From positions 6,740,154 to 6,804,153 of the forward strand of contig NZ_KI632511.1 in NCBI RefSeq assembly GCF_000504285.1: 64,000 nt of DNA, in the 5' to 3' direction. The notes under the pieces were generated by a model, which ran no database searches, was not told the origin of the DNA, and saw only the letters and a program-made list of their open reading frames with translations. Within the stretch, counting starts at the first letter, position 1; every line of letters begins with the position of its first letter. Shown here piece by piece: positions 1 through 64,000 of the stretch. This DNA comes from Actinospica robiniae DSM 44927 (lineage in GTDB: Bacteria > Actinomycetota > Actinomycetes > Streptomycetales > Catenulisporaceae). A program made the position numbers and the translations under genes.

Positions 1-175
1 GTCCCGGGCGCCGGGGTCATTCATTCCCTGTGAGCGCACGATGACGGTGGCGCCACCTCACGGAATGACGGAACAGGGCCTGCACCCGGCGGTCGGCACC
101 GCCGTGCCCCGGACCGCCTTCCGTGTCCACGCGACCGTCCGCCACCACGGCCGTTTTGAAGGAGAGTGCTTACCG

Positions 176-580
176 ATGTCCCTGGACGTCTCCCCCGACC
201 TGTTGGCCGCCGCGGAGCGCGGAGAGGTCGCCGACCAGGAGTTCGCCGCCTGCGTGCGTGCCTCGCTGCCGTACGCCTGGCACATGATCAGCGGCCTGGC
301 CACGCGGCTGCACGTCGAGGGCGGCCCCTTCGTCGACAACACCGTCCCGCCGAACACCCAGGAAGAGCGCGGCCAGCTGCTGCGCGCGCTCGCCTCGGAC
401 TCGATCCGCGGCTGCCTCGAGCGCTACTTCGGGGTGCGGCTCGCCTTCCAGAACTGCCACCGGGTCGCCGTCTTCCCGGCGGCCGACGGCCAGCCGGGCA
501 TGGAGTCCGGCGCCTATCGCCGTTTCGTCTCGCCCCGGGCCCAGTTGCTCAACCAGTCGCCGGAGTTGCGCGACTGCTGA
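176..580 (+). CDS. Conserved actinobacterial protein, SCO5389 family
   Basis: The product is 134 residues. I recognise it as the small conserved actinomycete protein known by the Streptomyces locus name SCO5389; I know of no biochemical function for it. The ATG at 176 follows GGAGAG with 9 bases of spacing. An in-frame ATG at 41 has no ribosome-binding site and would add low-complexity residues, so the shorter form is preferred. The conserved parts are the central LRALASDSIRGCLERYFG and the extreme C-terminus NQSPELRDC. No signal peptide or membrane segment is visible. The downstream neighbour is the double-domain 3-hydroxyacyl-CoA dehydrogenase, the same vicinity as in Streptomyces. The family call is from memory of the sequence; the function is unknown. 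Confidence 0.8.
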   Translation: MSLDVSPDLLAAAERGEVADQEFAACVRASLPYAWHMISGLATRLHVEGGPFVDNTVPPNTQEERGQLLRALASDSIRGCLERYFGVRLAFQNCHRVAVFPAADGQPGMESGAYRRFVSPRAQLLNQSPELRDC

Positions 581-712
581 GTGACCGGCCCCGGGCGGGG
601 CGAATCCGAGACGGGGGAGGGGGAGGCACGACGCGGTACCGAAGGGAGTGATCGGCGCAACTGTCAGAGGCTTGTGTTGGACTGCACTGGAGGGATCGAC
701 ACCCCGGTGGGG

Positions 713-781
713 AGAGACCGGTCGTGGCCGCGGCACGCGCAGTGGAGGGCGTCGTGCGGCAGAAGGCCACGACCGGTCTCT
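713..781 (+). terminator. Long perfect hairpin between the SCO5389-family gene and hbd
   Basis: Bases 714-729 (GAGACCGGTCGTGGCC) are exactly complementary to 765-780, and 713/781 add one more pair, giving a 17-bp stem around a 35-base loop. A T-containing stretch (tggttttct) follows. It lies 130 bases after the upstream stop codon and 100 bases before the hbd operator. A transcription terminator or mRNA 3'-end stabiliser for the upstream gene is most likely; a leader element of hbd cannot be excluded. The rest of the 374-base gap holds only the operator at 891 and its promoter. Confidence 0.5.
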
Positions 782-890
782 GTGGTTTTCTCCCGCCGCC
801 CCCGCCGTTGCTTGCTGCAGCGGCCGCGTGCGCGTGCCGTCGTCGATCTGTGTCGCCGCTCACACTGTCCGAGCCCGCGCCCGTCGTAGA

Positions 891-902
891 TACTGACGAG
901 TA
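891..902 (+). promoter_or_regulatory. Near-palindromic operator copy upstream of hbd
   Basis: TACTGACGAGTA overlaps a candidate -10 box (TAGATA, 887-892) with a weak -35 (CTGTCC, 865-870) 16 bases upstream. The same pattern, TACYGRCRAGTA, lies upstream of ccr, between mce and thl, and upstream of marR. Binding at this position would cover the -10 and the start of transcription, as expected for a repressor. Confidence 0.5.
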
Positions 903-954
903 ACCAATGGCCGTACCCTGGACCAGGGACGGTACGAGCGTGAGGGAGCCGGCA

Positions 955-2736
955 GTGTCGCGGGACTTCAGAACAGTGGGCGTGGTGGGCCTTGGCACGA
1001 TGGGCGCCGGGATCGCGGAGGTCCTGGCCCGCAACGGGCTGCACGTCTTCGGCGTCGAGATGGACGCCGCCTCGCTCAACCGGGGCCGCGCGCACGTGGC
1101 CCACTCCACCCGGCGGGCGGTGGCCAAGGGCAAGCTCAGCCCCGAGGACGCCGCCGCGCTGCTGGACCGGATCACCTTCACCGCCGAGCTGACCGACCTG
1201 GCCGAGGCCGACCTCGTGATCGAGGCCATCCCGGAGCGGCTCGAGCTCAAGCGCCGGCTCTTCCAGCGGCTCGACGAGATCTGCCGGCCCGAGGCCGTCT
1301 TCGCCACCAACACCTCCTCGCTCTCGGTCACCGAAATCTCGGTCGCCACCTCCCGGCCCGGCCGGGTCGTGGGCATCCACTTCTTCAACCCGGCGCCGGT
1401 GATGAAGCTGGTCGAGATCGTGCGCACGGTGGTGACCGAGCCGGACGTGCTCGCGGACGTGGAGGCGCTGGCGCGGCGGCTGGGCAAGTCCCCGGTGGTC
1501 ATCGGCGACAAGGCCGGGTTCATCGCCAACGCCCTGCTGTTCGGCTACCTCAACCACGCCGCCACCATGTACGAGGCCAGATACGCCAGTCGCGAGGACA
1601 TCGACGCGGCCATGCGCCTCGGCTGCGGCCTGCCGATGGGCCCGCTGGCGCTGCTCGACCTGATCGGGCTGGACACGGCCTACGAGATCCTCGACACGAT
1701 GTACAAGCAGTCGCGCGACCGCCTGCACGCGCCGGCCCCGATCTTCAAGCAGATGAAGACGGCCGGCCTGCTCGGCCGCAAGAGCGGCCGCGGCTTCTAC
1801 ACCTACGAGCAGCCCGGCGTGCCCACGGTCGTGCCGGACGAGGCGACGCCCGAGAGCGTCAAGCATCCGGTGCCCGGCCGCGCGATCGAGCGGATCGCCG
1901 TCGTCGGCTCGGGCACCATGGCCAACGGCATCGCCGAGGTCTGCGTCAAGGCCGGCCTCGCCACGGTCCAGATCGCGCGCGGCACCGAGAAGGCGCAGGC
2001 GGCCCGCGCGGCCATCGAGCGCTCGCTGGCGAAGGCGGTGGAGCGCGGCAAGCTCGACGACGAGTCTCGGCAGGCCGCCCTGGCCCGGCTGACCTCCAGC
2101 GCCGCGCTGAGCGACGCAGGGGATTGCGACGTGGTGATCGAGGCGGTGGTCGAGGACCTCGAGGTCAAGGCCGCGCTGTTCCGCGAGCTCGACGACGTCT
2201 GCAAGCCCGGTGCCGTACTCGCCACCACCACCTCGAGCCTGCCGGTGATCGACTGCGCCGTGATGACGAAGCGGCCGCAGGACGTCGTGGGCGTCCACTT
2301 CTTCAACCCGGCCCCGGTCATGAAGCTGGTCGAGGTGGTGCGCACGGTGGCCACTGCCCCGGACGTGCTCGCCACCGTGCACGAGCTTTGCGACAAGCTG
2401 GGCAAGCACGCCGTGGACTGCGGCGACCGGGCCGGTTTCATCGTCAATGCCCTGCTGTTCCCGTACCTCAACGACGCGGTCAAGATGCTCCAGGCGCACT
2501 ACGCCACCGCCGACGGCATCGACACCGCGATGAAGCTCGGCTGCGGCTACCCGATGGGCCCGTTCGAGCTGCTGGACGTGGTCGGGCTCGACGTCGCCCT
2601 GGCCATAGAGCGGGTGCTGTACCTGGAGTTCCGCGAGCCGGGCTTCGCCCCTGCGCCGCTGCTCGAGCACCTGGTGACGGCCGGCTATCTGGGCCGCAAG
2701 GCGGGCCGCGGCTTCCGCGACTACACCACGGCCTGA
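955..2736 (+). CDS. Fused two-domain 3-hydroxyacyl-CoA (3-hydroxybutyryl-CoA) dehydrogenase
   Basis: The 593-residue product contains two complete 3-hydroxyacyl-CoA dehydrogenase units in tandem, each with an NAD-binding Rossmann fold and a helical C-terminal domain. Unit 1 has GLGTMG at residues 12-17 and the catalytic His in HFFNPAPVM near 142; unit 2 has GSGTMA near 318 and HFFNPAPVM with His near 448. Both keep the TSSL serine and the FI(A/V)NALL asparagine. Unit 2 has TTSSL where the family has NTSSL. The expected reaction is NAD(P)-linked interconversion of acetoacetyl-CoA and 3-hydroxybutyryl-CoA in the cytoplasm. GTG at 955 follows GAGGGAG closely and is preferred over ATG at 907, which has no such site. 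The gene carries the same operator as ccr and thl, so a role in the same C4 acyl-CoA pathway is inferred. Its 3' end overlaps the convergent oxidoreductase by 16 bases. Confidence 0.9.
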   Translation: MSRDFRTVGVVGLGTMGAGIAEVLARNGLHVFGVEMDAASLNRGRAHVAHSTRRAVAKGKLSPEDAAALLDRITFTAELTDLAEADLVIEAIPERLELKRRLFQRLDEICRPEAVFATNTSSLSVTEISVATSRPGRVVGIHFFNPAPVMKLVEIVRTVVTEPDVLADVEALARRLGKSPVVIGDKAGFIANALLFGYLNHAATMYEARYASREDIDAAMRLGCGLPMGPLALLDLIGLDTAYEILDTMYKQSRDRLHAPAPIFKQMKTAGLLGRKSGRGFYTYEQPGVPTVVPDEATPESVKHPVPGRAIERIAVVGSGTMANGIAEVCVKAGLATVQIARGTEKAQAARAAIERSLAKAVERGKLDDESRQAALARLTSSAALSDAGDCDVVIEAVVEDLEVKAALFRELDDVCKPGAVLATTTSSLPVIDCAVMTKRPQDVVGVHFFNPAPVMKLVEVVRTVATAPDVLATVHELCDKLGKHAVDCGDRAGFIVNALLFPYLNDAVKMLQAHYATADGIDTAMKLGCGYPMGPFELLDVVGLDVALAIERVLYLEFREPGFAPAPLLEHLVTAGYLGRKAGRGFRDYTTA

Positions 2737-3746
2737 CGCACGGCGGCCGCGAAGTCGGCGCGGGCGATGCGGGCGAGCTGATCCCGGTGGTCGTCGAGTC
2801 CGAGGGCGGCGATACGGATCACGATGTGCCGGGCGCCCGCGTCGACGTACCGCCGCAGCCAGGCCGCGATCTGTTCTGCCGTGCCCGTGTTGATGGCCTG
2901 GATCGTCGAGACCTGCTCCAGCGCCATGCCGTAGCTGGCCGAGGTGAAGCGCCTGAGGACATCTTCACCAGCGGCTTTGTCGTCAGCGAGACGGACCGTG
3001 GCGAACAGCGCCGGGGTGAGCTCGCCCGGATCGCGGCCCGCGTCCGCAGCGGCCTGGCGCGCGTGCTCGATCCCTGACGCGTAGTCGCGTGCCTCAGGCG
3101 GGTAGGGCAACCAGCCGTCGTACAGCCGGCCGGTGCGCTCGAGGGCCCTCGGCGTCGCGCCGCCCAGCCAGATCCGCGGGCCGCCGGGCCGATGCGGGAG
3201 GGTGGGCTCGGGCAGTTCGTCGAAGCGCAGGAGCTCGCCGTGGAAGGACCGTGGGCTGCCGGGCGTCCACAACTGCCGCCACAACGCGACGGTCTCGTCG
3301 AGCCGGGTGAAGCGCCGCGGCCAAGGGACCTCGGAGACCTCGTGCATGGGCTGGCCGAGCCGACCGGGGAAGCCGGCGCCCACCGCAGCCACCAGCCGAC
3401 CGGCGCTGAGCAGGTCGATCGAGGCGAGCGCGTTCGCCGCCTGCACCGGCCGGCGCAGCACCGGCAACAGCGCCGCTGTGCCCAGGGTGACCCGCTCGGT
3501 GGCCGCGGCCAGCGCGGAGAGCATGGTCAACGCCTCGATCCGCGGGCTGGCCAGGGAGTCGTTGACCCAGAGCGAATCCAGCCCGAGGGCTTCGGCACGC
3601 CGGCCGAAGGCGATCAGGTCGCGGGGATCCTCGCCGTCCCAGAGAAAGCGGCTGATCGGTACCAACACGCCGACGCGAACCGGCTCGCCGTTCTCCTGTG
3701 GCGCGGTCCGGGCGGCGCTCGTACTCGCGGATGCTGTCGTGTTCAC
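2721..3746 (-). CDS. Luciferase-like (LLM class) flavin/F420-dependent oxidoreductase
   Basis: The product is 341 residues and has the TIM-barrel luciferase-like monooxygenase pattern: an N-terminal VRVGVLVPISRF strand, GLDSLWVNDSL, LGTAALLPVLRRP, GRLVAAVGAGFP and the C-terminal GPRIWLGGATPRALERTGR typical of the F420/FMN-dependent branch. The substrate cannot be deduced. GTG at 3746 is preferred because GGAG and GAAGG precede it; the upstream ATG at 3782 would add twelve residues that do not look like the family. It is divergent from the XRE regulator, about 87 bases apart, so that regulator may control it; this is inference from layout only. Its 3' end overlaps the end of the dehydrogenase gene. 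Confidence 0.8.
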   Translation of the reverse strand: MNTTASASTSAARTAPQENGEPVRVGVLVPISRFLWDGEDPRDLIAFGRRAEALGLDSLWVNDSLASPRIEALTMLSALAAATERVTLGTAALLPVLRRPVQAANALASIDLLSAGRLVAAVGAGFPGRLGQPMHEVSEVPWPRRFTRLDETVALWRQLWTPGSPRSFHGELLRFDELPEPTLPHRPGGPRIWLGGATPRALERTGRLYDGWLPYPPEARDYASGIEHARQAAADAGRDPGELTPALFATVRLADDKAAGEDVLRRFTSASYGMALEQVSTIQAINTGTAEQIAAWLRRYVDAGARHIVIRIAALGLDDHRDQLARIARADFAAAVRQAVV

Positions 3747-3796
3747 ACCTTCGATGCTCCGTCGTGCGCAGTATCGCCACAATTCCCTGCGGGTAA

Positions 3797-3826
3797 TCGA
3801 CCGGCCTCGCCGACGCCCGCTATAAC
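3797..3826 (+). promoter_or_regulatory. Leaderless promoter of the XRE regulator
   Basis: TCGACC (3797-3802) and TATAAC (3821-3826) are separated by 18 bases and lie 7 bases before the GTG at 3834. Transcription would begin at or one base before the start codon, and no ribosome-binding site is present, so a leaderless transcript is likely. Confidence 0.5.
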
Positions 3827-3833
3827 GGGAACC

Positions 3834-4631
3834 GTGGAATTCGCCGCGGCGTTACGGGAGCGCCGAGTCCGCGTGCGGCTGAGCCAACTCGAATTGGCCT
3901 CCCGCGCCGGTACATCCCAGCGCCATGTCAGCTTTCTGGAAAGCGGCCGATCGGTCCCGGGACGGGAGATGGTGGTGCGTCTGGCCGAGTCGCTCAGGCT
4001 CCCGCTGCGCGATCGCAATAGCCTGCTGGTGTCCGCGGGGTTCGCGCCGGTCTACTCCGAGACCTCGATCGAGGCGGCCGACCTGGCTCCGACCCGAGCG
4101 GCCCTCATGCACATCCTGCGCGGCTACACGCCGTATCCCGCCGCCATCCTCGACCGCGCCGGCACGCTGCTCGCCGCCAACTCGGCCTTCGACGCCTTCG
4201 TCGAGGGAGCGGACGAACAACTGCTCGCGCACCCGGCGAACCTCTACCGGCTCGCCCTTCATCCGTGCGGCCTGGCGCCCCGCATCCGGAACTTCCCGCA
4301 GTGGTCGCGGCACGTGGTGGAGAACCTGCACCAGGCGCACCTGCGCGATCCGGACGAGCGACTCGCCGCGTTGAGTGCGGAGTTGTCTGCGTACATTCCG
4401 GAAAGCGCCGGAAGCTCGCCCCTGGGCTTCGCCGTGCCCTTGGATATCGCCTCCGCGCACGGCGATCTGCGCCTGATGACCACGATCAGCACGTTCGCCA
4501 CCGCCGTGGACGTGACCGTCTCGGAGCTCAAACTCGAGGCCTTCCTGCCCGTGGACGAGCAGAGCGCGGAGTCGCTGCGGCGCGCCGTCGGGCGACGGAG
4601 CGACGAGTGCTCCCGCTGGTACGGCAAATAG
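3834..4631 (+). CDS. XRE-family regulator with MmyB-like ligand-binding domain
   Basis: The product is 265 residues. The N-terminus (about 1-65) is a Cro/CI-type helix-turn-helix: LRERRVRVRLSQLELASRAG, then TSQRHVSFLESGRSVPGREM. The rest matches the MmyB-like domain that follows this HTH in many actinomycete regulators, with LMHILRGYTPYPAAILDRAG, NLYRLALHPCGLAPRI and a C-terminal LKLEAFLPVDEQSAE. Such proteins bind DNA in the cytoplasm and probably sense a small ligand in the C-terminal domain. The GTG start is set by the promoter 7 bases upstream and by the fact that the HTH begins immediately. The divergent luciferase-like oxidoreductase is the most likely target. Confidence 0.85.
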   Translation: MEFAAALRERRVRVRLSQLELASRAGTSQRHVSFLESGRSVPGREMVVRLAESLRLPLRDRNSLLVSAGFAPVYSETSIEAADLAPTRAALMHILRGYTPYPAAILDRAGTLLAANSAFDAFVEGADEQLLAHPANLYRLALHPCGLAPRIRNFPQWSRHVVENLHQAHLRDPDERLAALSAELSAYIPESAGSSPLGFAVPLDIASAHGDLRLMTTISTFATAVDVTVSELKLEAFLPVDEQSAESLRRAVGRRSDECSRWYGK

Positions 4632-4678
4632 GCTGTGCTAGGGACTGAAACGGACGAACGGGCTGCGAGAATGGTCGG

Positions 4679-4978
4679 GTGAGCCCGCGCAGGAACACCA
4701 GCCGACCCGCCCGAGACCCGGACGACCTCGCGCGCGCCTTCGGCCACCAGCACACCGAGTCCGGCGCCGACGGCGACTGGGTGGTGCGCGCGGTGACCGG
4801 CGCGGCCGCGGGCAAGATCTACCGCTGCCCGGGCTGCGACCACGAGGTCACCCCGGGCACGCCGCACCTGGTGGTGTGGCCCGCCGTGCCCGAGTACGGC
4901 TCCGGCGGCGGCGTGGCCGATCGTCGGCACTGGCACACCCCGTGCTGGAACGCCCGGTCCCGGCGACGCCGGCGCTGA
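4679..4978 (+). CDS. Small conserved zinc-ribbon-like protein (often labelled ATP/GTP-binding)
   Basis: This 99-residue basic protein has the conserved core DWVVRAVTGAAAGKIYRCPGCDHEV followed by HLVVWP and RRHWHTPCW. CPGC plus the later His/Cys (HWHTPC) could bind one zinc ion. Streptomyces homologues are commonly labelled ATP/GTP-binding protein, but I see no P-loop, so that name is not supported here. The start is GTG at 4679, 47 bases after the XRE stop. N- and C-termini are Arg-rich, suggesting nucleic-acid contact, which is inference. Confidence 0.7.
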   Translation: MSPRRNTSRPARDPDDLARAFGHQHTESGADGDWVVRAVTGAAAGKIYRCPGCDHEVTPGTPHLVVWPAVPEYGSGGGVADRRHWHTPCWNARSRRRRR

Positions 4979-5075
4979 CAACCCGTACGGCCCCGTTCGC
5001 GCGCCGACGGTGCCCGGGCAGCCCGAGGATGGAACGGCCAACGTCGCCGGACGATCGAGGGAACGGGTGCCCACG

Positions 5076-6095
5076 ATGACCACCATGCAGGCCGCCGTCG
5101 TCACGGATTTCACCAGGCCGCTGGAACTGCAGAGGCTGCCGATCCCGGAGCCCGGGGCGGGCCAGGTGCTGGTCCGGCTCGAGGCCTGCGGCGTGTGCCA
5201 CACCGACATCCACGCGGCCCGCGGCGAGTGGCCGGTCAAGCCGAACCCGCCGTTCATCCCCGGCCACGAGGGCGTCGGGGTCATCGAGACCCTCGGCGAA
5301 GGCGTGCGGACACGCCGGGTCGGCGAGCGGGTGGCGCTGCCCTGGCTCGGCTCGGCCTGCGGCCACTGCGGCTACTGCGTCTCCGGCCAGGAGGCGCTCT
5401 GCGAGCAGCAGGCCAACACCGGCTACACGGTCGACGGCGGATACGCGCAGTACGCGGTCGCCGACGGGCACTACGTCGTGCCCGTGCCCGATACGATCAC
5501 CTCGCTCGACGCGGCGCCGCTGACCTGCGCCGGCGTGACGACGTACAAGGCCGTGAAGGTGGCCGGCGCGGGCCTGGACACGAAAGTGGGCGTCTTCGGC
5601 GTAGGCGGGCTCGGCCACCTCGCGGTCCAGTACGCGCGGCTGGCGGGCGGCTTCGTCACCGCCGTCGACATCGAGGACGACAAGCTCGAGCTCGCCCACC
5701 AGCTCGGCGCGGACCACATGGTCAACGCGCTCAAGACCGACCCGGTCGAGGAGATCCAGCGCCGCGGCGGCCTCGATGTCGCGCTCGCCCTCGCCGCGTC
5801 GAACGACTCCTTCCGGCAGGCCTTCGCGAGCTTGCGCCGCGGCGGCCGGATGGTCTGCGTCGGGCTCCCGGCCGAGGGTGACCTGCACGTGCCCATTTAC
5901 GACACCGTGCTCGGCGGCAAATCCGTGATCGGCTCGATCGTCGGCACCCGGCAGGACCTCGTCGAGGTCTTCGACCTGCACGCCGCCGGGCGCACCCGGG
6001 TGATCGCCGAGGGCCGCGAGCTGGCCGACGTCAACTCGGTCTTCGAGGAGATCCTCAGCGGCCGGGTGCCGGCCCGGGTGGTCATCCAGTACTGA
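5076..6095 (+). CDS. adhP: Zinc-dependent alcohol dehydrogenase, AdhP type
   Basis: The product is 339 residues, the usual length. It oxidises primary alcohols to aldehydes with NAD in the cytoplasm. Catalytic zinc ligands are Cys41 (ACGVCHTD), His64-Glu65 (PGHEGVG) and Cys151 (LTCAGVTTYKAV). The structural zinc lobe is intact with Cys95, Cys98, Cys101 and Cys109. The nucleotide-binding GVGGLG is at 175-180. ATG at 5076 is preferred because family members begin a few residues before QAAVV; the upstream in-frame start at 5010 adds 22 unrelated residues. It is monocistronic as far as can be seen and convergent with the ABC permease that follows. Confidence 0.9.
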   Translation: MTTMQAAVVTDFTRPLELQRLPIPEPGAGQVLVRLEACGVCHTDIHAARGEWPVKPNPPFIPGHEGVGVIETLGEGVRTRRVGERVALPWLGSACGHCGYCVSGQEALCEQQANTGYTVDGGYAQYAVADGHYVVPVPDTITSLDAAPLTCAGVTTYKAVKVAGAGLDTKVGVFGVGGLGHLAVQYARLAGGFVTAVDIEDDKLELAHQLGADHMVNALKTDPVEEIQRRGGLDVALALAASNDSFRQAFASLRRGGRMVCVGLPAEGDLHVPIYDTVLGGKSVIGSIVGTRQDLVEVFDLHAAGRTRVIAEGRELADVNSVFEEILSGRVPARVVIQY

Positions 6096-6128
6096 GCCTC
6101 GGCCGCCTCGGCCGCCCGGAGCCGGCGG

Positions 6129-6998
6129 CTACGCGTCGCGCCTGCGGAAGAGCAGCAGCGCGGGCACCGTCAGGGCCGCGACCCAGATCAGCAGGGTGAT
6201 CAACCCGCCCAGCGGGGTCAAATGCGGGTTGCCGTCGATCGACAGCCTCGTCGTCGTGATCATCGCGCCGCCGGCGTTCGACGGCATCACCTTGTTGATG
6301 TTCTTGCCGATCGTGCCCGGCAGGAAGTTCGTGATGATCGGGATGACGAACATCAGCCCCATCAGCGAGGAGATCGCGCCCGCGGTGTGCCGCAGCAGGA
6401 ACCCGAACGCCAGCCCCATCAGCGCCACCAGCACCAGGTAGACCGGCACGGCGAGCACGGCGCGCAGGTTCGCCTCGTGGGTGAGCGAGAGCTGGAGGCC
6501 GTGCCGCGCGTAGAAGGGCTCGGCCAGCCCGTACGACGCGAAAGCGATGATCAGGCCGAGCACCAGGACGACGCCCGCGAGCACGAGGGCCTTGGCCGCG
6601 AACAGCGTGCCGCGCCGGGGGAACGCGGTGAGCGCGGTGCGCATCATCCCGGTGGTGTACTCCGTGGCCACGACCAGCACCCCGAGCACGCCGGTGACCA
6701 GCACGCCGAAGTAGACGCCGGAGACCACCGAGTACATGTCCAGCGAGGCCCGCTGCGAGGCCGGGAGCGAGTTCCAGTTCACCGAGCGCACCACGGCGAT
6801 CAGGAAGGAGATGCCCGCCGACGCGATGAGGCTGGCCACCAGCGTCCACCAGGTCGAGCGCACGGTGCGGAGCTTGGCGAACTCGCTGTCCATCGCCTCG
6901 GGGAAGGTCGCCCGAGGCGCCGGGCCGCTCGTCCGGAAGTTCGTGTCGGCGTTCGCTCCGTCCGGCGCGGCCGGCACGGTTTCGACGATCTCGCTCAT
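6129..6998 (-). CDS. ABC-2 type exporter permease (pair 3)
   Basis: This 289-residue membrane protein has about six hydrophobic segments after a 30-40 residue cytoplasmic N-terminus with the motif SEFAKLRTVRSTWW, typical of actinomycete ABC-2 permeases that pair with a separate ATPase. EYTTGMMRTAL after the second or third segment is the conserved coupling loop. The ATG at 6998 overlaps the stop of its ATPase by 4 bases (ATGA), so the two are translationally coupled. The substrate is unknown; the family exports lipids, antibiotics or peptides. It is homologous to the permeases at 8079-8924 and 10032-10880. Confidence 0.85.
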   Translation of the reverse strand: MSEIVETVPAAPDGANADTNFRTSGPAPRATFPEAMDSEFAKLRTVRSTWWTLVASLIASAGISFLIAVVRSVNWNSLPASQRASLDMYSVVSGVYFGVLVTGVLGVLVVATEYTTGMMRTALTAFPRRGTLFAAKALVLAGVVLVLGLIIAFASYGLAEPFYARHGLQLSLTHEANLRAVLAVPVYLVLVALMGLAFGFLLRHTAGAISSLMGLMFVIPIITNFLPGTIGKNINKVMPSNAGGAMITTTRLSIDGNPHLTPLGGLITLLIWVAALTVPALLLFRRRDA

Positions 6999-7939
6999 TC
7001 GCCACGCTCCGAGTCCGGGACCTGCGCGTCCTGCATGCCGCCCGCGTGGTACTCGACCGCGTTCGCGGTAAGTCGCATGAACGCCTCTTCCAGCGAGGAT
7101 TGGACCAGCGTCAGCTCGTGCAGCCACAGCCCTTCGCTGCCCGCGACGTCGCCGATCTGCGAGGGCTCGCCGCCGTAGACGTGCGCCGAGCCGTCAGACT
7201 GCGGCTCCACCCGCCAGCCGCGCAGGCCGAGCTTCGGGGTGAGCTCACCGAGCTGCGGCGAGCGCACGCGCACGTAGCTGACCGAGTTCTTCGTGATGAA
7301 CTCGTCCATCGGCTCGTCGGCGAGGATCTGGCCGAGGCCGATGACCACGAGGTGATCGGCCGTCAGCGCCATCTCGCTCATCAGATGGGAGGAGACGAAC
7401 ACGGTGCGGCCCTCGGCCGCCAGCGATTTCATCAGGTTCCTGATCCAGAGGATGCCCTCCGGATCCAGCCCGTTGACCGGTTCGTCGAACATGAGCACGC
7501 CCGGGTCCCCCAGCAGAGCCGCGGCGATGCCGAGCCGCTGGCCCATGCCCAGGGAGAAGCCGCCCGCGCGCTGGCGGGCCACCGAGCGCAGCCCGACCAG
7601 GTCGATCACGGTATCGACGCGGGAGCGCGGCAGCCCGTTCGCCTTCGCCAGCACCAACAGGTGGTTGTACGCGTTGCGGCCGCCGTGCACGGCCTTGGCG
7701 TCGAGCAGCGCGCCGACCTCGCGCAGCGGCGCGGCCAGCTTGTCGTACCGCACGCCGTTGACGGTCACCCCGCCGGAGCTGGGCCGGTCCAGCCCCAGGA
7801 TCATCCGCATCGTGGTGGACTTGCCGGCGCCGTTCGGCCCGAGGAATCCGGTGACCTTGCCCGGCGCGACGGCGAAGTCGGCGCGGTCCACCGCCAGCTT
7901 CGTCCCGTACCGCTTGGTCAGCGCGGTGGCTTGGATCAT
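6995..7939 (-). CDS. ABC-2 type exporter ATPase (pair 3)
   Basis: The product is 314 residues. It has Walker A GPNGAGKST, signature FSLGMGQRLG, Walker B VLMFDEP with the family-specific continuation VNGLDPEGILWIR, and the switch His in SSHLMSEM. It drives export through the permease at 6129-6998, its 4-base overlapping partner. The C-terminal 90 residues are a variable domain seen in DrrA-like ATPases. The gene is separated from the preceding exporter pair by the hairpin at 8009-8062, so it is probably its own transcription unit. Whether the three pairs transport the same substrate cannot be told. Confidence 0.9.
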   Translation of the reverse strand: MIQATALTKRYGTKLAVDRADFAVAPGKVTGFLGPNGAGKSTTMRMILGLDRPSSGGVTVNGVRYDKLAAPLREVGALLDAKAVHGGRNAYNHLLVLAKANGLPRSRVDTVIDLVGLRSVARQRAGGFSLGMGQRLGIAAALLGDPGVLMFDEPVNGLDPEGILWIRNLMKSLAAEGRTVFVSSHLMSEMALTADHLVVIGLGQILADEPMDEFITKNSVSYVRVRSPQLGELTPKLGLRGWRVEPQSDGSAHVYGGEPSQIGDVAGSEGLWLHELTLVQSSLEEAFMRLTANAVEYHAGGMQDAQVPDSERGE

Positions 7940-8008
7940 GACCCCAAGCCTGCCCTAAACGGGACGGATCAACCATTCGGGGCACCTGTTGGGAGGAATC
8001 GGCATGCT

Positions 8009-8062
8009 GATCAGACGAATGCGCGGGCCCGGCCGGAGCCGGGCCCGCGCATTCGTCTGATC
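8009..8062 (-). terminator. Perfect 24-bp hairpin between exporter pairs 2 and 3
   Basis: Bases 8009-8032 are exactly complementary to 8039-8062, with a 6-base loop (ccggag). The hairpin lies 16 bases after the stop of the pair-2 permease on the minus strand. There is no U-run, which is usual for GC-rich actinomycetes. It should end transcription of pair 2 before pair 3. Confidence 0.8.
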
Positions 8063-8078
8063 GGGGCGTCGCGTCTGA

Positions 8079-8924
8079 TCAGGCGTCGCGTCTGCTCAGG
8101 AGCCACGCCGCCAGGACCCACAGCACCGCGGTCCACGCCGCGAAGACGGCGAAGCCCTCCCAAGCCGTGATCAGGAACTTGTCGGGCAGGTCCTTCTGGA
8201 AGACCGCGTATCCCGCGTTCGTGGGCTCATAGGTGTAGAGGTACTGGCCGGCCTTGCCCGGAATCGCCTGCAAGAGCGGGCCGACCACCAGCACCAGCGC
8301 GATCACCGTGCAGATCGCCCCGGCCACGTGCCGGATGAGCGAGCCCACCAGCAGGGAGAAGAGCGCCAGCACGCCGAGGTACAGCCCCACCCCGACGACC
8401 TGGCGCATGTGCGCGTCGTCGTTCAGATGCAGGGAGAAGAGGCTCTTGAACGTCTGCTGCCCGATGCCGAACGCGGCGAACGCGACGATCTCGCCGACGA
8501 TCAGCACCAGCACCGTGAAGACCACGGACTTGGCCGCGAGCATGCGCATCCGGTGCGGGCTGGCCAGCAGGGTGCTGCGGATCATGCCGGTGGAGTACTC
8601 GCTCGCGGTGACCAGCACGCCGAGCACGGCCACGCCCAGCTGGCCGAGCAGAATGCCGAAGTTCATGATCGTCGCGAGCGGGTCCTCCATGAGCGAGGCC
8701 TTGTCCGACGGACTGGCCTGGTCCCAGTTGTGCACCACCAGGAACGGGATCAGCCAACTGAAGAACAGGAACACGACGACGAGGCTGATCAGCGACCAGT
8801 AGGTCGAGCGGACCGAGCGCAGCTTGGTCCACTCGGCCAGCAGCAGCCGGCCGAAGTTCGCGTGGCCGGAACCCGCGCTGTTGGCCTGCAGCGCACCCGT
8901 CGTGAGGGGACTGCTAGCTGCCAT
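8079..8924 (-). CDS. ABC-2 type exporter permease (pair 2)
   Basis: This 281-residue membrane protein has about six hydrophobic helices. The N-terminal cytoplasmic motif AEWTKLRSVRSTYW and the loop EYSTGMIRSTLLASP match the other two permeases in this block. The ATG at 8924 has GGGAGG 6 bases upstream and lies 11 bases inside the 3' end of its ATPase gene, so coupling is likely. The C-terminus ends in SRRDA, like FRRRDA in pair 3 and FKKKDA in pair 1, which shows descent from one ancestor. Substrate unknown. Confidence 0.85.
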   Translation of the reverse strand: MAASSPLTTGALQANSAGSGHANFGRLLLAEWTKLRSVRSTYWSLISLVVVFLFFSWLIPFLVVHNWDQASPSDKASLMEDPLATIMNFGILLGQLGVAVLGVLVTASEYSTGMIRSTLLASPHRMRMLAAKSVVFTVLVLIVGEIVAFAAFGIGQQTFKSLFSLHLNDDAHMRQVVGVGLYLGVLALFSLLVGSLIRHVAGAICTVIALVLVVGPLLQAIPGKAGQYLYTYEPTNAGYAVFQKDLPDKFLITAWEGFAVFAAWTAVLWVLAAWLLSRRDA

Positions 8925-9903
8925 GGTTGCCTCCCTGCGGCTGTCCCGGCGCGTATTGGCTGGGCACCGCCGGGGCCGGCTGCCCCGGGACTCCCGGCCC
9001 CGCGTGCGCGAACTCGCCCGCACCGCGGGTGAGCTCCATGAACGCCTCCTCCAGCGACGCGCGCTGCGGCGTGAGCTCGTGCAGCACCAGGCCCTTGGCC
9101 GCGGCGAGTTCGCCGATCTCGGCCGCGGTGGCGCCGTTGAGCAGCAGGACCCCGTCCTCGCTGCCCGGCGTGCTCTTCCACCCCTGCTCGGACGCCGCCG
9201 TACGCAGCCCGTCCGGCTGCGGCGTGCGCACCAGCACCGAGTTGTCGGAGAACTGCGCGATGAACTGGGCCACCGGCATGTCCGCCTGCAGCCGCCCGCG
9301 CCCGACCACCACGAGGTGGTCGGCGGTGACCGCCATCTCGTTCATCAGGTGCGAGGAGACCAGGATGGTGCGGCCCTCGGCGGCCAGTGCCTTCATCAGG
9401 CTCCGGATCCACACGATGCCCTCCGGGTCGAGCCCGTTGACCGGCTCGTCCAGGATCAGGATCTTGGGATCCGCCAGCAGTGCCGCCGCGATCCCCAGCC
9501 GCTGGCCCATGCCCAGCGAGAAGCCCTTGGTCCGCTTGCGCGCCACCGGCCCCAGCCCGACCAGCTCGAGCACCTGGCTCACCCGCTGCTTGGGCACACC
9601 CTGGGTCTGGGCCAGGTACAACAGGTGATGGAACGCGGTCCGCCCGCCGTGCACGGCCTTGGCCTCGAGCAGCGCGCCGACGTAGCGCAACGGGTCCGGA
9701 AGGTCCCGGTAGGGCTTGCCGTCGATCAGGGCGGTGCCGCTGGTCGGCCGGTCCAACCCGAGGATCAGGCGCATCGTCGTGCTCTTGCCCGCCCCGTTCG
9801 GCCCGAGGAATCCGGTGATCCGCCCCGGCTGAACGGTGAAGCTCAGATGATCGACCGCGGTGGTTTCACCGTACTTCTTGACGAGATCTCTGACTTCGAT
9901 CAT
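8914..9903 (-). CDS. ABC-2 type exporter ATPase (pair 2)
   Basis: The product is 329 residues. The motifs are Walker A GPNGAGKST, signature FSLGMGQRLG, Walker B ILILDEPVNGLDPEGIVWIR and the switch His in SSHLMNEM. ATG at 9903 (MIEVRDLVKKYG) has GAGGGGG upstream; the reading frame continues far upstream only because GC-rich DNA lacks stops. Compared with its paralogues it carries an extra Pro/Gln/Gly-rich C-terminal tail of about 30 residues (GVPGQPAPAVPSQYAPGQP), which probably tolerates drift. It is coupled by an 11-base overlap to the permease at 8079-8924. Confidence 0.9.
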   Translation of the reverse strand: MIEVRDLVKKYGETTAVDHLSFTVQPGRITGFLGPNGAGKSTTMRLILGLDRPTSGTALIDGKPYRDLPDPLRYVGALLEAKAVHGGRTAFHHLLYLAQTQGVPKQRVSQVLELVGLGPVARKRTKGFSLGMGQRLGIAAALLADPKILILDEPVNGLDPEGIVWIRSLMKALAAEGRTILVSSHLMNEMAVTADHLVVVGRGRLQADMPVAQFIAQFSDNSVLVRTPQPDGLRTAASEQGWKSTPGSEDGVLLLNGATAAEIGELAAAKGLVLHELTPQRASLEEAFMELTRGAGEFAHAGPGVPGQPAPAVPSQYAPGQPQGGNHGS

Positions 9904-9954
9904 GTTTACCCCCTCTCGGCTCCCAAGGTACCCCGGCCCGATTCGGCCAAGCCA

Positions 9955-9966
9955 TACTCCTCGGTA
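9955..9966 (-). promoter_or_regulatory. Divergent match to the acyl-CoA operator, upstream of exporter pair 2
   Basis: On the minus strand the sequence is TACCGAGGAGTA, differing from TACYGRCRAGTA at one core base. It lies 52 bases before the ATPase start and overlaps a possible -10 (TATGGC, with TTTTCC 17 bases upstream). It may be a real site, or a chance match of a short degenerate motif. Confidence 0.25.
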
Positions 9967-9982
9967 CTCGTGAGGAAAACGA

Positions 9983-10017
9983 GACGGGAGCGGACCGCCG
10001 CGCGGTCCGCTCCCGTC
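9983..10017 (-). terminator. Perfect 16-bp hairpin between exporter pairs 1 and 2
   Basis: GACGGGAGCGGACCGC (9983-9998) is exactly complementary to 10002-10017, with a 3-base loop. It begins 15 bases after the stop of the pair-1 permease on the minus strand and should terminate that transcript ahead of the pair-2 promoter. Confidence 0.75.
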
Positions 10018-10031
10018 CGGCCGGTTCAGGC

Positions 10032-10880
10032 TCAGGCGTCCTTCTTCTTGAACACCCACAGACCGGCCAGCAGCGCGACCGCCGCGTAGAGCATGTAGAT
10101 GCCGAACCCGGCCCAGGCCCCGAACGCGGTGCCCACGTCGGCCGTGTGCTGGGTCGCCCAGACCTGGCTGCCCGCGTTGGCGGGCAGGTACTTGTCGACG
10201 TCGGCCTGCCAGCTGTCCGGCATGAAGTTCACGATGACCGTGACCACGAACAACAGCGCCACCCCGAGGGTGATCGTGCCGGCCGTGTGCCGCAGCGCCG
10301 CGCCGATGCCGAAGGCCAGCAGCGCCGCGCCGTCCAGGTACAGGCCGCCGCCGATGACCGCCTGCAGCGCGCCGTGCGAGCTCAGCGACAGGTGCACGCC
10401 CTTCTCCGCCCAGAAGTGCGTGCCGATCAGGAACGAGGCGAAGGAGATGACCTCTCCGACCACGAACGCGATCACGGCCACCACGACGAGCTTCGCGAAG
10501 AACACGTGCAGCCGGCGCGGCTGTGCGGACAGGCTGGTGCGGATCATGCCGGTGGCGTACTCGCTGGTGACCGCGAGCGCGCCGAAGACCACCATGACCA
10601 ACTGGCCGAGCATGATGCCGAACATGCTGCGGGCCACCAGGTCCCGCCGCTCGAGCTGCGCAGCGGACAGGTTGGTGTGGCTGGCCTGCCCCCAGTTGCC
10701 CAGGGTGCTGATGCCCACGGCCACGATGATGGCCGCGGCCAGCGTCCAGACCGTCGAGCGGACCGAGCGGATCTTCGTCCACTCCGACGCCAGCGCGCCG
10801 CCGAAGCCGGCCCGGCCGCGGGCCGGCGGCAGGGGGGTGAGCCCGGCGAACGCCGAGGGGGTGTCGGTGACCGTGCTCAT
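10032..10880 (-). CDS. ABC-2 type exporter permease (pair 1)
   Basis: The 282-residue membrane protein has about six hydrophobic segments, the N-terminal motif SEWTKIRSVRSTVW and the loop EYATGMIRTSLSAQP. The ATG at 10880 starts 2 bases after the ATPase stop. The longer open frame upstream is only the ATPase gene read in another frame. It is most similar in layout to the pair-2 and pair-3 permeases. The exported compound is unknown. Confidence 0.85.
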   Translation of the reverse strand: MSTVTDTPSAFAGLTPLPPARGRAGFGGALASEWTKIRSVRSTVWTLAAAIIVAVGISTLGNWGQASHTNLSAAQLERRDLVARSMFGIMLGQLVMVVFGALAVTSEYATGMIRTSLSAQPRRLHVFFAKLVVVAVIAFVVGEVISFASFLIGTHFWAEKGVHLSLSSHGALQAVIGGGLYLDGAALLAFGIGAALRHTAGTITLGVALLFVVTVIVNFMPDSWQADVDKYLPANAGSQVWATQHTADVGTAFGAWAGFGIYMLYAAVALLAGLWVFKKKDA

Positions 10881-10882
10881 GC

Positions 10883-11806
10883 TCAGGCGCCCTTTCCGGC
10901 CGGGACCGCCGCGTGGTACTCCACCGCGTCCTTCGTCAGCTCCATGAACGCCTGCTCCAGCGAGGCCTGGATCGGGCTGAGCTCGTGCACCCGGATCCCG
11001 TTGTCGAAGGCCAGATCGCCGATGTCGACCATGCCCATCCTGGTCACCAGCAGCGCCTCGTCGCCGTCCGCGCGCACCGTGGCGCCCTTGTCGGTCAGCA
11101 GCGTGTTGAGCTTCGCCGTCTCCGGGGTCCTGACCCGGATGGAGAGCTCGGAGTTGTTGTCGATGAACTCCTGCACCGAGCAGTCGGCCACCAGCCGGCC
11201 GCGGCCGATCACGATCAGGTGGTCGGCGGTGTTCTCCATCTCGCTCATCAGGTGCGAGGAGACGAACACGGTCCGGCCCTCGGACGCCAGCGCCCGCATC
11301 AGGTTCCTGATCCAGAGGATGCCCTCCGGGTCCAGGCCGTTGACCGGCTCGTCGAACATCAGCACCTGCGGGTCGCCGAGCAGCGCGGAGGCGATGCCCA
11401 GGCGCTGGCCCATGCCGAGGGAGAAGCCCTTGGACCGCTTGCGCCCCACCGCGGACAGGCCCACCAGGGCGAGCACCTCCTCCACCCGGCGCTTGGGCAG
11501 GTTGTTCGTCTGGGCCAGGCACAGCAGGTGGTTGTAAGCGCTGCGGCCGCCGTGCACGGCCTTGGCGTCGAGCAGCGCGCCGACCTCGCGCATCGGGTGC
11601 GCGGTCCGCCCGAACGGCTTGCCGCCGACGGTCACCGTGCCGGACGTCGGGGCGTCGAGGCCCAGGATCATCCGCATCGTGGTCGACTTGCCGGCGCCGT
11701 TCGGGCCGAGGAAGCCGGTCACCTGTCCCGGCTTCACGGTGAAGCTCAGCTGGTCCACCGCCAGCCGGTCCCCGTATCTCTTGGTGAGGCCTACCGCCTC
11801 GATCAT
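10883..11806 (-). CDS. ABC-2 type exporter ATPase (pair 1)
   Basis: The product is 307 residues. It has Walker A GPNGAGKST, signature FSLGMGQRLG, Walker B VLMFDEPVNGLDPEGILWIR and SSHLMSEM with the switch His. The ATG at 11806 is preceded by GGGAGAG. It is the first gene of the three-exporter block on the minus strand. Upstream, TAAGGT on the minus strand near 11858 may be a -10 box, but no good -35 is visible. The C-terminal regulatory domain is similar in length to that of pair 3. Confidence 0.9.
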   Translation of the reverse strand: MIEAVGLTKRYGDRLAVDQLSFTVKPGQVTGFLGPNGAGKSTTMRMILGLDAPTSGTVTVGGKPFGRTAHPMREVGALLDAKAVHGGRSAYNHLLCLAQTNNLPKRRVEEVLALVGLSAVGRKRSKGFSLGMGQRLGIASALLGDPQVLMFDEPVNGLDPEGILWIRNLMRALASEGRTVFVSSHLMSEMENTADHLIVIGRGRLVADCSVQEFIDNNSELSIRVRTPETAKLNTLLTDKGATVRADGDEALLVTRMGMVDIGDLAFDNGIRVHELSPIQASLEQAFMELTKDAVEYHAAVPAGKGA

Positions 11807-12183
11807 GGTGGGTTCTCTCCCGGTGCTCGCCTGGTCGCTCTTGCGGACTGTGCCACCTTAGACAGGGCCGTGCCTCGGCGTCGTCCGACTCCGGGATGGT
11901 CCCGGCGGCCGTCCGCTGCTACCTCAGACGGACGTGGCGATCAGCACCGGGGAAAGCCGTACGTGCGGCGGGAAAGTCCGTCCGGCGCCGAAATGCCGCC
12001 GAAACGGCGCTCGAACTTGCGCAAAGTCCTTTTAAATCGGCCGGGAGGCCGTACAATCGAGACCTCGAAGACGCTGAGCTCCGCTAAGCGCTGGCCGGGA
12101 ACCTGTGCCGTCGTCATGACGGTGTGTGGGGGCAGCGGAAGCGCGCGGCCACGTCGTCGAGAGCCGCGCATGGCGCGGTTGTC
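11807..12183. other. Intergenic region with a possible promoter for the amidohydrolase relic
   Basis: I see no intact gene in 11807-12493. A TACAAT -10-like box at 12052-12057 on the plus strand, with TTTTAA about 16 bases upstream, may be the old promoter of the relic that follows. The left edge holds the promoter region of exporter pair 1. Confidence 0.35.
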
Positions 12184-12315
12184 GAGTATGCCGTCGGTTA
12201 CGTGGTGGTCTCCGACGGCAGAATCGTGCAGGTCGGTAGCGGAGCTGCCCCGACCGTCCGGCACGAAGGAGCCCGGGTGGTGGACGGTAGTGGGTGCCTA
12301 ACCACCCCCGGGCTC
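12184..12315 (+). pseudogene. N-terminal relic of an 8-oxoguanine deaminase-like amidohydrolase
   Basis: In one frame this stretch reads EYAVGYVVVSDGRIVQVGSG, then AAPTVRHEGARVVDGSGCLT and TPGLAD. This is the N-terminal beta-sandwich of cytosine/8-oxoguanine-deaminase-type amidohydrolases, which normally continues VNTHHHFYQW with the first metal ligands. Here homology ends just after PGL and the frame runs into Pro/Arg-rich noise, so the metal-binding barrel (more than 350 residues) is gone. A deletion relic is the simplest reading. A chance match is unlikely because about 44 residues fit in order, but I could not align it. Confidence 0.5.
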
Positions 12316-12493
12316 GCCGACCTCCTCCCCGCGCCCGGCGCCGCCCGCCCGCCCGTGGCCGCCGTTTCGCCGCCGCAGCGCCGCCGGGGAACCCAAGTGT
12401 TGACACCGGGCTCTAGGATTTCTCCTCGTACGCCGACGTAGGGTCGGCTACCCGGGCCGCCGTGCGGGCCGGGCACCGGGAGGGAACAAGGGC

Positions 12494-13003
12494 GTGGCTG
12501 AGCCCAGCGTGTTGGAGTTCGATCTGACGCGGGAGCGACTTGAGGATTTCCTCACGTCGGCGAACCAGCGGTCGCGGGCCGCGGCGTTCGGCGGGATCTA
12601 CTTCCTCGCCGGTGTGGGGCTGATCGTCCTCGGCGACTCCACGGGCGACCGTCTCGCCTCCGGGCTCGGTGTCTTCGTCGCCGTGATCGCCGCGTTCCTC
12701 CTGCTCGGATCCTTCCGGATGCCGCAGGCGAGGGAGCGCACGATCGCCCGACTGGCCGGTCCGACCAGGATCCAGCTGAGCGAGTACGGCTTCGAATACA
12801 GCGGGACCACCATCGCCGAGCGGCTCGAATGGTCCCGGATCTGGCGCCTGCTCGACCGGCCGCGCTGCTGGGTCGTGATGACCAAGAACCCGGTGACCAC
12901 CTATTTCATACCCAAGTCCGCCGTGCCCGACGAGCAGCGGGAGGCCTTCGCCGCCTGGCTCAAAGCCGGGGCCGGCCGGGCCTACAAGACCAGGGAGCGT
13001 TGA
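12494..13003 (+). CDS. YcxB-like membrane protein, copy 1
   Basis: The product is 169 residues. A short N-terminal strand (VLEFDLTRERLEDFL) is followed by two transmembrane helices (about 33-75) and a C-terminal PH-like YcxB domain with IQLSEYGFEYSGTTIAERLEW, SRIWRLLDRPRCWVVMT and FIPKSAVPDEQREAF. It is therefore membrane-anchored with a cytoplasmic domain; the function of the family is unknown. GTG at 12494 follows AGGGAACAAGG. Copy 2 begins 7 bases after its stop, so the pair forms an operon made by tandem duplication. Confidence 0.75.
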   Translation: MAEPSVLEFDLTRERLEDFLTSANQRSRAAAFGGIYFLAGVGLIVLGDSTGDRLASGLGVFVAVIAAFLLLGSFRMPQARERTIARLAGPTRIQLSEYGFEYSGTTIAERLEWSRIWRLLDRPRCWVVMTKNPVTTYFIPKSAVPDEQREAFAAWLKAGAGRAYKTRER

Positions 13004-13010
13004 TCGAGCC

Positions 13011-13523
13011 ATGGCCACGCCCGTCACCCTCGAGTTCGAGCTGACCGACGACGAGATCGTCCGCGAGCTCGGCCTGCGCCGCGAACGGTCCAACAGCCTG
13101 CTGATCACAGTGGTGATGCTGGTCGGCGCGTTCGCCTGCTTCGCGCTCTACCAGTGGGACAGCCGGCCGCGGATGTACCTGCCCGCCCTGCTGCTGCTCG
13201 CCTACGCCCTCGGCACGCTCTTCTATGCGCTGGTCTTCCTGCCCCGCAAGGGCAAGGCGGAGGTGCGGCGGCTGGCCGGGACGGCGCGGGTGAAGTTCGC
13301 CGACGACGGCGTCCGTTACGGCGGCGAGCACACCACCAAGGGCTTCAGCTGGCCCAACGTCCGGGCGGTGCTCGAGCAGCCCGGCTCCTGGCTGGTGGTG
13401 ACCAACCGCAAGGACACCGGCTACGTCATACCCAAGTCGGCCGTGGCCGAGGGGGAGGGCGAGGAGTTCGCCGGAGCACTCAGGGAATGGGCCGGCAAGC
13501 GTTACAAGATCAGGCGCCGGTAG
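13011..13523 (+). CDS. YcxB-like membrane protein, copy 2
   Basis: The 170-residue product is laid out like copy 1: VTLEFELTDDEIVREL, two transmembrane helices (about 31-78), then ARVKFADDGVRYGGEHTTKG, FSWPNVRAVLEQPGSWLVVT and YVIPKSAVAEGEGEEF. The shared IPKSAV and the W..(I/V)(R/W)..L.....(S/C)W(L/V)V(V/M)T pattern show common descent. It is probably co-transcribed with copy 1 and possibly acts as a hetero-oligomer with it (inference). The urease accessory genes start 180 bases downstream and need not belong to the same unit. Confidence 0.75.
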   Translation: MATPVTLEFELTDDEIVRELGLRRERSNSLLITVVMLVGAFACFALYQWDSRPRMYLPALLLLAYALGTLFYALVFLPRKGKAEVRRLAGTARVKFADDGVRYGGEHTTKGFSWPNVRAVLEQPGSWLVVTNRKDTGYVIPKSAVAEGEGEEFAGALREWAGKRYKIRRR

Positions 13524-13703
13524 CGCGCCGGTCCCGGTCGCCTCCGCGTAGTGCCCGCGGCGCCGGCCGGCCGGTGAACTGGTGGGAAATCGTTGTCCCA
13601 TAAGCGGTGCGCCGACCGGGCAAGCCTGATATGAAGAGATGCGGCACTTCGCCGTGCCCTGCGCCACGTCCCGTCCCGCCGGCCCGACGACACTGTTGAC
13701 CTG

Positions 13704-14390
13704 ATGACCAGATCCGCGTTGCTCCTGCTGGCCGACTCCCGGTTTCCCGCGGGCGCGCACGCATACTCCGGCGGCCTCGAGTCGGCCGTCGCGGCCGGCC
13801 GGGTGCACGACGCCGCCACCCTGCACGAGTTCCTTCTCGGCCGCGTGCACACCGCGGCCTTGGTCGGCGCGTCCTTCGCGGCCGCGTCCTGGTTCAGCAC
13901 CGACCCCGAGCCGCTGGCCGAGCTCGACTACGAATACGACGTGCGCCTGCTCTCGCCCACCCTGCGCCAAGGCTCCCGCCGCCTCGGCCGCCACCTGCTC
14001 CGCGCGGTCGCGGCGACCTGGCCGAGCCCGCGCCTCGACCTCGTCCGCGGCCTCGACCTGGCCGGCGCGCACCACCCGCTCGTGCTCGGCGCGGCCTGCG
14101 CCGCCGCCGAACTCACGGTGGACGACGCCGCGGCCTGCGCCGTCCACGGCATCCTCACGACGCCCGCGAGTGCCGCGGTCAAGCTGCTCGGCCTCGATCC
14201 GAACGAGGTCAGCGCCGTCCTGGCCCGGCTCGCCCCGACCGCGGACCGGATCGCCGTCAAAGCCGTCGCCCTGGCCCGGATGGCCCGGCTGCGGTCCGAT
14301 CCCGGCATGCTGCCCGCGCTCGGCTCGCCGTTGCTCGACCTGACCGCGGAAGACCACGCCGGCTGGGAGGTGCGTCTGTTTGCCTCCTAA
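13704..14390 (+). CDS. ureF: Urease accessory protein UreF
   Basis: The product is 228 residues, the usual length. It has the UreF features [20 protein letters not shown] at the N-terminus, a central [16 protein letters not shown] and [19 protein letters not shown]. UreF works with UreD and UreG in delivering nickel to apo-urease in the cytoplasm. ATG at 13704 gives the family N-terminus directly, though no strong ribosome-binding site is visible. The gene overlaps ureG by 11 bases. No urease structural genes and no ureE lie in this window, so the urease itself must be encoded elsewhere or be absent. Confidence 0.9.
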
Positions 14391-15144
14391 GTCGACCACG
14401 ACCGGCAAACCTGCGCGGAGCAAGCCGTCCGCCGCCACCACGGTCGTCACGCCCATCACCGCAGCTCGCAGTGCCGTCTCATCCAGTGCCCTCGCCGCTG
14501 CGTCCGCCGTCACGCCCAACCGGATCTGCGTGCGCGTCGGCATCGGCGGACCGGTCGGAGCCGGCAAGACGACGCTCGTCGCAGCCGTCTGCCGGGTGCT
14601 GCGGGCCGAATACGCACTCGCCGTCGTCACCAACGAGCCGCAGACCCGCGAGGACGCCGACTACCTGCTCGGCGAAGGCGTGCTCGAACCCGAACGCGTC
14701 GTCGCCGTGCAGACCGGATGCAGCCCGCAAACGGCGATCCGCGAGGACATCGCGGCCAATCTCGACGCCGTCGAAGCCCTGGAGGCGGCCCTGCACCCGC
14801 TCGATCTGCTGCTGCTCGAGGCCGGCGGCGGCGACCTGACCGCCACCTTCAGCAGTGGCCTGATAGACCGGCAGATCTTCCTGCTCGACGCCGCCGCGGG
14901 CACCCGCTCGGCCCGCAAGGGCGGCCCCGGCGTGACCCGGGCGGACCTGCTCGTGGTCAACAAGACCGACCTCGCGGCGTCCGCCGGCACCGATCTGGAG
15001 GTCCTGCGCCGAGACGCCGGCGAACGCCGCGAGTCGCGCCCGACCCTGTTCACCTCGCTCGCCGAGCACCCGGACGCGCCGGCCGTCGCCGACTGGATCA
15101 GAGGCCTGATCGAGGAGCGGCGGACCGCGCTGGGGCGCGGATGA
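14380..15144 (+). CDS. ureG: Divergent urease accessory GTPase UreG
   Basis: The product is 254 residues: a 48-residue Ala/Ser/Thr-rich extension, then the SIMIBI GTPase domain with P-loop [12 protein letters not shown] (54-65), [30 protein letters not shown] including the NKTD guanine motif. The normally invariant nickel-binding Cys-Pro-His of UreG (GGCPHTAIRED) reads [11 protein letters not shown] at 113-123, so the Cys and His ligands are replaced by Ser115 and Gln117. ESGGDN is EAGGGD. TTG at 14380 has GGGAGG upstream and overlaps ureF; a shorter GTG start at 14530 is possible. A role in nickel insertion is therefore uncertain. Confidence 0.85.
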
Positions 15145-15818
15145 AGGCGCGCGCCCGGATCGTCGCCCGCGCGCAGCCGGACGGCACCACCCGCCTCGTC
15201 ACGCTCGCCGGGGAGACCCCGCTGCTGCTGCGCCGCGCCCCCCATCCGGACGGCCTCGACACCGCCCGGGTGCACCTGCTCGGCGGCGCCTCCGGCCCGA
15301 TCGGCGGAGACGACCTGGCCTACCGCGTCGACATCGGCCCCGGTGCCCGCGTGCAGGTGCGCAGCGTCGCCGCGAGCCTCGCCCTGCCCGGCCCCGGCGG
15401 CGCCCAGTCCACCCTCGCCTGCGACGTGCAGGTCGCCTCAGGCGGCAGCCTGGACTGGCGCCCCGAACCGGTGATCGCGGTCCGCGGGGCCAACCACTCC
15501 GCCCACGCCGAGCTCGACCTGGCCGAGGGCGCCGAGCTCTTCTGGCGCCAGGACGTCGTGCTCGGCCGGGAAGACGAGGAGAGCGGCTCCATCCGGTCCC
15601 GGCTGCGGATCCGGGTGTCCGGCCGCGTTGTGTTCGACCACGAATTCGCGCTGGGTCCGCGCTATCCCGGCTCGCTCGGCCCGGCCGGGTCGGCCGGCTA
15701 CCACCGGCTGACCCTCACCGCCGAGCTCGCCCCGGACCAGCCCCGCCCCTCGATCCGGCTCGCCTTCAGCGGCCCCGGCCTGCCGGAGCTCTCGCACGCG
15801 TTCATGCCCGTGGAATGA
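15141..15818 (+). CDS. ureD: Urease accessory protein UreD (UreH)
   Basis: The product is 225 residues, somewhat short for UreD. Recognisable parts are [71 protein letters not shown] and [12 protein letters not shown]. UreD is the scaffold that binds apo-urease and receives nickel through UreF and UreG. ATG at 15141 overlaps the ureG stop by 4 bases, so all three genes form a coupled unit ureF-ureG-ureD. The 3' end overlaps the convergent acyltransferase gene by 17 bases. Confidence 0.85.
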
Positions 15819-16932
15819 GGAAGGCCAGGAACCTCACCCGGACCCCCACCCAGATCAGCGCCATGATCGCGAAGTCGTAGAGCGTGTTGAGAAGGAAGCC
15901 CTGGCGCCCGAAGACCAGCGGCGTCAGAAACACCACGAAACTCTGCGCCACGTAGACGTACAGCGAGCTGCGTCCGAACGGGATGATCACCTTGCCGATC
16001 GTCCGAGCCAGCGGCTTCTCGAACTTGCGCACGAGAAAGTAGGTGCCGGCGACGCTGATCGGCGCGGCCAGCGGACGCAGCACGCCGAGGCGGTTGTCGC
16101 CGAACAGGTCGGTGTAGGTGGCCGAGTGCGCGATCAGCCCGCGCTTGAACAGGAACAGCAGCCCGATCGCGTAGAGCACGATCGCGGCGCACATCAGCCC
16201 GCCGCGTAGCCGGCGGCGCCACGATGGCGAGAGCCGCGCCATCAGCCCCCGCAGGTCGTCCCAGTGGTAGCCGGCCGCCGCGCCGATGAAGAAGTACACG
16301 CCCCACTGCAGGAACGGCCGGTAGTACCCGGTGTTGATGTGCGTGGTCTCCCAATAGCCGAAGTAGGCCAGCACGAGGACCACCGGCCACAGCTTGCGCG
16401 AAAGCAGCCACACGATCGCGGGCGCGACCAGGAACATCGGCACGTAGTAGGTCAGGAAGTCGGCCCAGCCGTAGGTGTAGCTCAGGTTGAGCGAGTTCTC
16501 CAGCAGGTGGGGCCAGTCCGAACGTTGGTCGAGGCTGCCCTTCACCTGCGTGTGCCCGTGCCCGAGCGCCGTGCGGGCGATGAAGGTGAACAGCAGCGTC
16601 AGCGGCACCGCGACGATATAGAGCTGCGCCGCGCGCTTCCACGAGCTCAAGGTCATCTTGACGATGCCGTAGCGCTCGAGGTCGCGGCGGCGCAGCATGC
16701 CCACGAGCAGACCCGAGATCATGAAGAAGCCCTCGGCCTCGGACACGAGCAGCTCTCCGCGACCGTCGACCAGCCCGAGCAGCGACGGCACGTAGTTCAG
16801 ATGGATCGCCGCCAGCACCCCGACGTAGTAGCCACGCATCAGGTCGAGCGTGACGAGGCGGGTGCGCTTCTTCTTGACTGGTGGTGCCGTGGTGGTGCCG
16901 GTAGCCACCGCGGGCTGCAACATCGTGGTCAT
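15802..16932 (-). CDS. OpgC-like membrane acyltransferase
   Basis: The 376-residue integral membrane protein has about ten transmembrane helices. It starts with a cytoplasmic Lys/Arg-rich stretch and the motif RLVTLDLMRGYYVGVLAAIHL. SEAEGFFMISGLLVGMLRRR is the catalytic-site region characteristic of OpgC and related acyltransferase-3 proteins. FGRSSLYVYVAQSFVVFLTP near the C-terminus is also typical. Such enzymes transfer acyl or succinyl groups to glycans at the membrane; the acceptor here is unknown. The start may be the ATG at 16932 or the one three codons later. It stands alone, convergent with ureD. Confidence 0.75.
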   Translation of the reverse strand: MTTMLQPAVATGTTTAPPVKKKRTRLVTLDLMRGYYVGVLAAIHLNYVPSLLGLVDGRGELLVSEAEGFFMISGLLVGMLRRRDLERYGIVKMTLSSWKRAAQLYIVAVPLTLLFTFIARTALGHGHTQVKGSLDQRSDWPHLLENSLNLSYTYGWADFLTYYVPMFLVAPAIVWLLSRKLWPVVLVLAYFGYWETTHINTGYYRPFLQWGVYFFIGAAAGYHWDDLRGLMARLSPSWRRRLRGGLMCAAIVLYAIGLLFLFKRGLIAHSATYTDLFGDNRLGVLRPLAAPISVAGTYFLVRKFEKPLARTIGKVIIPFGRSSLYVYVAQSFVVFLTPLVFGRQGFLLNTLYDFAIMALIWVGVRVRFLAFLIPRA

Positions 16933-17084
16933 GATCCCAGTCCCGCAAAGCGACCTTCGATCTTTCTTAAGATTCGGTGCGCTCGCAGAAACATTCAGGA
17001 TCTTCCTGGCGCCTTTTCAGGTTTCTTCACCTGAAGCAGCGACAAGGCAACGCGGCGTGATCAATGGCCGCCCTTTTGTACCAT

Positions 17085-17822
17085 TCAGGCGGATCCTGCG
17101 ACGATCGGCGTCACGTGCGTCAGCGCGTTCGCGTCCTTGTCCTCGAGCACCATGTCGGCGTACCAGGCCATCTGGTCCTGGGAGAAGGTGTTCGGCAGGG
17201 TGATCGTGAGGTCCAGCACATCGAGGTCGGCAGGCGTACTCACCGGAGTCGCGCTCTTGCTCGGAGTCGCCGAGCTCTTCCCGCTCGCCTTGGGCTTCGC
17301 CGCGGTCGTGGCCTTCGGCTTCGCCGATGCCGATGCCTTCGCGGTCGCCTTCGCCGATCCGGTCGCCGTGGCGGTGGCGGTGGCGGTGGCGGTGGCGGTG
17401 CCTGTGGCCGGCGTCATCCCGTCGGAGTCCCCCGCCGCCCGGTAGATCACGTCGAAGTGCGCCGTGGCGCCCGGCTGGAGGGTGATCCGCGAGTGCGGCG
17501 TCGTCGCCCACCGCAGCGTCCACACGTACTGGCTCTTCCCGTGGGCCCGCCCGATGACGTTCACCCCCGGGTACCCGTCGAGCACGCAGGCGTTCGTGCC
17601 GTTGTTCGTCAGGTTGATCGGCTGCGTCACCGTCGCCGTCCCCGAGCGCTGCCCTGTGCTCATCGCGACGAAGGTCGCGGTGCAGGCCGCCACCCCCGGC
17701 GTGCTCTGGGCCGTGGCTAGGGACGCGACGGCGGCGTGGCCGGAACCAGAGCAGCTACTCACCGTGAACCCGGCCGCGACGACGCAGCTGACCGCGGTGA
17801 CACGATTCCGCAAGAACCCCAA
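17085..17822 (-). CDS. DUF4232 lipoprotein split by a low-complexity insert
   Basis: The product is 245 residues. The N-terminus is a lipoprotein signal ending VSSC with the lipobox Cys at about 24. VAACTATFVAMSTGQRSGTA, INLTNNGTNACVLDGYPGV and LQPGATAHFDVIYR are the DUF4232 domain, a secreted beta-sandwich of unknown function. Between FDVIYRAAGD and the last strands (LDVLDLTITLPNTF) sits about 60 residues of Thr/Ala then Lys/Ala/Ser/Pro repeats. The Thr-Ala part is encoded by the hexamer repeat at 17368-17400. An insertion within the fold is unusual; the repeat may form a surface linker outside the membrane. Confidence 0.75.
   Translation of the reverse strand: MGFLRNRVTAVSCVVAAGFTVSSCSGSGHAAVASLATAQSTPGVAACTATFVAMSTGQRSGTATVTQPINLTNNGTNACVLDGYPGVNVIGRAHGKSQYVWTLRWATTPHSRITLQPGATAHFDVIYRAAGDSDGMTPATGTATATATATATATGSAKATAKASASAKPKATTAAKPKASGKSSATPSKSATPVSTPADLDVLDLTITLPNTFSQDQMAWYADMVLEDKDANALTHVTPIVAGSA
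17368..17400 (+). repeat. Perfect hexamer microsatellite (GTGGCG)x5.5
   Basis: Five and a half exact copies of GTGGCG lie inside the DUF4232 gene and encode a Thr-Ala run on the minus strand. Copy-number changes keep the frame (6 bases, two residues), so length variation would alter the linker without breaking the protein. Confidence 0.9.
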
Positions 17823-18117
17823 GGGAAGCCTCCACAGGTGTCGGTGTGGGTCGAGTTCCGTATGACTATGCCATCACCCGTCCCGTCCGTGCCGCCGGGG
17901 GAGGGGTAGAGGCCTGATCCGGGGCATGATCCGCCGTGCGGTCCGACTGCCCATGACATCAGGGCACGAACCGGCGTGCCGCTTCGTGGGTTGTGAGTTA
18001 CTGTGGGACATCGCTTCGGCCTTCACGAGGGTTTCATGGGGGTCCGCTACTTCTGGGTGTGCTGCGAGAGAAAGCCCGGGGACCAGTCACCTGCGCGGAT
18101 GAAAGAGGAGTAGGCGC

Positions 18118-18837
18118 GTGTACGAAAGCCACGCCGGGTTCCACGTCCCCGCCGACGAAGCGGCGGCGTTTCAGGAACAGGACCGCCTGCGCAGCGCCGT
18201 CGAGGCGCACGGCCCCCTGCCCCGGCCCCTCCGCTACGTCGCAGGCCTCGACGTCGCCTACGCCACCGACGAGTCCCGCGTCGCCGGCGCCGTGGTCGTG
18301 CTGGACTTGCGCACCCTCGAAGTCGTCGACTCCGCGACCGCCAAGCGCCCGGTCGAGTTCCCCTACATCCCCGGCCTGCTGGCCTACCGCGAGATCCCGG
18401 CCCTGCTCGACGCGCTCGCCCGCCTCACCGTCGTCCCCGAGATCCTCGTCTGCGACGGCTACGGCCTCGCCCACCCGCGCCGCTTCGGCCTGGCCTGCCA
18501 CCTCGGCGTGCTCACCGGCATCCCCACCTTCGGCGTGGCCAAGACCCCCTTCATCGGCAGCTTCCAAGAGCCCGGCCGCGAACGCGGCGCCGTCAGCGAC
18601 CTCCTCGCCCCGCCGGCCGCCCCCGGCGAGCCTGACGAGATCATCGGCCGCGTCCTGCGCACCCAGTCCGGCATCAAGCCCGTGTTCATCTCCGTCGGCC
18701 ACCGCATCGGCCTCGACGAAGCCACCGGCCTGACCCTCCGCCTGGCCCCCTCGTCCCCGGGCTTCCGCCTCCCCGAGACCACCCGCCGCTCCGACCAGCT
18801 CTCCCGCCAAGCCCTCGCCGAAGCCGACAAGCAGTAG
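18118..18837 (+). CDS. nfi: Endonuclease V (deoxyinosine-specific)
   Basis: The 239-residue product has all hallmarks of endonuclease V, which cuts the second phosphodiester bond 3' to deoxyinosine in DNA repair. Catalytic acidic residues are Asp45 (GLDVAYATDE), Glu92 (FPYIPGLLAYRE) and Asp113 (VCDGYGLAHPRRFGLACHLG), and His195 in VGHRIGLDEA is the fourth metal-site residue. FPYIPG is the strand-separating wedge. GTG at 18118 has GAGGAG 8 bases upstream. The 295-base gap before it shows no other gene. It appears to be single-gene. Confidence 0.93.
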   Translation: MYESHAGFHVPADEAAAFQEQDRLRSAVEAHGPLPRPLRYVAGLDVAYATDESRVAGAVVVLDLRTLEVVDSATAKRPVEFPYIPGLLAYREIPALLDALARLTVVPEILVCDGYGLAHPRRFGLACHLGVLTGIPTFGVAKTPFIGSFQEPGRERGAVSDLLAPPAAPGEPDEIIGRVLRTQSGIKPVFISVGHRIGLDEATGLTLRLAPSSPGFRLPETTRRSDQLSRQALAEADKQ

Positions 18838-18917
18838 GCAGCCGAACGCCCCGGCCCGGCCGTACCGTCGCCACGCTCGCTACGTTCGTCCTGCTCCCCA
18901 TGACCTAACCTGGTCAG

Positions 18918-19706
18918 GTGACGACGAGCACCGAGATCACCGCCCACACGATCCTCCCCGCCCACCGCGAGGACATCGAACTCAAGACCGCCGACGGCCT
19001 GACCCTGGTCGGTGAACTGGCCCTGCCGCCCGAAGGCCGCACCCCGGTGGCCACCCTCGTCACCCTCCACCCGCTGCCCACCCACGCCGGCATGATGGAC
19101 AGCCACGTCTACCGCAAGGCCGCCTGGCGCCTCCCCGCCCTCGCCGACCTCGCCGTCCTGCGCTTCAACACCCGAGGCACCACCTCCGCCCGCGGCACGA
19201 GCGAGGGAGCGTTCGAAGAGGGCGTCGGCGAGCAGCACGACGTGGCCGCCGCCATCGACTTCGCCGACCACCGAGACCTGCCGAACCCCTGGCTGGTCGG
19301 CTGGTCCTTCGGCACGGAACTGACGCTCAAGTACGGTTGCGAGCCCCAGGTGAAGGGCGCGATCCTGCTCTCCCCGCCCCTGCACCGGGCCGGCGAAGCG
19401 GACATCCGCACGTGGGCCGACTCCGGCAAGCCGGTGAAGGTGCTGGTGCCCGAGTTCGACGACTACCTGCGCCCCGAAGAAGCGAAAGAGCGCTTCGCCA
19501 CGCTGCTGACGAACGAAGCGTCCGTAGCGGCCGGCACGGAACTGATCCCCGTCCAAGGTGCGAAGCACCTGTGGGTGGGCGAGAAGTACGTCCGGATCGT
19601 CCTCGACGAGATCGTCCGTACCACCAACCCGGCCGCCGCCCCTCTGCCGGCGGAGTATGACGGCCGCTTCGGGCCCGCCGAGAAGTACGGCTCTCACCAG
19701 GCCTGA
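18918..19706 (+). CDS. Alpha/beta hydrolase
   Basis: The product is 262 residues. The nucleophile elbow is GWSFGTEL (Ser in GxSxG). LHPLPTHAGMMDSHVYRKAA and VLRFNTRGT precede it, as in small serine hydrolases related to the YfdC/dienelactone hydrolase group. Asp in LVPEFDDYL and His in VQGAKHLW are good candidates for the rest of the triad. No signal peptide is visible, so it is cytoplasmic. GTG at 18918 is the first start after CCTGGTCAG; no strong ribosome-binding site is seen. The substrate is unknown. It ends 6 bases before the convergent first mycosin gene. Confidence 0.8.
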   Translation: MTTSTEITAHTILPAHREDIELKTADGLTLVGELALPPEGRTPVATLVTLHPLPTHAGMMDSHVYRKAAWRLPALADLAVLRFNTRGTTSARGTSEGAFEEGVGEQHDVAAAIDFADHRDLPNPWLVGWSFGTELTLKYGCEPQVKGAILLSPPLHRAGEADIRTWADSGKPVKVLVPEFDDYLRPEEAKERFATLLTNEASVAAGTELIPVQGAKHLWVGEKYVRIVLDEIVRTTNPAAAPLPAEYDGRFGPAEKYGSHQA

Positions 19707-19711
19707 TACAG

Positions 19712-21325
19712 CTACTGCCCCTGGTAGGGATTCTCCGGGCGCGGCTGCCGCTGCGCATAGTCGCCGGGCTGCTGCTGCGGGTACGCGCCCTGCTGCGGAA
19801 CCTGCGGATAGGCGTTCTGCGGCTGTTGCGGCTGGTACTGGCCCTGTTGCGGATACTGCGGCTGGTATTGGCTGCCTTGCTGGGGGTACTGCGGCTGGTA
19901 TTGACCTTGCTGGGGATACTGCGGCGCGTACTGGCCCTGTTGTGGGTACTGCGGCTGATATTGGCCTTGCTGTGGGTACTGCGGCTGGTGGGGGATCGGC
20001 TGCTGATTCCCCTGCGCGGGCGGCGCGTACTGCCCGCCCGGAGGCATCGGCGGATAGTACCCGTTGTCGCTGCCACCGCCGACGGGCCCGCGACTGCGCC
20101 GGCTGCCCCGCATAGCGAGGAAAAGCACGAGTCCGCCGATGACCACGATCGCGACGACGACCCCGCCGATCAGCCCGGCCGACGAGCTCGACGTCCCGCC
20201 GGCGGTCCCAGGATTCTGCTGTCCGCTACCGGTAGGAGCAGTCGCGTTGGGGGAAGCCGAAGCCGAGACTGCCGGCCCGCCGAGCGGATTGGCCGTGCTC
20301 GCCGGCTCGGCGGCACCGAGTGCCGCGAGGGGGTCGATGACGCCGTAGCCGACGTGGTCGTCGTACCGCTTGCCAGGCTTCGTCTCCTTGGTGACGACCT
20401 GGGCGGTGTTGTCGATGATCGCTGCCACGACCTGGCCCTGCGTCCAGGTGGGGTGCAGACTGATGATCAGCGCGGCCTCAGCGGCGACCATCGGCGAGGC
20501 CTGCGAGGATCCGCTGTTCTCGTTATACGAGCCGCCGATCATGCCGCCCTCGATGGACACGCCCGGGGCGGCGAGCGTCACGTCGGAGCCGTAGTGCGAA
20601 TACTTGTCCATGTGGGAGGTCTGGTCGAGAGCGGCGACGTCGAGCACGCCCGGAACGTTCGCCGGGCATCCCGGCTGGTTTCCGCTCAGCGCGGTGTTGC
20701 CGGTTGCGGCCACCACGACGACGTTATGGCTCAGCGCGTAGTCGATGGCGTCCGTGGCGAGCTCGGAGCACCCACCGGGTGAGCCGTTCGAGATGTTGAG
20801 AACTCGCGCGCCGTGGTCCGTGGCGTACTTGATCCCAGCGTCGAGTGAGGCTTCAGATCCTCCCTCACCGCTACTCGGCATGACCTTGATGGGCATGATC
20901 TTGGCCTGGGGCGCGAGCCCGATGACGCCGGTCGTGCCGCCAGAACCCGTGTGTCCGTGGCCGGCGATCACCGTGGCGATCGAAGTCCCGTGCGATTCGC
21001 TGTAGTTGTCATCACGCGTGTCGGTGGTGGGGGAGTTCGAATCTATGAGGTTGACGCCCGGAACGAACGAACCCTGCAGGTCCGGCTGGCTCGGATCGAC
21101 ACCCGTGTCCAAGACCGCGACGACGACGCCCGCTCCTTGGGCGTTGAACTCGCTGCGAATCTTGGTGGCCTGGAGTGTGACGAGCGCCCACTCCTTGTCG
21201 GCGATCGCGTTGCCTGAGCCCGCCATGGCAGTTCCGGCCCCGGCCACCGTCAACGCGAGCGCTCCTGTGAGCGTGAGCGCTTGCCTTGTCAGACTCGAAA
21301 GCCTGACGGCGTTCCCCCTGTACAT
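19712..21325 (-). CDS. mycP: Type VII secretion-associated serine protease (mycosin), copy 1
   Basis: The product is 537 residues: signal peptide (LTLTGALALTVAGAGTAMAG), subtilase domain with Asp73 (LDTGVD), His112 (ESHGTSIA), oxyanion Asn (AATGNTA) and Ser in SGSSQASPM, a linker, one transmembrane helix (LIGGVVVAIVVIGGLVLFLA) and a long cytoplasmic tail. The tail has about five copies of a ten-residue QPQYPQQGQY repeat and ends in NPYQGQ. Mycosins are membrane-anchored proteases that process ESX substrates. ATG at 21325 has AGGGGAG upstream and gives the N-terminus shared with its paralogues; a longer start at 21409 is not supported. It is the most downstream of four tandem copies. Confidence 0.85.
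   Translation of the reverse strand: MYRGNAVRLSSLTRQALTLTGALALTVAGAGTAMAGSGNAIADKEWALVTLQATKIRSEFNAQGAGVVVAVLDTGVDPSQPDLQGSFVPGVNLIDSNSPTTDTRDDNYSESHGTSIATVIAGHGHTGSGGTTGVIGLAPQAKIMPIKVMPSSGEGGSEASLDAGIKYATDHGARVLNISNGSPGGCSELATDAIDYALSHNVVVVAATGNTALSGNQPGCPANVPGVLDVAALDQTSHMDKYSHYGSDVTLAAPGVSIEGGMIGGSYNENSGSSQASPMVAAEAALIISLHPTWTQGQVVAAIIDNTAQVVTKETKPGKRYDDHVGYGVIDPLAALGAAEPASTANPLGGPAVSASASPNATAPTGSGQQNPGTAGGTSSSSAGLIGGVVVAIVVIGGLVLFLAMRGSRRSRGPVGGGSDNGYYPPMPPGGQYAPPAQGNQQPIPHQPQYPQQGQYQPQYPQQGQYAPQYPQQGQYQPQYPQQGSQYQPQYPQQGQYQPQQPQNAYPQVPQQGAYPQQQPGDYAQRQPRPENPYQGQ
19820..19990 (-). repeat. About five 30-base tandem repeats coding QPQYPQQGQY
   Basis: The C-terminal tail of mycosin copy 1 is encoded by imperfect 30-base direct repeats, each giving a Gln/Pro/Tyr-rich decapeptide. 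Codons differ between copies, so the peptide rather than the DNA seems to be kept. Confidence 0.75.
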
Positions 21326-21382
21326 TGCCGCTCCCCTGCGCCTCAAGTCCGTCGTCATGGTCGATGCAGTGCTCTGTCCTGG

Positions 21383-21404
21383 AAAAAAAGCCGCTCTGCC
21401 GCGG
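21383..21404 (-). terminator. Short hairpin with seven U residues after mycosin copy 2
   Basis: On the minus strand, just after the copy-2 stop codon, CCGC ... GCGG forms a short stem followed by TTTTTTT (plus-strand A-run 21383-21389). A U-run of this kind is rare in such GC-rich DNA. It would separate copies 1 and 2. Confidence 0.45.
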
Positions 21405-21405
21405 A

Positions 21406-22929
21406 TCACTGCCCCTGATAGGGGTTCCCGGGCGGCTGGACGTATCCATTGGCGCCGGGCTGCGGCTGGTAGGCACCGTTGCCTTGCGGAGACTGCTGCG
21501 GGTAGGGACCCGGTGCCTGGTAAGGACCCGGCTGCCGGTAAGAGATCGGCTGCTGATACGGACCCGGTTGCTGGTAGGGATTCGGCTGCTGGTACCCCTG
21601 CGGTGGCGGCGCATACTGCCCACCCTGAGGCATCGGCGGATAGTACCCATTCCCGCCGCCGCCGCTGCCCCCAGGCTGCCCTTGCCCGGCGCGGCGACTT
21701 GCCCGCGTGGCGAGGAACACCACCAGCCCGCCGACGACGACGATCGCGACGATGATCCCTGCAATGAGCCCGATCGAAGAACTCGACTTCCCGCCGTCAC
21801 TCGCCGTGGCACTCGGATTCCCCGAGCCGACAGGTGTCGTCGCGTCGCTCGACGCAGTGGCCCCGGTACCGGCAGGCGCCGAGACCGCCGGCCCTCCGAG
21901 CGGGTTGGCGGTGCTGGCGGGCTCGGCAGCGCCAAGGGCCGCAAGGGGGTCGATGACGCCGTAGCCGACGTGAGAGTCGTAGCGCTTGCCGGGCTGCGAT
22001 TCCTTCGCGACGGCTTGGGCGGTGTTGTCGATGATGGTTGAGACGACCTGGCCCTGCGTCCAGGTGGGGTGCAACCCACGGATCAGCGCGGCTTCCGCCG
22101 CGACGCATGGCGCGGCGAGCGAGGATCCGCTGTTCTCGCCGTACTTACCGCCTATCAGGCCGACCTCCATGTCCACGCCTGGCGCCGCGAGCGTCACGTC
22201 GGAGCCGTAGTGGGAGTACTTGTCCATGTGGTCGGTCTGGTCGATGGCCGCGACATCGAGCACACCGGGGACGTTCGCGGGACAGGACGAGACATTCGTG
22301 GTCAGCGCGTCATTGCCGGTTGCGGCAGCAACGACCACGTTGTGGCTCAGCGCGTAGTCGATGGCAGCAGTAGTCGCGCTCGGACAGGTCCCCGGCGAAC
22401 CATTGGAGATATTGATGACCTGAGCCCCGTGGTCGACCGCGTAGCGAATCCCCGCCTGGAGAGACATGTCCGTCCCGCCGTTCTCCCCGATCACCACCGG
22501 CATGATCTTCGCCTGGTCCGCCAGCCCGACCATGCCGTACTGGCCGCCGTTGCCGTCGCTGTGTGCGTGGCCGGCGATAATCGTCGCGATCGATGTCCCG
22601 TGTGATTCGACGTAGTCGACATCGCTGGAGTCCATCGACGGGTTTTCCGGATTCGTGACGTTGGCGCCGACGACGAACGAACCCTGAAGGTCAGGCTGCT
22701 TGGGATCGACCCCCGAGTCGACCACCGCGACGACGACCCCGGCACCCCGGGCGCTGAACTCGCTGTGAACCTTGCCGTTCTGGAGCGTCGTCAGCGCCCA
22801 TTCCTTGTCCGCGACCGGATTGTCCGACGCGAAGGCGATTCCAGCCCCGGCAAACGTCAGGGCGAGCGCTCCCACGAGTGCGAGCGCCCGCCCTGCTATC
22901 GCTGAAGCCTGACGATCATCCCGTGGCAT
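21406..22929 (-). CDS. mycP: Type VII secretion-associated serine protease (mycosin), copy 2
   Basis: The product is 507 residues. It has a signal peptide (ALALVGALALTFAGAGIAFA), then a subtilase domain with Asp71 (VVDSGVD), His110 (ESHGTSIA), Asn206 (AATGND) and Ser270 (SGSSLAAP). Cys182 and Cys216 could form the disulfide common in mycosins. A transmembrane helix (LIAGIIVAIVVVGGLVVFLA) and a Gln/Pro/Tyr-rich tail ending GNPYQGQ follow. ATG at 22929 is preceded by a GGGGAC site that forms the end of the leader hairpin at 22941-22980. It lies in the same orientation as three paralogues and behind the WXG and PE-like genes. Confidence 0.85.
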   Translation of the reverse strand: MPRDDRQASAIAGRALALVGALALTFAGAGIAFASDNPVADKEWALTTLQNGKVHSEFSARGAGVVVAVVDSGVDPKQPDLQGSFVVGANVTNPENPSMDSSDVDYVESHGTSIATIIAGHAHSDGNGGQYGMVGLADQAKIMPVVIGENGGTDMSLQAGIRYAVDHGAQVINISNGSPGTCPSATTAAIDYALSHNVVVAAATGNDALTTNVSSCPANVPGVLDVAAIDQTDHMDKYSHYGSDVTLAAPGVDMEVGLIGGKYGENSGSSLAAPCVAAEAALIRGLHPTWTQGQVVSTIIDNTAQAVAKESQPGKRYDSHVGYGVIDPLAALGAAEPASTANPLGGPAVSAPAGTGATASSDATTPVGSGNPSATASDGGKSSSSIGLIAGIIVAIVVVGGLVVFLATRASRRAGQGQPGGSGGGGNGYYPPMPQGGQYAPPPQGYQQPNPYQQPGPYQQPISYRQPGPYQAPGPYPQQSPQGNGAYQPQPGANGYVQPPGNPYQGQ

Positions 22930-22940
22930 CTGTCGCGTCC

Positions 22941-22980
22941 CCTGTACCGAAGTCCGTCATCGTGCGGTGCTCGGTACAGG
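22941..22980 (-). promoter_or_regulatory. 5' leader hairpin of mycosin copy 2, with TAGCCT box
   Basis: On the minus strand CCTGTACCGA and TCGGTACAGG pair perfectly over 10 bp around a 20-base loop. The 3' arm runs straight into the ribosome-binding site (CAGGGGAC). A conserved CGCTAGCCT lies immediately 5' (22978-22986) and may be the -10 region. Equivalent structures precede copies 3 and 4. Confidence 0.55.
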
Positions 22981-23034
22981 CTAGCGTGCCACGCATTTCA
23001 AGGCATCGTCAGGATGCTGTTTTGCTCCGGCTCT

Positions 23035-24510
23035 TTACCGGCCCTGATACGGATTCCCAGGCTGCTGGCCGTATCCGCGGCCACCGGGCTGTGGCTGGTA
23101 GGAGCCCTGTGGCGGTGGGGGGAGTGGTTGCTGGTGAGGATTCGGCTGCTGGTACCCCTGTGGCGGCGGCGCATACTGCCCGCCCGGAGGTGTCGGCGGG
23201 TAATACCCGTACCCGCCACCACCGCCGTTGCCGCCTGGCCCCCCGGGCCCGCCAGGTCCGCCAGGTCCCCCGGCCCGGTTCTTCCGCGTTACGAGGAACA
23301 GCACCAGCCCACCGACGACGACGATCGCGACGATGATCCCGGCAATGAGCCCGACCGAAGAACTCGACTTCCCTCCGCTACTCGCGGAAGGATCCTGATT
23401 CTGGAACGCGGCAGGCGTGGTCGGGCCACTCGAAGCACCGGATGACGCGGCAGCCGAGGTCGAGACAGCCGGGCCCCCGAGCGGGTTCGCCGTACTGGCG
23501 GGCTCTTTGGCGCCAAGCGCGGCAAGCGGGTCGATGACCCCGTAGCCGACGTGGGAATCCACGCGCTTGCCGGCCTGCGTTTGGCCACTCGCAACCTGAA
23601 AGGTGTTGTCGATGATCACCGCGACGACCTGTCCCTCGGTCCAGGTGGGATGCAGCCCGATGATGAGCGCGGCCTCAGCGGCAACCCACGGCGCCGCGAG
23701 CGACGTTCCGCTGTTCTCCCCGTACTTACCGCCCGTCAGGCCCACCTCTATGTCGACGCCCGGCGCAGCCACGGAGACATCGTCGCCGTGGTAGGAATAC
23801 GGATCCATATGACCGCTCTGGTCGATGGAGGCCACATCCAGTACTCCCGCGACCGATCCAGGACAGTCGTCCGCATCGCCCGACTCGGCCGTGTTGCCGG
23901 CAGCGACCACGACAACGGCGTTTCGCTGCAACGCGTAGTCGACCGCGTCGACCATCTGCTGATTGCAGGTGCCATCCTGGCCGAACGACGTACTGATGAC
24001 ACGCACGCCATGATCGGCCGCATACTTTATGCCCGCCTCAAGCGACGGCAGTTTCAGGCTGTCAGTCGTGTCAGAGATCTTGACCGGCATGACCTTTGCC
24101 TGATCGGCAAGACCGATCACTCCGACCTGAGCCCCATTGCTGTCGTGACCGTGGCCCGCCATGGCCGTCGCAATCGCCGTTCCATGCGATTCGCTCGTCG
24201 TGTCACCGGTGTCAGAAGTCGGGCTATCGGGATTGACCAGATTCACCCCGGGCACAAGCGTGCCCTGCAGATCAGGCTGACTCGCATCGACGCCGGAGTC
24301 GACATCCGCGATGACGACGCCGGTTCCCCGTGCATTGAACTTGCTGTGGATCGTGCCGCTCTGAAACGAATTGAGCGCCCACTCCTTGTCGGCGATCGGG
24401 TTGTCAGATGCGACAGCGGTCCCTGCCCCGGTAACAGTCAAGGCGAGCGCTCCCATGAGTGCGAGCGCCCGCCTTCGTATCTGCGAAGCCTGACGATGAT
24501 CCCGTTGCAT
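23035..24510 (-). CDS. mycP: Type VII secretion-associated serine protease (mycosin), copy 3
   Basis: The product is 491 residues. The signal peptide is ALALMGALALTVTGAGTAVA; the subtilase domain has Asp71 (DVDSGVD), His in ESHGTAIA, Asn in VAAGNTA and Ser in SGTSLAAP. The transmembrane helix is LIAGIIVAIVVVGGLVLFLV, followed by a tail of Gly-Gly-Pro repeats and PQGYQQPNPHQQP, ending GNPYQGR. ATG at 24510 (MQRDHRQAS) matches the N-termini of copies 2 and 4; the much longer open frame upstream is not coding. Its leader has the 12-bp hairpin at 24522-24560. Confidence 0.85.
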   Translation of the reverse strand: MQRDHRQASQIRRRALALMGALALTVTGAGTAVASDNPIADKEWALNSFQSGTIHSKFNARGTGVVIADVDSGVDASQPDLQGTLVPGVNLVNPDSPTSDTGDTTSESHGTAIATAMAGHGHDSNGAQVGVIGLADQAKVMPVKISDTTDSLKLPSLEAGIKYAADHGVRVISTSFGQDGTCNQQMVDAVDYALQRNAVVVVAAGNTAESGDADDCPGSVAGVLDVASIDQSGHMDPYSYHGDDVSVAAPGVDIEVGLTGGKYGENSGTSLAAPWVAAEAALIIGLHPTWTEGQVVAVIIDNTFQVASGQTQAGKRVDSHVGYGVIDPLAALGAKEPASTANPLGGPAVSTSAAASSGASSGPTTPAAFQNQDPSASSGGKSSSSVGLIAGIIVAIVVVGGLVLFLVTRKNRAGGPGGPGGPGGPGGNGGGGGYGYYPPTPPGGQYAPPPQGYQQPNPHQQPLPPPPQGSYQPQPGGRGYGQQPGNPYQGR

Positions 24511-24521
24511 CTGTCCCGTCC

Positions 24522-24560
24522 CCTGTACGAAGCCGTCATCGTGGCGGTGCTTCGTACAGG
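24522..24560 (-). promoter_or_regulatory. 5' leader hairpin of mycosin copy 3, with TAGCCT box
   Basis: On the minus strand CCTGTACGAAGC pairs perfectly with GCTTCGTACAGG over 12 bp, with a 15-base loop. The 3' arm joins the GGGGAC ribosome-binding site. CGCTAGCCT (24558-24566) precedes it, as in copies 2 and 4. Confidence 0.6.
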
Positions 24561-24613
24561 CTAGCGTGTCGTGCCCTTTACGACGGCGACAGGATGCTGT
24601 TTCTCCTCGGCTC

Positions 24614-26194
24614 CTACCGGCCCTGGTACGGATTCCCCGGCTGCTGCCCGTACCCGCCGGCCGGAGGCTGCGGGGGCTGCTGCTGCGGCTGCTGCCCATA
24701 AGCACCCGGCTGTTGTTGCTGTTGCTGCTGCCCGTACCCACCAGGCTGCTGCTGTTGCCCGTACCCGCCCCCGCCCTGCTGCGGCTGGTAAGCACCCTGC
24801 TGCGGAAGCTGCTGCTGGTAGGGATTCGGCTGCTGGTACCCCTGCGGAGGCGGCGCATACTGCCCACCCGGAGGCGTCGGCGGGTAATACCCGTTCCCGC
24901 CACCCCCGCCCCCGCCACCAGGCCCGCCCGGCCCGCCACGCCGATTCCGCCGCGTCACGAAGAACAGCACCAGCCCGCCAATCACAACGATCGCGACGAC
25001 GATGCCGATGATGGGCCCGCTCGAAGAAGACTTCCCGCCCCCACTAGCCGTAGGAGGCTGATTCCCCGACCCCCCCGGCGCAGTCGCGCCGCCCGAAGCT
25101 CCCGTCGAAGCCCCCGTCGAAGCCCCACCCGACGCGGTTACCGCCGGCCCGCCAAGCGGATTAGCCGTGTTGCTGGGCGCGGCCGCACCAAGCGCGGCAA
25201 GCGGGTCGATGATGCCGTACCCGATGTGGTCGTCGTAACGGCTGCCAGCCTTCGACTGCTTGGCGACGACCTGAGCCGTGTTATCGATGATCGTTGAAAC
25301 AACCTGCCCCGCGGTCCATGTGGGGTGCATTCCAATAATTAGTGCGGCCTCAGCCGAAACCCAGGGGGCGGCCTGAGAGGACCCACTGTTCTCGCCGTAC
25401 TTACCGCCGATTAGGCCGCCTTCGATGTCGACGCCCGGCGCTGCAACTGTCACGTCGGAGCCGTAATGTGAGTTCTTGTCCATGCGGTTGCCTTGGTCGA
25501 AGGCAGCCACATCGATTACGCCCGGCACATTTCCCGGACACGACGAGGCGTTAGTTGAGGTGGCAGTATTTCCAGTCGCAGCCACAACGACGACACCGTG
25601 GCTAAGAGCGTAGTCCACCGCATCCGTCAAATCGGCTGGGCATGCCCCAGCCTGGGTGATCGAAATACTGATCACTTTTGCACCGTGATCGGCCGCGTAC
25701 TTAAAGCCAGCATCGAGTGCCGGAGCGGTACTCGAGTCAACCGCCTCGACCTTGATTGGCATGATCTTCGCCTGGTCGGCGAGTCCGATCATGCCCGTCT
25801 GGCCACCGTTGCCGTCACTATGCGCGTGGCCTGCGATGACTGTGGCAATCGAGGTGCCGTGGGACTCTACGGTATCATCGTCGGAGAAATTGTTTGTCGG
25901 AGTCAATGGATTTACGAGATTCACGCCGTCCACCAACGAACCTTGGAGATCCGGCTGCTGCGGGTCGACGCCGCTATCAATCACGGCCACGACGACGCCG
26001 GAGCCTCGAGCACCATACTGGCTGTGGATCGTATTGCTCTTGAGCGTCTGAAGCGCCCACTCCTTGTCGGCGATCGGGTTGTCGGTGCCTGATGCCACGG
26101 CAGTTCCAGCCCCAGCAACAGTCAAGGCGAGCGCTCCCACGAGTGCGAGCGCTCGCCTTCCCGTCCTCGAAGCCTGACGATGTTCCCGCTGCAT
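24614..26194 (-). CDS. mycP: Type VII secretion-associated serine protease (mycosin), copy 4
   Basis: The product is 526 residues. The signal peptide is ALALVGALALTVAGAGTAVA. The triad is Asp73 (VIDSGVD), His in ESHGTSIA and Ser in SGSSQAAP, with the oxyanion Asn in AATGNTA. The transmembrane helix is GIVVAIVVIGGLVLFFVT. The tail is rich in Gly, Gln, Pro and Tyr, with a run of seven Gln, and ends GNPYQGR. ATG at 26194 has AGAGGAG 6 bases upstream. The middle of this gene uses more A/T-ending codons than its neighbours (for example around 25330-25930). It lies nearest to the WXG-domain gene and may be the first copy of the array. Confidence 0.85.
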   Translation of the reverse strand: MQREHRQASRTGRRALALVGALALTVAGAGTAVASGTDNPIADKEWALQTLKSNTIHSQYGARGSGVVVAVIDSGVDPQQPDLQGSLVDGVNLVNPLTPTNNFSDDDTVESHGTSIATVIAGHAHSDGNGGQTGMIGLADQAKIMPIKVEAVDSSTAPALDAGFKYAADHGAKVISISITQAGACPADLTDAVDYALSHGVVVVAATGNTATSTNASSCPGNVPGVIDVAAFDQGNRMDKNSHYGSDVTVAAPGVDIEGGLIGGKYGENSGSSQAAPWVSAEAALIIGMHPTWTAGQVVSTIIDNTAQVVAKQSKAGSRYDDHIGYGIIDPLAALGAAAPSNTANPLGGPAVTASGGASTGASTGASGGATAPGGSGNQPPTASGGGKSSSSGPIIGIVVAIVVIGGLVLFFVTRRNRRGGPGGPGGGGGGGGNGYYPPTPPGGQYAPPPQGYQQPNPYQQQLPQQGAYQPQQGGGGYGQQQQPGGYGQQQQQQQPGAYGQQPQQQPPQPPAGGYGQQPGNPYQGR

Positions 26195-26205
26195 CTGCCG
26201 CTCCT

Positions 26206-26251
26206 CTGTACCCAAGCTCGTCGTCGTGGTCGATGCGGTGCTTGGTCCAGG
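26206..26251 (-). promoter_or_regulatory. 5' leader hairpin of mycosin copy 4, with TAGCCT box
   Basis: On the minus strand CCTGGACCAAGC pairs with GCTTGGGTACAG as six bp, a bulged G, one bp, a mismatch and three bp. Relative to copy 3, a G-C pair has become C-G at the same stem position, which is a compensatory change. CGCTAGCCT (26249-26257) precedes the stem. Confidence 0.5.
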
Positions 26252-26264
26252 CTAGCGTGCCCTG

Positions 26265-27719
26265 CTATTCGATGACACCGCCAGGAGGCGCCGCATTCTT
26301 GTACTTATCGCCGTACCAGTAGTCTTGGTCTTCCTTGAGCCAGGACGCGCGGTTGCCGCGTTCGTCCTTGCCACCGGCACCACCGGCACCGCGGCCCATG
26401 CCGCCCATCGCGCTGCCCATCTGCTGCTCAGGATTGGTGCCCTCACCTTCGCCAGCGGCTGCTGCCGCGGCAGCCGACTTGCCGCTAGCCCCGGAACCAC
26501 TCCCCGCACCGCTACGCAGAGACGACGCCTGCGATCCGTATCCGGTGCCGCCGGCCTCTTCGCCGATCTCCCCGGCGCCGGCACCAGCCAGGCCCTTGCC
26601 TCCGGAGCCGATTCCGCCGCCTCCGACGCCACCCGAGCCTTCGAAGCTGTCTACGCCGCCGAGACCGCCAGCTCCGCCGATGCCGCCGGCCCCGAATCCA
26701 GCGGCGCCGCTTCCGAAGCTGCTACCGGTACCTCCGACACCGGAAAGACTGCCGCCTCCGGTCCCAGTGGTGCCACCGTAGCCGGAACCCCCGAGTCCGC
26801 TGATCCCGCCGCCTCCGCTCGTGCCGCCGTATCCCGAGCCGGTTCCGGTTCCGTTGCCGCCGTCGCCGATTCCGGATGTCACAGTGGTCGGCGAAGTGGG
26901 GCCAGGGATCGGCCCTGGCTGGTATATGCCGCCACTACCGCTTCCGCCGCCGGCAGATCCCGAACCGCTGCCGCTTCCGCCCCCGTAGCCGCCGTAACTG
27001 CCGCCGCCTCCGGAGCCGCTGCCGCCACCGCTGCTGCTGCCGCCGCCCTCGCCCGTGGGGCCCATGGACACCGGATACATGATGGGTGCTGCAATGGGTG
27101 CTCCGCTGGCGGTTCCGCCGCCGGAGCCGTTCCCGTTGCCGTTGCCATCTTTTCCGGAGCCGGGGTCCGAAGGGTCATCAGATTGGTGACCAAACTCCGC
27201 AGATTTTAGCTGCGACTGGGCCTGCGTGTAAGCCGAGGCCAGTTGCGTCATCACCTGTGTTGCGGCTTGCTTCTTGTTCTCGATGTCCTTCTTGGCGACC
27301 TCGGACGCGATGTTCGCCGTGCCGCCGCTGAAGAATCCGGCGATGACCCCGGTGACCGCGTTGCTGTCGACGTCAGCGAGCAACTGCTCTGCTTCGCTCG
27401 GCGGGCTTGGCATGTACTGCTGAGCCCACGTCAGGGAGCTGCCCGCGTAGTTCATCACCTGGCCGATGGTGTCCGCGTCAGTGGCATGTTGGTTCATCTG
27501 CTGAACCAACTTATTGGCCTGTTGGCTGAACTGATCGGCTGCTGCGCCTGACCACGAGGACTGAATGCCGGACAGCGTGGACTGCAGTTCCTGTGTCGCA
27601 TCGGTGACCGACTGGCTGTGCTGCGTGTTGGTGTCGGCCTCGGACTGAATCGTCGATGGGCTGCCGGACTGGACGTAGTTGTACAGGTCCTGGTGCGACA
27701 TGGATCCATAGTCGGTCAT
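26265..27719 (-). CDS. WXG100/PPE-like type VII secretion substrate with Gly-rich tail
   Basis: The product is 484 residues. The first 175 residues are predicted helical, with the WXG-type turn SSWSG at Trp56 between two helices, followed by a third helical region. The next 230 residues are extremely rich in Gly and Ser (GGSGSGGGGSYGGYGG and similar). The last 35 residues are conserved-looking and charged: RASWLKEDQDYWYGDKYKNA. This is the pattern of actinomycete PPE/WXG-domain ESX substrates. ATG at 27719 follows AAGGAG at 9-10 bases. The partner is the helical protein 22 bases upstream; together they may be exported as a heterodimer (inference). Confidence 0.7.
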   Translation of the reverse strand: MTDYGSMSHQDLYNYVQSGSPSTIQSEADTNTQHSQSVTDATQELQSTLSGIQSSWSGAAADQFSQQANKLVQQMNQHATDADTIGQVMNYAGSSLTWAQQYMPSPPSEAEQLLADVDSNAVTGVIAGFFSGGTANIASEVAKKDIENKKQAATQVMTQLASAYTQAQSQLKSAEFGHQSDDPSDPGSGKDGNGNGNGSGGGTASGAPIAAPIMYPVSMGPTGEGGGSSSGGGSGSGGGGSYGGYGGGSGSGSGSAGGGSGSGGIYQPGPIPGPTSPTTVTSGIGDGGNGTGTGSGYGGTSGGGGISGLGGSGYGGTTGTGGGSLSGVGGTGSSFGSGAAGFGAGGIGGAGGLGGVDSFEGSGGVGGGGIGSGGKGLAGAGAGEIGEEAGGTGYGSQASSLRSGAGSGSGASGKSAAAAAAAGEGEGTNPEQQMGSAMGGMGRGAGGAGGKDERGNRASWLKEDQDYWYGDKYKNAAPPGGVIE

Positions 27720-27741
27720 GTTGGCTCACTCCTTCGCCGAC

Positions 27742-28275
27742 TCAGGTGGTGGGACTGTCGTTGCCAGACGACGAATCCGTGGCAGACGTGTACGTCTGGC
27801 CGGAGTCGCCTGAAGACGCGCTCGACGAATCAGTGGTGGTCGTCGAACTGTTCGAGCTTGTTGTACTGCCGGGAGTTGTATCAGGTACCGCTTGCGTGGG
27901 GTTCGCAGCGAATCCGCCGGACTTGCCCTCGTATTGCGCCGCGATCTGGTTGAACTGGTCGGTCAGCTGCTGCTCGGTCTCCGCGTAGTTCTTGCCGGCG
28001 GTGCCGAGGACGTTGGTCATGGTGTTGACGAGCTGAGTGATCTCCTCGAAGTTCGTCATCAGCGACTGCATCGACGTCTGGTACGCGCTGCCGAGCGACT
28101 GGGCTTCGGGGAAGTTCCCGAGGCCGGCGTTGCCCGAGCCGGCGACCGTGGCGCTCAGGCCGAGCGCGACGGACTGCGCGACCATGGAGTCCATGATGCC
28201 GAGCAGCTTGCTCTGGTACGTCTGCAGCGCCGAGATCTCGACGGCGTACGCCGCCCCCGCGGCCGCATCTAGCAT
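27742..28275 (-). CDS. PE-like helical ESX-associated protein
   Basis: The product is 177 residues. Residues 1-115 are predicted alpha-helical with heptad-like hydrophobics (VEISALQTYQSKLLGIMDSM, then MTNFEEITQLVNTMTNVLGT and ETEQQLTDQFNQIAAQYEG). The last 60 residues are a Ser/Thr/Asp-rich, disordered tail (TTSSNSSTTTTDSSSASSGD). There is no signal peptide. Its place directly upstream of the WXG/PPE-like gene matches the usual PE-then-PPE order. No clear WXG motif is present, so the ESX assignment rests on context and helical pattern. A candidate -10 (TAGAGT, minus strand 28325-28330) lies 50 bases upstream. Confidence 0.6.
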   Translation of the reverse strand: MLDAAAGAAYAVEISALQTYQSKLLGIMDSMVAQSVALGLSATVAGSGNAGLGNFPEAQSLGSAYQTSMQSLMTNFEEITQLVNTMTNVLGTAGKNYAETEQQLTDQFNQIAAQYEGKSGGFAANPTQAVPDTTPGSTTSSNSSTTTTDSSSASSGDSGQTYTSATDSSSGNDSPTT

Positions 28276-28991
28276 CTTCCCGCCAGCCTTCCCCTCAGCC
28301 GATCTTCACAAGGCACTCATCCGTACTCTAGCGAACGCGGCGGTTGCGGGAACCCGGCGAGTCGCAGCACTCTGCGCCCCGTTCGTCGCCCCGCGACGCC
28401 GCTGAGAGTCGTTGCCCGGTATCTACTATGCCGTACCGGGCGGCTCCCGTCAGCACGCATGCGCGGGCCGAGCCGTGCGCTGGAGCTTCGGTGCTCCGTG
28501 CGCGGCCGAGACGGCGCCGTACGTGCGAGATCGCGCCAACGGTTCTTGCTTCAGGTACGTCTTCGTGCCCTGCGTACGCATCGGCGGGTGCTGTGAAATC
28601 CCCCGGGGCCCCCGCCGGGGCGACCGCGCCTGCTGAAGCGCCCCCTGCGTGCGCGTCAGTCGGCCGGCCGTACCCGGCGGGGCCCGTTGCTCCCCCTGGT
28701 CCGACCGATCGGGCCGCGCCCTTTTCCGGTGGTCTCTGCCTGGTCACGAGTCACGCGGTCCTGCGGCATCCCCAAGCCGCCGGACCGCGTGTCCTGCTTC
28801 TCTCCGGTGCGTCGGCCCTGGTTGCCCACTGTGCCGACGCTCCGTCACCCGCTCTACTCGGAACCGCCTGGAGTCCAGCCAACCACACGCCGCCGACGGA
28901 GACGAGGCGGAGCGGCGCTTTATGTGTGCCTGAACCTGACTTTTACCGGACTTTACCCTATTTTGTTTATCCGTCAACTTTTCGGGCGGAC
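28276..28991. other. 716-base region without a convincing gene
   Basis: Several short open frames exist on both strands but none has a plausible start, codon pattern and product together. Visible elements are: a TAGAGT -10-like box for the PE-like gene (28325-28330, minus), an 8-bp hairpin GCCCGGTA/TACCGGGC (28414-28441), and an AT-rich patch (28930-28980) containing TTGACG and TAAAGT 16 bases apart on the minus strand, a possible promoter for leftward transcription. Confidence 0.4.
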
Positions 28992-30131
28992 TCACATGGC
29001 GTCTTGACGCGGTTGTACGACCTCGCGGAAGAGATAGATCGCGCCGGCGGCGAGGGGGATGGCGAGCAGGGCGCCGACGACGCCGAGGAGGGCGACGCCG
29101 ATCAGGGCGGCTATCACGGCGACCATCGGGGGGACGTCGACGGAGCGGGACATCACGCGCGGGTAGATGACGAAGTTCTCGAATTGCTGGTACGCGATGA
29201 AGAACAGACCGGCGATCAGGGCTTTGGTGGGCGATTCGAGGAAGACGACCAGGGTCACCAGGACGGCGCCGATCGTCGCTCCCACCAAGGGGATCAGGTC
29301 GGTGAGCGCTATGAGCAGCGCGAGCGGCAGCAGGAACTCCACCTGGAGCACCGTCAGCATGAGGAACGCGGCGAGGCCCGCCAGCGCCGCCACGATCATG
29401 GCGCCGTAGACGTAGCCGCCCATGCGCTCCAGTACGCCGTCGCTGAGCAGGGCGACGCGCGGGCGGCGGCTGCGCGGGACCAGGCCGAGCAGGGCCACCC
29501 GGATCGTGGGCAGGGAGCCGAGGAAGTAGATCGTCATGACGATGACGGTGAAGGTCTCGAAGACCGAGGTGATGACGAACTCGCCGAAGCCGAGGATGCT
29601 GCCCGCGATCACCTGCGCCGTGTCCGCGTCCGAGAACATCTTCTGCAGCCGGCCGACCACGTTGTACTTCTGGTCGAACCGCGCGATCTCGGCGTTGTGG
29701 CTCAGGTGCTCGAGCCGGTGCGGCATCGCCGCGATCAGGCCGCTGGTCTGGCTGGCCAGGGGCTGCGCGATGGCGGTGACGAACGCGGCCAGCAGCAGCA
29801 TGCCGCCGCCCGCGACGACGAGCACCGCCAGGCCGCGGCGCATGCCGCGCCGGGTGAGCTTCTCCACCAGCGGGTTGAGGCCCACGGCGATCAGCAGCGC
29901 TATGAGGATCAGGATCAGCTCGGTGGTGACCGAGACCAGCGCCTCGGCCAGGTAGTAGCAGATGATCACACCGAGGCCGCCGACGAAGCCTATGTAGTAC
30001 GGGTGCGAGCGGCGGAACGGCAGTCCGCGGCGCCTCGGCGAGGGCTGCTGTTCGCCGCCCGCGTCGGGTACCGGGGCCGGCTCCGTCTCGAGATCCATGG
30101 TCTTGAGCATAAACGGCGTCGTGGGACGCAC
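28992..30131 (-). CDS. AI-2E family transporter (membrane exporter)
   Basis: The product is about 379 residues with seven to eight transmembrane helices. The family pattern is clear: paired N-terminal helices (TELILILIALLIAVGLNPLV), a long extracytoplasmic or amphipathic middle, VFETFTVIVMTIYFL, then the C-terminal ALTDLIPLVGATIGAVLVTL and FFIAYQQFENFVIYPRVMSR. Members export AI-2 or other small molecules or act as Na+/H+ antiporters; the substrate here is unknown. The start is uncertain: GTG at 30131, ATG at 30110 or ATG at 30098, none with a good ribosome-binding site. It is transcribed in the same direction as filP but is separated from it by a hairpin. Confidence 0.8.
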   Translation of the reverse strand: MRPTTPFMLKTMDLETEPAPVPDAGGEQQPSPRRRGLPFRRSHPYYIGFVGGLGVIICYYLAEALVSVTTELILILIALLIAVGLNPLVEKLTRRGMRRGLAVLVVAGGGMLLLAAFVTAIAQPLASQTSGLIAAMPHRLEHLSHNAEIARFDQKYNVVGRLQKMFSDADTAQVIAGSILGFGEFVITSVFETFTVIVMTIYFLGSLPTIRVALLGLVPRSRRPRVALLSDGVLERMGGYVYGAMIVAALAGLAAFLMLTVLQVEFLLPLALLIALTDLIPLVGATIGAVLVTLVVFLESPTKALIAGLFFIAYQQFENFVIYPRVMSRSVDVPPMVAVIAALIGVALLGVVGALLAIPLAAGAIYLFREVVQPRQDAM

Positions 30132-30151
30132 GGCGCGGTTATCGCAAACGC

Positions 30152-30240
30152 GCGACGGCGGGATCCCCCAGGACCGGCATCGGGGCCGAGGCCGGAGCCT
30201 CGAGCCCCCCGCCGACCTTCCGGGGGATTCCCGCCGTCGC
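30152..30240 (-). terminator. Large stem-loop after filP
   Basis: GCGACGGCGGGATCCCCC (30152-30169) pairs with 30222-30240 over 18 bp with one bulged base; the 52-base loop contains a further GGCC/GGCC stem. It begins 35 bases after the filP stop on the minus strand and should terminate filP before the AI-2E gene. Confidence 0.65.
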
Positions 30241-30275
30241 GCACACGCCGTGTCGTGCCGTGACCCGCCGCGTGC

Positions 30276-31220
30276 TTAGCGCTGGGCGCCGACCGAGTCC
30301 TCGACGGAGTCCTCCTGGCCGCCGCCCATCAGGCCGGCCAGGGCGCCGCCGGCGGCGCCGCCGGTGAGGGTCGCGAGCATCTCGCGCACGTTGTGCAGCT
30401 GCGCGTTGATGGAGTCGCGGCGGTGGGTCAGGGCGGCGAGCTCGCGCTCGGCCTCGGACCGGATGCGGTCCGTCTTGGCCCGGGCGTCGGCGATGATGTC
30501 GTCGGCCTGGCGCTGCGCGGTCTCGATGGTCTGGCGGGCGCGGCGCTCGGCGTCGGTGCGCATCTTCTCGGCCTCGAGCCGGATCTGCTCGGACCGGGTC
30601 TCGACCTCGGCCAGGTGCTTCTCGGCCTTGGCCTGACGGGCCGCGAGGTCGCGCTCGGACTGCTCGCGCCGCTTGGCCAGCTTGGTCTCGAAGTCGGTCG
30701 CGGCGGCCGCGGCCGACGCCCGGATCTCCTCGTAGTGCGCCTCGGCCTCGGCCCGCTTGGCCGCGGCGTCCTTGCCGGCCTCGGCGCGCGCCTGGTTGGC
30801 CTCCTCGTTGGCGCGCTCCTTGAGCCGCACGCCCTCGGCCTCGGCCTTGGCCTTGCACTCCTTGGCGTAGGTCTCGGCGTCGGCGCGCACCTGCCCGGCC
30901 GCCTGCTCGGCGAGCTCGCGGTGCTGGTCGGCGGCGCGGCGGGCCTCCTCGCGCAGGTCCTTGGCCTCCTCCTCGGCCAGGCGCAGGATCTTCTCGACCC
31001 GGGCGCCGAGGCCGGCGTAGGAGGGCTCGGAGTCGGACAGCTGGGCCTGCACGGACTGGTTCTCCAGGTGGAGCTCCTCGATCCGCTTCTCCAGCGCCGT
31101 GACCCGGGTGTGCGCGGTGTCTCGCTCCGCGGTCAGCTTCGTCACACGCTCGTTCGTCTGGGCGATGTCATAGCCCTTACGCACGACTTCGAGGCCGAGG
31201 GGAGAGGTGGTCTCGCTCAT
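30276..31220 (-). CDS. filP: FilP, intermediate-filament-like coiled-coil protein
   Basis: The product is 314 residues. From about residue 20 to 275 it is an almost unbroken coiled coil, starting RVTKLTAERDTAHTRVTALE and EKRIEELHLENQSVQAQLSD, then SEPSYAGLGARVEKILRLAE. The N-terminus SPLGLEVVRKGYD is the DivIVA-like start of FilP. The C-terminus has a Gly/Ala-rich patch (LTGGAAGGALAGLMGGG) and an acidic end. FilP forms filaments behind the hyphal tip and supports polar growth together with Scy and DivIVA. ATG at 31220 has GGAAAG upstream. The larger coiled-coil gene scy lies 293 bases upstream in the same direction, as in Streptomyces. Confidence 0.93.
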   Translation of the reverse strand: MSETTSPLGLEVVRKGYDIAQTNERVTKLTAERDTAHTRVTALEKRIEELHLENQSVQAQLSDSEPSYAGLGARVEKILRLAEEEAKDLREEARRAADQHRELAEQAAGQVRADAETYAKECKAKAEAEGVRLKERANEEANQARAEAGKDAAAKRAEAEAHYEEIRASAAAAATDFETKLAKRREQSERDLAARQAKAEKHLAEVETRSEQIRLEAEKMRTDAERRARQTIETAQRQADDIIADARAKTDRIRSEAERELAALTHRRDSINAQLHNVREMLATLTGGAAGGALAGLMGGGQEDSVEDSVGAQR

Positions 31221-31513
31221 CTACTTTCCGTCTCTGACTTGACCGTCGAGGGATGTCGAATCTTTCGGCTGACCCGGCGGTACGGCTGTCGGCACTGTGG
31301 CTTGCTTGCGACGTACGTCGTGCGAAGTCTCGGGCAATCCTGTCAGATTTCCGTGTCTCGCGCGTACGCCTCTTGGCGATTGCGCCCGGCATCCGGCCTC
31401 GCGCGGCGGCGCTCGGGCGTGCTCACACTATCGGCAGATAGGTTTTTCGGCATCGGTCCGGTCCGCCGGACCGCGCGCATCGCCTCCTCGATGCCCGCGC
31501 GGACGCGCGTTCG

Positions 31514-34500
31514 TCACGATTTGCCGGTGCCGTCGGCACTCGGCTTGCTGTCGTTGAGCCCGGGCAGCGGGCCGGTGAGCGCGTCGAGCACGCCCTGGAC
31601 CCGCGCCATCTCGTCGGTGATCGCGTCCCGGCGGCGGATCATCGCGTCCACCTCGCGCTGCGCCTCGGCCTTGGCCTTGTCCGCGTCCGAGCGGGCCTTG
31701 GAGACCAGCGCGTCCGCCGCCTTCTCGGCCGCGGTCTTGAGCGCGGAGGTCTCGGTCGCCGCCTCCTGGCGCAGCCGCTGCGCCTCCCGCTGCGAGGTGG
31801 CGACCTGCTCGGCCACGGTGTTGCGCAGCCGGTCCGCGCCGTCGTGGGCGTCCGCGAGGGTCTTGGCGGCCTCCCGCCGGGCGTCTTCGAGCTCCTTGCG
31901 GGCCTGGGCGACGAGCTCGTCGGCCTGCCGGGCCGAGTTCTGCAGGCCGTCCGCGGCCTTCCTGCGCGCCTCGCCGGTGGTCCGGTCGGCCAGCGACTGG
32001 GCGTCCGAGGTCAGCCGGTCCGCTTGCGCCCGCGTGTCGGTGAGCAGCTTGGTGGCCTCGGCCTGGGCCTTGTCGGTGATGCCCTCGGCGCTCGCCCGGA
32101 TCCGGTCCACCTCGTCCCGGGCGGCGGCGGTGAGCTTGTCCGCCTCGGACCGGGCCTCCGCCTTGGTGTTCTCGGCGTTGGCGGCGGACGCCTGGCCGAT
32201 CTTCGCAGCTTCCTGACGCGCGGTGGTGACGAGCTCGTCCGCCTCGCCGCCGGCCTTGGCGAGGGCCTCCATCGCCTGGCGGCGGGCGTCGGCGAGGACC
32301 TGCTCGGCCTGCTTGCGGGTCTCGTCGGCCTTCGTGCCGGCCTCGCGGGTGGTCTGCTCGGCCCGGTTGCGGGCCTGGTCGACCGTCTGGCTCGCCTTGG
32401 TCTGGGCGGCCTCGAGCACGCCGTCGGCGCTCGCCCGGATCGCAGTGACCTCGTCCCGGGCGGCCTGGATGGAGGCGGCGTTGGAACGGATGGTGTCCTT
32501 GGTCAGCTTCTCGGCCTCGGCCTTGGCCTTCGCGGCGAACGCGTCGGCCTCCTCGCGCTGGCGCGTGGTCTCGGCGAGCGTCTTGCCGCGCAACGCGTCG
32601 GTCTCGGCCTTGGCCTCCTCGCGCATCTGCGCGGCTTCGGCGGAGGACTTCTTGCGCAACGCGGTGGTCTCCACCATCGCGTCGTCGCGCAGCTTGGCCG
32701 CCTCGGCCCGGGCCTCGCCGAGCGCGCGCTCGCCGTCGGCGCGGGCGTCCGCGAGCGCCTTGTCAGCCTGCTGCTGGAGCGCGAGCGCGGCGTTGCCCGC
32801 CTCCGCCCGGACCGTCGCAGCCTCCTGCTGCGCCGACTCGATCAGGCCGGCCGCCTCGGTCCTCATCCTCTGCGCGTCGGCCTTCGCCTCGGCGCGCACG
32901 GCCGCGGCGGCCGCCTCGGCCTCGGCCTGCTTGGCCGCGATCTGCTCGTCCGTCTTGGCCCGCAGCGCGGCCAGCTCCTTGCGGGCGGCCTCGCGCAGCG
33001 CCTCGACGCCGGCCTCGGTGTCCAGCCGGAACTTCTCGGCCAGGTCGGCCGCGTCCTGGCGGATCTTGGCCGCGTCGGCCTCCGCCTCCGAACGCAGCGT
33101 GTTGGCCGCGGCGCGGGCGTCCTCGCTGGTCTTCTCGGCCTGCGCGGTGGCCTGCTCGCGCAGCTTGACGGCGGCCGAGTCGGCATCCGCGCGCAGCTTC
33201 TCGGCCTGGGCGGTGGCCTCGGCCACGAGCCGGGTGGCCTCGGCGCCGGCCGTCCCGCGGACGGCGGAGGCGTCCGCGGCGGCGGTATCAGTGATCTTCT
33301 TCGCCGCGGCGGTGGCCACGCCGTGCGCGCCGGAGGCCTCCTCGTGCAGCCGGCCGGCTTCGCCGTGCAGCCGCTCGGACTCGGCCTGGAAGTGCTCGGC
33401 CTCGGCCCGCAGCCGCTGGGTCTCGGCCTCGCGGCGCTCGAGGTCGGCGGCGGCCTCGGCGGTGAGGGTGTCGGCCGCGGCGCGCGCCTCGGCCACGAGC
33501 CGCTCGGCGCCGTTGGCCGCGTCGGCCAGGGCCTGGGCGGCCTCCTGGGCCGTGCGCGCGGCGGCGAGGTCGGCTTCCTTCTTGCTCTTCGCGGACTGCT
33601 CCGCCGCCTCCGCGCCGATCCGCTGGGCGGCGAGCTCGGCCGTCTCGCGGGCCTTCGCAGCGGCCTGCTCCGCCTCGGTGCGCAGCCGGGCGCCGGCCGC
33701 GGTGGCCTCCTGGGTGGCCTTCTCCGCCTGAGCCAGGGCCTTGTCGCGGGTCGCCTGCGCGGTCGCCCTCGCTTCGGCGATGACCTCGGCGGCGCGCGCC
33801 TCGGCCTCGGCGCGCATCCGGGCCACTTCGGCCTCAGTGCTCTGCCGCAGCCGGGTGGTGTCCGCCTCGGTCTGCTCGCGCAGCATCACCGCGGCGGTCT
33901 TGGTGGACTCGCGCAGCTGGGAGGTCTCCGCCTCGGCCTCGGCACGCAGCCGGGCGATCTCGGCCGCGGCCTGCGCCTCGTGCTTGGCGACGGCCTGCTG
34001 GGTCGCGGCGTGCATCGCGGCGGCGGCCTGCTCGGCCTCGGTCTGCACCCGGGTGGCCTCGGTCTGGGCCATGGTGAGCAGTTTCTGCGCGCTGGTGGAC
34101 GCGGAGGCGTTCTGCTTCTCCGCGGCCTCGCGCAGCGCGGCGACCCGGCTCTCGCCCTCGACCACGCGGGCCCGGGCCTGGGCCAGCCCGGCCTCCGCCT
34201 CGGCCTGTGCCTGAGCCCTGACATGGGCGGCGTACTCCTGCGCCTGCCGCAGCTCGGCCTGCGCCTGCTCGCGCAGCTGGTGCATCTCGGTGGCGGCCTG
34301 CGCCCGGGCCTCGTCAATGGCCTGACGGCGCAGCACCTCGGCCTCCGAGCGCACCCGCTCGGCCCAGGCCACCGACTCGTTGACCTCGGCCTCGCCGCGC
34401 TGGCGGCGCTCGGCGAGCTCGGTCTCGAGCAGCATCCGCCGCTCGTTGACCTCGCTCTGCAGCCGCTGCGCCTCCTGCTGCGCGGCCGCGCGGACCTGGT

Positions 34501-34870
34501 CGGCCTGCTGCTGCGCGTTGCGCAGCATCTGGTCGACCCGGCCGGAGATGTTGTTGAACTGCGGGTGCAGGCCGCGGCGGAACTCGTGCAGCTTGGAGCG
34601 CAGCACCTCGATCTGGTAGGCGAGGTCCTCGGCGTGGTTGACCGCCTCGTCCCGCTCCTCGCGCAGCCGGTTGAGCTCGGCTTCCATCTCGTCGAGGTGC
34701 GCGTCGACCTCGTACCGGTTGTAGCTCAGCAGCTCCTGCTGCGGCGGCGGCGCCTGGGCCGGCGCCCCCTGCTGCCCTGGGTACTGGCTCGGGTACCCGC
34801 CGTTACCGGACTGGGCATGGTGGGGGCGTGAACCGTACCCGGTCCGTTCGTCCACGCGCCCGTATCCCAT
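31514..34870 (-). CDS. scy: Scy, polarisome coiled-coil organiser of tip growth
   Basis: The product is 1118 residues, shorter than the roughly 1300 of Streptomyces coelicolor Scy as I remember it. Residues 1-45 are Pro/Gln/Gly/Tyr-rich and disordered; about 47-110 form a heptad coiled coil (LLSYNRYEVDAHLDEMEAEL onward); SKLHEFRRGLHPQFNNISGR marks a break. The remaining 1000 residues are a continuous Ala/Glu/Arg/Lys-rich coiled coil with long-period repeats, ending with ALTGPLPGLNDSKPSADGTG. Scy recruits DivIVA and FilP at new tips. The coiled coil makes every frame open on both strands; only this frame has the coiled-coil product and family N-terminus. No clear ribosome-binding site precedes ATG 34870. 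Confidence 0.92.
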   Translation of the reverse strand: MGYGRVDERTGYGSRPHHAQSGNGGYPSQYPGQQGAPAQAPPPQQELLSYNRYEVDAHLDEMEAELNRLREERDEAVNHAEDLAYQIEVLRSKLHEFRRGLHPQFNNISGRVDQMLRNAQQQADQVRAAAQQEAQRLQSEVNERRMLLETELAERRQRGEAEVNESVAWAERVRSEAEVLRRQAIDEARAQAATEMHQLREQAQAELRQAQEYAAHVRAQAQAEAEAGLAQARARVVEGESRVAALREAAEKQNASASTSAQKLLTMAQTEATRVQTEAEQAAAAMHAATQQAVAKHEAQAAAEIARLRAEAEAETSQLRESTKTAAVMLREQTEADTTRLRQSTEAEVARMRAEAEARAAEVIAEARATAQATRDKALAQAEKATQEATAAGARLRTEAEQAAAKARETAELAAQRIGAEAAEQSAKSKKEADLAAARTAQEAAQALADAANGAERLVAEARAAADTLTAEAAADLERREAETQRLRAEAEHFQAESERLHGEAGRLHEEASGAHGVATAAAKKITDTAAADASAVRGTAGAEATRLVAEATAQAEKLRADADSAAVKLREQATAQAEKTSEDARAAANTLRSEAEADAAKIRQDAADLAEKFRLDTEAGVEALREAARKELAALRAKTDEQIAAKQAEAEAAAAAVRAEAKADAQRMRTEAAGLIESAQQEAATVRAEAGNAALALQQQADKALADARADGERALGEARAEAAKLRDDAMVETTALRKKSSAEAAQMREEAKAETDALRGKTLAETTRQREEADAFAAKAKAEAEKLTKDTIRSNAASIQAARDEVTAIRASADGVLEAAQTKASQTVDQARNRAEQTTREAGTKADETRKQAEQVLADARRQAMEALAKAGGEADELVTTARQEAAKIGQASAANAENTKAEARSEADKLTAAARDEVDRIRASAEGITDKAQAEATKLLTDTRAQADRLTSDAQSLADRTTGEARRKAADGLQNSARQADELVAQARKELEDARREAAKTLADAHDGADRLRNTVAEQVATSQREAQRLRQEAATETSALKTAAEKAADALVSKARSDADKAKAEAQREVDAMIRRRDAITDEMARVQGVLDALTGPLPGLNDSKPSADGTGKS

Positions 34871-34905
34871 GAGTGCCTATGGTGTCAGATGACCGGGGTA
34901 GAGCT

Positions 34906-36249
34906 CTAGACGTCGCGGAAGCGTTCGATTTCACTCCGGTGACGATCTCGCAACGCACCGTTGCCGACGCCCAGGCCTTCTCCCGGTGCTAGACACAGTA
35001 CCCCGACTTTGCCCTGGTGCAGATTCCGGTGGACGTCGTAGGCCGCCTGACCGGCTTGTTCGAGTCCGTAGGAGCGGGAGAGGGTGGGGTGGACCATGGC
35101 CTTGCACACCAGCCGGTTGGCCTCCCAGGCCTCGCGGTAGTTGGCGAAGTGCGAGCCGATCACCCTCTTGAGATTCATCCACAGATACCGGTTGTCGTAC
35201 TCGTGCATGAACCCGCTGGTGGAGGCGCAGGTGACGATGGAGCCGCCGCGGCGGGCGACGTAGACCGAGGCGCCGAAGGTCTCCCGGCCGGGGTGTTCGA
35301 ACACGATGTCCGGGTCCTCGCCGCCGGTCAGCTCCCGGATGCGCGCGCCGAAACGCTGCCACTCCTTGGGATCCTGGGTGACCGGGTCGGACCAGAACCG
35401 GAAGCCCTCGGCCTGCCGGTCGATCACGATCTCGGCGCCCATGGCCCGGCAGATCTCAGCCTTCTGCGGCGAGGAGACCACGCACACCGGTATCGCGCCG
35501 CCGTTGAGGGCGTACTGGGTCGCGTACGAGCCGAGCCCGCCGGAGGCGCCCCAGATAAGCACGACGTCGCCCTGCTTCATCCCGGCGCCGTTGCGCGAGA
35601 CCAGCTGCCGGTACGCGGTGGAGTTGACCAGGCCCGGGCTCGCGGCCTCCTCCCAGGTCAGGTGCTCCGCCTTGGGCATCAGCTGGTTCGCCTTGACCAG
35701 GGCGATCTCGGCGAGGCCGCCGAAGTTGGTCTCGAAGCCCCAGATCCGCTGCTCCGGGTCGAGCATGGTGTCGCCGTGGCCGGCCGCGTCCTCGAGCTCG
35801 ACCGACTGGCAGTGCGCGACGACCTGGTCGCCTGGCTTCCACTTGTTCACGCCGGCGCCCACGCGCAGCACCACGCCGGACAGGTCGGAGCCGAGGATGT
35901 GGTACGGCAGGTCGTGCCGTTTGGTGAGCTCGGAGAGCCGGCCGTACTTGCGCAGGAAGGCGAAGGTGGGCACGGGTTCGAAGATCGAGCTCCACACCGT
36001 GTTGTAGTTGATGGCGCTGGCCATCACGGCCACCAGCGCCTCGCCGGGGCCGAGCTCGGGCAGCGCGACCTCGTCGAGGTGCAGCGCCTTGCGCGGGTCC
36101 TTCTCCCGGGTCTCGAGCCCCTCGAACATTCCGGTCTCGTCCGCGTGCACGGTGACGGCGCGGTACGAGGCGGGCAGCGGGATGTGGGCGTAGTCCTCGG
36201 GTGTCGCTTCGCCGCTGAGCACGGCGTCGCGGATCTCGTTGATACTCAT
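34906..36249 (-). CDS. ccr: Crotonyl-CoA carboxylase/reductase
   Basis: The product is 447 residues, the family length. It converts crotonyl-CoA, CO2 and NADPH to ethylmalonyl-CoA, or reduces crotonyl-CoA to butyryl-CoA. Family marks are ASAINYNTVWSSIFEPVPTF, the YHILGSDLSGVVLRVGAGVN region, WGFETNFGGLAEIALVKANQ, the NADP fold IWGASGGLGSYATQYAL, FEHPGRETFGASVYV and the C-terminal DVHRNLHQGKVGVLCLAPGE. ATG at 36249 has GGAGG 9 bases upstream; earlier in-frame starts add Pro/Arg-rich noise. An operator copy lies 73 bases upstream. With thl, hbd and mce it supplies ethylmalonyl-CoA for assimilation or polyketide extender units. Confidence 0.95.
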   Translation of the reverse strand: MSINEIRDAVLSGEATPEDYAHIPLPASYRAVTVHADETGMFEGLETREKDPRKALHLDEVALPELGPGEALVAVMASAINYNTVWSSIFEPVPTFAFLRKYGRLSELTKRHDLPYHILGSDLSGVVLRVGAGVNKWKPGDQVVAHCQSVELEDAAGHGDTMLDPEQRIWGFETNFGGLAEIALVKANQLMPKAEHLTWEEAASPGLVNSTAYRQLVSRNGAGMKQGDVVLIWGASGGLGSYATQYALNGGAIPVCVVSSPQKAEICRAMGAEIVIDRQAEGFRFWSDPVTQDPKEWQRFGARIRELTGGEDPDIVFEHPGRETFGASVYVARRGGSIVTCASTSGFMHEYDNRYLWMNLKRVIGSHFANYREAWEANRLVCKAMVHPTLSRSYGLEQAGQAAYDVHRNLHQGKVGVLCLAPGEGLGVGNGALRDRHRSEIERFRDV

Positions 36250-36321
36250 GGGGGTCGGCCTCCGAACGGATGGTCGCGTCGAGCGCGGCGGGGGAGGCGT
36301 CGGGGCCGTCCGCCGCTTAGC

Positions 36322-36333
36322 TACTTGCCGGTA
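36322..36333 (-). promoter_or_regulatory. Near-palindromic operator copy upstream of ccr
   Basis: On the minus strand the sequence is TACCGGCAAGTA, directly after a -10-like CATAGT, so a bound protein would cover the start of transcription. The flanks extend the symmetry (TTACC...AGTAG). It is the same motif as before hbd, mce/thl and marR. Confidence 0.5.
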
Positions 36334-36442
36334 ACTATGCCGACCGAAGGCGTGCTTGGCTAGGGGCGCCGCCCACATTTCTGCGTTCGCCCCGTGACAA
36401 CCTGCACTCTTGCGCCCGCCCGGGCGCCCGCTACCAGTCGCG

Positions 36443-38548
36443 CTACCGCTCGGCCGCCACCACGTACAGCCGCTGGGTGGCCCGGGTCAGCGCGACGTAG
36501 AGGGTGCGCAGGCCGGCCGGGGACTCCTCCGCGATGGCGTCCGGGTCGAGGACGACGGCGGCGTCGTACTCGAGGCCCTTCGCGTCGAGGTCGGTCAGCA
36601 CCACCAAGCGCGGATGAGCCTCGGTGCGCTCGGCGAGGGCCGCGGCGACCTCGTCGAATCCGGCCAACGTGGTGATGACGCCGACGGTGCCCTCCACGCT
36701 CTCCAGCGCCGCGTCCACGGCCCGGCCGAGGTCGGTGAACTCCTCCGGCGGGAAGCCGGTCTTGCGCACCGCCTCGGGCAGCTGCACGTCCGGCATCGCA
36801 CGGCGGGCGAAGCGGGCCGCGTACTCGTAGATCTCGGCCGAGTTGCGGTAGTTCGTGCGCAGTTCGTGACGGTGCCGCCGCTGGTCGCCGAGGGCGAGCT
36901 CCATCGCCTGCCGCGATTCCTCCGGGTCCGGCCACGAGGACTGCACCGGGTCTCCCACCACGGTCCAGGACGCGCGGCGGCCGAGCCGGCCGAGGGCGCG
37001 CCACTGCATCGGCGAGAGGTCCTGCGCCTCGTCCACGATGATGTGCGCGTACGTCTCCCGGCCGGCGTCCCGCTTGGCCGCGGGGTTGCGGTCCACCCAG
37101 GATGAGACCTCGAGCACAGCGCTGTCCGCGAACGGATCCTCCGGCTCGCGCTCGTCCACCGGGAGCGGGCCGAGCAGCTGGTCGAGCTCGGCCAGCAGCG
37201 GCACGTCCTCCACCGACCAGTCCCCGTCGGCCCAGGAGGCGGCCAGATCAGTGACCTGATCTCTCGTCAGGTCCGAGCCGGCCAGCGAACCGAGCACGGC
37301 CGGATCGGCAAGCCCGCGCAGCACTTCCGCGGGCGTGCGCAACGGCCACCACCGCTCGACGAAGGCCTCGAACTCAGTCCGGTCGCGCAGTTCGCGGTCG
37401 AAGTGCGCGCGCTCCGTGCGCCGCCGGTCCCGCAGGTCGCGCGGCAGCCGCTCCCACAGCGCCTCCAGCAGCGCCGTGGCCGCGTGCGCGCGCTGCACGT
37501 TCGGCTGCGGGCCCTGCTGGCCACGGCCGAGCACGATCGAACGCACGCGGTCCAGCGCGCGCCGGTCGAGCTGGATGATGTGGCCCTGGTAGCTCATGCG
37601 GATCTGCTCCGGCACGCCGGGCGGCGCACAGCGCGCGGCCCGCTCGATCACCGGCAGGATGTCCAGACCGCCCTTGGCCGCGGCCAGCGACGCCCGGTCG
37701 TGCCGCGTCGCGTACACGCCGTCGAGCAGCTCGCCGAGGGAACGCAGCGCCGCGGTGTGCTCGCCCAGCGAGGGCAGCACCTGCTCCACGTACGCGGTGA
37801 ACACGCGCGACGGACCGACGATCAGCACGCCGCCGGACTCGAAGCGGCGTCGCTCGTTGAACAGCAGGTAGGCCGCGCGGTGCAGGGCCACGGCGGTCTT
37901 GCCGGTGCCGGGGCCGCCGGTGATCAGGGTCGCCCCGTCGCCGGGGGAGCGCACCGCGAGGTCCTGCTCGCGCTGGATGGTGGCGACGATGTCGTGCATC
38001 ACCGTGCCGCGCTTGCGGGTCAGCGCCGCCATCAGCGCGCCGTCCCCGATCACGGTCAGCTCGGCGGCCAGCGGGTCCTCCGGTGCCAGCAGGTCGTCGT
38101 CCAGGCGGGTCACGCGGCGGCCGGCCGACTTGATGGTGCGGCGGCGGACCACGCCGCGCCGGTCCACCGGGGTGGCCTGGTAGAAGACGGCCGCGGCCGG
38201 GGCCCGCCAGTCCACCGTCAGCGGCTCGTACTCCTCGTCGCGCACGCCGAGCCGGCCGATGTACTGCACCTCGCGATCGGCGAAGTCGAGCCGGCCGAAG
38301 ACCAGTCCCTCCTCCTCGGCCTCGAGCCGCTGCAGCCAGACGGCGGCCTGGTAGACGATCGAGTCCCGCTCCACCAGTCCGCCCTCGTGGCCGAACTGGG
38401 CCCGGCGGTGACCTTCGGCCTCGTAGGCGCGCGCCCGCGCACGCGTCGCTTCGAGCCGCTCGTACACCCGGTCGACGTGCGCCTGTTCGCGGCCGATCTC
38501 CGCGGCTGCGGGATCGGCGGGGTCCAGGTGCGGCTGCGGCTGCGGCAA
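36443..38548 (-). CDS. HelD/HelR-type RNA polymerase-recycling ATPase
   Basis: The product is 701 residues. The N-terminus (about 15-60) is the antiparallel coiled coil that enters the RNA polymerase secondary channel in HelD proteins. The superfamily-1 motor follows: Walker A GGPGTGKTAVALH (211-223), DEAQDLSPMQWRALGRLG with the Walker B, GDPVQSSWPD, LRTNYRNSAEIYEYA and the C-terminal LYVALTRATQRLYVV. Such proteins release stalled RNA polymerase from nucleic acid, and the HelR branch gives rifamycin tolerance. The TTG start at 38548 is set by a strong GGAGGATCTCC immediately upstream. I found no rifamycin-associated element upstream, so placement in the HelR branch is not proven. Confidence 0.85.
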   Translation of the reverse strand: MPQPQPHLDPADPAAAEIGREQAHVDRVYERLEATRARARAYEAEGHRRAQFGHEGGLVERDSIVYQAAVWLQRLEAEEEGLVFGRLDFADREVQYIGRLGVRDEEYEPLTVDWRAPAAAVFYQATPVDRRGVVRRRTIKSAGRRVTRLDDDLLAPEDPLAAELTVIGDGALMAALTRKRGTVMHDIVATIQREQDLAVRSPGDGATLITGGPGTGKTAVALHRAAYLLFNERRRFESGGVLIVGPSRVFTAYVEQVLPSLGEHTAALRSLGELLDGVYATRHDRASLAAAKGGLDILPVIERAARCAPPGVPEQIRMSYQGHIIQLDRRALDRVRSIVLGRGQQGPQPNVQRAHAATALLEALWERLPRDLRDRRRTERAHFDRELRDRTEFEAFVERWWPLRTPAEVLRGLADPAVLGSLAGSDLTRDQVTDLAASWADGDWSVEDVPLLAELDQLLGPLPVDEREPEDPFADSAVLEVSSWVDRNPAAKRDAGRETYAHIIVDEAQDLSPMQWRALGRLGRRASWTVVGDPVQSSWPDPEESRQAMELALGDQRRHRHELRTNYRNSAEIYEYAARFARRAMPDVQLPEAVRKTGFPPEEFTDLGRAVDAALESVEGTVGVITTLAGFDEVAAALAERTEAHPRLVVLTDLDAKGLEYDAAVVLDPDAIAEESPAGLRTLYVALTRATQRLYVVAAER

Positions 38549-38661
38549 GGAGATCCTCCGGGAAACGGGGGCGTGACGGAAAATGCCCGACCGAAGAGTC
38601 TACCGGGACGCGCCTCGGCGCACCTCACCGTACGTGCCGACCGCCGCCGCGGCAGCCCGGC

Positions 38662-39051
38662 TCAGCCCGAGGATTCGGCCGAACGCGCCTGTGCCACGGC
38701 CCGCTCGGCGGCCAGGCCGAGCGCCTGATGCTCCGTCCAGTGCTTGGTCACCGCGAACTTCGGGCCGTCCGCGCGGGTGACCAGCCAACCGCCCGACTTC
38801 GCCGCGACCGCGCAGTGCTCCCAGCGGAACAGGCCCATCCCGCCGCGCCCGTTGTCCGCCACGAGGCCCTTGTCGTAGAGGTAGACGCGGGACTCCTTGA
38901 GCGCGAGGCGGCCGAGCCGGGTGGCGGGGCGGTGCACCGAGAGGAGGTTGCCCAGGTTCTCCTGCATGGCCAGGATGCGCAGCTGGTTGGGCACCTTCTC
39001 GCCGGGCGCGAGGCCGCGAGGTCCGCCGAGGCCGGCGAGTTCGTCACTCAT
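38662..39051 (-). CDS. Uncharacterised PH-like small protein coupled to mce
   Basis: The product is 129 residues and I do not recognise a named family. The N-terminus has EKVPNQLRILAMQENLGNLL; then a strand-rich part RLALKESRVYLYDKGLVADN, GMGLFRWEHCAVAAKSGGWL and FAVTKHWTEHQALGLAAERA, whose order of strands and a last helix resembles a PH-like fold. There is no signal peptide or membrane segment. ATG at 39051 overlaps the 3' end of the epimerase gene by 8 bases, so translation is coupled. A role linked to methylmalonyl-CoA metabolism is only suggested by this coupling. Confidence 0.65.
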   Translation of the reverse strand: MSDELAGLGGPRGLAPGEKVPNQLRILAMQENLGNLLSVHRPATRLGRLALKESRVYLYDKGLVADNGRGGMGLFRWEHCAVAAKSGGWLVTRADGPKFAVTKHWTEHQALGLAAERAVAQARSAESSG

Positions 39052-39472
39052 GGACCGGGGACTGTACCAGCTCGGTCAGGATGCCCTGGCAGTCCTTGGG
39101 GTGCAGGAAGTTGATCTGCGAGCCGAAGGTGCCGTGCCGCGGCTCCGGGTAGAGAGCGCGCACGCCGGTGCCGGTGACGGCGGCGGTCTCGGCCGCGACG
39201 TCCGCGGTGCCGAAGGCCACGTGGTGCACGCCCTCGCCGTGCGTCTCGAGGTACTTCGCGATCGGCGACTCCGGCCGGGTCGGTTCGAGCAGCTGCAGGT
39301 AGGTCGCGCCGCCGTCGTCAGTGCCGTTGATCCGCAGCATCGCCTCGCGCACGCCCTGTTGCTCGTTGACCTCTTCGTGGAATACCTCGAAGCCGTAGGT
39401 GCGGCGGTAGAACTCGATACTCGCCGCTATGTCGCGGCAGGCGATGCCGATGTGGTCTACGCGTGTGATCAT
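39044..39472 (-). CDS. mce: Methylmalonyl-CoA (ethylmalonyl-CoA) epimerase
   Basis: The product is 142 residues, a vicinal oxygen chelate fold. VDHIGIACRDIAASIEFYRR begins the first metal-binding module; YLQLLEPTRPESPIAKYLE and GVHHVAFGTADV provide the other ligands, and INFLHPKDCQGILTELVQ ends the fold. It interconverts the (R) and (S) epimers of methylmalonyl-CoA and usually ethylmalonyl-CoA, linking carboxylation products to B12 mutases. ATG at 39472 has GGAAGGG upstream and gives the family N-terminus. It is divergent from thl with an operator between, and overlaps the PH-like gene downstream. Confidence 0.93.
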   Translation of the reverse strand: MITRVDHIGIACRDIAASIEFYRRTYGFEVFHEEVNEQQGVREAMLRINGTDDGGATYLQLLEPTRPESPIAKYLETHGEGVHHVAFGTADVAAETAAVTGTGVRALYPEPRHGTFGSQINFLHPKDCQGILTELVQSPVHE

Positions 39473-39564
39473 CTTCAGGTGCCCTTCCGGACTTCGCCTC
39501 GTCTGGTGACGTGGGGATAGGGTCCCCGCCACCATGGTGTGGCGGAGATGACAGCTCTAGACAC

Positions 39565-39576
39565 TACTGGCGAGTA
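39565..39576 (+). promoter_or_regulatory. Near-palindromic operator copy between mce and thl
   Basis: TACTGGCGAGTA, extended to the symmetric CTACT-GGCG-AGTAG (39564-39577). On the plus strand it occupies the -35 region of a GATAGT -10 box (39588-39593). One bound protein could control both divergent genes. It is the most symmetrical of the copies. Confidence 0.55.
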
Positions 39577-39638
39577 GCTGATTCGGCGATAGTGTGAATC
39601 CACGTCCCCATACAGTCCATTCGATGGGAGTCCTCGCC

Positions 39639-40829
39639 ATGACCACCTCCGTCATCGTCGCCGGAGCGCGCACCCCGATGGGCCGGCTGCTCGGCTCGCT
39701 CACCCCGTTCTCCGGGGCCGACCTCGGCGGGATCGCCATCAAGGCGGCGCTGGAGCGCGCCGGGATCTCCGGCGGGCAGGTCCAGTATGTGATCATGGGC
39801 CAGGTGCTGCAGGCCGGCGCCGGGCAGATGCCGGCCCGCCAGGCCGCGGTCAAGGCCGGGATCCCGATGAGCGTGCCTTCGCTGACCATCAACAAGGTGT
39901 GCCTGTCCGGACTGGACGCCATCGCGCTGGCCGATCAGCTGATCCGGGCCGGCGAGTTCGAGATCGTGGTGGCCGGCGGCCAGGAGTCGATGACCAACGC
40001 GCCGCACCTGCTGCCGAAGTCCCGCGAGGGCTACAAGTACGGCGCGGTCGAGATGCTCGACGCGATGGCCCACGACGGCCTGACCGACGCCTTCGAGCAC
40101 ATCGCCATGGGCGAGTCCACCGAGCACCACAACACCCGGCTCGGCCTGACCCGCGAGGAGCAGGACCTGATCGCCGCCAACTCGCACCAGCGCGCGGCCG
40201 CGGCGCAGAAGAACGGCGTGTTCGACGCCGAGATCGTGCCGGTGGCCATCCCGCAGCGCAAGGGCGAGCCGGTGGTCTTCGGCAAGGACGAGGGCATCCG
40301 GCCCGAGACCTCGGTGGAGAGCCTGGCGAAGCTGCGCCCGGCCTTCACCAAGGACGGCACGATCACGGCCGGCTCCGCCTCGCAGATCTCCGACGGCGCC
40401 GCCGCGGTGGTCGTGATGAGCAAGGCCAAGGCCGAGGAGCTGGGCCTGGCCTGGATCGCCGAGATCGGTGCGCACGGCAACGTGGCCGGGCCGGACAACT
40501 CGCTGCAGTCGCAGCCCTCGAACGCGATCCGGCACGCCCTGGCCAAGGAGGGCCTGGACGTCGGCGATCTCGACCTGATCGAGATCAACGAGGCCTTCGC
40601 CGCGGTGGCCGCGCAGTCGGCCAAGGACCTCGGCGTGGACTTCGACAAGATCAACGTCAACGGCGGGGCGATCGCGCTCGGCCACCCGATCGGCATGTCC
40701 GGCGCCCGGATCGTGCTGCACCTCGCGCTCGAGCTCGGCCGGCGCGGCGGCGGCGTGGGCGCGGCGGCGCTGTGCGGCGGCGGCGGGCAGGGCGACGCGC
40801 TGATCGTTCGGGTACCGTCGGCCTCGTGA
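39639..40829 (+). CDS. Acetyl-CoA C-acetyltransferase (thiolase II)
   Basis: The product is 396 residues. It condenses two acetyl-CoA to acetoacetyl-CoA or runs in reverse. The nucleophile is Cys88 in [19 protein letters not shown]; the other catalytic residues are His in [19 protein letters not shown] and Cys in [31 protein letters not shown] is the loop typical of biosynthetic thiolases. ATG at 39639 has GGGAG 7 bases upstream, unlike the earlier in-frame ATGs at 39594 and 39624. It overlaps meaB by 4 bases (GTGA). The gene order mce/thl/meaB is that of SCO5398-SCO5400. Confidence 0.93.
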
Positions 40830-41776
40830 CCATCGATGTAGCCACGCTGCTCGGCCGCGCGCGGGAAGGCGACCCGCGCGCGGTCGCGCGGTTGATCTCC
40901 CAGGTCGAGAACGGCGCGCCGCAGCTGCGCGAGATCCTGGCGGCGCTCAGTGCGTACGCGGGTTCGGCGTATCTGGTCGGCCTGACCGGCTCGCCCGGCG
41001 TGGGCAAGTCCACCACCACGAACGCGCTGGTGGCCGAGTACCGGGCCCGGGGCAAGCGGGTCGGCGTGCTGGCGGTGGACCCGTCCTCGCCGTTCTCCGG
41101 CGGCGCGCTGCTCGGCGACCGGGTGCGGATGCAGGACCACGCCACCGACCCGGAGGTCTTCATCCGCTCGATGGCCTCGCGCGGCCACCTCGGCGGGCTG
41201 GCCGCGGCCACCCCGCAGGCGGCGCGGGTGCTCGAGGCGGCGGGCTGCGAGGTGATCCTGATCGAGACGGTCGGGGTGGGCCAGTCCGAGGTGGAGATCG
41301 CCTCGGCGGCGGACACCTCGGTGGTGCTGCTCGCGCCCGGCATGGGCGACGGCATCCAGGCGGCGAAGGCCGGGATCCTGGAGATCGGCGACGTCTACGT
41401 GGTGAACAAGGCCGACCGGGACGGCGCGGATGCCACCGCGCGCGAGCTCAACCACATGCTCGCGCTCGGCGAGCGGCGCAATCCGGGCGACTGGCGCCAG
41501 CCGATCGTCAAGACGGTCGCCGCGCGCAACGAGGGCGTGGTCGAGGTGGTCGAGGCGCTGGAGAAGCACCGCGCCTACCTGGCCGAGACCGGCGGGCTGC
41601 AGGCGCGCCGGGTGGCCCGGGCCGCCGCGGAGGTCGAGGCCATCGCGCTGGGAGTGCTGCGCACGCGCTACGGCTCGGTGCACAGCGAGAACGACTCCCC
41701 GCTGCGCCGCCTCGCCGAGCGGGTTGCGGCCGGGGAACTCGATCCGTTCACGGCGGCCGACGAACTGCTGGCCTGA
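40826..41776 (+). CDS. meaB: MeaB-type GTPase chaperone of B12-dependent acyl-CoA mutases
   Basis: The product is 316 residues. The P-loop is GSPGVGKST (55-63); [20 protein letters not shown] and [14 protein letters not shown] follow, then [20 protein letters not shown] (switch) and [14 protein letters not shown] (NKAD). MeaB proteins gate cofactor loading and protect methylmalonyl-CoA, ethylmalonyl-CoA or isobutyryl-CoA mutase. GTG at 40826 overlaps the thiolase stop, so it is translated together with thl. The likely client in this window is IcmA (49017-50681); other mutases may lie outside. Confidence 0.93.
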
Positions 41777-41840
41777 CGCGCCGGGACGTTCAGCTGCAGG
41801 CCGCTCGGCCGCTCGGCCGCAGCGCCGGAGCGCCGGAGCG

Positions 41841-42371
41841 TCAGCGGGCCTGTTCGGCCTCGGCCTCGGCGCACTCGACCTCTGCCCGGGCGTTGGCGCA
41901 TCCGGTCGCCGGCGACTCGTCGAGCCGGTCGGCCACCTTGCGCTGGACGTCGAGCAGCATCTGCACCTGCTCCGGCGTGAGCAGGTCGAAGAACAACTCG
42001 CGCACGTCCTCGACGTGCTCGGGAGCGGCTTCGCGCAGCAGCGCCCAGCCCGCCTCGGTCAGTTCCGCCCACTGGCCGCGGCGGTCGTCAGGGCACTGCG
42101 TCCGCATGACCAGCCCGGCCTGCTCCATGCGGCCGATCTGGTGCGAGAGCCGGCTCTTGGACAGCTGGGTGCGCTGCGCGAGCTCGGTCATGCGCAGGCG
42201 GCGTTCGGCGGATTCCGAGACCTCGACCATGACCTGATAGTCCGTCATGCTCAGGCCGTAGCGTTCGTGCAGACGGTCCTCGAGGTGGGCGGGCAGCAGC
42301 CGCATCACCTTCAGCCAGCTGCGCCACACCGCCTGCTCGGTCTCGTCCAGCCAGCGGGGGGTAGTACTCAT
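41841..42371 (-). CDS. MarR-family regulator next to meaB
   Basis: The product is 176 residues. The winged helix is LRMTELAQRTQLSKSRLSHQIGRM with the wing MRTQCPDDRRGQWAELTEAG, flanked by dimerisation helices; the last 25 residues are Ala/Glu-rich and nonconserved. It is convergent with meaB. Its promoter is clear and leaderless: TTGAAG and TACCAT on the minus strand 17 bases apart, with transcription starting at about the ATG. Two operators overlap this promoter: a 14-base palindrome typical of MarR autoregulation and a copy of the acyl-CoA motif. It may therefore be the regulator of the acyl-CoA genes, or one of their co-regulated targets. Confidence 0.88.
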   Translation of the reverse strand: MSTTPRWLDETEQAVWRSWLKVMRLLPAHLEDRLHERYGLSMTDYQVMVEVSESAERRLRMTELAQRTQLSKSRLSHQIGRMEQAGLVMRTQCPDDRRGQWAELTEAGWALLREAAPEHVEDVRELFFDLLTPEQVQMLLDVQRKVADRLDESPATGCANARAEVECAEAEAEQAR

Positions 42372-42377
42372 AGCTCC

Positions 42378-42407
42378 ATGGTACTCGTCGGTAGTTTAAG
42401 CTTCAAC
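42378..42407 (-). promoter_or_regulatory. Leaderless marR promoter with two overlapping operators
   Basis: Minus strand: -35 TTGAAG (42406-42401), 17-base spacer, -10 TACCAT (42383-42378), then 6 bases to the ATG at 42371. GTTGAAGCTTAAAC (42407-42394) is a near-perfect palindrome covering the -35. TACCGACGAGTA (42393-42382) covers the spacer and -10. Confidence 0.6.
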
Positions 42408-43307
42408 AATGCCGGGGGCGGGCTCCACCGGGTCGGGCGCGAGGGCCTGGGCCGAGGAGCCGCGCGCCGGGCCGCTGAGCACGGTGGTCGGCTCCGGCAG
42501 CGCGGTCGGCACGGTGATCGTGTCCGGCTTCAAGCCGGCCGGCTCGGGCACGCCGAGCTCGCGCTCGGGCAGCATCTCCGCGAGCAGCGACTCGCTGTTG
42601 AGCTGCGCCTCGTAGGCCAGGCCGCCGCCGCGCAGCCCGAAAAGGCGCTTGGTCAGCAGCAGGTAGAGCACCGCGAGCACGTTCAGGGCGAAGGTGGCGA
42701 TCTTGAACTTGGTCGCGTGCTCGGACAGCTCGTAGATCTCGACCGGCAGGAACAGCGCCGTGGCCACCGCCGCGAAGTACTCGCCCCAGCGCTTGGCCAG
42801 CCACAGGCCGACCGCCTCGATCGCCTCGATCAGCGCGTACACGCCCAGCGCCGCGGCCGCGGCGTCCAGGGTGGAGGCCTTATAGGTGAACAGCTTGCGT
42901 ATCGTCGTGACCACGGACGAGTTGTCCAGGTCGTAGCCGTAGTGCTGGGCGGCGGGCTTGAATATGGTCAGGTTCCGCTCGAACAGGTCCTGCAGCGCGT
43001 GCTGGGAGTTGGAGAACTTCCACACCGCGAACGCGCCGAGCGCGACCAGGAAGAACCGGAAGACCCGCTCCACCGCGAGCAGCCGCATGATCAGCCGGGA
43101 GCGCAGGGCCTTGCCGCGCGGCGGGCGCGGCGCCTCGTCCGCCGGGCCGGTCGAGGTGGGCACATCCAGGACGAAATCCCCGCAGCGCAGGCAGCGCCAT
43201 GCCGTCCCCAGTGCCGTGTCGGCCCGCACGAGAGCCCGAATATCGGGTTCCACAGGCTCGTAGAGCACATGACCGCTGCGTGAACAGCCCCTCCGGTTCC
43301 AGTCCAT
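42396..43307 (-). CDS. DUF2127 membrane protein with N-terminal zinc-ribbon-like segment
   Basis: The product is 303 residues. The N-terminus MDWNRRGCSRSGHV and WRCLRCGDFVLD supply Cys/His pairs that could bind zinc. Four transmembrane helices follow (LLAVERVFRFFLVALGAFAV; DAAAAALGVYALIEAIEAVG; YFAAVATALFLPVEIYELS; IATFALNVLAVLYLLLT), then a 70-residue Pro/Glu-rich tail. This is DUF2127 with the actinomycete N-terminal extension; function unknown. ATG at 43307 is chosen because homologues begin MDWNRRGC; an upstream in-frame ATG at 43337 exists. Its stop codon lies inside the operator region of marR. Confidence 0.75.
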   Translation of the reverse strand: MDWNRRGCSRSGHVLYEPVEPDIRALVRADTALGTAWRCLRCGDFVLDVPTSTGPADEAPRPPRGKALRSRLIMRLLAVERVFRFFLVALGAFAVWKFSNSQHALQDLFERNLTIFKPAAQHYGYDLDNSSVVTTIRKLFTYKASTLDAAAAALGVYALIEAIEAVGLWLAKRWGEYFAAVATALFLPVEIYELSEHATKFKIATFALNVLAVLYLLLTKRLFGLRGGGLAYEAQLNSESLLAEMLPERELGVPEPAGLKPDTITVPTALPEPTTVLSGPARGSSAQALAPDPVEPAPGIVEA

Positions 43308-43411
43308 ACGCCTTAGCCTAAACGGCTCGGCCGACAATGTGACGCGTCTAACCCCGCCCGTACCCCGACGCGTGGAAATCTTGCCGACCTGCCGTCGGTA
43401 AGCTTGCGTCC

Positions 43412-43738
43412 ATGCGTACTCGCGATCTGTTCTCCCGCCTGTTCGTCCCGGTGTCCCTGGCCGAGGGCGTCTCCTTCCTGGTGCTGCTGTTCGTCGCCGT
43501 GCCGCTGCAGGTCTTCGGTCACCACCAGAAGCCCGTGCAGATCTTCGGCATGCTGCACGGCCTGCTGTTCGTCGCCTATGTGATGCTCGCCGCCTACGGC
43601 TACCTGCAGCGCAAGTGGACCCCCAAGCACCTGGTCTGGGTTCTGGTCATGGCAGTGCTCCCGACCGGCGCTTTCTTCGCCGAGCGCGCGGTCAAGAACG
43701 AGGCGCCGGCCGATGCGGCGCAACCGGTCGCCGCGTAG
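43412..43738 (+). CDS. DUF3817 small membrane protein
   Basis: The product is 108 residues with three transmembrane helices (FVPVSLAEGVSFLVLLFVAV; GMLHGLLFVAYVMLAAYGYL; HLVWVLVMAVLPTGAFFAE). AEG.SFL near the start and GMLHGLLFVAY are the DUF3817 signature, and the ending PTGAFFAERAVKNE is also typical. The function is unknown. It is divergent from the DUF2127 gene and 145 bases ahead of ilvD. Confidence 0.85.
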   Translation: MRTRDLFSRLFVPVSLAEGVSFLVLLFVAVPLQVFGHHQKPVQIFGMLHGLLFVAYVMLAAYGYLQRKWTPKHLVWVLVMAVLPTGAFFAERAVKNEAPADAAQPVAA

Positions 43739-43883
43739 CGACGGCGTTTCGCATCTTGCATACCGGGACGGCTGTTCCGCGCCCCGGACAAGGTGGGAGA
43801 CTCGGTAGCGCCGCGCCGATGCCGCCGAGACGACGTCGGGGCGCGTGAAGCGAGACGAACTTGCGAGAACGGAGTGATCCGCG

Positions 43884-45749
43884 ATGCCTGCTCTGCGGTC
43901 CCGGACTTCGACCCACGGGCGCAACATGGCCGGTGCTCGCGCGCTATGGCGCGCCACCGGGATGACCGACGCCGACTTCGGCAAGCCGATCGTGGCGATC
44001 GCCAACTCCTTCACCCAGTTCGTACCCGGCCACGTGCACCTCAGAAACGTCGGCGAGATCGTGGCCGAGTCGGTGCACGAGGCGGGCGGCGTCGCCAAGG
44101 AGTTCAACACCATCGCCGTGGACGACGGCATCGCCATGGGCCACGGCGGCATGCTCTACTCGTTGCCCTCGCGCGAGCTGATCGCCGACGCGGTCGAGTA
44201 CATGGTCAACGCGCACTGCGCGGACGTGCTGGTGTGCATCTCCAACTGCGACAAGATCACCCCGGGCATGCTCATGGCCGCGCTGCGGCTGAACATCCCG
44301 ACCGTGTTCGTCTCCGGCGGCCCGATGGAGGCCGGCAAGGCGCACATCCGCGAGGGCGTGGCCTACGACAAGCTCGACCTGATCGACGCGATGTCCGCGG
44401 CCGCCGACGAGAAGGTCTCCGACGACACCCTGGGTACCATCGAGCGCTCGGCCTGTCCGACCTGCGGCTCCTGCTCCGGGATGTTCACCGCCAACTCGAT
44501 GAACTGCCTGGTCGAGGCGCTCGGCCTGGGCCTGCCCGGCAACGGCTCGGTGCTGGCCACGCACGCCAAGCGCCGCGCGCTGTTCGAGCGGGCCGGCTCG
44601 CTGGCCGTGGAACTGGCCGGGCGCTACTACGGCCAGGACGACGAATCGGTGCTCCCGCGCTCCATCGCCACCCCGGCCGCGTTCAGCAACGCCATGGCCA
44701 TGGACGTGGCCATGGGCGGGTCCACCAACACGGTGCTGCACCTGCTCGCGGCCGCGCAGGAGGCCGGCGTCGGCTTCGGGCTGAAGGAGATCGACGAGAC
44801 CTCGCGCCGCGTCCCGTGCATCGTGAAGGTCGCGCCGAACAAGGCCTCGGCCGACAAGACGTATTACATGGAGGACGTGCACCGGGCCGGCGGCATCCCG
44901 GCCATCCTCGGCGAGCTCAGCCGAGCCGGCCTCCTGGACGAGGCCGTGCACGCGGTGCACGCGCCGAGCCTGACCGCCTGGCTGGACGAGTGGGACGTGC
45001 GCGGCGGGCAGCCGTCCGAGGCCGCGGTGGAGCTCTTCCACGCCGCGCCCGGCGGGGTGCGCACCACCGAGCCGTTCTCCACCGAGAACCGCTGGGACAA
45101 GCTGGACGTCGACGCCGCGGGCGGCTGCGTGCGCGACCTCGAGCACGCCTACACCAAGGACGGCGGCCTGGCCGTGCTCTGGGGCAACCTGGCCGCGGAC
45201 GGCGCGGTGGTCAAGACCGCGGGCGTGGCCGAGGAGATCTGGAACTTCCGCGGCCCGGCCCGCGTGTTCGAGTCGCAGGAGCAGGCCGTCGAGGCGATCA
45301 TGAACAACCGGATCGTCGCTGGCGACGTGGTGGTCATCCGCTACGAGGGACCCAAGGGCGGCCCGGGCATGCAGGAGATGCTCTACCCGACCGCGTTCCT
45401 CAAGGGCAAGGGCCTCGGCGCCAAGTGCGCGCTGATCACCGACGGCCGGTTCTCCGGCGGCACCTCGGGCCTGTCCATCGGCCACATCTCGCCCGAGGCC
45501 GCGGCCGGCGGCACGATCGCGCTGGTCGAGGAGGGCGACACGGTGGCCATCGACATCCGCACCCGCGCGCTCGAGCTCGAGGTCCCGGCCGAGGTGCTGG
45601 CCGAGCGCCGGGCCGCGATCGAGGCCGCGGGCGGCTTCCGGCCGAAGGAGCGCGACCGGCCGGTCTCGCTCGCGCTCAAGGCGTACGCGCTGCTGGCCAC
45701 CTCGGCGGCCACCGGAGCGGTGCGCGACCGGGCCCTGCTCGAGGGCTAG
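43884..45749 (+). CDS. ilvD: Dihydroxy-acid dehydratase
   Basis: The product is 621 residues, family length. It dehydrates 2,3-dihydroxy-isovalerate and 2,3-dihydroxy-3-methylvalerate to the 2-keto acids in valine, leucine and isoleucine synthesis. Iron-sulfur cluster cysteines are in [20 protein letters not shown] and [40 protein letters not shown] and [20 protein letters not shown] complete the signature. ATG at 43884 has CGGAG 9 bases upstream. The branched 2-keto acids it makes are also precursors of isobutyryl-CoA, the substrate of IcmA in this window. Confidence 0.95.
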
Positions 45750-45790
45750 GCCCGCCGCAGAGCAAGCAAACGGCTGGACGGGATTCGCAC

Positions 45791-46282
45791 GTGCTCTCCT
45801 TCGACCCGGTGCAGCGGGCCTTCGAGCTCTGGCAGGAACGCTGGGGCGAGTCGAGCTCCATGCGAGCGGTGACCTCGCTGATGCGGGCGCACCAGTTGGT
45901 CCTCGCCGAGGTGGACGCGATAGTCAAGCCGTACGGCCTGACCTTCGCCCGCTACGAGGCGCTGGTGCTGCTCGTGTTCAGCCGCCAGGGCGCGCTGCCG
46001 CTGTCCAAGATCGGGGAGCGGCTGCAGGTACACCCGACGTCGGTGACGAACATCGTCGACCGGCTGGAGAAGTCGGGGCTGGTCACCCGCCGCCCCAATC
46101 CGCTCGACGGCCGCGGCGTCCTGGCCGAGATCACCGACGAGGGTCGCGAGATGGTCGAGCAGGCCACCACCGACCTGATGCGGGCCGATTTCGGCCTGGC
46201 CGCGCTCAGCTCGACGCAGCACGACAGCCTGTTCGACACGTTCAGGGTGCTGCGGCACTCGGCCGGCGACTTCGAGGACTGA
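45791..46282 (+). CDS. MarR-family regulator downstream of ilvD
   Basis: The product is 163 residues. The winged HTH is LPLSKIGERLQVHPTSVTNI with VDRLEKSGLVTRRPNPLDGR and the wing GVLAEITDEGREMV. Helices before and after form the dimer. GTG at 45791 has ACGGGA upstream; the long open frame before it overlaps ilvD in another phase and is not coding. It lies 41 bases after ilvD in the same direction and may be co-transcribed. Its ligand and targets are unknown. It ends 10 bases before the convergent kinase gene. Confidence 0.85.
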   Translation: MLSFDPVQRAFELWQERWGESSSMRAVTSLMRAHQLVLAEVDAIVKPYGLTFARYEALVLLVFSRQGALPLSKIGERLQVHPTSVTNIVDRLEKSGLVTRRPNPLDGRGVLAEITDEGREMVEQATTDLMRADFGLAALSSTQHDSLFDTFRVLRHSAGDFED

Positions 46283-46292
46283 GGCGGAGCCC

Positions 46293-48212
46293 TCAGGTGA
46301 CCTTGCCGGTGGTCGAGTCGTAGGTGTAGGTGGCCGAGCACTTCTTGTCCTCCGCCTCGGCGGTGTTCCAGACACAGATCTTCTCGCTGAGCGTCCAGGC
46401 GCCCCAGAAGAAGCAGCTGCCGCACGGATAATCCGAGTTCGTGTTGCCGTTCGACGCCGTGAAGGTCTGAGTGGTCGGACCGCTCGTGACGGACGAGGTC
46501 TGCGTCACCGATTCTTCGCAGCCCGCCGGGTTCCCAGCCGAGACGGTGGCCTTGAAGAACGAACTGCCGTACTCGAGCCAGCCTTCGCAGTTGTCCACGG
46601 TGACGGTGGATCCGCTCACGTAGCCCGAATCGCCGCCGGGGCCGGAGGGGCCGGTGGTCTTCGTTCCGCCGCCGGAGCTCGGCGCGGTCGTCTTCGTCGT
46701 CCCGCCTCCGCCGGAGCCGCCACTGCCCGAGCCGCCGCTACCGGAACCGCCTCCGGTCGAGCCGCCGGTGCCCGTGGTCGTGCTCTTCTTCGGCGCGGCG
46801 GACGAGCTCTTGGCCGACGGCGACGGCTTCGTCGAGGCTTCGGGTGAGCCCGAGCTCCTGGCAGTGGCGGTGTCTGACACGCCGGAGGCGGACGCTGCGC
46901 CGGTGGTGACGATCTTGGAGCCGTCGTTGCCGCCTGACGCGCTGTTATTGGTCCAGGGGGCTATCGCGAAGAGGGTTCCCGTCGTGCCGCCGAGCACGAG
47001 CAGCAGGGGCAGCAGGAGCGTCAGGGTTTTACGCGAGCGGCGGGGCCGACGTGGGCCGATCGGGCTCGGCCCGGGTATGACCTCGAGCGGGGCCGGGTTC
47101 TTGGGCGGGATCGGCTCGGTCTCGGCTTGTGCGCTGGCATCGACGTCCGCCTCGACATCTGCCTCGGCGTTCGCGTTCTCGGCGGCGGGCTGCGGCTCGG
47201 GCGGCACCGGCGTCGGCAGCTGCCCCAGCTCGCCGATCCACGACGACTCCAGCTCCGTCCCGTCGAACTCCGCGACCGGGGCCGCCGCGGCGAAGGCGCG
47301 GCGCTCGGCTATCCGCCCCGCCGTGACCCGCGGCCAGGCGACCGGGCCGGGCAGGGTGTTGGCGGAAGCGAAGGAGACCAGTTCCGCGGCGCTCGGGCGG
47401 TCAGCCGGGTCTTTGGCCAGGCAGGACTCCACGAGCGCGGCGAGCGCCGGGTCGGCAGCCTGAAGCGCGGAGAGGTCGGGGTCCTGATGCACGATCCGGT
47501 AGAACACGTCGTGGCCGGACCCCTCGCCGAAGGGCGGCAGGCCGGCGGCGGCGAAGGACAGGACGCCGCCGAGGGAGAAGACGTCCACCGCGGGCGTCAG
47601 CGTGCGCTGAGCCTTGGCCTGCTCGGGCGCCATGAAGGCTGGAGTGCCCACGGCCACGCCCGTCGCCGTGACCGCGCTCTGATCCGCAGCGCGTGCGACG
47701 CCGAAGTCGATCAGCGTCACGCCGGAGTGGGTGAGCATGACGTTGGAGGGCTTGAGATCGCGGTGCATCATCGACAGGCTGTGCACGACGCGGAGGCGGT
47801 CGGCGAGCTCGCGCAGCAGCAGCCACAGCGACGGCCCGGGCAGTGAGCCGCCCTCGAGGTACACGGCTTCGTGCAGCGTGACGCCCGGGATGTATTCCGT
47901 GGCGAACCACGGCGGCCGCGCCGTCCGGTCCGCGGCGAGCAGCCGGGCGCTCACCCCGGCGGGCAGCCGGGCCTGGTTGTCGAGCTCCTGGCTGAAGTGC
48001 CGCAGGAAGTTCTGGTCCGCCGCGAGGTACGGCAGTACCCGCTTGACCGCCGTGTACCCGGTGGGCGCGAGGCCCAGGTAGACCCGCCCCATGCCGCCGG
48101 ATCCGAGCACGGCGCGCAGCGGGAACGCCCCGATCTTGCGCGGGTCCTCGGGCGCCAGCGGCTGTGCGCCGACCTGGCCGAACGGTAGGGCATCAGGGTC
48201 CTGAGCAGTCAC
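46293..48212 (-). CDS. Receptor-type Ser/Thr protein kinase with Cys-rich external domain
   Basis: The product is 639 residues. The kinase domain (about 30-280) is complete: LGSGGMGRVYLG, Lys57 (TAVKRVL), HRDLKPSN with Asp152, DFG at 169 and MAPEQAK. A Glu/Ala/Pro-rich juxtamembrane part is followed by one transmembrane helix (LTLLLPLLLVLGGTTGTLFA), a Gly/Ser/Thr-rich linker and an external domain of about 100 residues with six Cys (NCEGWLEYGSSFFKATVSAG; YPCGSCFFWGAW; EKICVWNTAEAEDKKCSATY). It senses something outside the cell and phosphorylates cytoplasmic proteins. GTG at 48212 lacks a clear ribosome-binding site. Confidence 0.88.
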   Translation of the reverse strand: MTAQDPDALPFGQVGAQPLAPEDPRKIGAFPLRAVLGSGGMGRVYLGLAPTGYTAVKRVLPYLAADQNFLRHFSQELDNQARLPAGVSARLLAADRTARPPWFATEYIPGVTLHEAVYLEGGSLPGPSLWLLLRELADRLRVVHSLSMMHRDLKPSNVMLTHSGVTLIDFGVARAADQSAVTATGVAVGTPAFMAPEQAKAQRTLTPAVDVFSLGGVLSFAAAGLPPFGEGSGHDVFYRIVHQDPDLSALQAADPALAALVESCLAKDPADRPSAAELVSFASANTLPGPVAWPRVTAGRIAERRAFAAAAPVAEFDGTELESSWIGELGQLPTPVPPEPQPAAENANAEADVEADVDASAQAETEPIPPKNPAPLEVIPGPSPIGPRRPRRSRKTLTLLLPLLLVLGGTTGTLFAIAPWTNNSASGGNDGSKIVTTGAASASGVSDTATARSSGSPEASTKPSPSAKSSSAAPKKSTTTGTGGSTGGGSGSGGSGSGGSGGGGTTKTTAPSSGGGTKTTGPSGPGGDSGYVSGSTVTVDNCEGWLEYGSSFFKATVSAGNPAGCEESVTQTSSVTSGPTTQTFTASNGNTNSDYPCGSCFFWGAWTLSEKICVWNTAEAEDKKCSATYTYDSTTGKVT

Positions 48213-48253
48213 GACCGGAGGCTATCAAAACCCTGCGGGGAGCGGTCCCGGCG

Positions 48254-48892
48254 TCAGTCCTCGGCCGGGCGGGCTGGAAAACGGGCGGAGTCGATCACGA
48301 CCGCGTCGAAGGGCTCTGGCAGCCGGAGCGGAGTGCCGAACTCGACGGCGCTCTCGGCGGTGTAGCGTTTTCCGTTGGGACCGGTGAAGACCGTCACGGT
48401 GGGACCGGACTCGGCATACGGATCGATGAGCAGGTACACCGGGACGAGACCTTTGGCATAGGCCTTGTACTTGCGCCCCCATTTGCGGTCGTCGTTGCCG
48501 TTGCTCGGTGAGGTGACCTCGACCACGAGCAGGGCCTGCCCGGACGGATTCTGCGTCGCCATCAGATCGGACCGGGGGACCGACAAAGGCAGGACCGTAA
48601 GGTCCGGCTGGGGGCAGTTCGACGCGTCAACGGAGAGCTCCAGCTTCTCCACGACCGCCCAGTCCTCCGGGATGTGCGGCAGCAACTGCCTCAGAACCGA
48701 TTGCACGAGCACGAGATGGATGTTGCGCGCCATCGGCGACACGATGATTTCCCCCCCGAGGATCTCCACTTTGCTGTGGTCGCCGAGTACGTCCTCGATG
48801 GCGGCGCGCTTCGCGGCCAGGTCGCCGTCGAGTGCATCCGCCGGTCGCCCCGAAAGTGTCACTGTCATACCTCTGAGTGTGGAAGTAGTCAC
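48254..48892 (-). CDS. Uma2-family (DUF820) putative endonuclease
   Basis: The product is 212 residues. It has the restriction-endonuclease-like core of Uma2 proteins: VEILGGEIIVSPMARNIHLV, then SVDASNCPQPDLTVLPLSV (PD), and LLVVEVTSPSNGNDDRKWGRKYKAYAKGLV with the E-x-(T)S...K motif, followed by VPVYLLIDPYA. The biochemical role is unknown; these genes are often present in many copies in actinomycetes and cyanobacteria. The start is GTG at 48892; an ATG at 48868 is an alternative. Confidence 0.8.
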   Translation of the reverse strand: MTTSTLRGMTVTLSGRPADALDGDLAAKRAAIEDVLGDHSKVEILGGEIIVSPMARNIHLVLVQSVLRQLLPHIPEDWAVVEKLELSVDASNCPQPDLTVLPLSVPRSDLMATQNPSGQALLVVEVTSPSNGNDDRKWGRKYKAYAKGLVPVYLLIDPYAESGPTVTVFTGPNGKRYTAESAVEFGTPLRLPEPFDAVVIDSARFPARPAED

Positions 48893-48988
48893 ATCTCGTG
48901 ATCAACCCGATCTCGCATTTCCACTCTATCGAGTGATCAAGGGCCCGACCAGGAACTCTCGCCGGCGTAGCGTGGCGCCGTCGACAGT

Positions 48989-49006
48989 TACTAGGACGTC
49001 CTAGTA
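48989..49006 (+). promoter_or_regulatory. Perfect 18-base palindrome upstream of icmA
   Basis: TACTAGGAC-GTCCTAGTA is exactly self-complementary and ends 10 bases before the icmA ATG. Its position across the start region suggests an operator. It keeps TACT/AGTA ends like the acyl-CoA motif but with a longer centre, so it is probably a different site. Confidence 0.6.
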
Positions 49007-49016
49007 CTTTGTACGT

Positions 49017-50681
49017 ATGAGCAGAGAGCGGTGGCAGGCGGCGTACGACGCCGCTCCGAAGACCGACCGGGACACCACGACCATCAGCGGCGAGCCGACC
49101 GAACCGGTGTACGGGCCGGCGGACGACGAGCAGGCCGCGGCGACCCCGGCCTTCGACCGGATCGGCTGGCCGGGGCAGTTCCCCTACACCCGCGGGCTGC
49201 ACCCGACCGGGTACCGCGGGCGGCCGTGGACGATAAGGCAGTTCGCGGGCTTCGGCAGCGCGGCGGACACGAACGAGCGGTTCCGGGCGATCCTGGCCGC
49301 CGGCGGCGGCGGGCTCTCGGTGGCCTTCGACATGCCGACGCTGATGGGGCGCGACTCGGACGAGTCGCGGTCGCTCGGCGAGGTCGGGCACTGCGGCGTG
49401 GCCATCGACTCGGCCGCCGACATGGACGTGCTCTTCCGCGGGATCCCGCTGGGGGAGGTGACCACCTCGATGACCATCAGCGGACCGGCCGTGCCGGTGT
49501 TCTGCATGTACGTGGTGGCCGCGGAGCGGCAGGGGGTCGCGCCGTCCGTGCTCAACGGCACCCTGCAGACCGACATCTTCAAGGAGTACATCGCGCAGAA
49601 GGAGTGGCTCTTCCCGCCCGAGCCGCACCTGCGCCTGATCGGCGACCTGATGGAGCACTGCGCCCGCGAGATCCCGGCCTACAAGCCGCTCTCGGTCTCC
49701 GGCTACCACATCCGCGAGGCCGGCTCGACGGCCGCGCAGGAGCTGGCCTACACGCTGGCGGACGGATTCGGCTACGTCGAGCTGGGCCTCGACCGCGGGC
49801 TCGACATCGACGTGTTCGCGCCGGGGCTCTCCTTCTTCTTCGACGCGCACATCGACTTCTTCGAGGAGATCGCCAAGTTCCGCGCGGCCCGCCGGATCTG
49901 GGCGCGCTGGCTGCGCGACGTCTACGGCGCCAAGACGGCCAAGGCGCAGTGGCTGCGCTTCCACACCCAGACGGCGGGCGTCTCGCTCACCGCGCAGCAG
50001 CCGGAGAACAACATCGTGCGCACGGCGATCGAGGCGCTGGCCGCCGTGCTGGGCGGCACCAACTCGCTGCACACCAACGCGCTCGACGAGGTGCTGGCGC
50101 TGCCCTCGGCCAAGGCGGCCGAGATCGCGCTGCGCACCCAGCAGGTGATCCTCGAGGAGACCGGCGCGGCCAACGTGGCCGACCCGCTCGGCGGGTCCTG
50201 GTACATCGAGGCGCTCACCGACCGGATCGAGGCGCAGGCCGAGGAGATCTTCCAGCGGATCAAGGACCTCGGCGGCGACGGCAGCATCACCGCGGGCCTG
50301 CTGCGCGGCATCGACGAGGGCTACTTCACCGGGGAGATCGCCGAGGCCTCCTTCCGCTACCAGCGGGCGGTGGAGAAGGGCGAGAAGCGCGTCGTCGGGG
50401 TCAACGCGCACACCGAGTCGATCGAGGAGCCGCTGGAGATCCTGCGGGTCTCGCACGAGGTCGAGCTCGCGCAGAACCGGGAGCTCGGCGCCCGGCGGGC
50501 GGCTCGGGACAACGCGAAGGTGCAGGCCACGCTGGCCGAGCTCAAGCGCGGCGCGGAGACCGAGGGCGAGAACCTGATCCAGCCGATGCTGGAGGCGGTG
50601 CGGGCCGAGGCCACGCTGGGCGAGATCTGCGGCGTGCTCAAGGACGTGTTCGGCACGTATACGGAGCCTGCGCGCTTCTGA
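49017..50681 (+). CDS. icmA: Isobutyryl-CoA mutase large subunit
   Basis: The product is 554 residues: a methylmalonyl-CoA-mutase-type TIM barrel without the B12-binding domain, which must come from a separate small subunit not in this window. Residues that set substrate choice match isobutyryl-CoA mutase: Phe76 in RQFAGFG, where methylmalonyl-CoA mutase has Tyr, and Gln194 in YIAQKEW, where the mutase has Arg. [19 protein letters not shown] and [17 protein letters not shown] are conserved. It interconverts isobutyryl-CoA and n-butyryl-CoA, linking valine breakdown to the C4 pool made by Ccr. The start is ATG at 49017, right after the palindrome. MeaB is the expected chaperone. Confidence 0.88.
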
Positions 50682-50698
50682 CGCGGCGTCGGAACGGC

Positions 50699-50730
50699 AC
50701 GGAGGGCGGCTCGAACGAGCCGCCCTCCGT
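50699..50730. terminator. Bidirectional hairpin between icmA and the next convergent gene
   Basis: ACGGAGGGCGGCTCG (50699-50713) pairs exactly with 50716-50730 around a 2-base loop. It lies 17 bases after icmA and 15 bases after the convergent gene's stop, so it can end both transcripts. Confidence 0.85.
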
Positions 50731-50745
50731 CATGAGCCCGCGAGG

Positions 50746-51516
50746 TCAGGGCCGCCCAGGCCAGCGGCTGTACTCCCGCAGCCGGGTCACGTCGAAGAAC
50801 GCGATGACCAGCGCGAGCACCGCGCCGATGAGGTCCACCACGGAGCTGAGCTGGTACCGGCTGACGGCCTCCTTGATCACCCCGTGATCGAGCCGGTTGG
50901 TGACGGCCAGGAGAAGAGACAGAGTTGCCGTGACGCTCGGCGGTACACGCCAATGGATGCGACGAGTCCAGGACGGCGTGCCCTTGGGCACGGGCGGCCA
51001 GTACGCCGGAATCCCCATGGTGCGGAACGACGCGTTCGTGCTCTGCATCGGGTGTGGCGCCACGCCGGGCAGCTTGGCCACGTAGAGGCGCACGCGGTTC
51101 CAGATCAGGCCCGGTGCGCAGAGCGCGATGACGGACAAGAAACCCAGGGCGGCGAAGCTGTTCGAGGTGTGGATCGCGGCGTTCCACTGGTCCCGGGTCG
51201 TCGTCGGGGAGACGAGCAGGGCGTGCAGGTGCATGTTCTCGAAACCGAAGAAGATCAGGACGCCGGCCAGGACGAGCCGGCAGGCCACCTGGGCCAGGAT
51301 CAGCCGGAAGGCGATCGGCCAGGTGATCTTCGCCGCCGCTCGCGCCTGGGTCTGCTGCTGCCGCTCGAGCCGCGCGGCCTGCTGCGGTGTGCGTTTCCGC
51401 GGCACGCCGGCCTTCGGTACCCCGCCCCGCTGCGTCGGCACCGCCCAGGGATCCCCGGGCGCCGCCTTCGCCGCCTCCGAGGTCCCCACTGGCTCCTTCG
51501 TCGGCCCAGCACTCAT
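50746..51516 (-). CDS. Four-helix membrane protein of unknown function
   Basis: The product is 256 residues. A 65-residue polar N-terminus with Pro/Gln/Arg (RKRTPQQAARLERQQQTQAR) is followed by two transmembrane helices (FRLILAQVACRLVLAGVLIF; FAALGFLSVIALCAPGLIW), a loop, and two more (VTATLSLLLAVTN; SSVVDLIGAVLALVIAFFDV). The end REYSRWPGRP is basic. I do not recognise a family. ATG at 51516 has GGAGGGG upstream. It is convergent with icmA and upstream of it on its own strand is the operon of the YbjQ-like proteins, 91 bases away. Confidence 0.65.
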   Translation of the reverse strand: MSAGPTKEPVGTSEAAKAAPGDPWAVPTQRGGVPKAGVPRKRTPQQAARLERQQQTQARAAAKITWPIAFRLILAQVACRLVLAGVLIFFGFENMHLHALLVSPTTTRDQWNAAIHTSNSFAALGFLSVIALCAPGLIWNRVRLYVAKLPGVAPHPMQSTNASFRTMGIPAYWPPVPKGTPSWTRRIHWRVPPSVTATLSLLLAVTNRLDHGVIKEAVSRYQLSSVVDLIGAVLALVIAFFDVTRLREYSRWPGRP

Positions 51517-51607
51517 TACCGAATCCCCTCCAGACGGATCACGCTCATCGTGCAGCGAGCGCACTATATCCGGGGCGGGGATGGCGGCAATAGTCGAATA
51601 TGCGGGC

Positions 51608-52042
51608 TCAGCCGCCCAGGTAGCGCTGCAGCGCCTCCCGGGCCCGCGCGCTCGACGCCGCGGCGTCGGCCAGGCCCTTGGCCAACGCGGTGATCCACTC
51701 GTCCAGGCCCACCTGCTGCCGGGAGAGCACCACGCCGCGCACCTCCTTGCAGACCTCGCCGACCGGACGCCCCCGGTCCATCCGCAGGCCGAGCCGCGTC
51801 TCGCCGAGAGCGACGTCGAGCGAGGTGACGGTGCCCTCGCGGCCCGCCACCCGGTCGGCCATGCTGCGCTTGCGCTCGACCTGCACCGCACCCGGAGGCA
51901 GCGACTCGACCAGGTTGACCGAGAGCACCTTCGCGTACACGTCGAGGTCGGCGCTGTCCTGCCGCAGCGCGGCGGCCAGCAGCTCGACGTCCATTCCGGC
52001 GGAGCCGCTCGTCGGCTCCAGATCTGCACCCATGCCGACCAT
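51608..52042 (-). CDS. Conserved hypothetical protein at the end of the YbjQ operon
   Basis: The product is 144 residues, cytoplasmic, mixed alpha/beta. It contains LLAAALRQDSADLDVYAKVL, VESLPPGAVQVERKRSMADR, REGTVTSLDVALGETRLGLR and a helical end with REALQRYLGG. I do not recognise a named family; it resembles small conserved actinomycete proteins found beside YbjQ-type genes. ATG at 52042 begins 4 bases after the stop of the preceding double-YbjQ gene, so the three genes 53784-51608 form one operon. Confidence 0.65.
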   Translation of the reverse strand: MVGMGADLEPTSGSAGMDVELLAAALRQDSADLDVYAKVLSVNLVESLPPGAVQVERKRSMADRVAGREGTVTSLDVALGETRLGLRMDRGRPVGEVCKEVRGVVLSRQQVGLDEWITALAKGLADAAASSARAREALQRYLGG

Positions 52043-52046
52043 GCTC

Positions 52047-52892
52047 TCAGTTGTCGAGGGACAGCACCATGGTGGGCCGGTCGATCACGTGGTCACCGCG
52101 CAGCGGGCGCACGGCCGTGCCGATCGCGAAGAACTCCGTGGTGTGCCCGCCCCAGGTGTGCGAGTGCTGGCGCAGCTGCACGCCCACGATGCCCTCGGCG
52201 TGCAGGGCCTCGGCCTCCGCCTGCATCCGGCTCATGGCCAGCTCGCGCGCGTCGTACAGCGCCTGGGTGAACTGCGGGATCTCCACGTTGCGGCCCATGT
52301 TGCCGAAGACCTGGCCCATCCGCTGGTGCGCGATGTGATAGACGCACGAGCCCATCACCATGTCCAGCGGGGCGTAGCCGGCCCGGATCAGGGTCCAGAA
52401 GTCCTGGCCGCTCAGGTCCGAGGTGAACGGCTTGCCCTTGTTGTTGCGCCAGCCGTGCGCGTGGTCGCCGTGGTCGGCGCCGTCCGCCTTCACCGCCGTG
52501 CCGATGGCGATGAACTCGGCGATGTCCGCGCCGAACTCCTTGAACTCCACCTCGAGCCGCACGCCCACGATGCCGTCCGCGCCGAGCGCGCTGGCCTCGG
52601 CCTCCATCCGGCTCATGGCCAGTTCGCGGGCGTGGTACATGGCCTGGGACAGGGTGTCGAGCTCCTGGTTCTTCGACCACCGGCCGAGCTGGATGCCCAC
52701 GTGGTAGATGGACGAGCCCAGCACCAGCCCGAGCGGGCGGAACCCGGCCTCGCGCACCAGCAGGAACTCGTTCACGGTCAGGTCTGAGGTGAAGATCCCG
52801 CCCTTGCCCGGTTGCAGCTGCGCCAGCCGGCGCATCGCGTCCTCGGGCACACCCTCATCATGCAGGGCCTTCTCGGTGCTCTGATCGGACAT
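52047..52892 (-). CDS. Double YbjQ-type (heavy-metal-binding/UPF0145) domain protein, copy B
   Basis: The product is 281 residues with two YbjQ-like domains in tandem. Domain 1 has FTSDLTVNEFLLVREAGFRP, LGLVLGSSIYHVGIQ, ARELAMSRMEAEASALGADG and IVGVRLEVEF; domain 2 repeats the order with FTSDLSGQDFWTLIRAGYAP, LDMVMGSCVYHIAHQ, ARELAMSRMQAEAEALHAEG and IVGVQLRQHS. Single-domain YbjQ proteins form pentamers, so a fused pair may build a pseudo-decamer (inference). Function unknown; the metal-binding label comes from family names only. It starts 1 base after the stop of copy A. Confidence 0.78.
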   Translation of the reverse strand: MSDQSTEKALHDEGVPEDAMRRLAQLQPGKGGIFTSDLTVNEFLLVREAGFRPLGLVLGSSIYHVGIQLGRWSKNQELDTLSQAMYHARELAMSRMEAEASALGADGIVGVRLEVEFKEFGADIAEFIAIGTAVKADGADHGDHAHGWRNNKGKPFTSDLSGQDFWTLIRAGYAPLDMVMGSCVYHIAHQRMGQVFGNMGRNVEIPQFTQALYDARELAMSRMQAEAEALHAEGIVGVQLRQHSHTWGGHTTEFFAIGTAVRPLRGDHVIDRPTMVLSLDN

Positions 52893-52893
52893 C

Positions 52894-53784
52894 TCACAAA
52901 CCCGTCTTCTGATAGTCGAGGCGCATGATGGTCAATGCCTGGGGGGCCGGCTCCCGGTGGGTCCGGTCGAATCGGGCGACGCTGGTGCCGAGCAGGAACG
53001 CCTCGGCGATGTGGTCGCGCTGTCCCTCGTAGCCGGGGCACTCGCGCTCGCCGATGCGCAGATCGACCTCGTCCACCACCACTCCGTCGCCGCCGTGCTG
53101 GCGGGCGTCCTTGAGCAGCTGGTTGCGCGCGTCGTGGCGGGCGTTGTTGATCAGCTGGGTGTAGCCCGGCACCTCCTGGTTGCCGGCCCAGCGGCTGAGC
53201 GCGGCGCGGGTGCGGTAGTCGTCGTGCCGGGAGGCGATGGAGATGCCCATGGCCAGCCCGGTCGGCACGTACCCGGCGTGGATCAGCTTCGCGAACTCCT
53301 GGCCGGTCACGTGCGAGGTGAACGGCTCGCGCGGCCGGACCCTGCCCCGGGCCCGCACGGCGGTGCCGAGCGCGGTGAACTCGAGGCCGCCGGCGACGAA
53401 CCGGCGCACCTTGAGCGACGCGCCGACGATGCCGTCGCCGCCCAGCGCCCTGCACTCGGCCACGGCCCGGCCGAGCGCGGTGCGCCGGGCGGCGTACATC
53501 GCCTGGACCAGAGCACTGAACGGAGCCCAGGCCCGGGACGAGACATCGGTGGCCATGTTCTGACCCAGATAGCCGCTCCAGGCACCCGAACAGCCGTATC
53601 CGCCCTGATAGCCGATTTGGAACACGGCGGTGCCCAGTACCTGTCCGACGGGGTCGAAACCCACGCCGAGAATCGCGTTGAATTCCTGTGTGCTCAAGGC
53701 GGAACCCCAGGTTGAGCTGCCCTGGATCGTCCGCATGCGGTCCCGTGCGGCTTCGGGAAGCTCGGCTTCCCAGCTTGTCGCCAT
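52894..53784 (-). CDS. Double YbjQ-type domain protein, copy A
   Basis: The product is 296 residues with two YbjQ-like domains: STQEFNAILGVGFDPVGQVL with TALGRAVAECRALGGDGIVG, and VTGQEFAKLIHAGYVPTGLA with ARNQLLKDARQHGGDGVVVD. Domain 1 has a Gly/Tyr-rich insertion (FQIGYQGGYGCSGAWSGYLG). ATG at 53784 has GGAGGGG directly upstream; earlier in-frame ATGs add Arg-rich sequence. It is the first gene of a three-gene operon and diverges from glgX, 100 bases away. Confidence 0.78.
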   Translation of the reverse strand: MATSWEAELPEAARDRMRTIQGSSTWGSALSTQEFNAILGVGFDPVGQVLGTAVFQIGYQGGYGCSGAWSGYLGQNMATDVSSRAWAPFSALVQAMYAARRTALGRAVAECRALGGDGIVGASLKVRRFVAGGLEFTALGTAVRARGRVRPREPFTSHVTGQEFAKLIHAGYVPTGLAMGISIASRHDDYRTRAALSRWAGNQEVPGYTQLINNARHDARNQLLKDARQHGGDGVVVDEVDLRIGERECPGYEGQRDHIAEAFLLGTSVARFDRTHREPAPQALTIMRLDYQKTGL

Positions 53785-53884
53785 AGCCCCTCCGGCTCTC
53801 CTCGCTCGTGGAACGGAGGTTATCTCCCGTCGCCCAGGGTATTGCATGGGGCGTGTTCGGCGAATAAAGGGAGTGCTGATTCTC

Positions 53885-56005
<2,121 letters not shown>

Positions 56006-56085
56006 TCTGACCTGGTTCGACCGGTTTCGGGCCGGTTGTGCCCACGCGCCAATGTGTGTGTGGTCACACCCGGATCCGACCCTTA

Positions 56086-56134
56086 CCGCGCGTGTCGACG
56101 GGGTCGCCCCCGGTTGACGCGCGCGGGTTTTTTT
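56086..56134 (+). terminator. Intrinsic terminator of glgX with seven T residues
   Basis: CCGCGCGTGTCGACGGGG (56086-56103) pairs with 56107-56125 over most of its length with some G-U pairs, around a short loop, and TTTTTTT follows at 56128-56134. This is a classical Rho-independent terminator, 80 bases after the glgX stop. Confidence 0.8.
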
Positions 56135-56545
56135 CGCGTTCAGCGGGAGATCTCCGGCTGTTTATGTCGCCCGAGACCACCCCGACGCACGGTTGTGCGA
56201 GAAATTTACCCCCCACCCGGTGTCTCGCCATTCGATACGTGCGCTAGTCTTCCTCCGTCGCAGGCCCGCCGAACCCACCGGCGTGCCTGAATTGTGGCGT
56301 TCCTGCGCAACTTCATGAGATTGGCCCGCTACGGCGTGTACTTCCGCTAACGGCATGAAAACGGCATGATGGCCGACTGATCACATTTGTGCAACGGAGC
56401 CCCGTTCGCGCTTCCCATCCGGCCGGGTACTAGGTCAGGCTGCATTTCTGAGACAGAGCTTTCTTCAGTTCACTGCACCAGCCGCGGTGACCCCGCGCCT
56501 GCGCGGGCTCGCCGCTGTACCGACCAGAAGACAGGACGCGACGCG
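56135..56545. other. Upstream region of the peptide importer operon
   Basis: No gene is visible. The region holds the promoter(s) of the dpp operon, but I cannot fix one: TAGTCT near 56249 is a -10 candidate. A direct repeat ACGGCATGA occurs twice at about 56350-56370. The leader is long (over 150 bases if transcription starts near the direct repeat), so post-transcriptional control is possible. Confidence 0.35.
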
Positions 56546-57544
56546 ATGACGTTGATCGAGGAGACGGGCACGGCCGGCATACCGCCGGAGCCCGATGCAC
56601 TCGCCGTGGCCGCCCGTCGGGACATCGAGGGCCGTTCGCTCGGACGCATCGCGTGGACCCGGCTGCGCCGGGACAAGGTCGCCATGGCCGGCGGGGTCCT
56701 GGTGATCCTGCTCATCCTCGTGGCGATCTTCGCCCCGCTGCTGGCCAGCCTCGAGGGCCAGGACCCGAACTCGCTCAACAGTTCCCTGATCGACGCGAAC
56801 TACTCCACGCCGATCGGCGGGTGGGGCGGCATCAGCGCGCACCACTGGCTCGGCGTGGACCTGCCCAACGGGCGCGACCTGTTCAGCCGGATCGTCTACG
56901 GTGCCCGCTACTCGCTGGGCATCGCCGGCGTCTCCACCGCCTTCGCCCTCGTACTCGGGGTCGTCGTCGGCATGGTGGCCGGCTACTTCGGCGGCATCGT
57001 CGACAACGTGCTCAGCCGCCTGATGGACCTGGTGCTGGCGTTCCCGGTGCTGCTGCTCTCGATCTCGATCCTGGGCGTCCTGCCCAACAGCGCCTTCGGC
57101 CTGTCCGGCAACGGACTGCGGATCGGGCTGGTGGTCTTCGTGATCGGCTTCTTCTCCTGGCCGTACATCGGCCGAATCGTGCGCGGCCAGACCATGGCCC
57201 TGCGTGAGCGCGAGTTCGTCGACGCCGCGCGCAGCCTCGGTGCGAGCCCCTTCCGCATCATCTTCAAAGAGATCCTGCCGAACCTGCTGGCGCCGATCCT
57301 GGTGGTGGCGACCCTGTTGATCCCGGCGAACATCCTGTTCGAGGCCGCGCTCTCCTTCCTCGGCGTGGGTATGCGCGAACCGACCCCGAGCTGGGGCGCG
57401 ATGATCAACTCGGCCATCCAGACCTTCCAGATCGACCCGGAGTTCCTGATCGTCCCGGGTTCGGCGATCTTCCTCACCGTCCTCGCCTTCAACCTCTTCG
57501 GCGACGGGCTGCGCGACGCCTTCGATCCCAAGGCCTCCCGCTGA
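56546..57544 (+). CDS. dppC: Peptide/nickel ABC importer permease, DppC type
   Basis: The product is 332 residues. A 45-residue cytoplasmic N-terminus ends RIAWTRLRRDKVAMAGGVLV, the OppC/DppC amino-terminal signature, and is followed by six transmembrane helices. The cytoplasmic EAA loop is REREFVDAARSLGASPFRII with the conserved Gly. The C-terminus GDGLRDAFDPKASR is typical. It forms the membrane channel with DppB. ATG at 56546 is used because the preceding in-frame residues are not family-like; the ribosome-binding site is weak (CAGGA). It is the first gene of the operon, which is unusual, since the binding protein is normally first. Confidence 0.92.
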   Translation: MTLIEETGTAGIPPEPDALAVAARRDIEGRSLGRIAWTRLRRDKVAMAGGVLVILLILVAIFAPLLASLEGQDPNSLNSSLIDANYSTPIGGWGGISAHHWLGVDLPNGRDLFSRIVYGARYSLGIAGVSTAFALVLGVVVGMVAGYFGGIVDNVLSRLMDLVLAFPVLLLSISILGVLPNSAFGLSGNGLRIGLVVFVIGFFSWPYIGRIVRGQTMALREREFVDAARSLGASPFRIIFKEILPNLLAPILVVATLLIPANILFEAALSFLGVGMREPTPSWGAMINSAIQTFQIDPEFLIVPGSAIFLTVLAFNLFGDGLRDAFDPKASR

Positions 57545-57630
57545 TCAAGACGTCCTGCCTTCACCAGGCCGGATCCCACGCACCACAGCAAGTACCACCT
57601 GGTCGTTCACAGAGGGGTTCAACCGAAAAA

Positions 57631-59418
57631 ATGCGAAAGCGCAAAGTACTCGCACTCACGGCCGGCGCGGTGGCTCTGACCACCGGCCTGACCGCGTGCG
57701 GCAGCTCGTCCAAGAGTGGCGCGAGCGCCTCGAACAGTAGCTACAACGCGGGTATCACCTCGATCGTGAACGCGTCCTCGAAGACGGGCGGCACTCTGCG
57801 CTACGCCCTGACCTCGGGCTGGGACTCGGACGACACGGGTAACACCTACGACGCCTTCTCCTGGGACTTCGCCCGCCTCTACGGTCGCAGCCTGCTGGCC
57901 TACACCCGCGTTCCGGGCACCGCCGGCCTCGCGCTGCAGGGCGACCTGGCCAAGAGCTACACCACCAGCAAGGACGGTCTGACCTGGACCTTCACCCTCC
58001 AGCAGGGCGTCAAGTTCCAGGACGGCACCACGGTCACCTCGGCCGACGTCAAGTACGCGATCGAGCGTTCGAACTGGGGCCAGGACACCCTGAGCCAGGG
58101 TCCGAACTACTTCAAGTCGGAGATCGTCGACGCGACGAACTACCAGGGTCCGTACAAGGACAAGAAGGCGACCGACGGCGTCTCCGGCATCCAGACCCCG
58201 GATGACAACACCATCGTCTTCAAGCTCAAGCAGCCGTTCGCCGACTTCGGCTACCTGGCCACCCTCGCCGACACCATGCCGGTCGAGCGGTCCAAGGACA
58301 CCGGCCTCGGCTACGCCAACAACGTCCAGTCGACCGGCCAGTACGAGATCCAGTCGTACACCCCGGACAAGCAGATGACGCTGGTGCCGAACCCGCAGTT
58401 CGACGCCTCGACTGACCCGAACCACCAGCACACGCTGACGGCCAGCAAGATCACCGTGGCCATGAGCATGACCCAGGACCAGATCGACCAGGGGCTGCTG
58501 CACGGCACCCTTGACGGCGACCTGGACGGCGTCGGCGTGGGCACCACCGCTCAGGCGCAGATCCTGGCGAACCCGACGCTCAAGGCGCAGTCCGACGACA
58601 CCTACACCGGTGCGCTGTCGTACATGACCATCAACACCCAGGTCGCGCCGTTCGACAACGTCTCGTGCCGTCAGGCCGTCGAGTACGCGGTCAACAAGGT
58701 CACGGTGCAGCAGGCCCTCGGCGGCTCCATCGGCGGCGGCGACATAGCCTCCACCGTGCTGCCCCCGACCGTCGCCGGCTACGCCGAGGCGAACCAGTAC
58801 CCGTCCGCGGGCAACGCCGGTGACGACTCCAAGGCCCAGCAGCTGCTCAGCACCTGCAAGCAGGCCGAGCCGAGTGCCTTCAACTCGAACGGTTCGCTCG
58901 ACGTCAACCTCTCGACCCGGTCCGACCGGCCCAAGGAGGTCAACGCGGCGGTCGCCATCCAGGCGGCGCTGAAGAAGGCGAACATCAACGTCACGATCGA
59001 CAAGTACCCGTTCAACAAGTACGACAGCGAGTTCGCGGGTAACGACACGTTCGTCAAGCAGAACAAGATCGGCCTGTCGATGATGAAGTGGGGCGCCGAC
59101 TGGCAGGACGGCTACGGCTTCATGGACCAGATCATCACCAAGGACGGCATCCGTCCCGACGGCGGCAGCAGCGACCTCGGCGACTACGACTCGCCGGCCG
59201 TGGACGCGATGTTCGCCACCGCGCTGAAGACCACGGACACCGCCGCTCGCAACGCGATGTGGACCAAGATCGACGCGCAGGTCATGTCCGACGCCGCGAT
59301 CGTGCCGCTGGTCTACAACAAGGCCCTGGTCTTCCACCCGGCCCAGGTGACCAACTGGTACGAGGAGGGGGCGTTCGGTATGCCGGACTTCTCGATCCTC
59401 GGCACCACCAACAAGTAG
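57631..59418 (+). CDS. dppA: Peptide ABC importer substrate-binding lipoprotein, DppA type
   Basis: The product is 595 residues. The lipoprotein signal is MRKRKVLALTAGAVALTTGL followed by TAC, giving lipidated Cys23, so it sits on the outer face of the membrane. The family-5 binding-protein fold is recognised by YTTSKDGLTWTFTLQQGVKF, DGTTVTSADVKYAIERS and FKLKQPFADFGYLATLA, with DKMPNP-like DKQMTLVPNPQF. Ligands are probably oligopeptides; dipeptide specificity is not shown. An imperfect hairpin follows the stop, likely to raise its expression above the permeases. Confidence 0.92.
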   Translation: MRKRKVLALTAGAVALTTGLTACGSSSKSGASASNSSYNAGITSIVNASSKTGGTLRYALTSGWDSDDTGNTYDAFSWDFARLYGRSLLAYTRVPGTAGLALQGDLAKSYTTSKDGLTWTFTLQQGVKFQDGTTVTSADVKYAIERSNWGQDTLSQGPNYFKSEIVDATNYQGPYKDKKATDGVSGIQTPDDNTIVFKLKQPFADFGYLATLADTMPVERSKDTGLGYANNVQSTGQYEIQSYTPDKQMTLVPNPQFDASTDPNHQHTLTASKITVAMSMTQDQIDQGLLHGTLDGDLDGVGVGTTAQAQILANPTLKAQSDDTYTGALSYMTINTQVAPFDNVSCRQAVEYAVNKVTVQQALGGSIGGGDIASTVLPPTVAGYAEANQYPSAGNAGDDSKAQQLLSTCKQAEPSAFNSNGSLDVNLSTRSDRPKEVNAAVAIQAALKKANINVTIDKYPFNKYDSEFAGNDTFVKQNKIGLSMMKWGADWQDGYGFMDQIITKDGIRPDGGSSDLGDYDSPAVDAMFATALKTTDTAARNAMWTKIDAQVMSDAAIVPLVYNKALVFHPAQVTNWYEEGAFGMPDFSILGTTNK

Positions 59419-59463
59419 GTCGCCCGAGCGCCCGGCGCTCGAACGACTTCAGCGAGACACCGA

Positions 59464-59500
59464 ACCGCGGTCGGGGGCCGTCGAGGCTCCCGACCGCGGT
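59464..59500 (+). terminator. Intra-operon hairpin after dppA
   Basis: ACCGCGGTCGGG (59464-59475) pairs exactly with 59489-59500 around a 13-base loop that can be narrowed by two more pairs. There is no T-run. It probably protects dppA mRNA and attenuates read-through to dppB. Confidence 0.6.
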
Positions 59501-59604
59501 GCCCCGCTACCACCATGTACGACTTTTCTCATCACCACGAAGGCAGGTGAAGGCGATGGTTCCGCGCTGCACAACGAGCAGCCGGGCCCGCGGCCGATAG
59601 TCTC

Positions 59605-60600
59605 ATGCTGACCTTTATAGTCAGGCGCTTGATCGCCGCAGTCGGCCTGCTGCTCGTGGTCGCTCTGATCACGTACTGCATCTTCTACCAGCTGCCCCTC
59701 TGGGCGGGCATGACGGTGAACAGCTTGGCCTCGGAGTTCGTGGGCAAGTCGCAGAACCCCCAGGCCCTCCAAGGCGTGATCGAACGGTTCCACTTCAATC
59801 AGCCGTTCGTCGTCCAGTACTACGACTACGTCAAGGCGATCCTGGTCGGCGACACGTACTCGGACGGCACGCAGCTGATCCACTGCAACGCCCCGTGCTT
59901 CGGCTACTCCTTCCGCAACGGCGAGCAGGTGTGGCCCACCCTGCTCGACCGCTTCCCGGTGACCTTCTCGATCGCCATCGGCGCGGCGGTGCTGTGGCTG
60001 ATCGCCGGCGTCGGCATCGGCGTCGTCTCGGCCGTGCGCAAGGGCTCGCTCCTCGACCGCGCCACGATGATCACCGCGCTGCTCGGCATCGCCCTGCCGG
60101 TCTACTTCGTCGGCCCGCTGCTGTGGATGGCGGACGGCTTCCCGGCCATCAGCTACACCTCCTTCCTGGGCGACCCGATCGGCTGGGCCCAGTCGCTGTG
60201 GATCCCGTGGGTCGCGCTCGCCTTCGGCTACGCCGCCATCTACGCGCGGATGACCAGGGCCGGCATGCTCGACGCGCTGGGTGAGGACTTCGTGCGCACC
60301 GCCCGGGCCAAGGGCCTGAGCGGCGGCAAGGTCATCTTCCGGCACGGCCTGCGCGCCGCGGTCATGCCGATCGTGACCATGTTCGGCATGGACGTCGGCG
60401 CCGTGCTCGGCGGCGCGGTCCTGCTCGAGGTCAGCTTCTCCCTCCCGGGGCTCGGCCAGCTGGCCATCAACTCGCTGCAGACCAGCGACCTGCCCGTGAT
60501 CATGGGCGTGACGCTGATGGCGGCCTTCTTCGTGATCATCGCCAACCTCCTGGTCGACATCGTCTACGCGTCGCTCGACCCGAGGATCCGGCTCTCATGA
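59605..60600 (+). CDS. dppB: Peptide/nickel ABC importer permease, DppB type
   Basis: The product is 331 residues. MLTFIVRRLIAAVGLLLVVA is the OppB/DppB N-terminus; a large external loop (about 35-110) and five further helices follow. The EAA loop is MLDALGEDFVRTARAKGLSG, and the end DIVYASLDPRIRLS is characteristic. It pairs with DppC. ATG at 59605 lacks a strong ribosome-binding site. The next gene begins near its stop. Confidence 0.92.
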   Translation: MLTFIVRRLIAAVGLLLVVALITYCIFYQLPLWAGMTVNSLASEFVGKSQNPQALQGVIERFHFNQPFVVQYYDYVKAILVGDTYSDGTQLIHCNAPCFGYSFRNGEQVWPTLLDRFPVTFSIAIGAAVLWLIAGVGIGVVSAVRKGSLLDRATMITALLGIALPVYFVGPLLWMADGFPAISYTSFLGDPIGWAQSLWIPWVALAFGYAAIYARMTRAGMLDALGEDFVRTARAKGLSGGKVIFRHGLRAAVMPIVTMFGMDVGAVLGGAVLLEVSFSLPGLGQLAINSLQTSDLPVIMGVTLMAAFFVIIANLLVDIVYASLDPRIRLS

Positions 60601-60677
60601 GCGCGCGCCACGGCGGCGGTGCCGCCGACGAGTTCCGTCAACCCGACTCTGGTCCCGTACCACGGGGAGCACACAGC

Positions 60678-61772
60678 ATGTCCAGTATCAGCAGCAACCC
60701 GGCCGAGACGAGCGCCTCCCGCGCGACCGGCCAGCCCTTCCTCGACGTGCGCGACCTGCGCGTGCACTTCGGCACCGAGGACGGCCTGGTCAAGTCGGTG
60801 GACGGGATCTCCTTCCAGCTCGAGCGCGGCCAGACCCTCGGCGTGGTCGGCGAGTCCGGCTCCGGCAAGTCCGTCACCTCGCTCTCCCTGCTCGGCCTGC
60901 ACAAGCGCGCGGACCGCAAGGGCCGCGGCGGCGCCCGGATGTCCGGCGAGATCTGGCTGGACGGCGAGGAGCTGATCTCGGCCGACCAGGGCCGGCTGCA
61001 GGAGCTGCGCGGCAACAAGATGGCGATGATCTTCCAGGATCCGCTGTCCGCGATGCACCCGTACTACACGGTCGGCGACCAGCTGATCGAGGCCTACCGG
61101 GTGCACAACAAGGTGAGCAAGGCGGTGGCCCGCAAGCGCGCCGTGGAGATGCTCGACCGGGTCGGCATCCCGCAGCCGGACACGCGCGTGGACGACTACC
61201 CGCACCAGTTCTCCGGCGGTATGCGCCAGCGCGCCATGATCGCGATGTCGCTCATGTGCGACCCGCAGCTGCTGATCGCGGACGAGCCCACCACGGCCCT
61301 CGACGTGACCGTGCAGGCCCAGATCCTCGACCTGATGCGGGATCTGCAGCGCGAGTTCAACTCGGCGCTGATCATCATCACGCACGACCTGGGCGTGGTG
61401 GCGGAGCTGGCCGACAACATCATGGTCATGTACGGCGGCAAGGCGATCGAGTACGGCCCGGCCAAGACCGTCTTCACCGCGCCGGAGCACCCGTACACCT
61501 GGGGCCTGCTCACCTCGATGCCGCGGCTCGACCGCCCGGTGCAGGACCGGCTGGTGCCGATCCCGGGCAGCCCGCCGTCGCTGATCAACGTGCCCTCGGG
61601 CTGCGCGTTCAACCCGCGGTGCGGCTACGTCTCGCTCAACGGCGAGCGGTGCACGAGCGTGGTTCCGGAACTGTTGCAGGTTACGACGGGTGAGCGCCAC
61701 CTGGTGCGCTGCCACCTGCCGGAAGACGTCCGCCAGCGGACGTTCAACGAAGAGATCAGGACCCTTCTGTGA
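60678..61772 (+). CDS. dppD: Peptide ABC importer ATPase, DppD type
   Basis: The product is 364 residues. Walker [12 protein letters not shown], signature [13 protein letters not shown], Walker [13 protein letters not shown] and the switch His in ITHDLG are intact. The C-terminal oligopeptide-transporter extension includes [40 protein letters not shown] and the cysteines CGY...C...C that bind an iron-sulfur cluster in relatives. ATG at 60678 with GGGGAG 8 bases upstream is preferred; an ATG at 60597 overlapping the dppB stop would add 27 unusual residues. It overlaps dppF by 4 bases. Confidence 0.92.
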
Positions 61773-62824
61773 GCACGGACAACATCTCCTCCACGGCGAT
61801 CGCCGACGCCAGGCCCGGCGGTTCCGAGGCCCTGCTGAGCGTCTCCGGCCTGCAGATGCACTTCCCGATCCGCCGGGGCCTGCTGCGTCGCACCGTCGGC
61901 GCGGTCAAGGCGGTGGACGGACTCGACTTCGAGGTCCGCCCGGGCGAGACGGTGGGCCTGGTCGGCGAGTCCGGCTGCGGCAAGTCCACCACCGGCCGGC
62001 TGCTGACCCGCCTGCTCGAGCCGACCGGTGGACAGGTGCGCTTCGAGGGCCGCGACATCACCCACATGAAGGCGCGCGAGCTGCGCCCGATGCGGCGGGA
62101 CATCCAGATGGTGTTCCAGGACCCGCAGTCCTCGCTCAACCCGCGCCACACCATCGGCGCGATCGTCGGCGCGCCGTTCGAGATCCAGGGCATCAAGAGC
62201 CCGGGCGGCACGAAGCGCGCGGTGCAGGACCTGCTCGCGCTGGTGGGCCTCTCGCCCGAGCACTACAACCGCTACCCGCACGAGTTCTCCGGCGGCCAGC
62301 GCCAGCGCATCGGCATCGCCCGCGCGCTGGCCCTGAAGCCGAAGCTCGTGGTCGCGGACGAGCCGGTCTCCGCGCTCGACGTCTCGATCCAGGCGCAGGT
62401 GGTGAACCTGTTCGAGGACCTGCAGGCGGAGCTGAACCTGGCCTACGTCTTCATCGCCCACGACCTGTCCGTGGTCCGGCACATCTCGGACCGCGTCGCG
62501 GTCATGTACCTGGGCAAGATCGTGGAGATCGCCTCGCGCGACGACCTGTACGGCGCGGCCCGGCACCCCTACACCCAGGCGCTGCTCTCGGCCGTGCCGA
62601 TCCCCGACCCGGAGCGCAAGGAGGGCGAGGGCAAGCGCGACCGCATCCTGCTCAAGGGCGACGTGCCGTCCCCGATCAACCCGCCGTCCGGCTGCCGCTT
62701 CCGCACCCGCTGCTGGAAGGCGCAGGAGGTGTGCGCCACCCAGGAGCCGCCGCTGGTGCAGCTCACCTCGGGCCCGCGTCCGACCAGCCCGGACCACCAG
62801 GTGGCCTGCCACTTCCCGGACTAG
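61769..62824 (+). CDS. dppF: Peptide ABC importer ATPase, DppF type
   Basis: The product is 351 residues. It has [20 protein letters not shown] (DppF start), Walker [12 protein letters not shown], signature [13 protein letters not shown], Walker [13 protein letters not shown] and the switch His in IAHDLS. The C-terminal extension has [15 protein letters not shown] and [20 protein letters not shown] with Cys residues as in DppD. GTG at 61769 overlaps the dppD stop by 4 bases. It is the last gene of the operon, followed by a very strong hairpin. Confidence 0.93.
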
Positions 62825-62845
62825 CCGGGAGCGTTCGACGCTGCT

Positions 62846-62898
62846 GCCGAGGGCGGCAGGGAGCTGTTTCACTGAAACAGCTCCCTGCCGCCCTCGGC
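62846..62898 (+). terminator. Perfect 26-bp hairpin at the end of the dpp operon
   Basis: Bases 62846-62871 are exactly complementary to 62873-62898 with a single base at the centre; the apex reads GTTTCACTGAAAC, giving a natural loop. It starts 21 bases after the dppF stop. Confidence 0.9.
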
Positions 62899-63082
62899 GT
62901 CTGCGTGCCGTCAGGTTGTAGTTCGGGCAGCTGCCGGCGGTGCGGAGCTCCCGGTACCTGAAGTGGACGGTGATCGAGCCGTCGCCCGAGGTGATGCCGA
63001 AGCAGGTGGGGCCGGCGGCGACGGCGAGGCGGGACCGTGTGGGTGAGACGGAGATGCGCGTGCTCCCGTAAGCCCGGACGTA
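62899..63082 (-). pseudogene. Possible C-terminal remnant of a secreted-protein gene
   Basis: On the minus strand, directly after a TGA at 63083-63085, about 55 codons with strong G/C third positions read YVRAYGSTRISVSPTRSRL, then AVAAGPTCFGITSGDGSITV, HFRYRELRTAGSCPNYNLTA. Two Cys and beta-rich alternation look like a secreted domain. There is no start codon or ribosome-binding site, and the frame runs into the dpp terminator without a proper stop. A decayed gene end is more likely than a functional gene. The remaining part of the gap (63083-63311) shows nothing but the methyltransferase promoter. Confidence 0.3.
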
Positions 63083-63311
63083 TCAAACTGCTGCCGGGGT
63101 GTCTTCGTGATCGTATTCGCTCGTTGATCGCCGGTCGACCGGTGCGGGCGGGAGAAAATAAGAACTCTGTGCTGATTCGTCGCCGCCCGTGGCGGTTCGG
63201 AGCCGGGGCGGCGCGCGACGATCGGCGGCCGGCGGCCCGGACGGCGCCGCTGCCGAGCCGTAATGGAAACGGCTGGCAAGCGCGACCTGGGCCGAGTAGC
63301 GTCCCACGATT

Positions 63312-64000
63312 GTGGTGGAGACTTCATACCTTGATCAAAGCTACGAGTCCTACGCGGACATAGAGGACGAGTTCCAACTCGCGCTCGACGAGAGCCTGGA
63401 CGCACGCGGGCCCGGCGTGCTCTACGGCCTGGTCGACCTACTCAACCTGCCGGCCGGGGCGCTGGCGCTGGACATCGGCTGCGGCGAGGGCGGCCACGCC
63501 ATCGAGCTCGCTCGGCGGTTCGGCCTGCGTGTGCGCGGCTTCGATCCGGTGGCCCGGCACCTGCGGATCGCCCGCACCCGGCTGGCCGCCGAGGTGATCG
63601 CGGCGCGGCTGCCCGGCCTGTTCGACGCGGTGAGCTTCGAGCCGGGCGTCGTCGAACGGCTGCCGGTCGAGTCCGGCGTGGCCGACCTGGTGTGGTGCCG
63701 GGACGTGCTCGTGCACGTGGACGACCTCGGCGGGGCCCTGGCGGAGATCGCCCGCGTGCTCACGCCGGGCGGCAGTGCTCTGATCTACCAGATGTACGCC
63801 ACCGACCGGCTCGAGCCGGCCGAGGCGTCCTGGCTCTTCGAGGCGATGGGCTGCGTGCCGCGCAACATGCGCCCGGAGTACACCGAGGCCGCGATCGAGG
63901 CGGCCGGACTGCGGGTGACCCGGCGCGAGGAGTTCGGCTCCGAGTGGGGTGAATACGCGCACGAACACGCCGGGGACGGCGGCCGCCGGCTGGTGCACGC
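63312..64000 (+). CDS. SAM-dependent methyltransferase (3' end beyond the window)
   Basis: About 229 codons are present and the frame is open at the window edge. Motif I is ALALDIGCGEGGHAIELARR, binding S-adenosylmethionine; motif II region is GVADLVWCRDVLVHVDDLGG; the post-motif III strand is ARVLTPGGSALIYQMYATD. These define a class I methyltransferase of the small-molecule type; the acceptor is unknown. Translation begins at one of two adjacent GTG codons (63312 or 63315). TAGCGT 8 bases upstream, with TGGCAA 17 bases further, suggests a leaderless transcript. Confidence 0.8.
   Translation, partial: MVETSYLDQSYESYADIEDEFQLALDESLDARGPGVLYGLVDLLNLPAGALALDIGCGEGGHAIELARRFGLRVRGFDPVARHLRIARTRLAAEVIAARLPGLFDAVSFEPGVVERLPVESGVADLVWCRDVLVHVDDLGGALAEIARVLTPGGSALIYQMYATDRLEPAEASWLFEAMGCVPRNMRPEYTEAAIEAAGLRVTRREEFGSEWGEYAHEHAGDGGRRLVH

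Follow-up and report, generated by a model that had tools for sequence, protein, structure and literature searches.

The genome of the soil actinomycete Actinospica robiniae (9.9 Mb, one contig) contains four tandem subtilase genes on the minus strand at positions 19712–26194 of the window, by which we mean the whole 64-kb stretch of DNA that was analysed. The genes are read in the order copy 4, copy 3, copy 2, copy 1, downstream of a WXG100-domain gene. All four copies pass the Pfam gathering cut-off of 21.8 for the subtilase family PF00082, at 135–156 bits. With TIGR03921, the equivalog model for type VII mycosins, copies 1–4 score 219.6, 196.8, 184.1 and 194.1 bits, under the curated cut-off of 278.75, and “mycosin-like” was therefore chosen as the safe name. 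No literature on type VII secretion in Actinospica was found. The genes are:

26265–27719, minus strand: WXG100-domain gene whose stop codon lies 7 nt ahead of CGCT in the copy 4 leader
24614–26194, minus strand: copy 4, mycosin-like subtilase gene, the first one transcribed
23035–24510, minus strand: copy 3, mycosin-like subtilase gene
21406–22929, minus strand: copy 2, mycosin-like subtilase gene
19712–21325, minus strand: copy 1, mycosin-like subtilase gene

Hairpins and conservation in the leaders

The preliminary description of this DNA reported that the leaders of copies 2, 3 and 4 form stems whose 3' arms run into the region of the Shine–Dalgarno (SD) sequence, that a conserved sequence sits just before each stem, and that copy 1 keeps related leader sequence in which the pairing is gone. 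Each of these observations was confirmed, and the elements concerned are as follows:

26240–26251, minus strand: copy 4 leader, 5' arm, loop of 22 nt
26206–26217, minus strand: copy 4 leader, 3' arm, adjoining the SD; pairing drawn by hand and from the predicted fold
24549–24560, minus strand: copy 3 leader, 5' arm of a perfect 12-bp stem, loop of 15 nt
24522–24533, minus strand: copy 3 leader, 3' arm of the same 12-bp stem, running into the SD
22971–22980, minus strand: copy 2 leader, 5' arm of a perfect 10-bp stem, loop of 20 nt
22941–22950, minus strand: copy 2 leader, 3' arm of the same 10-bp stem, running into the SD
21326–21403, minus strand: copy 1 leader, related sequence with no stem, and with TANNNT absent from the 80 nt upstream of the start codon

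None of 600 shuffles of the copy 2 leader, and none of 600 for copy 3, gave a perfect stem of the observed length. The copy 4 stem, drawn by hand, has 10 pairs, one G×A mismatch and one bulged G, and its minimum-free-energy fold contains 9 of the 10 pairs; its longest unbroken stem, 6 bp, is ordinary (87/600 shuffles reach it). Relative to shuffles, the folds of copies 2, 3 and 4 have z-scores of −3.5, −2.9 and −2.5, and that of copy 1 is +1.5. Across the window, 12 of 1998 64-nt tiles hold a perfect stem of at least 10 bp, the copy 3 stem being among the 12, a tiling that does not catch the copy 2 stem whole. The sequence CGCTAGCCT precedes the stems of copies 2–4 and is absent from copy 1. 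A terminator was considered and rejected: GGGGA or GAGGA, and no T run, comes after the stem, and a terminator scan of 19600–28400 gave one terminator-like site where 3.7 were expected, that one lying on the opposite strand.

Two further Actinospica genomes, G001 (the closest relative, a second species) and G002, each yielded one ortholog together with its leader; G004, of the same family but another genus, yielded a homologous gene. The G001 leader folds like that of copy 4 and has the lowest z-score of all (−4.4); G002 keeps the leader sequence with a fold hardly above its shuffles (z −0.8; 39/200 as good), and the G004 leader has no such fold (z +0.5). The longest unbroken stem is ordinary in all three (590, 366 and 559 of 600 shuffles for G001, G002 and G004), as it is in copy 1 (579/600). 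A covariance model, R1, was built from five intact leaders and used in two genome searches, both with strict filters able to lose weak matches. At E ≤ 1 it matched 6 of 60 relatives, three strongly, these being the three Actinospica genomes, and three weakly (E 0.31–0.78). At E ≤ 0.01 it matched 2 of 394 genomes of the class, A. robiniae itself and one other, G336, whose E of 0.007 is reckoned per single genome, so that about three such chance matches are expected in 394. The search of actinomycetes proposed in the preliminary description thus turned up the element strongly in the three genomes of one genus and nothing else convincing among the 60 relatives and 394 class genomes. G001 and G002 each yield one convincing leader match; both contigs break off within the gene, so that either genome may have further copies. 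A second G002 match (E 0.067) sits elsewhere. A described RNA family for the leader was likewise rejected, Rfam giving no match at E up to 1 in 19600–28400.

Strong purifying selection acts on the leader over its full length, the loop as well as the arms; no result here is firmer, and it is independent of the fold. In the 10 comparisons among copies 2, 3 and 4, G001 and G002, the leaders (about 60 nt) are 74–91% identical, where fourfold sites of the same genes are 33–49% identical and the proteins 53–71% (first 400 residues). Copy 1 compared with the others gives 63–74% in the leader and 32–57% at fourfold sites. A leader peptide or N-terminal extension was considered and set aside: the distances from the hexamer TAGCCT (discussed below) to the start codon, 54 nt in copy 2, 53 in copy 3, 60 in copy 4, 59 in G001 and 61 in G002 (55 in G004), keep no single frame, and coding therefore does not explain the conservation. 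In-frame upstream ATGs occur in G001 (1287 in its own numbering), copy 1 (21358) and copy 3 (24699, within the copy 4 gene); copy 4 has just an in-frame TTG (26215), and a short way upstream of the copy 2 start the frame closes.

Conservation of the entire leader as sequence, loop as well as arms, is also what might be seen if the inverted repeat were a DNA operator bound by a dimeric regulator around a promoter. The spacing of the arms speaks against this reading, as the loops are 20, 15 and 22 nt in copies 2, 3 and 4. The sequence GCTAGCCTGKAC has three exact matches in the genome, all in this array, leaving no visible regulon, and a wider regulon was rejected when up to one mismatch gave 53 genome matches against 109 for the reversed control pattern. 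We regard an operator as very unlikely.

The leaders had also been described as covarying, and here the outcome was mixed. Over 15 pairs in five leaders (copies 2, 3 and 4, G001 and G002), 89.3% of cells are paired against a shuffled mean of 85.7%, a value as high in 13 of 500 shuffles. Both partners changed in two of the 15 pairs, in each case through copy 3 (65/500 shuffles reach this); seven are invariant, one changed on one side and five vary through mispairing alone. Of 500 shuffles, 92 equal or exceed the covariation score, and RNAalifold, which recovers the same stem, gives an unfavourable covariation term of +1.28. When the partner column was slid by 1–3 columns every measure fell, the structure itself having been derived from these sequences. 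The compensatory position named in the preliminary description is real, with G-C in copy 3 and C-G in copies 2 and 4, G001 and G002, but it belongs to one lineage and may reflect a single event, and covariation of the stem as a whole is not established. The copy 3 G-C change can also be written as the loss of one C-G pair. The same number of random changes keeps all 11 pairs in 0.9% (2 + 2 changes) or 0.26% (2 + 3) of trials, a rarity that suggests either selection or correction of the repeat through template switching, a process by which imperfect inverted repeats are described as becoming mutation hotspots (PMC7202029).

A candidate −10 hexamer in the 5' arm

In CGCTAGCCT lies the hexamer TAGCCT (TAACCT in G001), which fits the actinomycete −10 motif TANNNT. 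This motif is reported as the Streptomyces −10 element at 2,870 of 3,570 S. coelicolor starts (PMC4895711) and is given for S. avermitilis also, in a study that gives the −35 as BTGACN in general and as BTGTCV in one functional class (PMC8780764). The three hexamers in the array are:

26249–26254, minus strand: copy 4 TAGCCT, probable −10, predicted start 26242
24558–24563, minus strand: copy 3 TAGCCT, probable −10, predicted start 24551, no recognisable −35
22978–22983, minus strand: copy 2 TAGCCT, probable −10, predicted start 22971, no recognisable −35

In all three copies the 5' arm begins with the last three letters of the hexamer, and the predicted +1 is a purine. If transcription began 7 nt beyond the hexamer, 9 nt of the 5' arm would remain untranscribed, out of 10 in copy 2 and out of 12 in copies 3 and 4. 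Copy 1 has lost both hexamer and stem. The G004 leader has the hexamer without the stem, TAGCCT arising anywhere in that leader in 17 of 2000 shuffles, and there a GTGTCA stands 18 nt upstream of it. By eye, copy 4 and G001 also have GTGTCA and G002 has GCGTCA; in these three it shares letters with the final WXG100 codons and may have been kept for WXG100 coding; copies 2 and 3 have no GTGTCA-like −35, GATGCC and GCCGTC occupying that place. A strict sigma-70 scan listed no promoter at these leaders. From its sequence, TAGCCT is a probable, though unproven, −10 element. If it is one, transcription would start near the end of the 5' arm, which is the very finding that the preliminary description had set against its own proposal, and it would apply to mRNA from that promoter.

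Predicted masking of the Shine–Dalgarno sequence

The predicted cost of opening the SD in an mRNA beginning at −120 is 14.3 kcal/mol for copy 2, 15.4 for copy 3, 9.9 for copy 4 and 15.8 for G001; in an mRNA beginning at the predicted start it falls to 2.6, 4.2, 2.4 and 6.2 kcal/mol. For each of these four leaders, all 150 shuffles gave a smaller drop and a lower cost from −120. No masking effect is predicted for G002 (4.4 to 4.4 kcal/mol) or G004 (4.0 to 2.5 kcal/mol), and the cost for copy 1 is 6.2 kcal/mol. When the 5' end was moved stepwise, the SD of copies 2 and 3 was freed between −50 and −46, inside the 5' arm. A 5' end at −70 already lowers the copy 4 cost to 5.1, and one at −60 lowers it to 2.4 and the G001 cost to 6.3, with the hexamer still present; because this relief precedes loss of the hexamer, the tie between masking and predicted start is good for copies 2 and 3 only. 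A simple script called 151 genes in 400 kb of this genome, a rough set in which some starts will be wrong; of these, 5 reach the cost of copy 2, 3 that of copy 3 and 23 that of copy 4, so that a structured SD is not by itself rare in this GC-rich genome. TANNNT stands at the matching place in 3 of the 23 costly leaders against 16 of the 151 overall.

The predicted masking in copies 2, 3 and 4 and G001, together with the conservation of loop and arms, is what would be expected of an RNA element that is always present in the mRNA, masks the SD and controls translation, as the preliminary description proposed. For copy 4, G001 and G002, where the WXG100 stop codon lies 7 nt ahead of CGCT, the simplest version would be coupling: ribosomes that finish translating the WXG100 gene would open the lower part of the structure and expose the SD. 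The preceding stop codon is 48 nt ahead of CGCT in copy 2 and 47 nt in copy 3, too distant for direct melting. Against an ever-present element stand the conserved promoter-like hexamer, use of which would remove the 5' arm, the weak covariation and the want of an Rfam family; we consider it rather unlikely. What holds of the earlier proposal is a conserved cis element predicted to hide the SD as RNA, in G001 as well as in the array; what is not established is “covarying”, and G002, where masking is missing, and the candidate −10 within the 5' arm also weigh against an RNA element that controls translation.

A different account takes the promoter (−10 TAGCCT) and the SD as the conserved elements and the pairing as incidental, CCT of the hexamer matching AGG of the SD, with the stems of copies 2 and 3 perfected by template-switch correction after duplication. 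The process it invokes is known at imperfect inverted repeats, as noted above (PMC7202029); the orthologs differ by mispairs, not compensations, and neither G002 nor G004 shows masking. Yet the stretch from hexamer to SD is conserved too, which a promoter and an SD alone would not need, and SD masking exceeds all shuffles in four of five leaders. We judge incidental pairing unlikely.

Possible read-through silencing and known systems

Our best explanation, which we put forward tentatively and at less than even confidence, is that the hairpin is a silencer of read-through mRNA, hiding the SD only in transcripts that run in from upstream, with an internal promoter lodged in its 5' arm. Copies 2–4 would each have a conserved intercistronic leader in which TAGCCT serves as the −10 of the internal promoter. 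Read-through mRNA from the preceding gene would contain both arms, fold and hide the SD, and mRNA from the internal promoter would begin near the end of the 5' arm, could form no stem and would be translated. The element would thus prevent synthesis of the protease from run-in transcripts. Consistent with this model are masking beyond that of shuffles, leader identity above that of fourfold sites, the fit to TANNNT, the joint loss of hexamer and stem in copy 1, and a layout like that of phage T4 described below. The joint loss, a single case, fits because the hairpin would be too costly for a gene that has no promoter of its own. Several results count against the read-through model: G002 has no predicted masking, copies 2 and 3 have no recognisable −35, relief of masking in copy 4 and G001 is only loosely tied to the predicted start, and covariation is weak. 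Another is the G004 leader, whose similarity beyond the hexamer, taken as the longest shared word, is reached by 35 of 1000 shuffles. RNA control is plausible and most likely limited to read-through mRNA. The fuller proposition, that three of four duplicated proteases have a self-contained switch by which each is translated from its own promoter only and never from read-through, and that the promoter-less copy is also the one without the hairpin, we consider somewhat unlikely.

If the model is true, a bacterium would use T4-style read-through silencing, with separate control of tandem proteases linked to secretion, and a tandem array would have a simple way to separate its members despite transcription running through them. 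The lesson we draw is that the promoter should be located before a hairpin covering an SD is called a 5'-UTR element.

Hairpins that couple the translation of neighbouring operon genes lie between the two genes and cover the downstream SD. Copy 4 resembles them, with an intercistronic hairpin over its SD 7 nt after the upstream stop; copies 2 and 3 differ in having that stop 47–48 nt away. Riboswitches, thermometers and the other leaders in Rfam share with this element a structured leader before a coding gene; unlike those families it has no match at E up to 1 and is restricted to one genus among 60 relatives.

The closest parallel is found in phage T4. In long transcripts of gene e and I-TevI the SD is reported to be sequestered by a hairpin, and short, translatable transcripts to arise from a late promoter that overlaps the 5' arm (PMC3014915, PMC2988022). 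As in those accounts, the leaders described here have an SD hairpin and a promoter-like hexamer over its 5' strand, whose transcript would lack that strand; unlike T4, the setting is a bacterial chromosome, the genes are tandem duplicated proteases and the hexamer is of actinomycete type. Promoter, read-through and repression are demonstrated in T4, whereas here we infer all three from sequence. An SD-hiding hairpin with a promoter in its 5' arm is therefore already known from T4, and by analogy the case of tandem chromosomal proteases is the addition we propose; if it is true, these leaders would be a bacterial chromosomal counterpart of those of T4 gene e and I-TevI.

Leader of copy 1 and coding start of copy 4

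In the leader of copy 1 of the mycosin-like protease genes, a run of seven T residues (within 21380-21389, minus strand) stands where copies 2-4 carry the TAGCCT hexamer, their probable −10 element, and the leader's upstream portion. By sequence, the pattern looks as if about 29 nt had been deleted.

The signal-peptide codons at the beginning of the copy 4 coding region contain a perfect 13-bp stem (26124-26159), and the corresponding regions of copies 2 and 3 and of the ortholog in G001, a relative of the same genus, resemble it by eye. Repetition of Ala-Leu codons (GCGCTC) probably gave rise to the copy 4 stem as a side effect, but the stem could add structure close to the start of that gene.

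Intergenic spacers and gene neighbourhood

When aligned and compared by eye, the spacers before copy 2 (22987-23034) and copy 3 (24567-24613) look like the end of the WXG100 gene, a resemblance suggesting that this gene end was carried along as part of the duplicated unit. The proteins scanned, which represent part of the window's ORFs, included none identified as a type VII core component, so the protease array may be an orphan. Neighbours named within 31514-38548 were:

Scy-like coiled-coil protein, score under the model cut-off
HelR/HelD-like protein, score under the model cut-off
Crotonyl-CoA carboxylase/reductase, score over the model cut-off

Other hairpins in the window and in a related genus

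Two very strong inverted repeats in the window are possible terminators:

8009-8062, arms of 25 nt (100%), loop of 4 nt
62838-62906, arms of 34 nt (91%), loop of 1 nt

In G004, a relative from another genus of the same family, the mycosin-like gene has the hexamer and lacks the Shine-Dalgarno hairpin. A 14-bp hairpin lies immediately 3' of the WXG100 stop codon in this genome (468-502 of its locus sequence, L023), and is possibly a terminator or processing stem that serves as an insulator in that genus.
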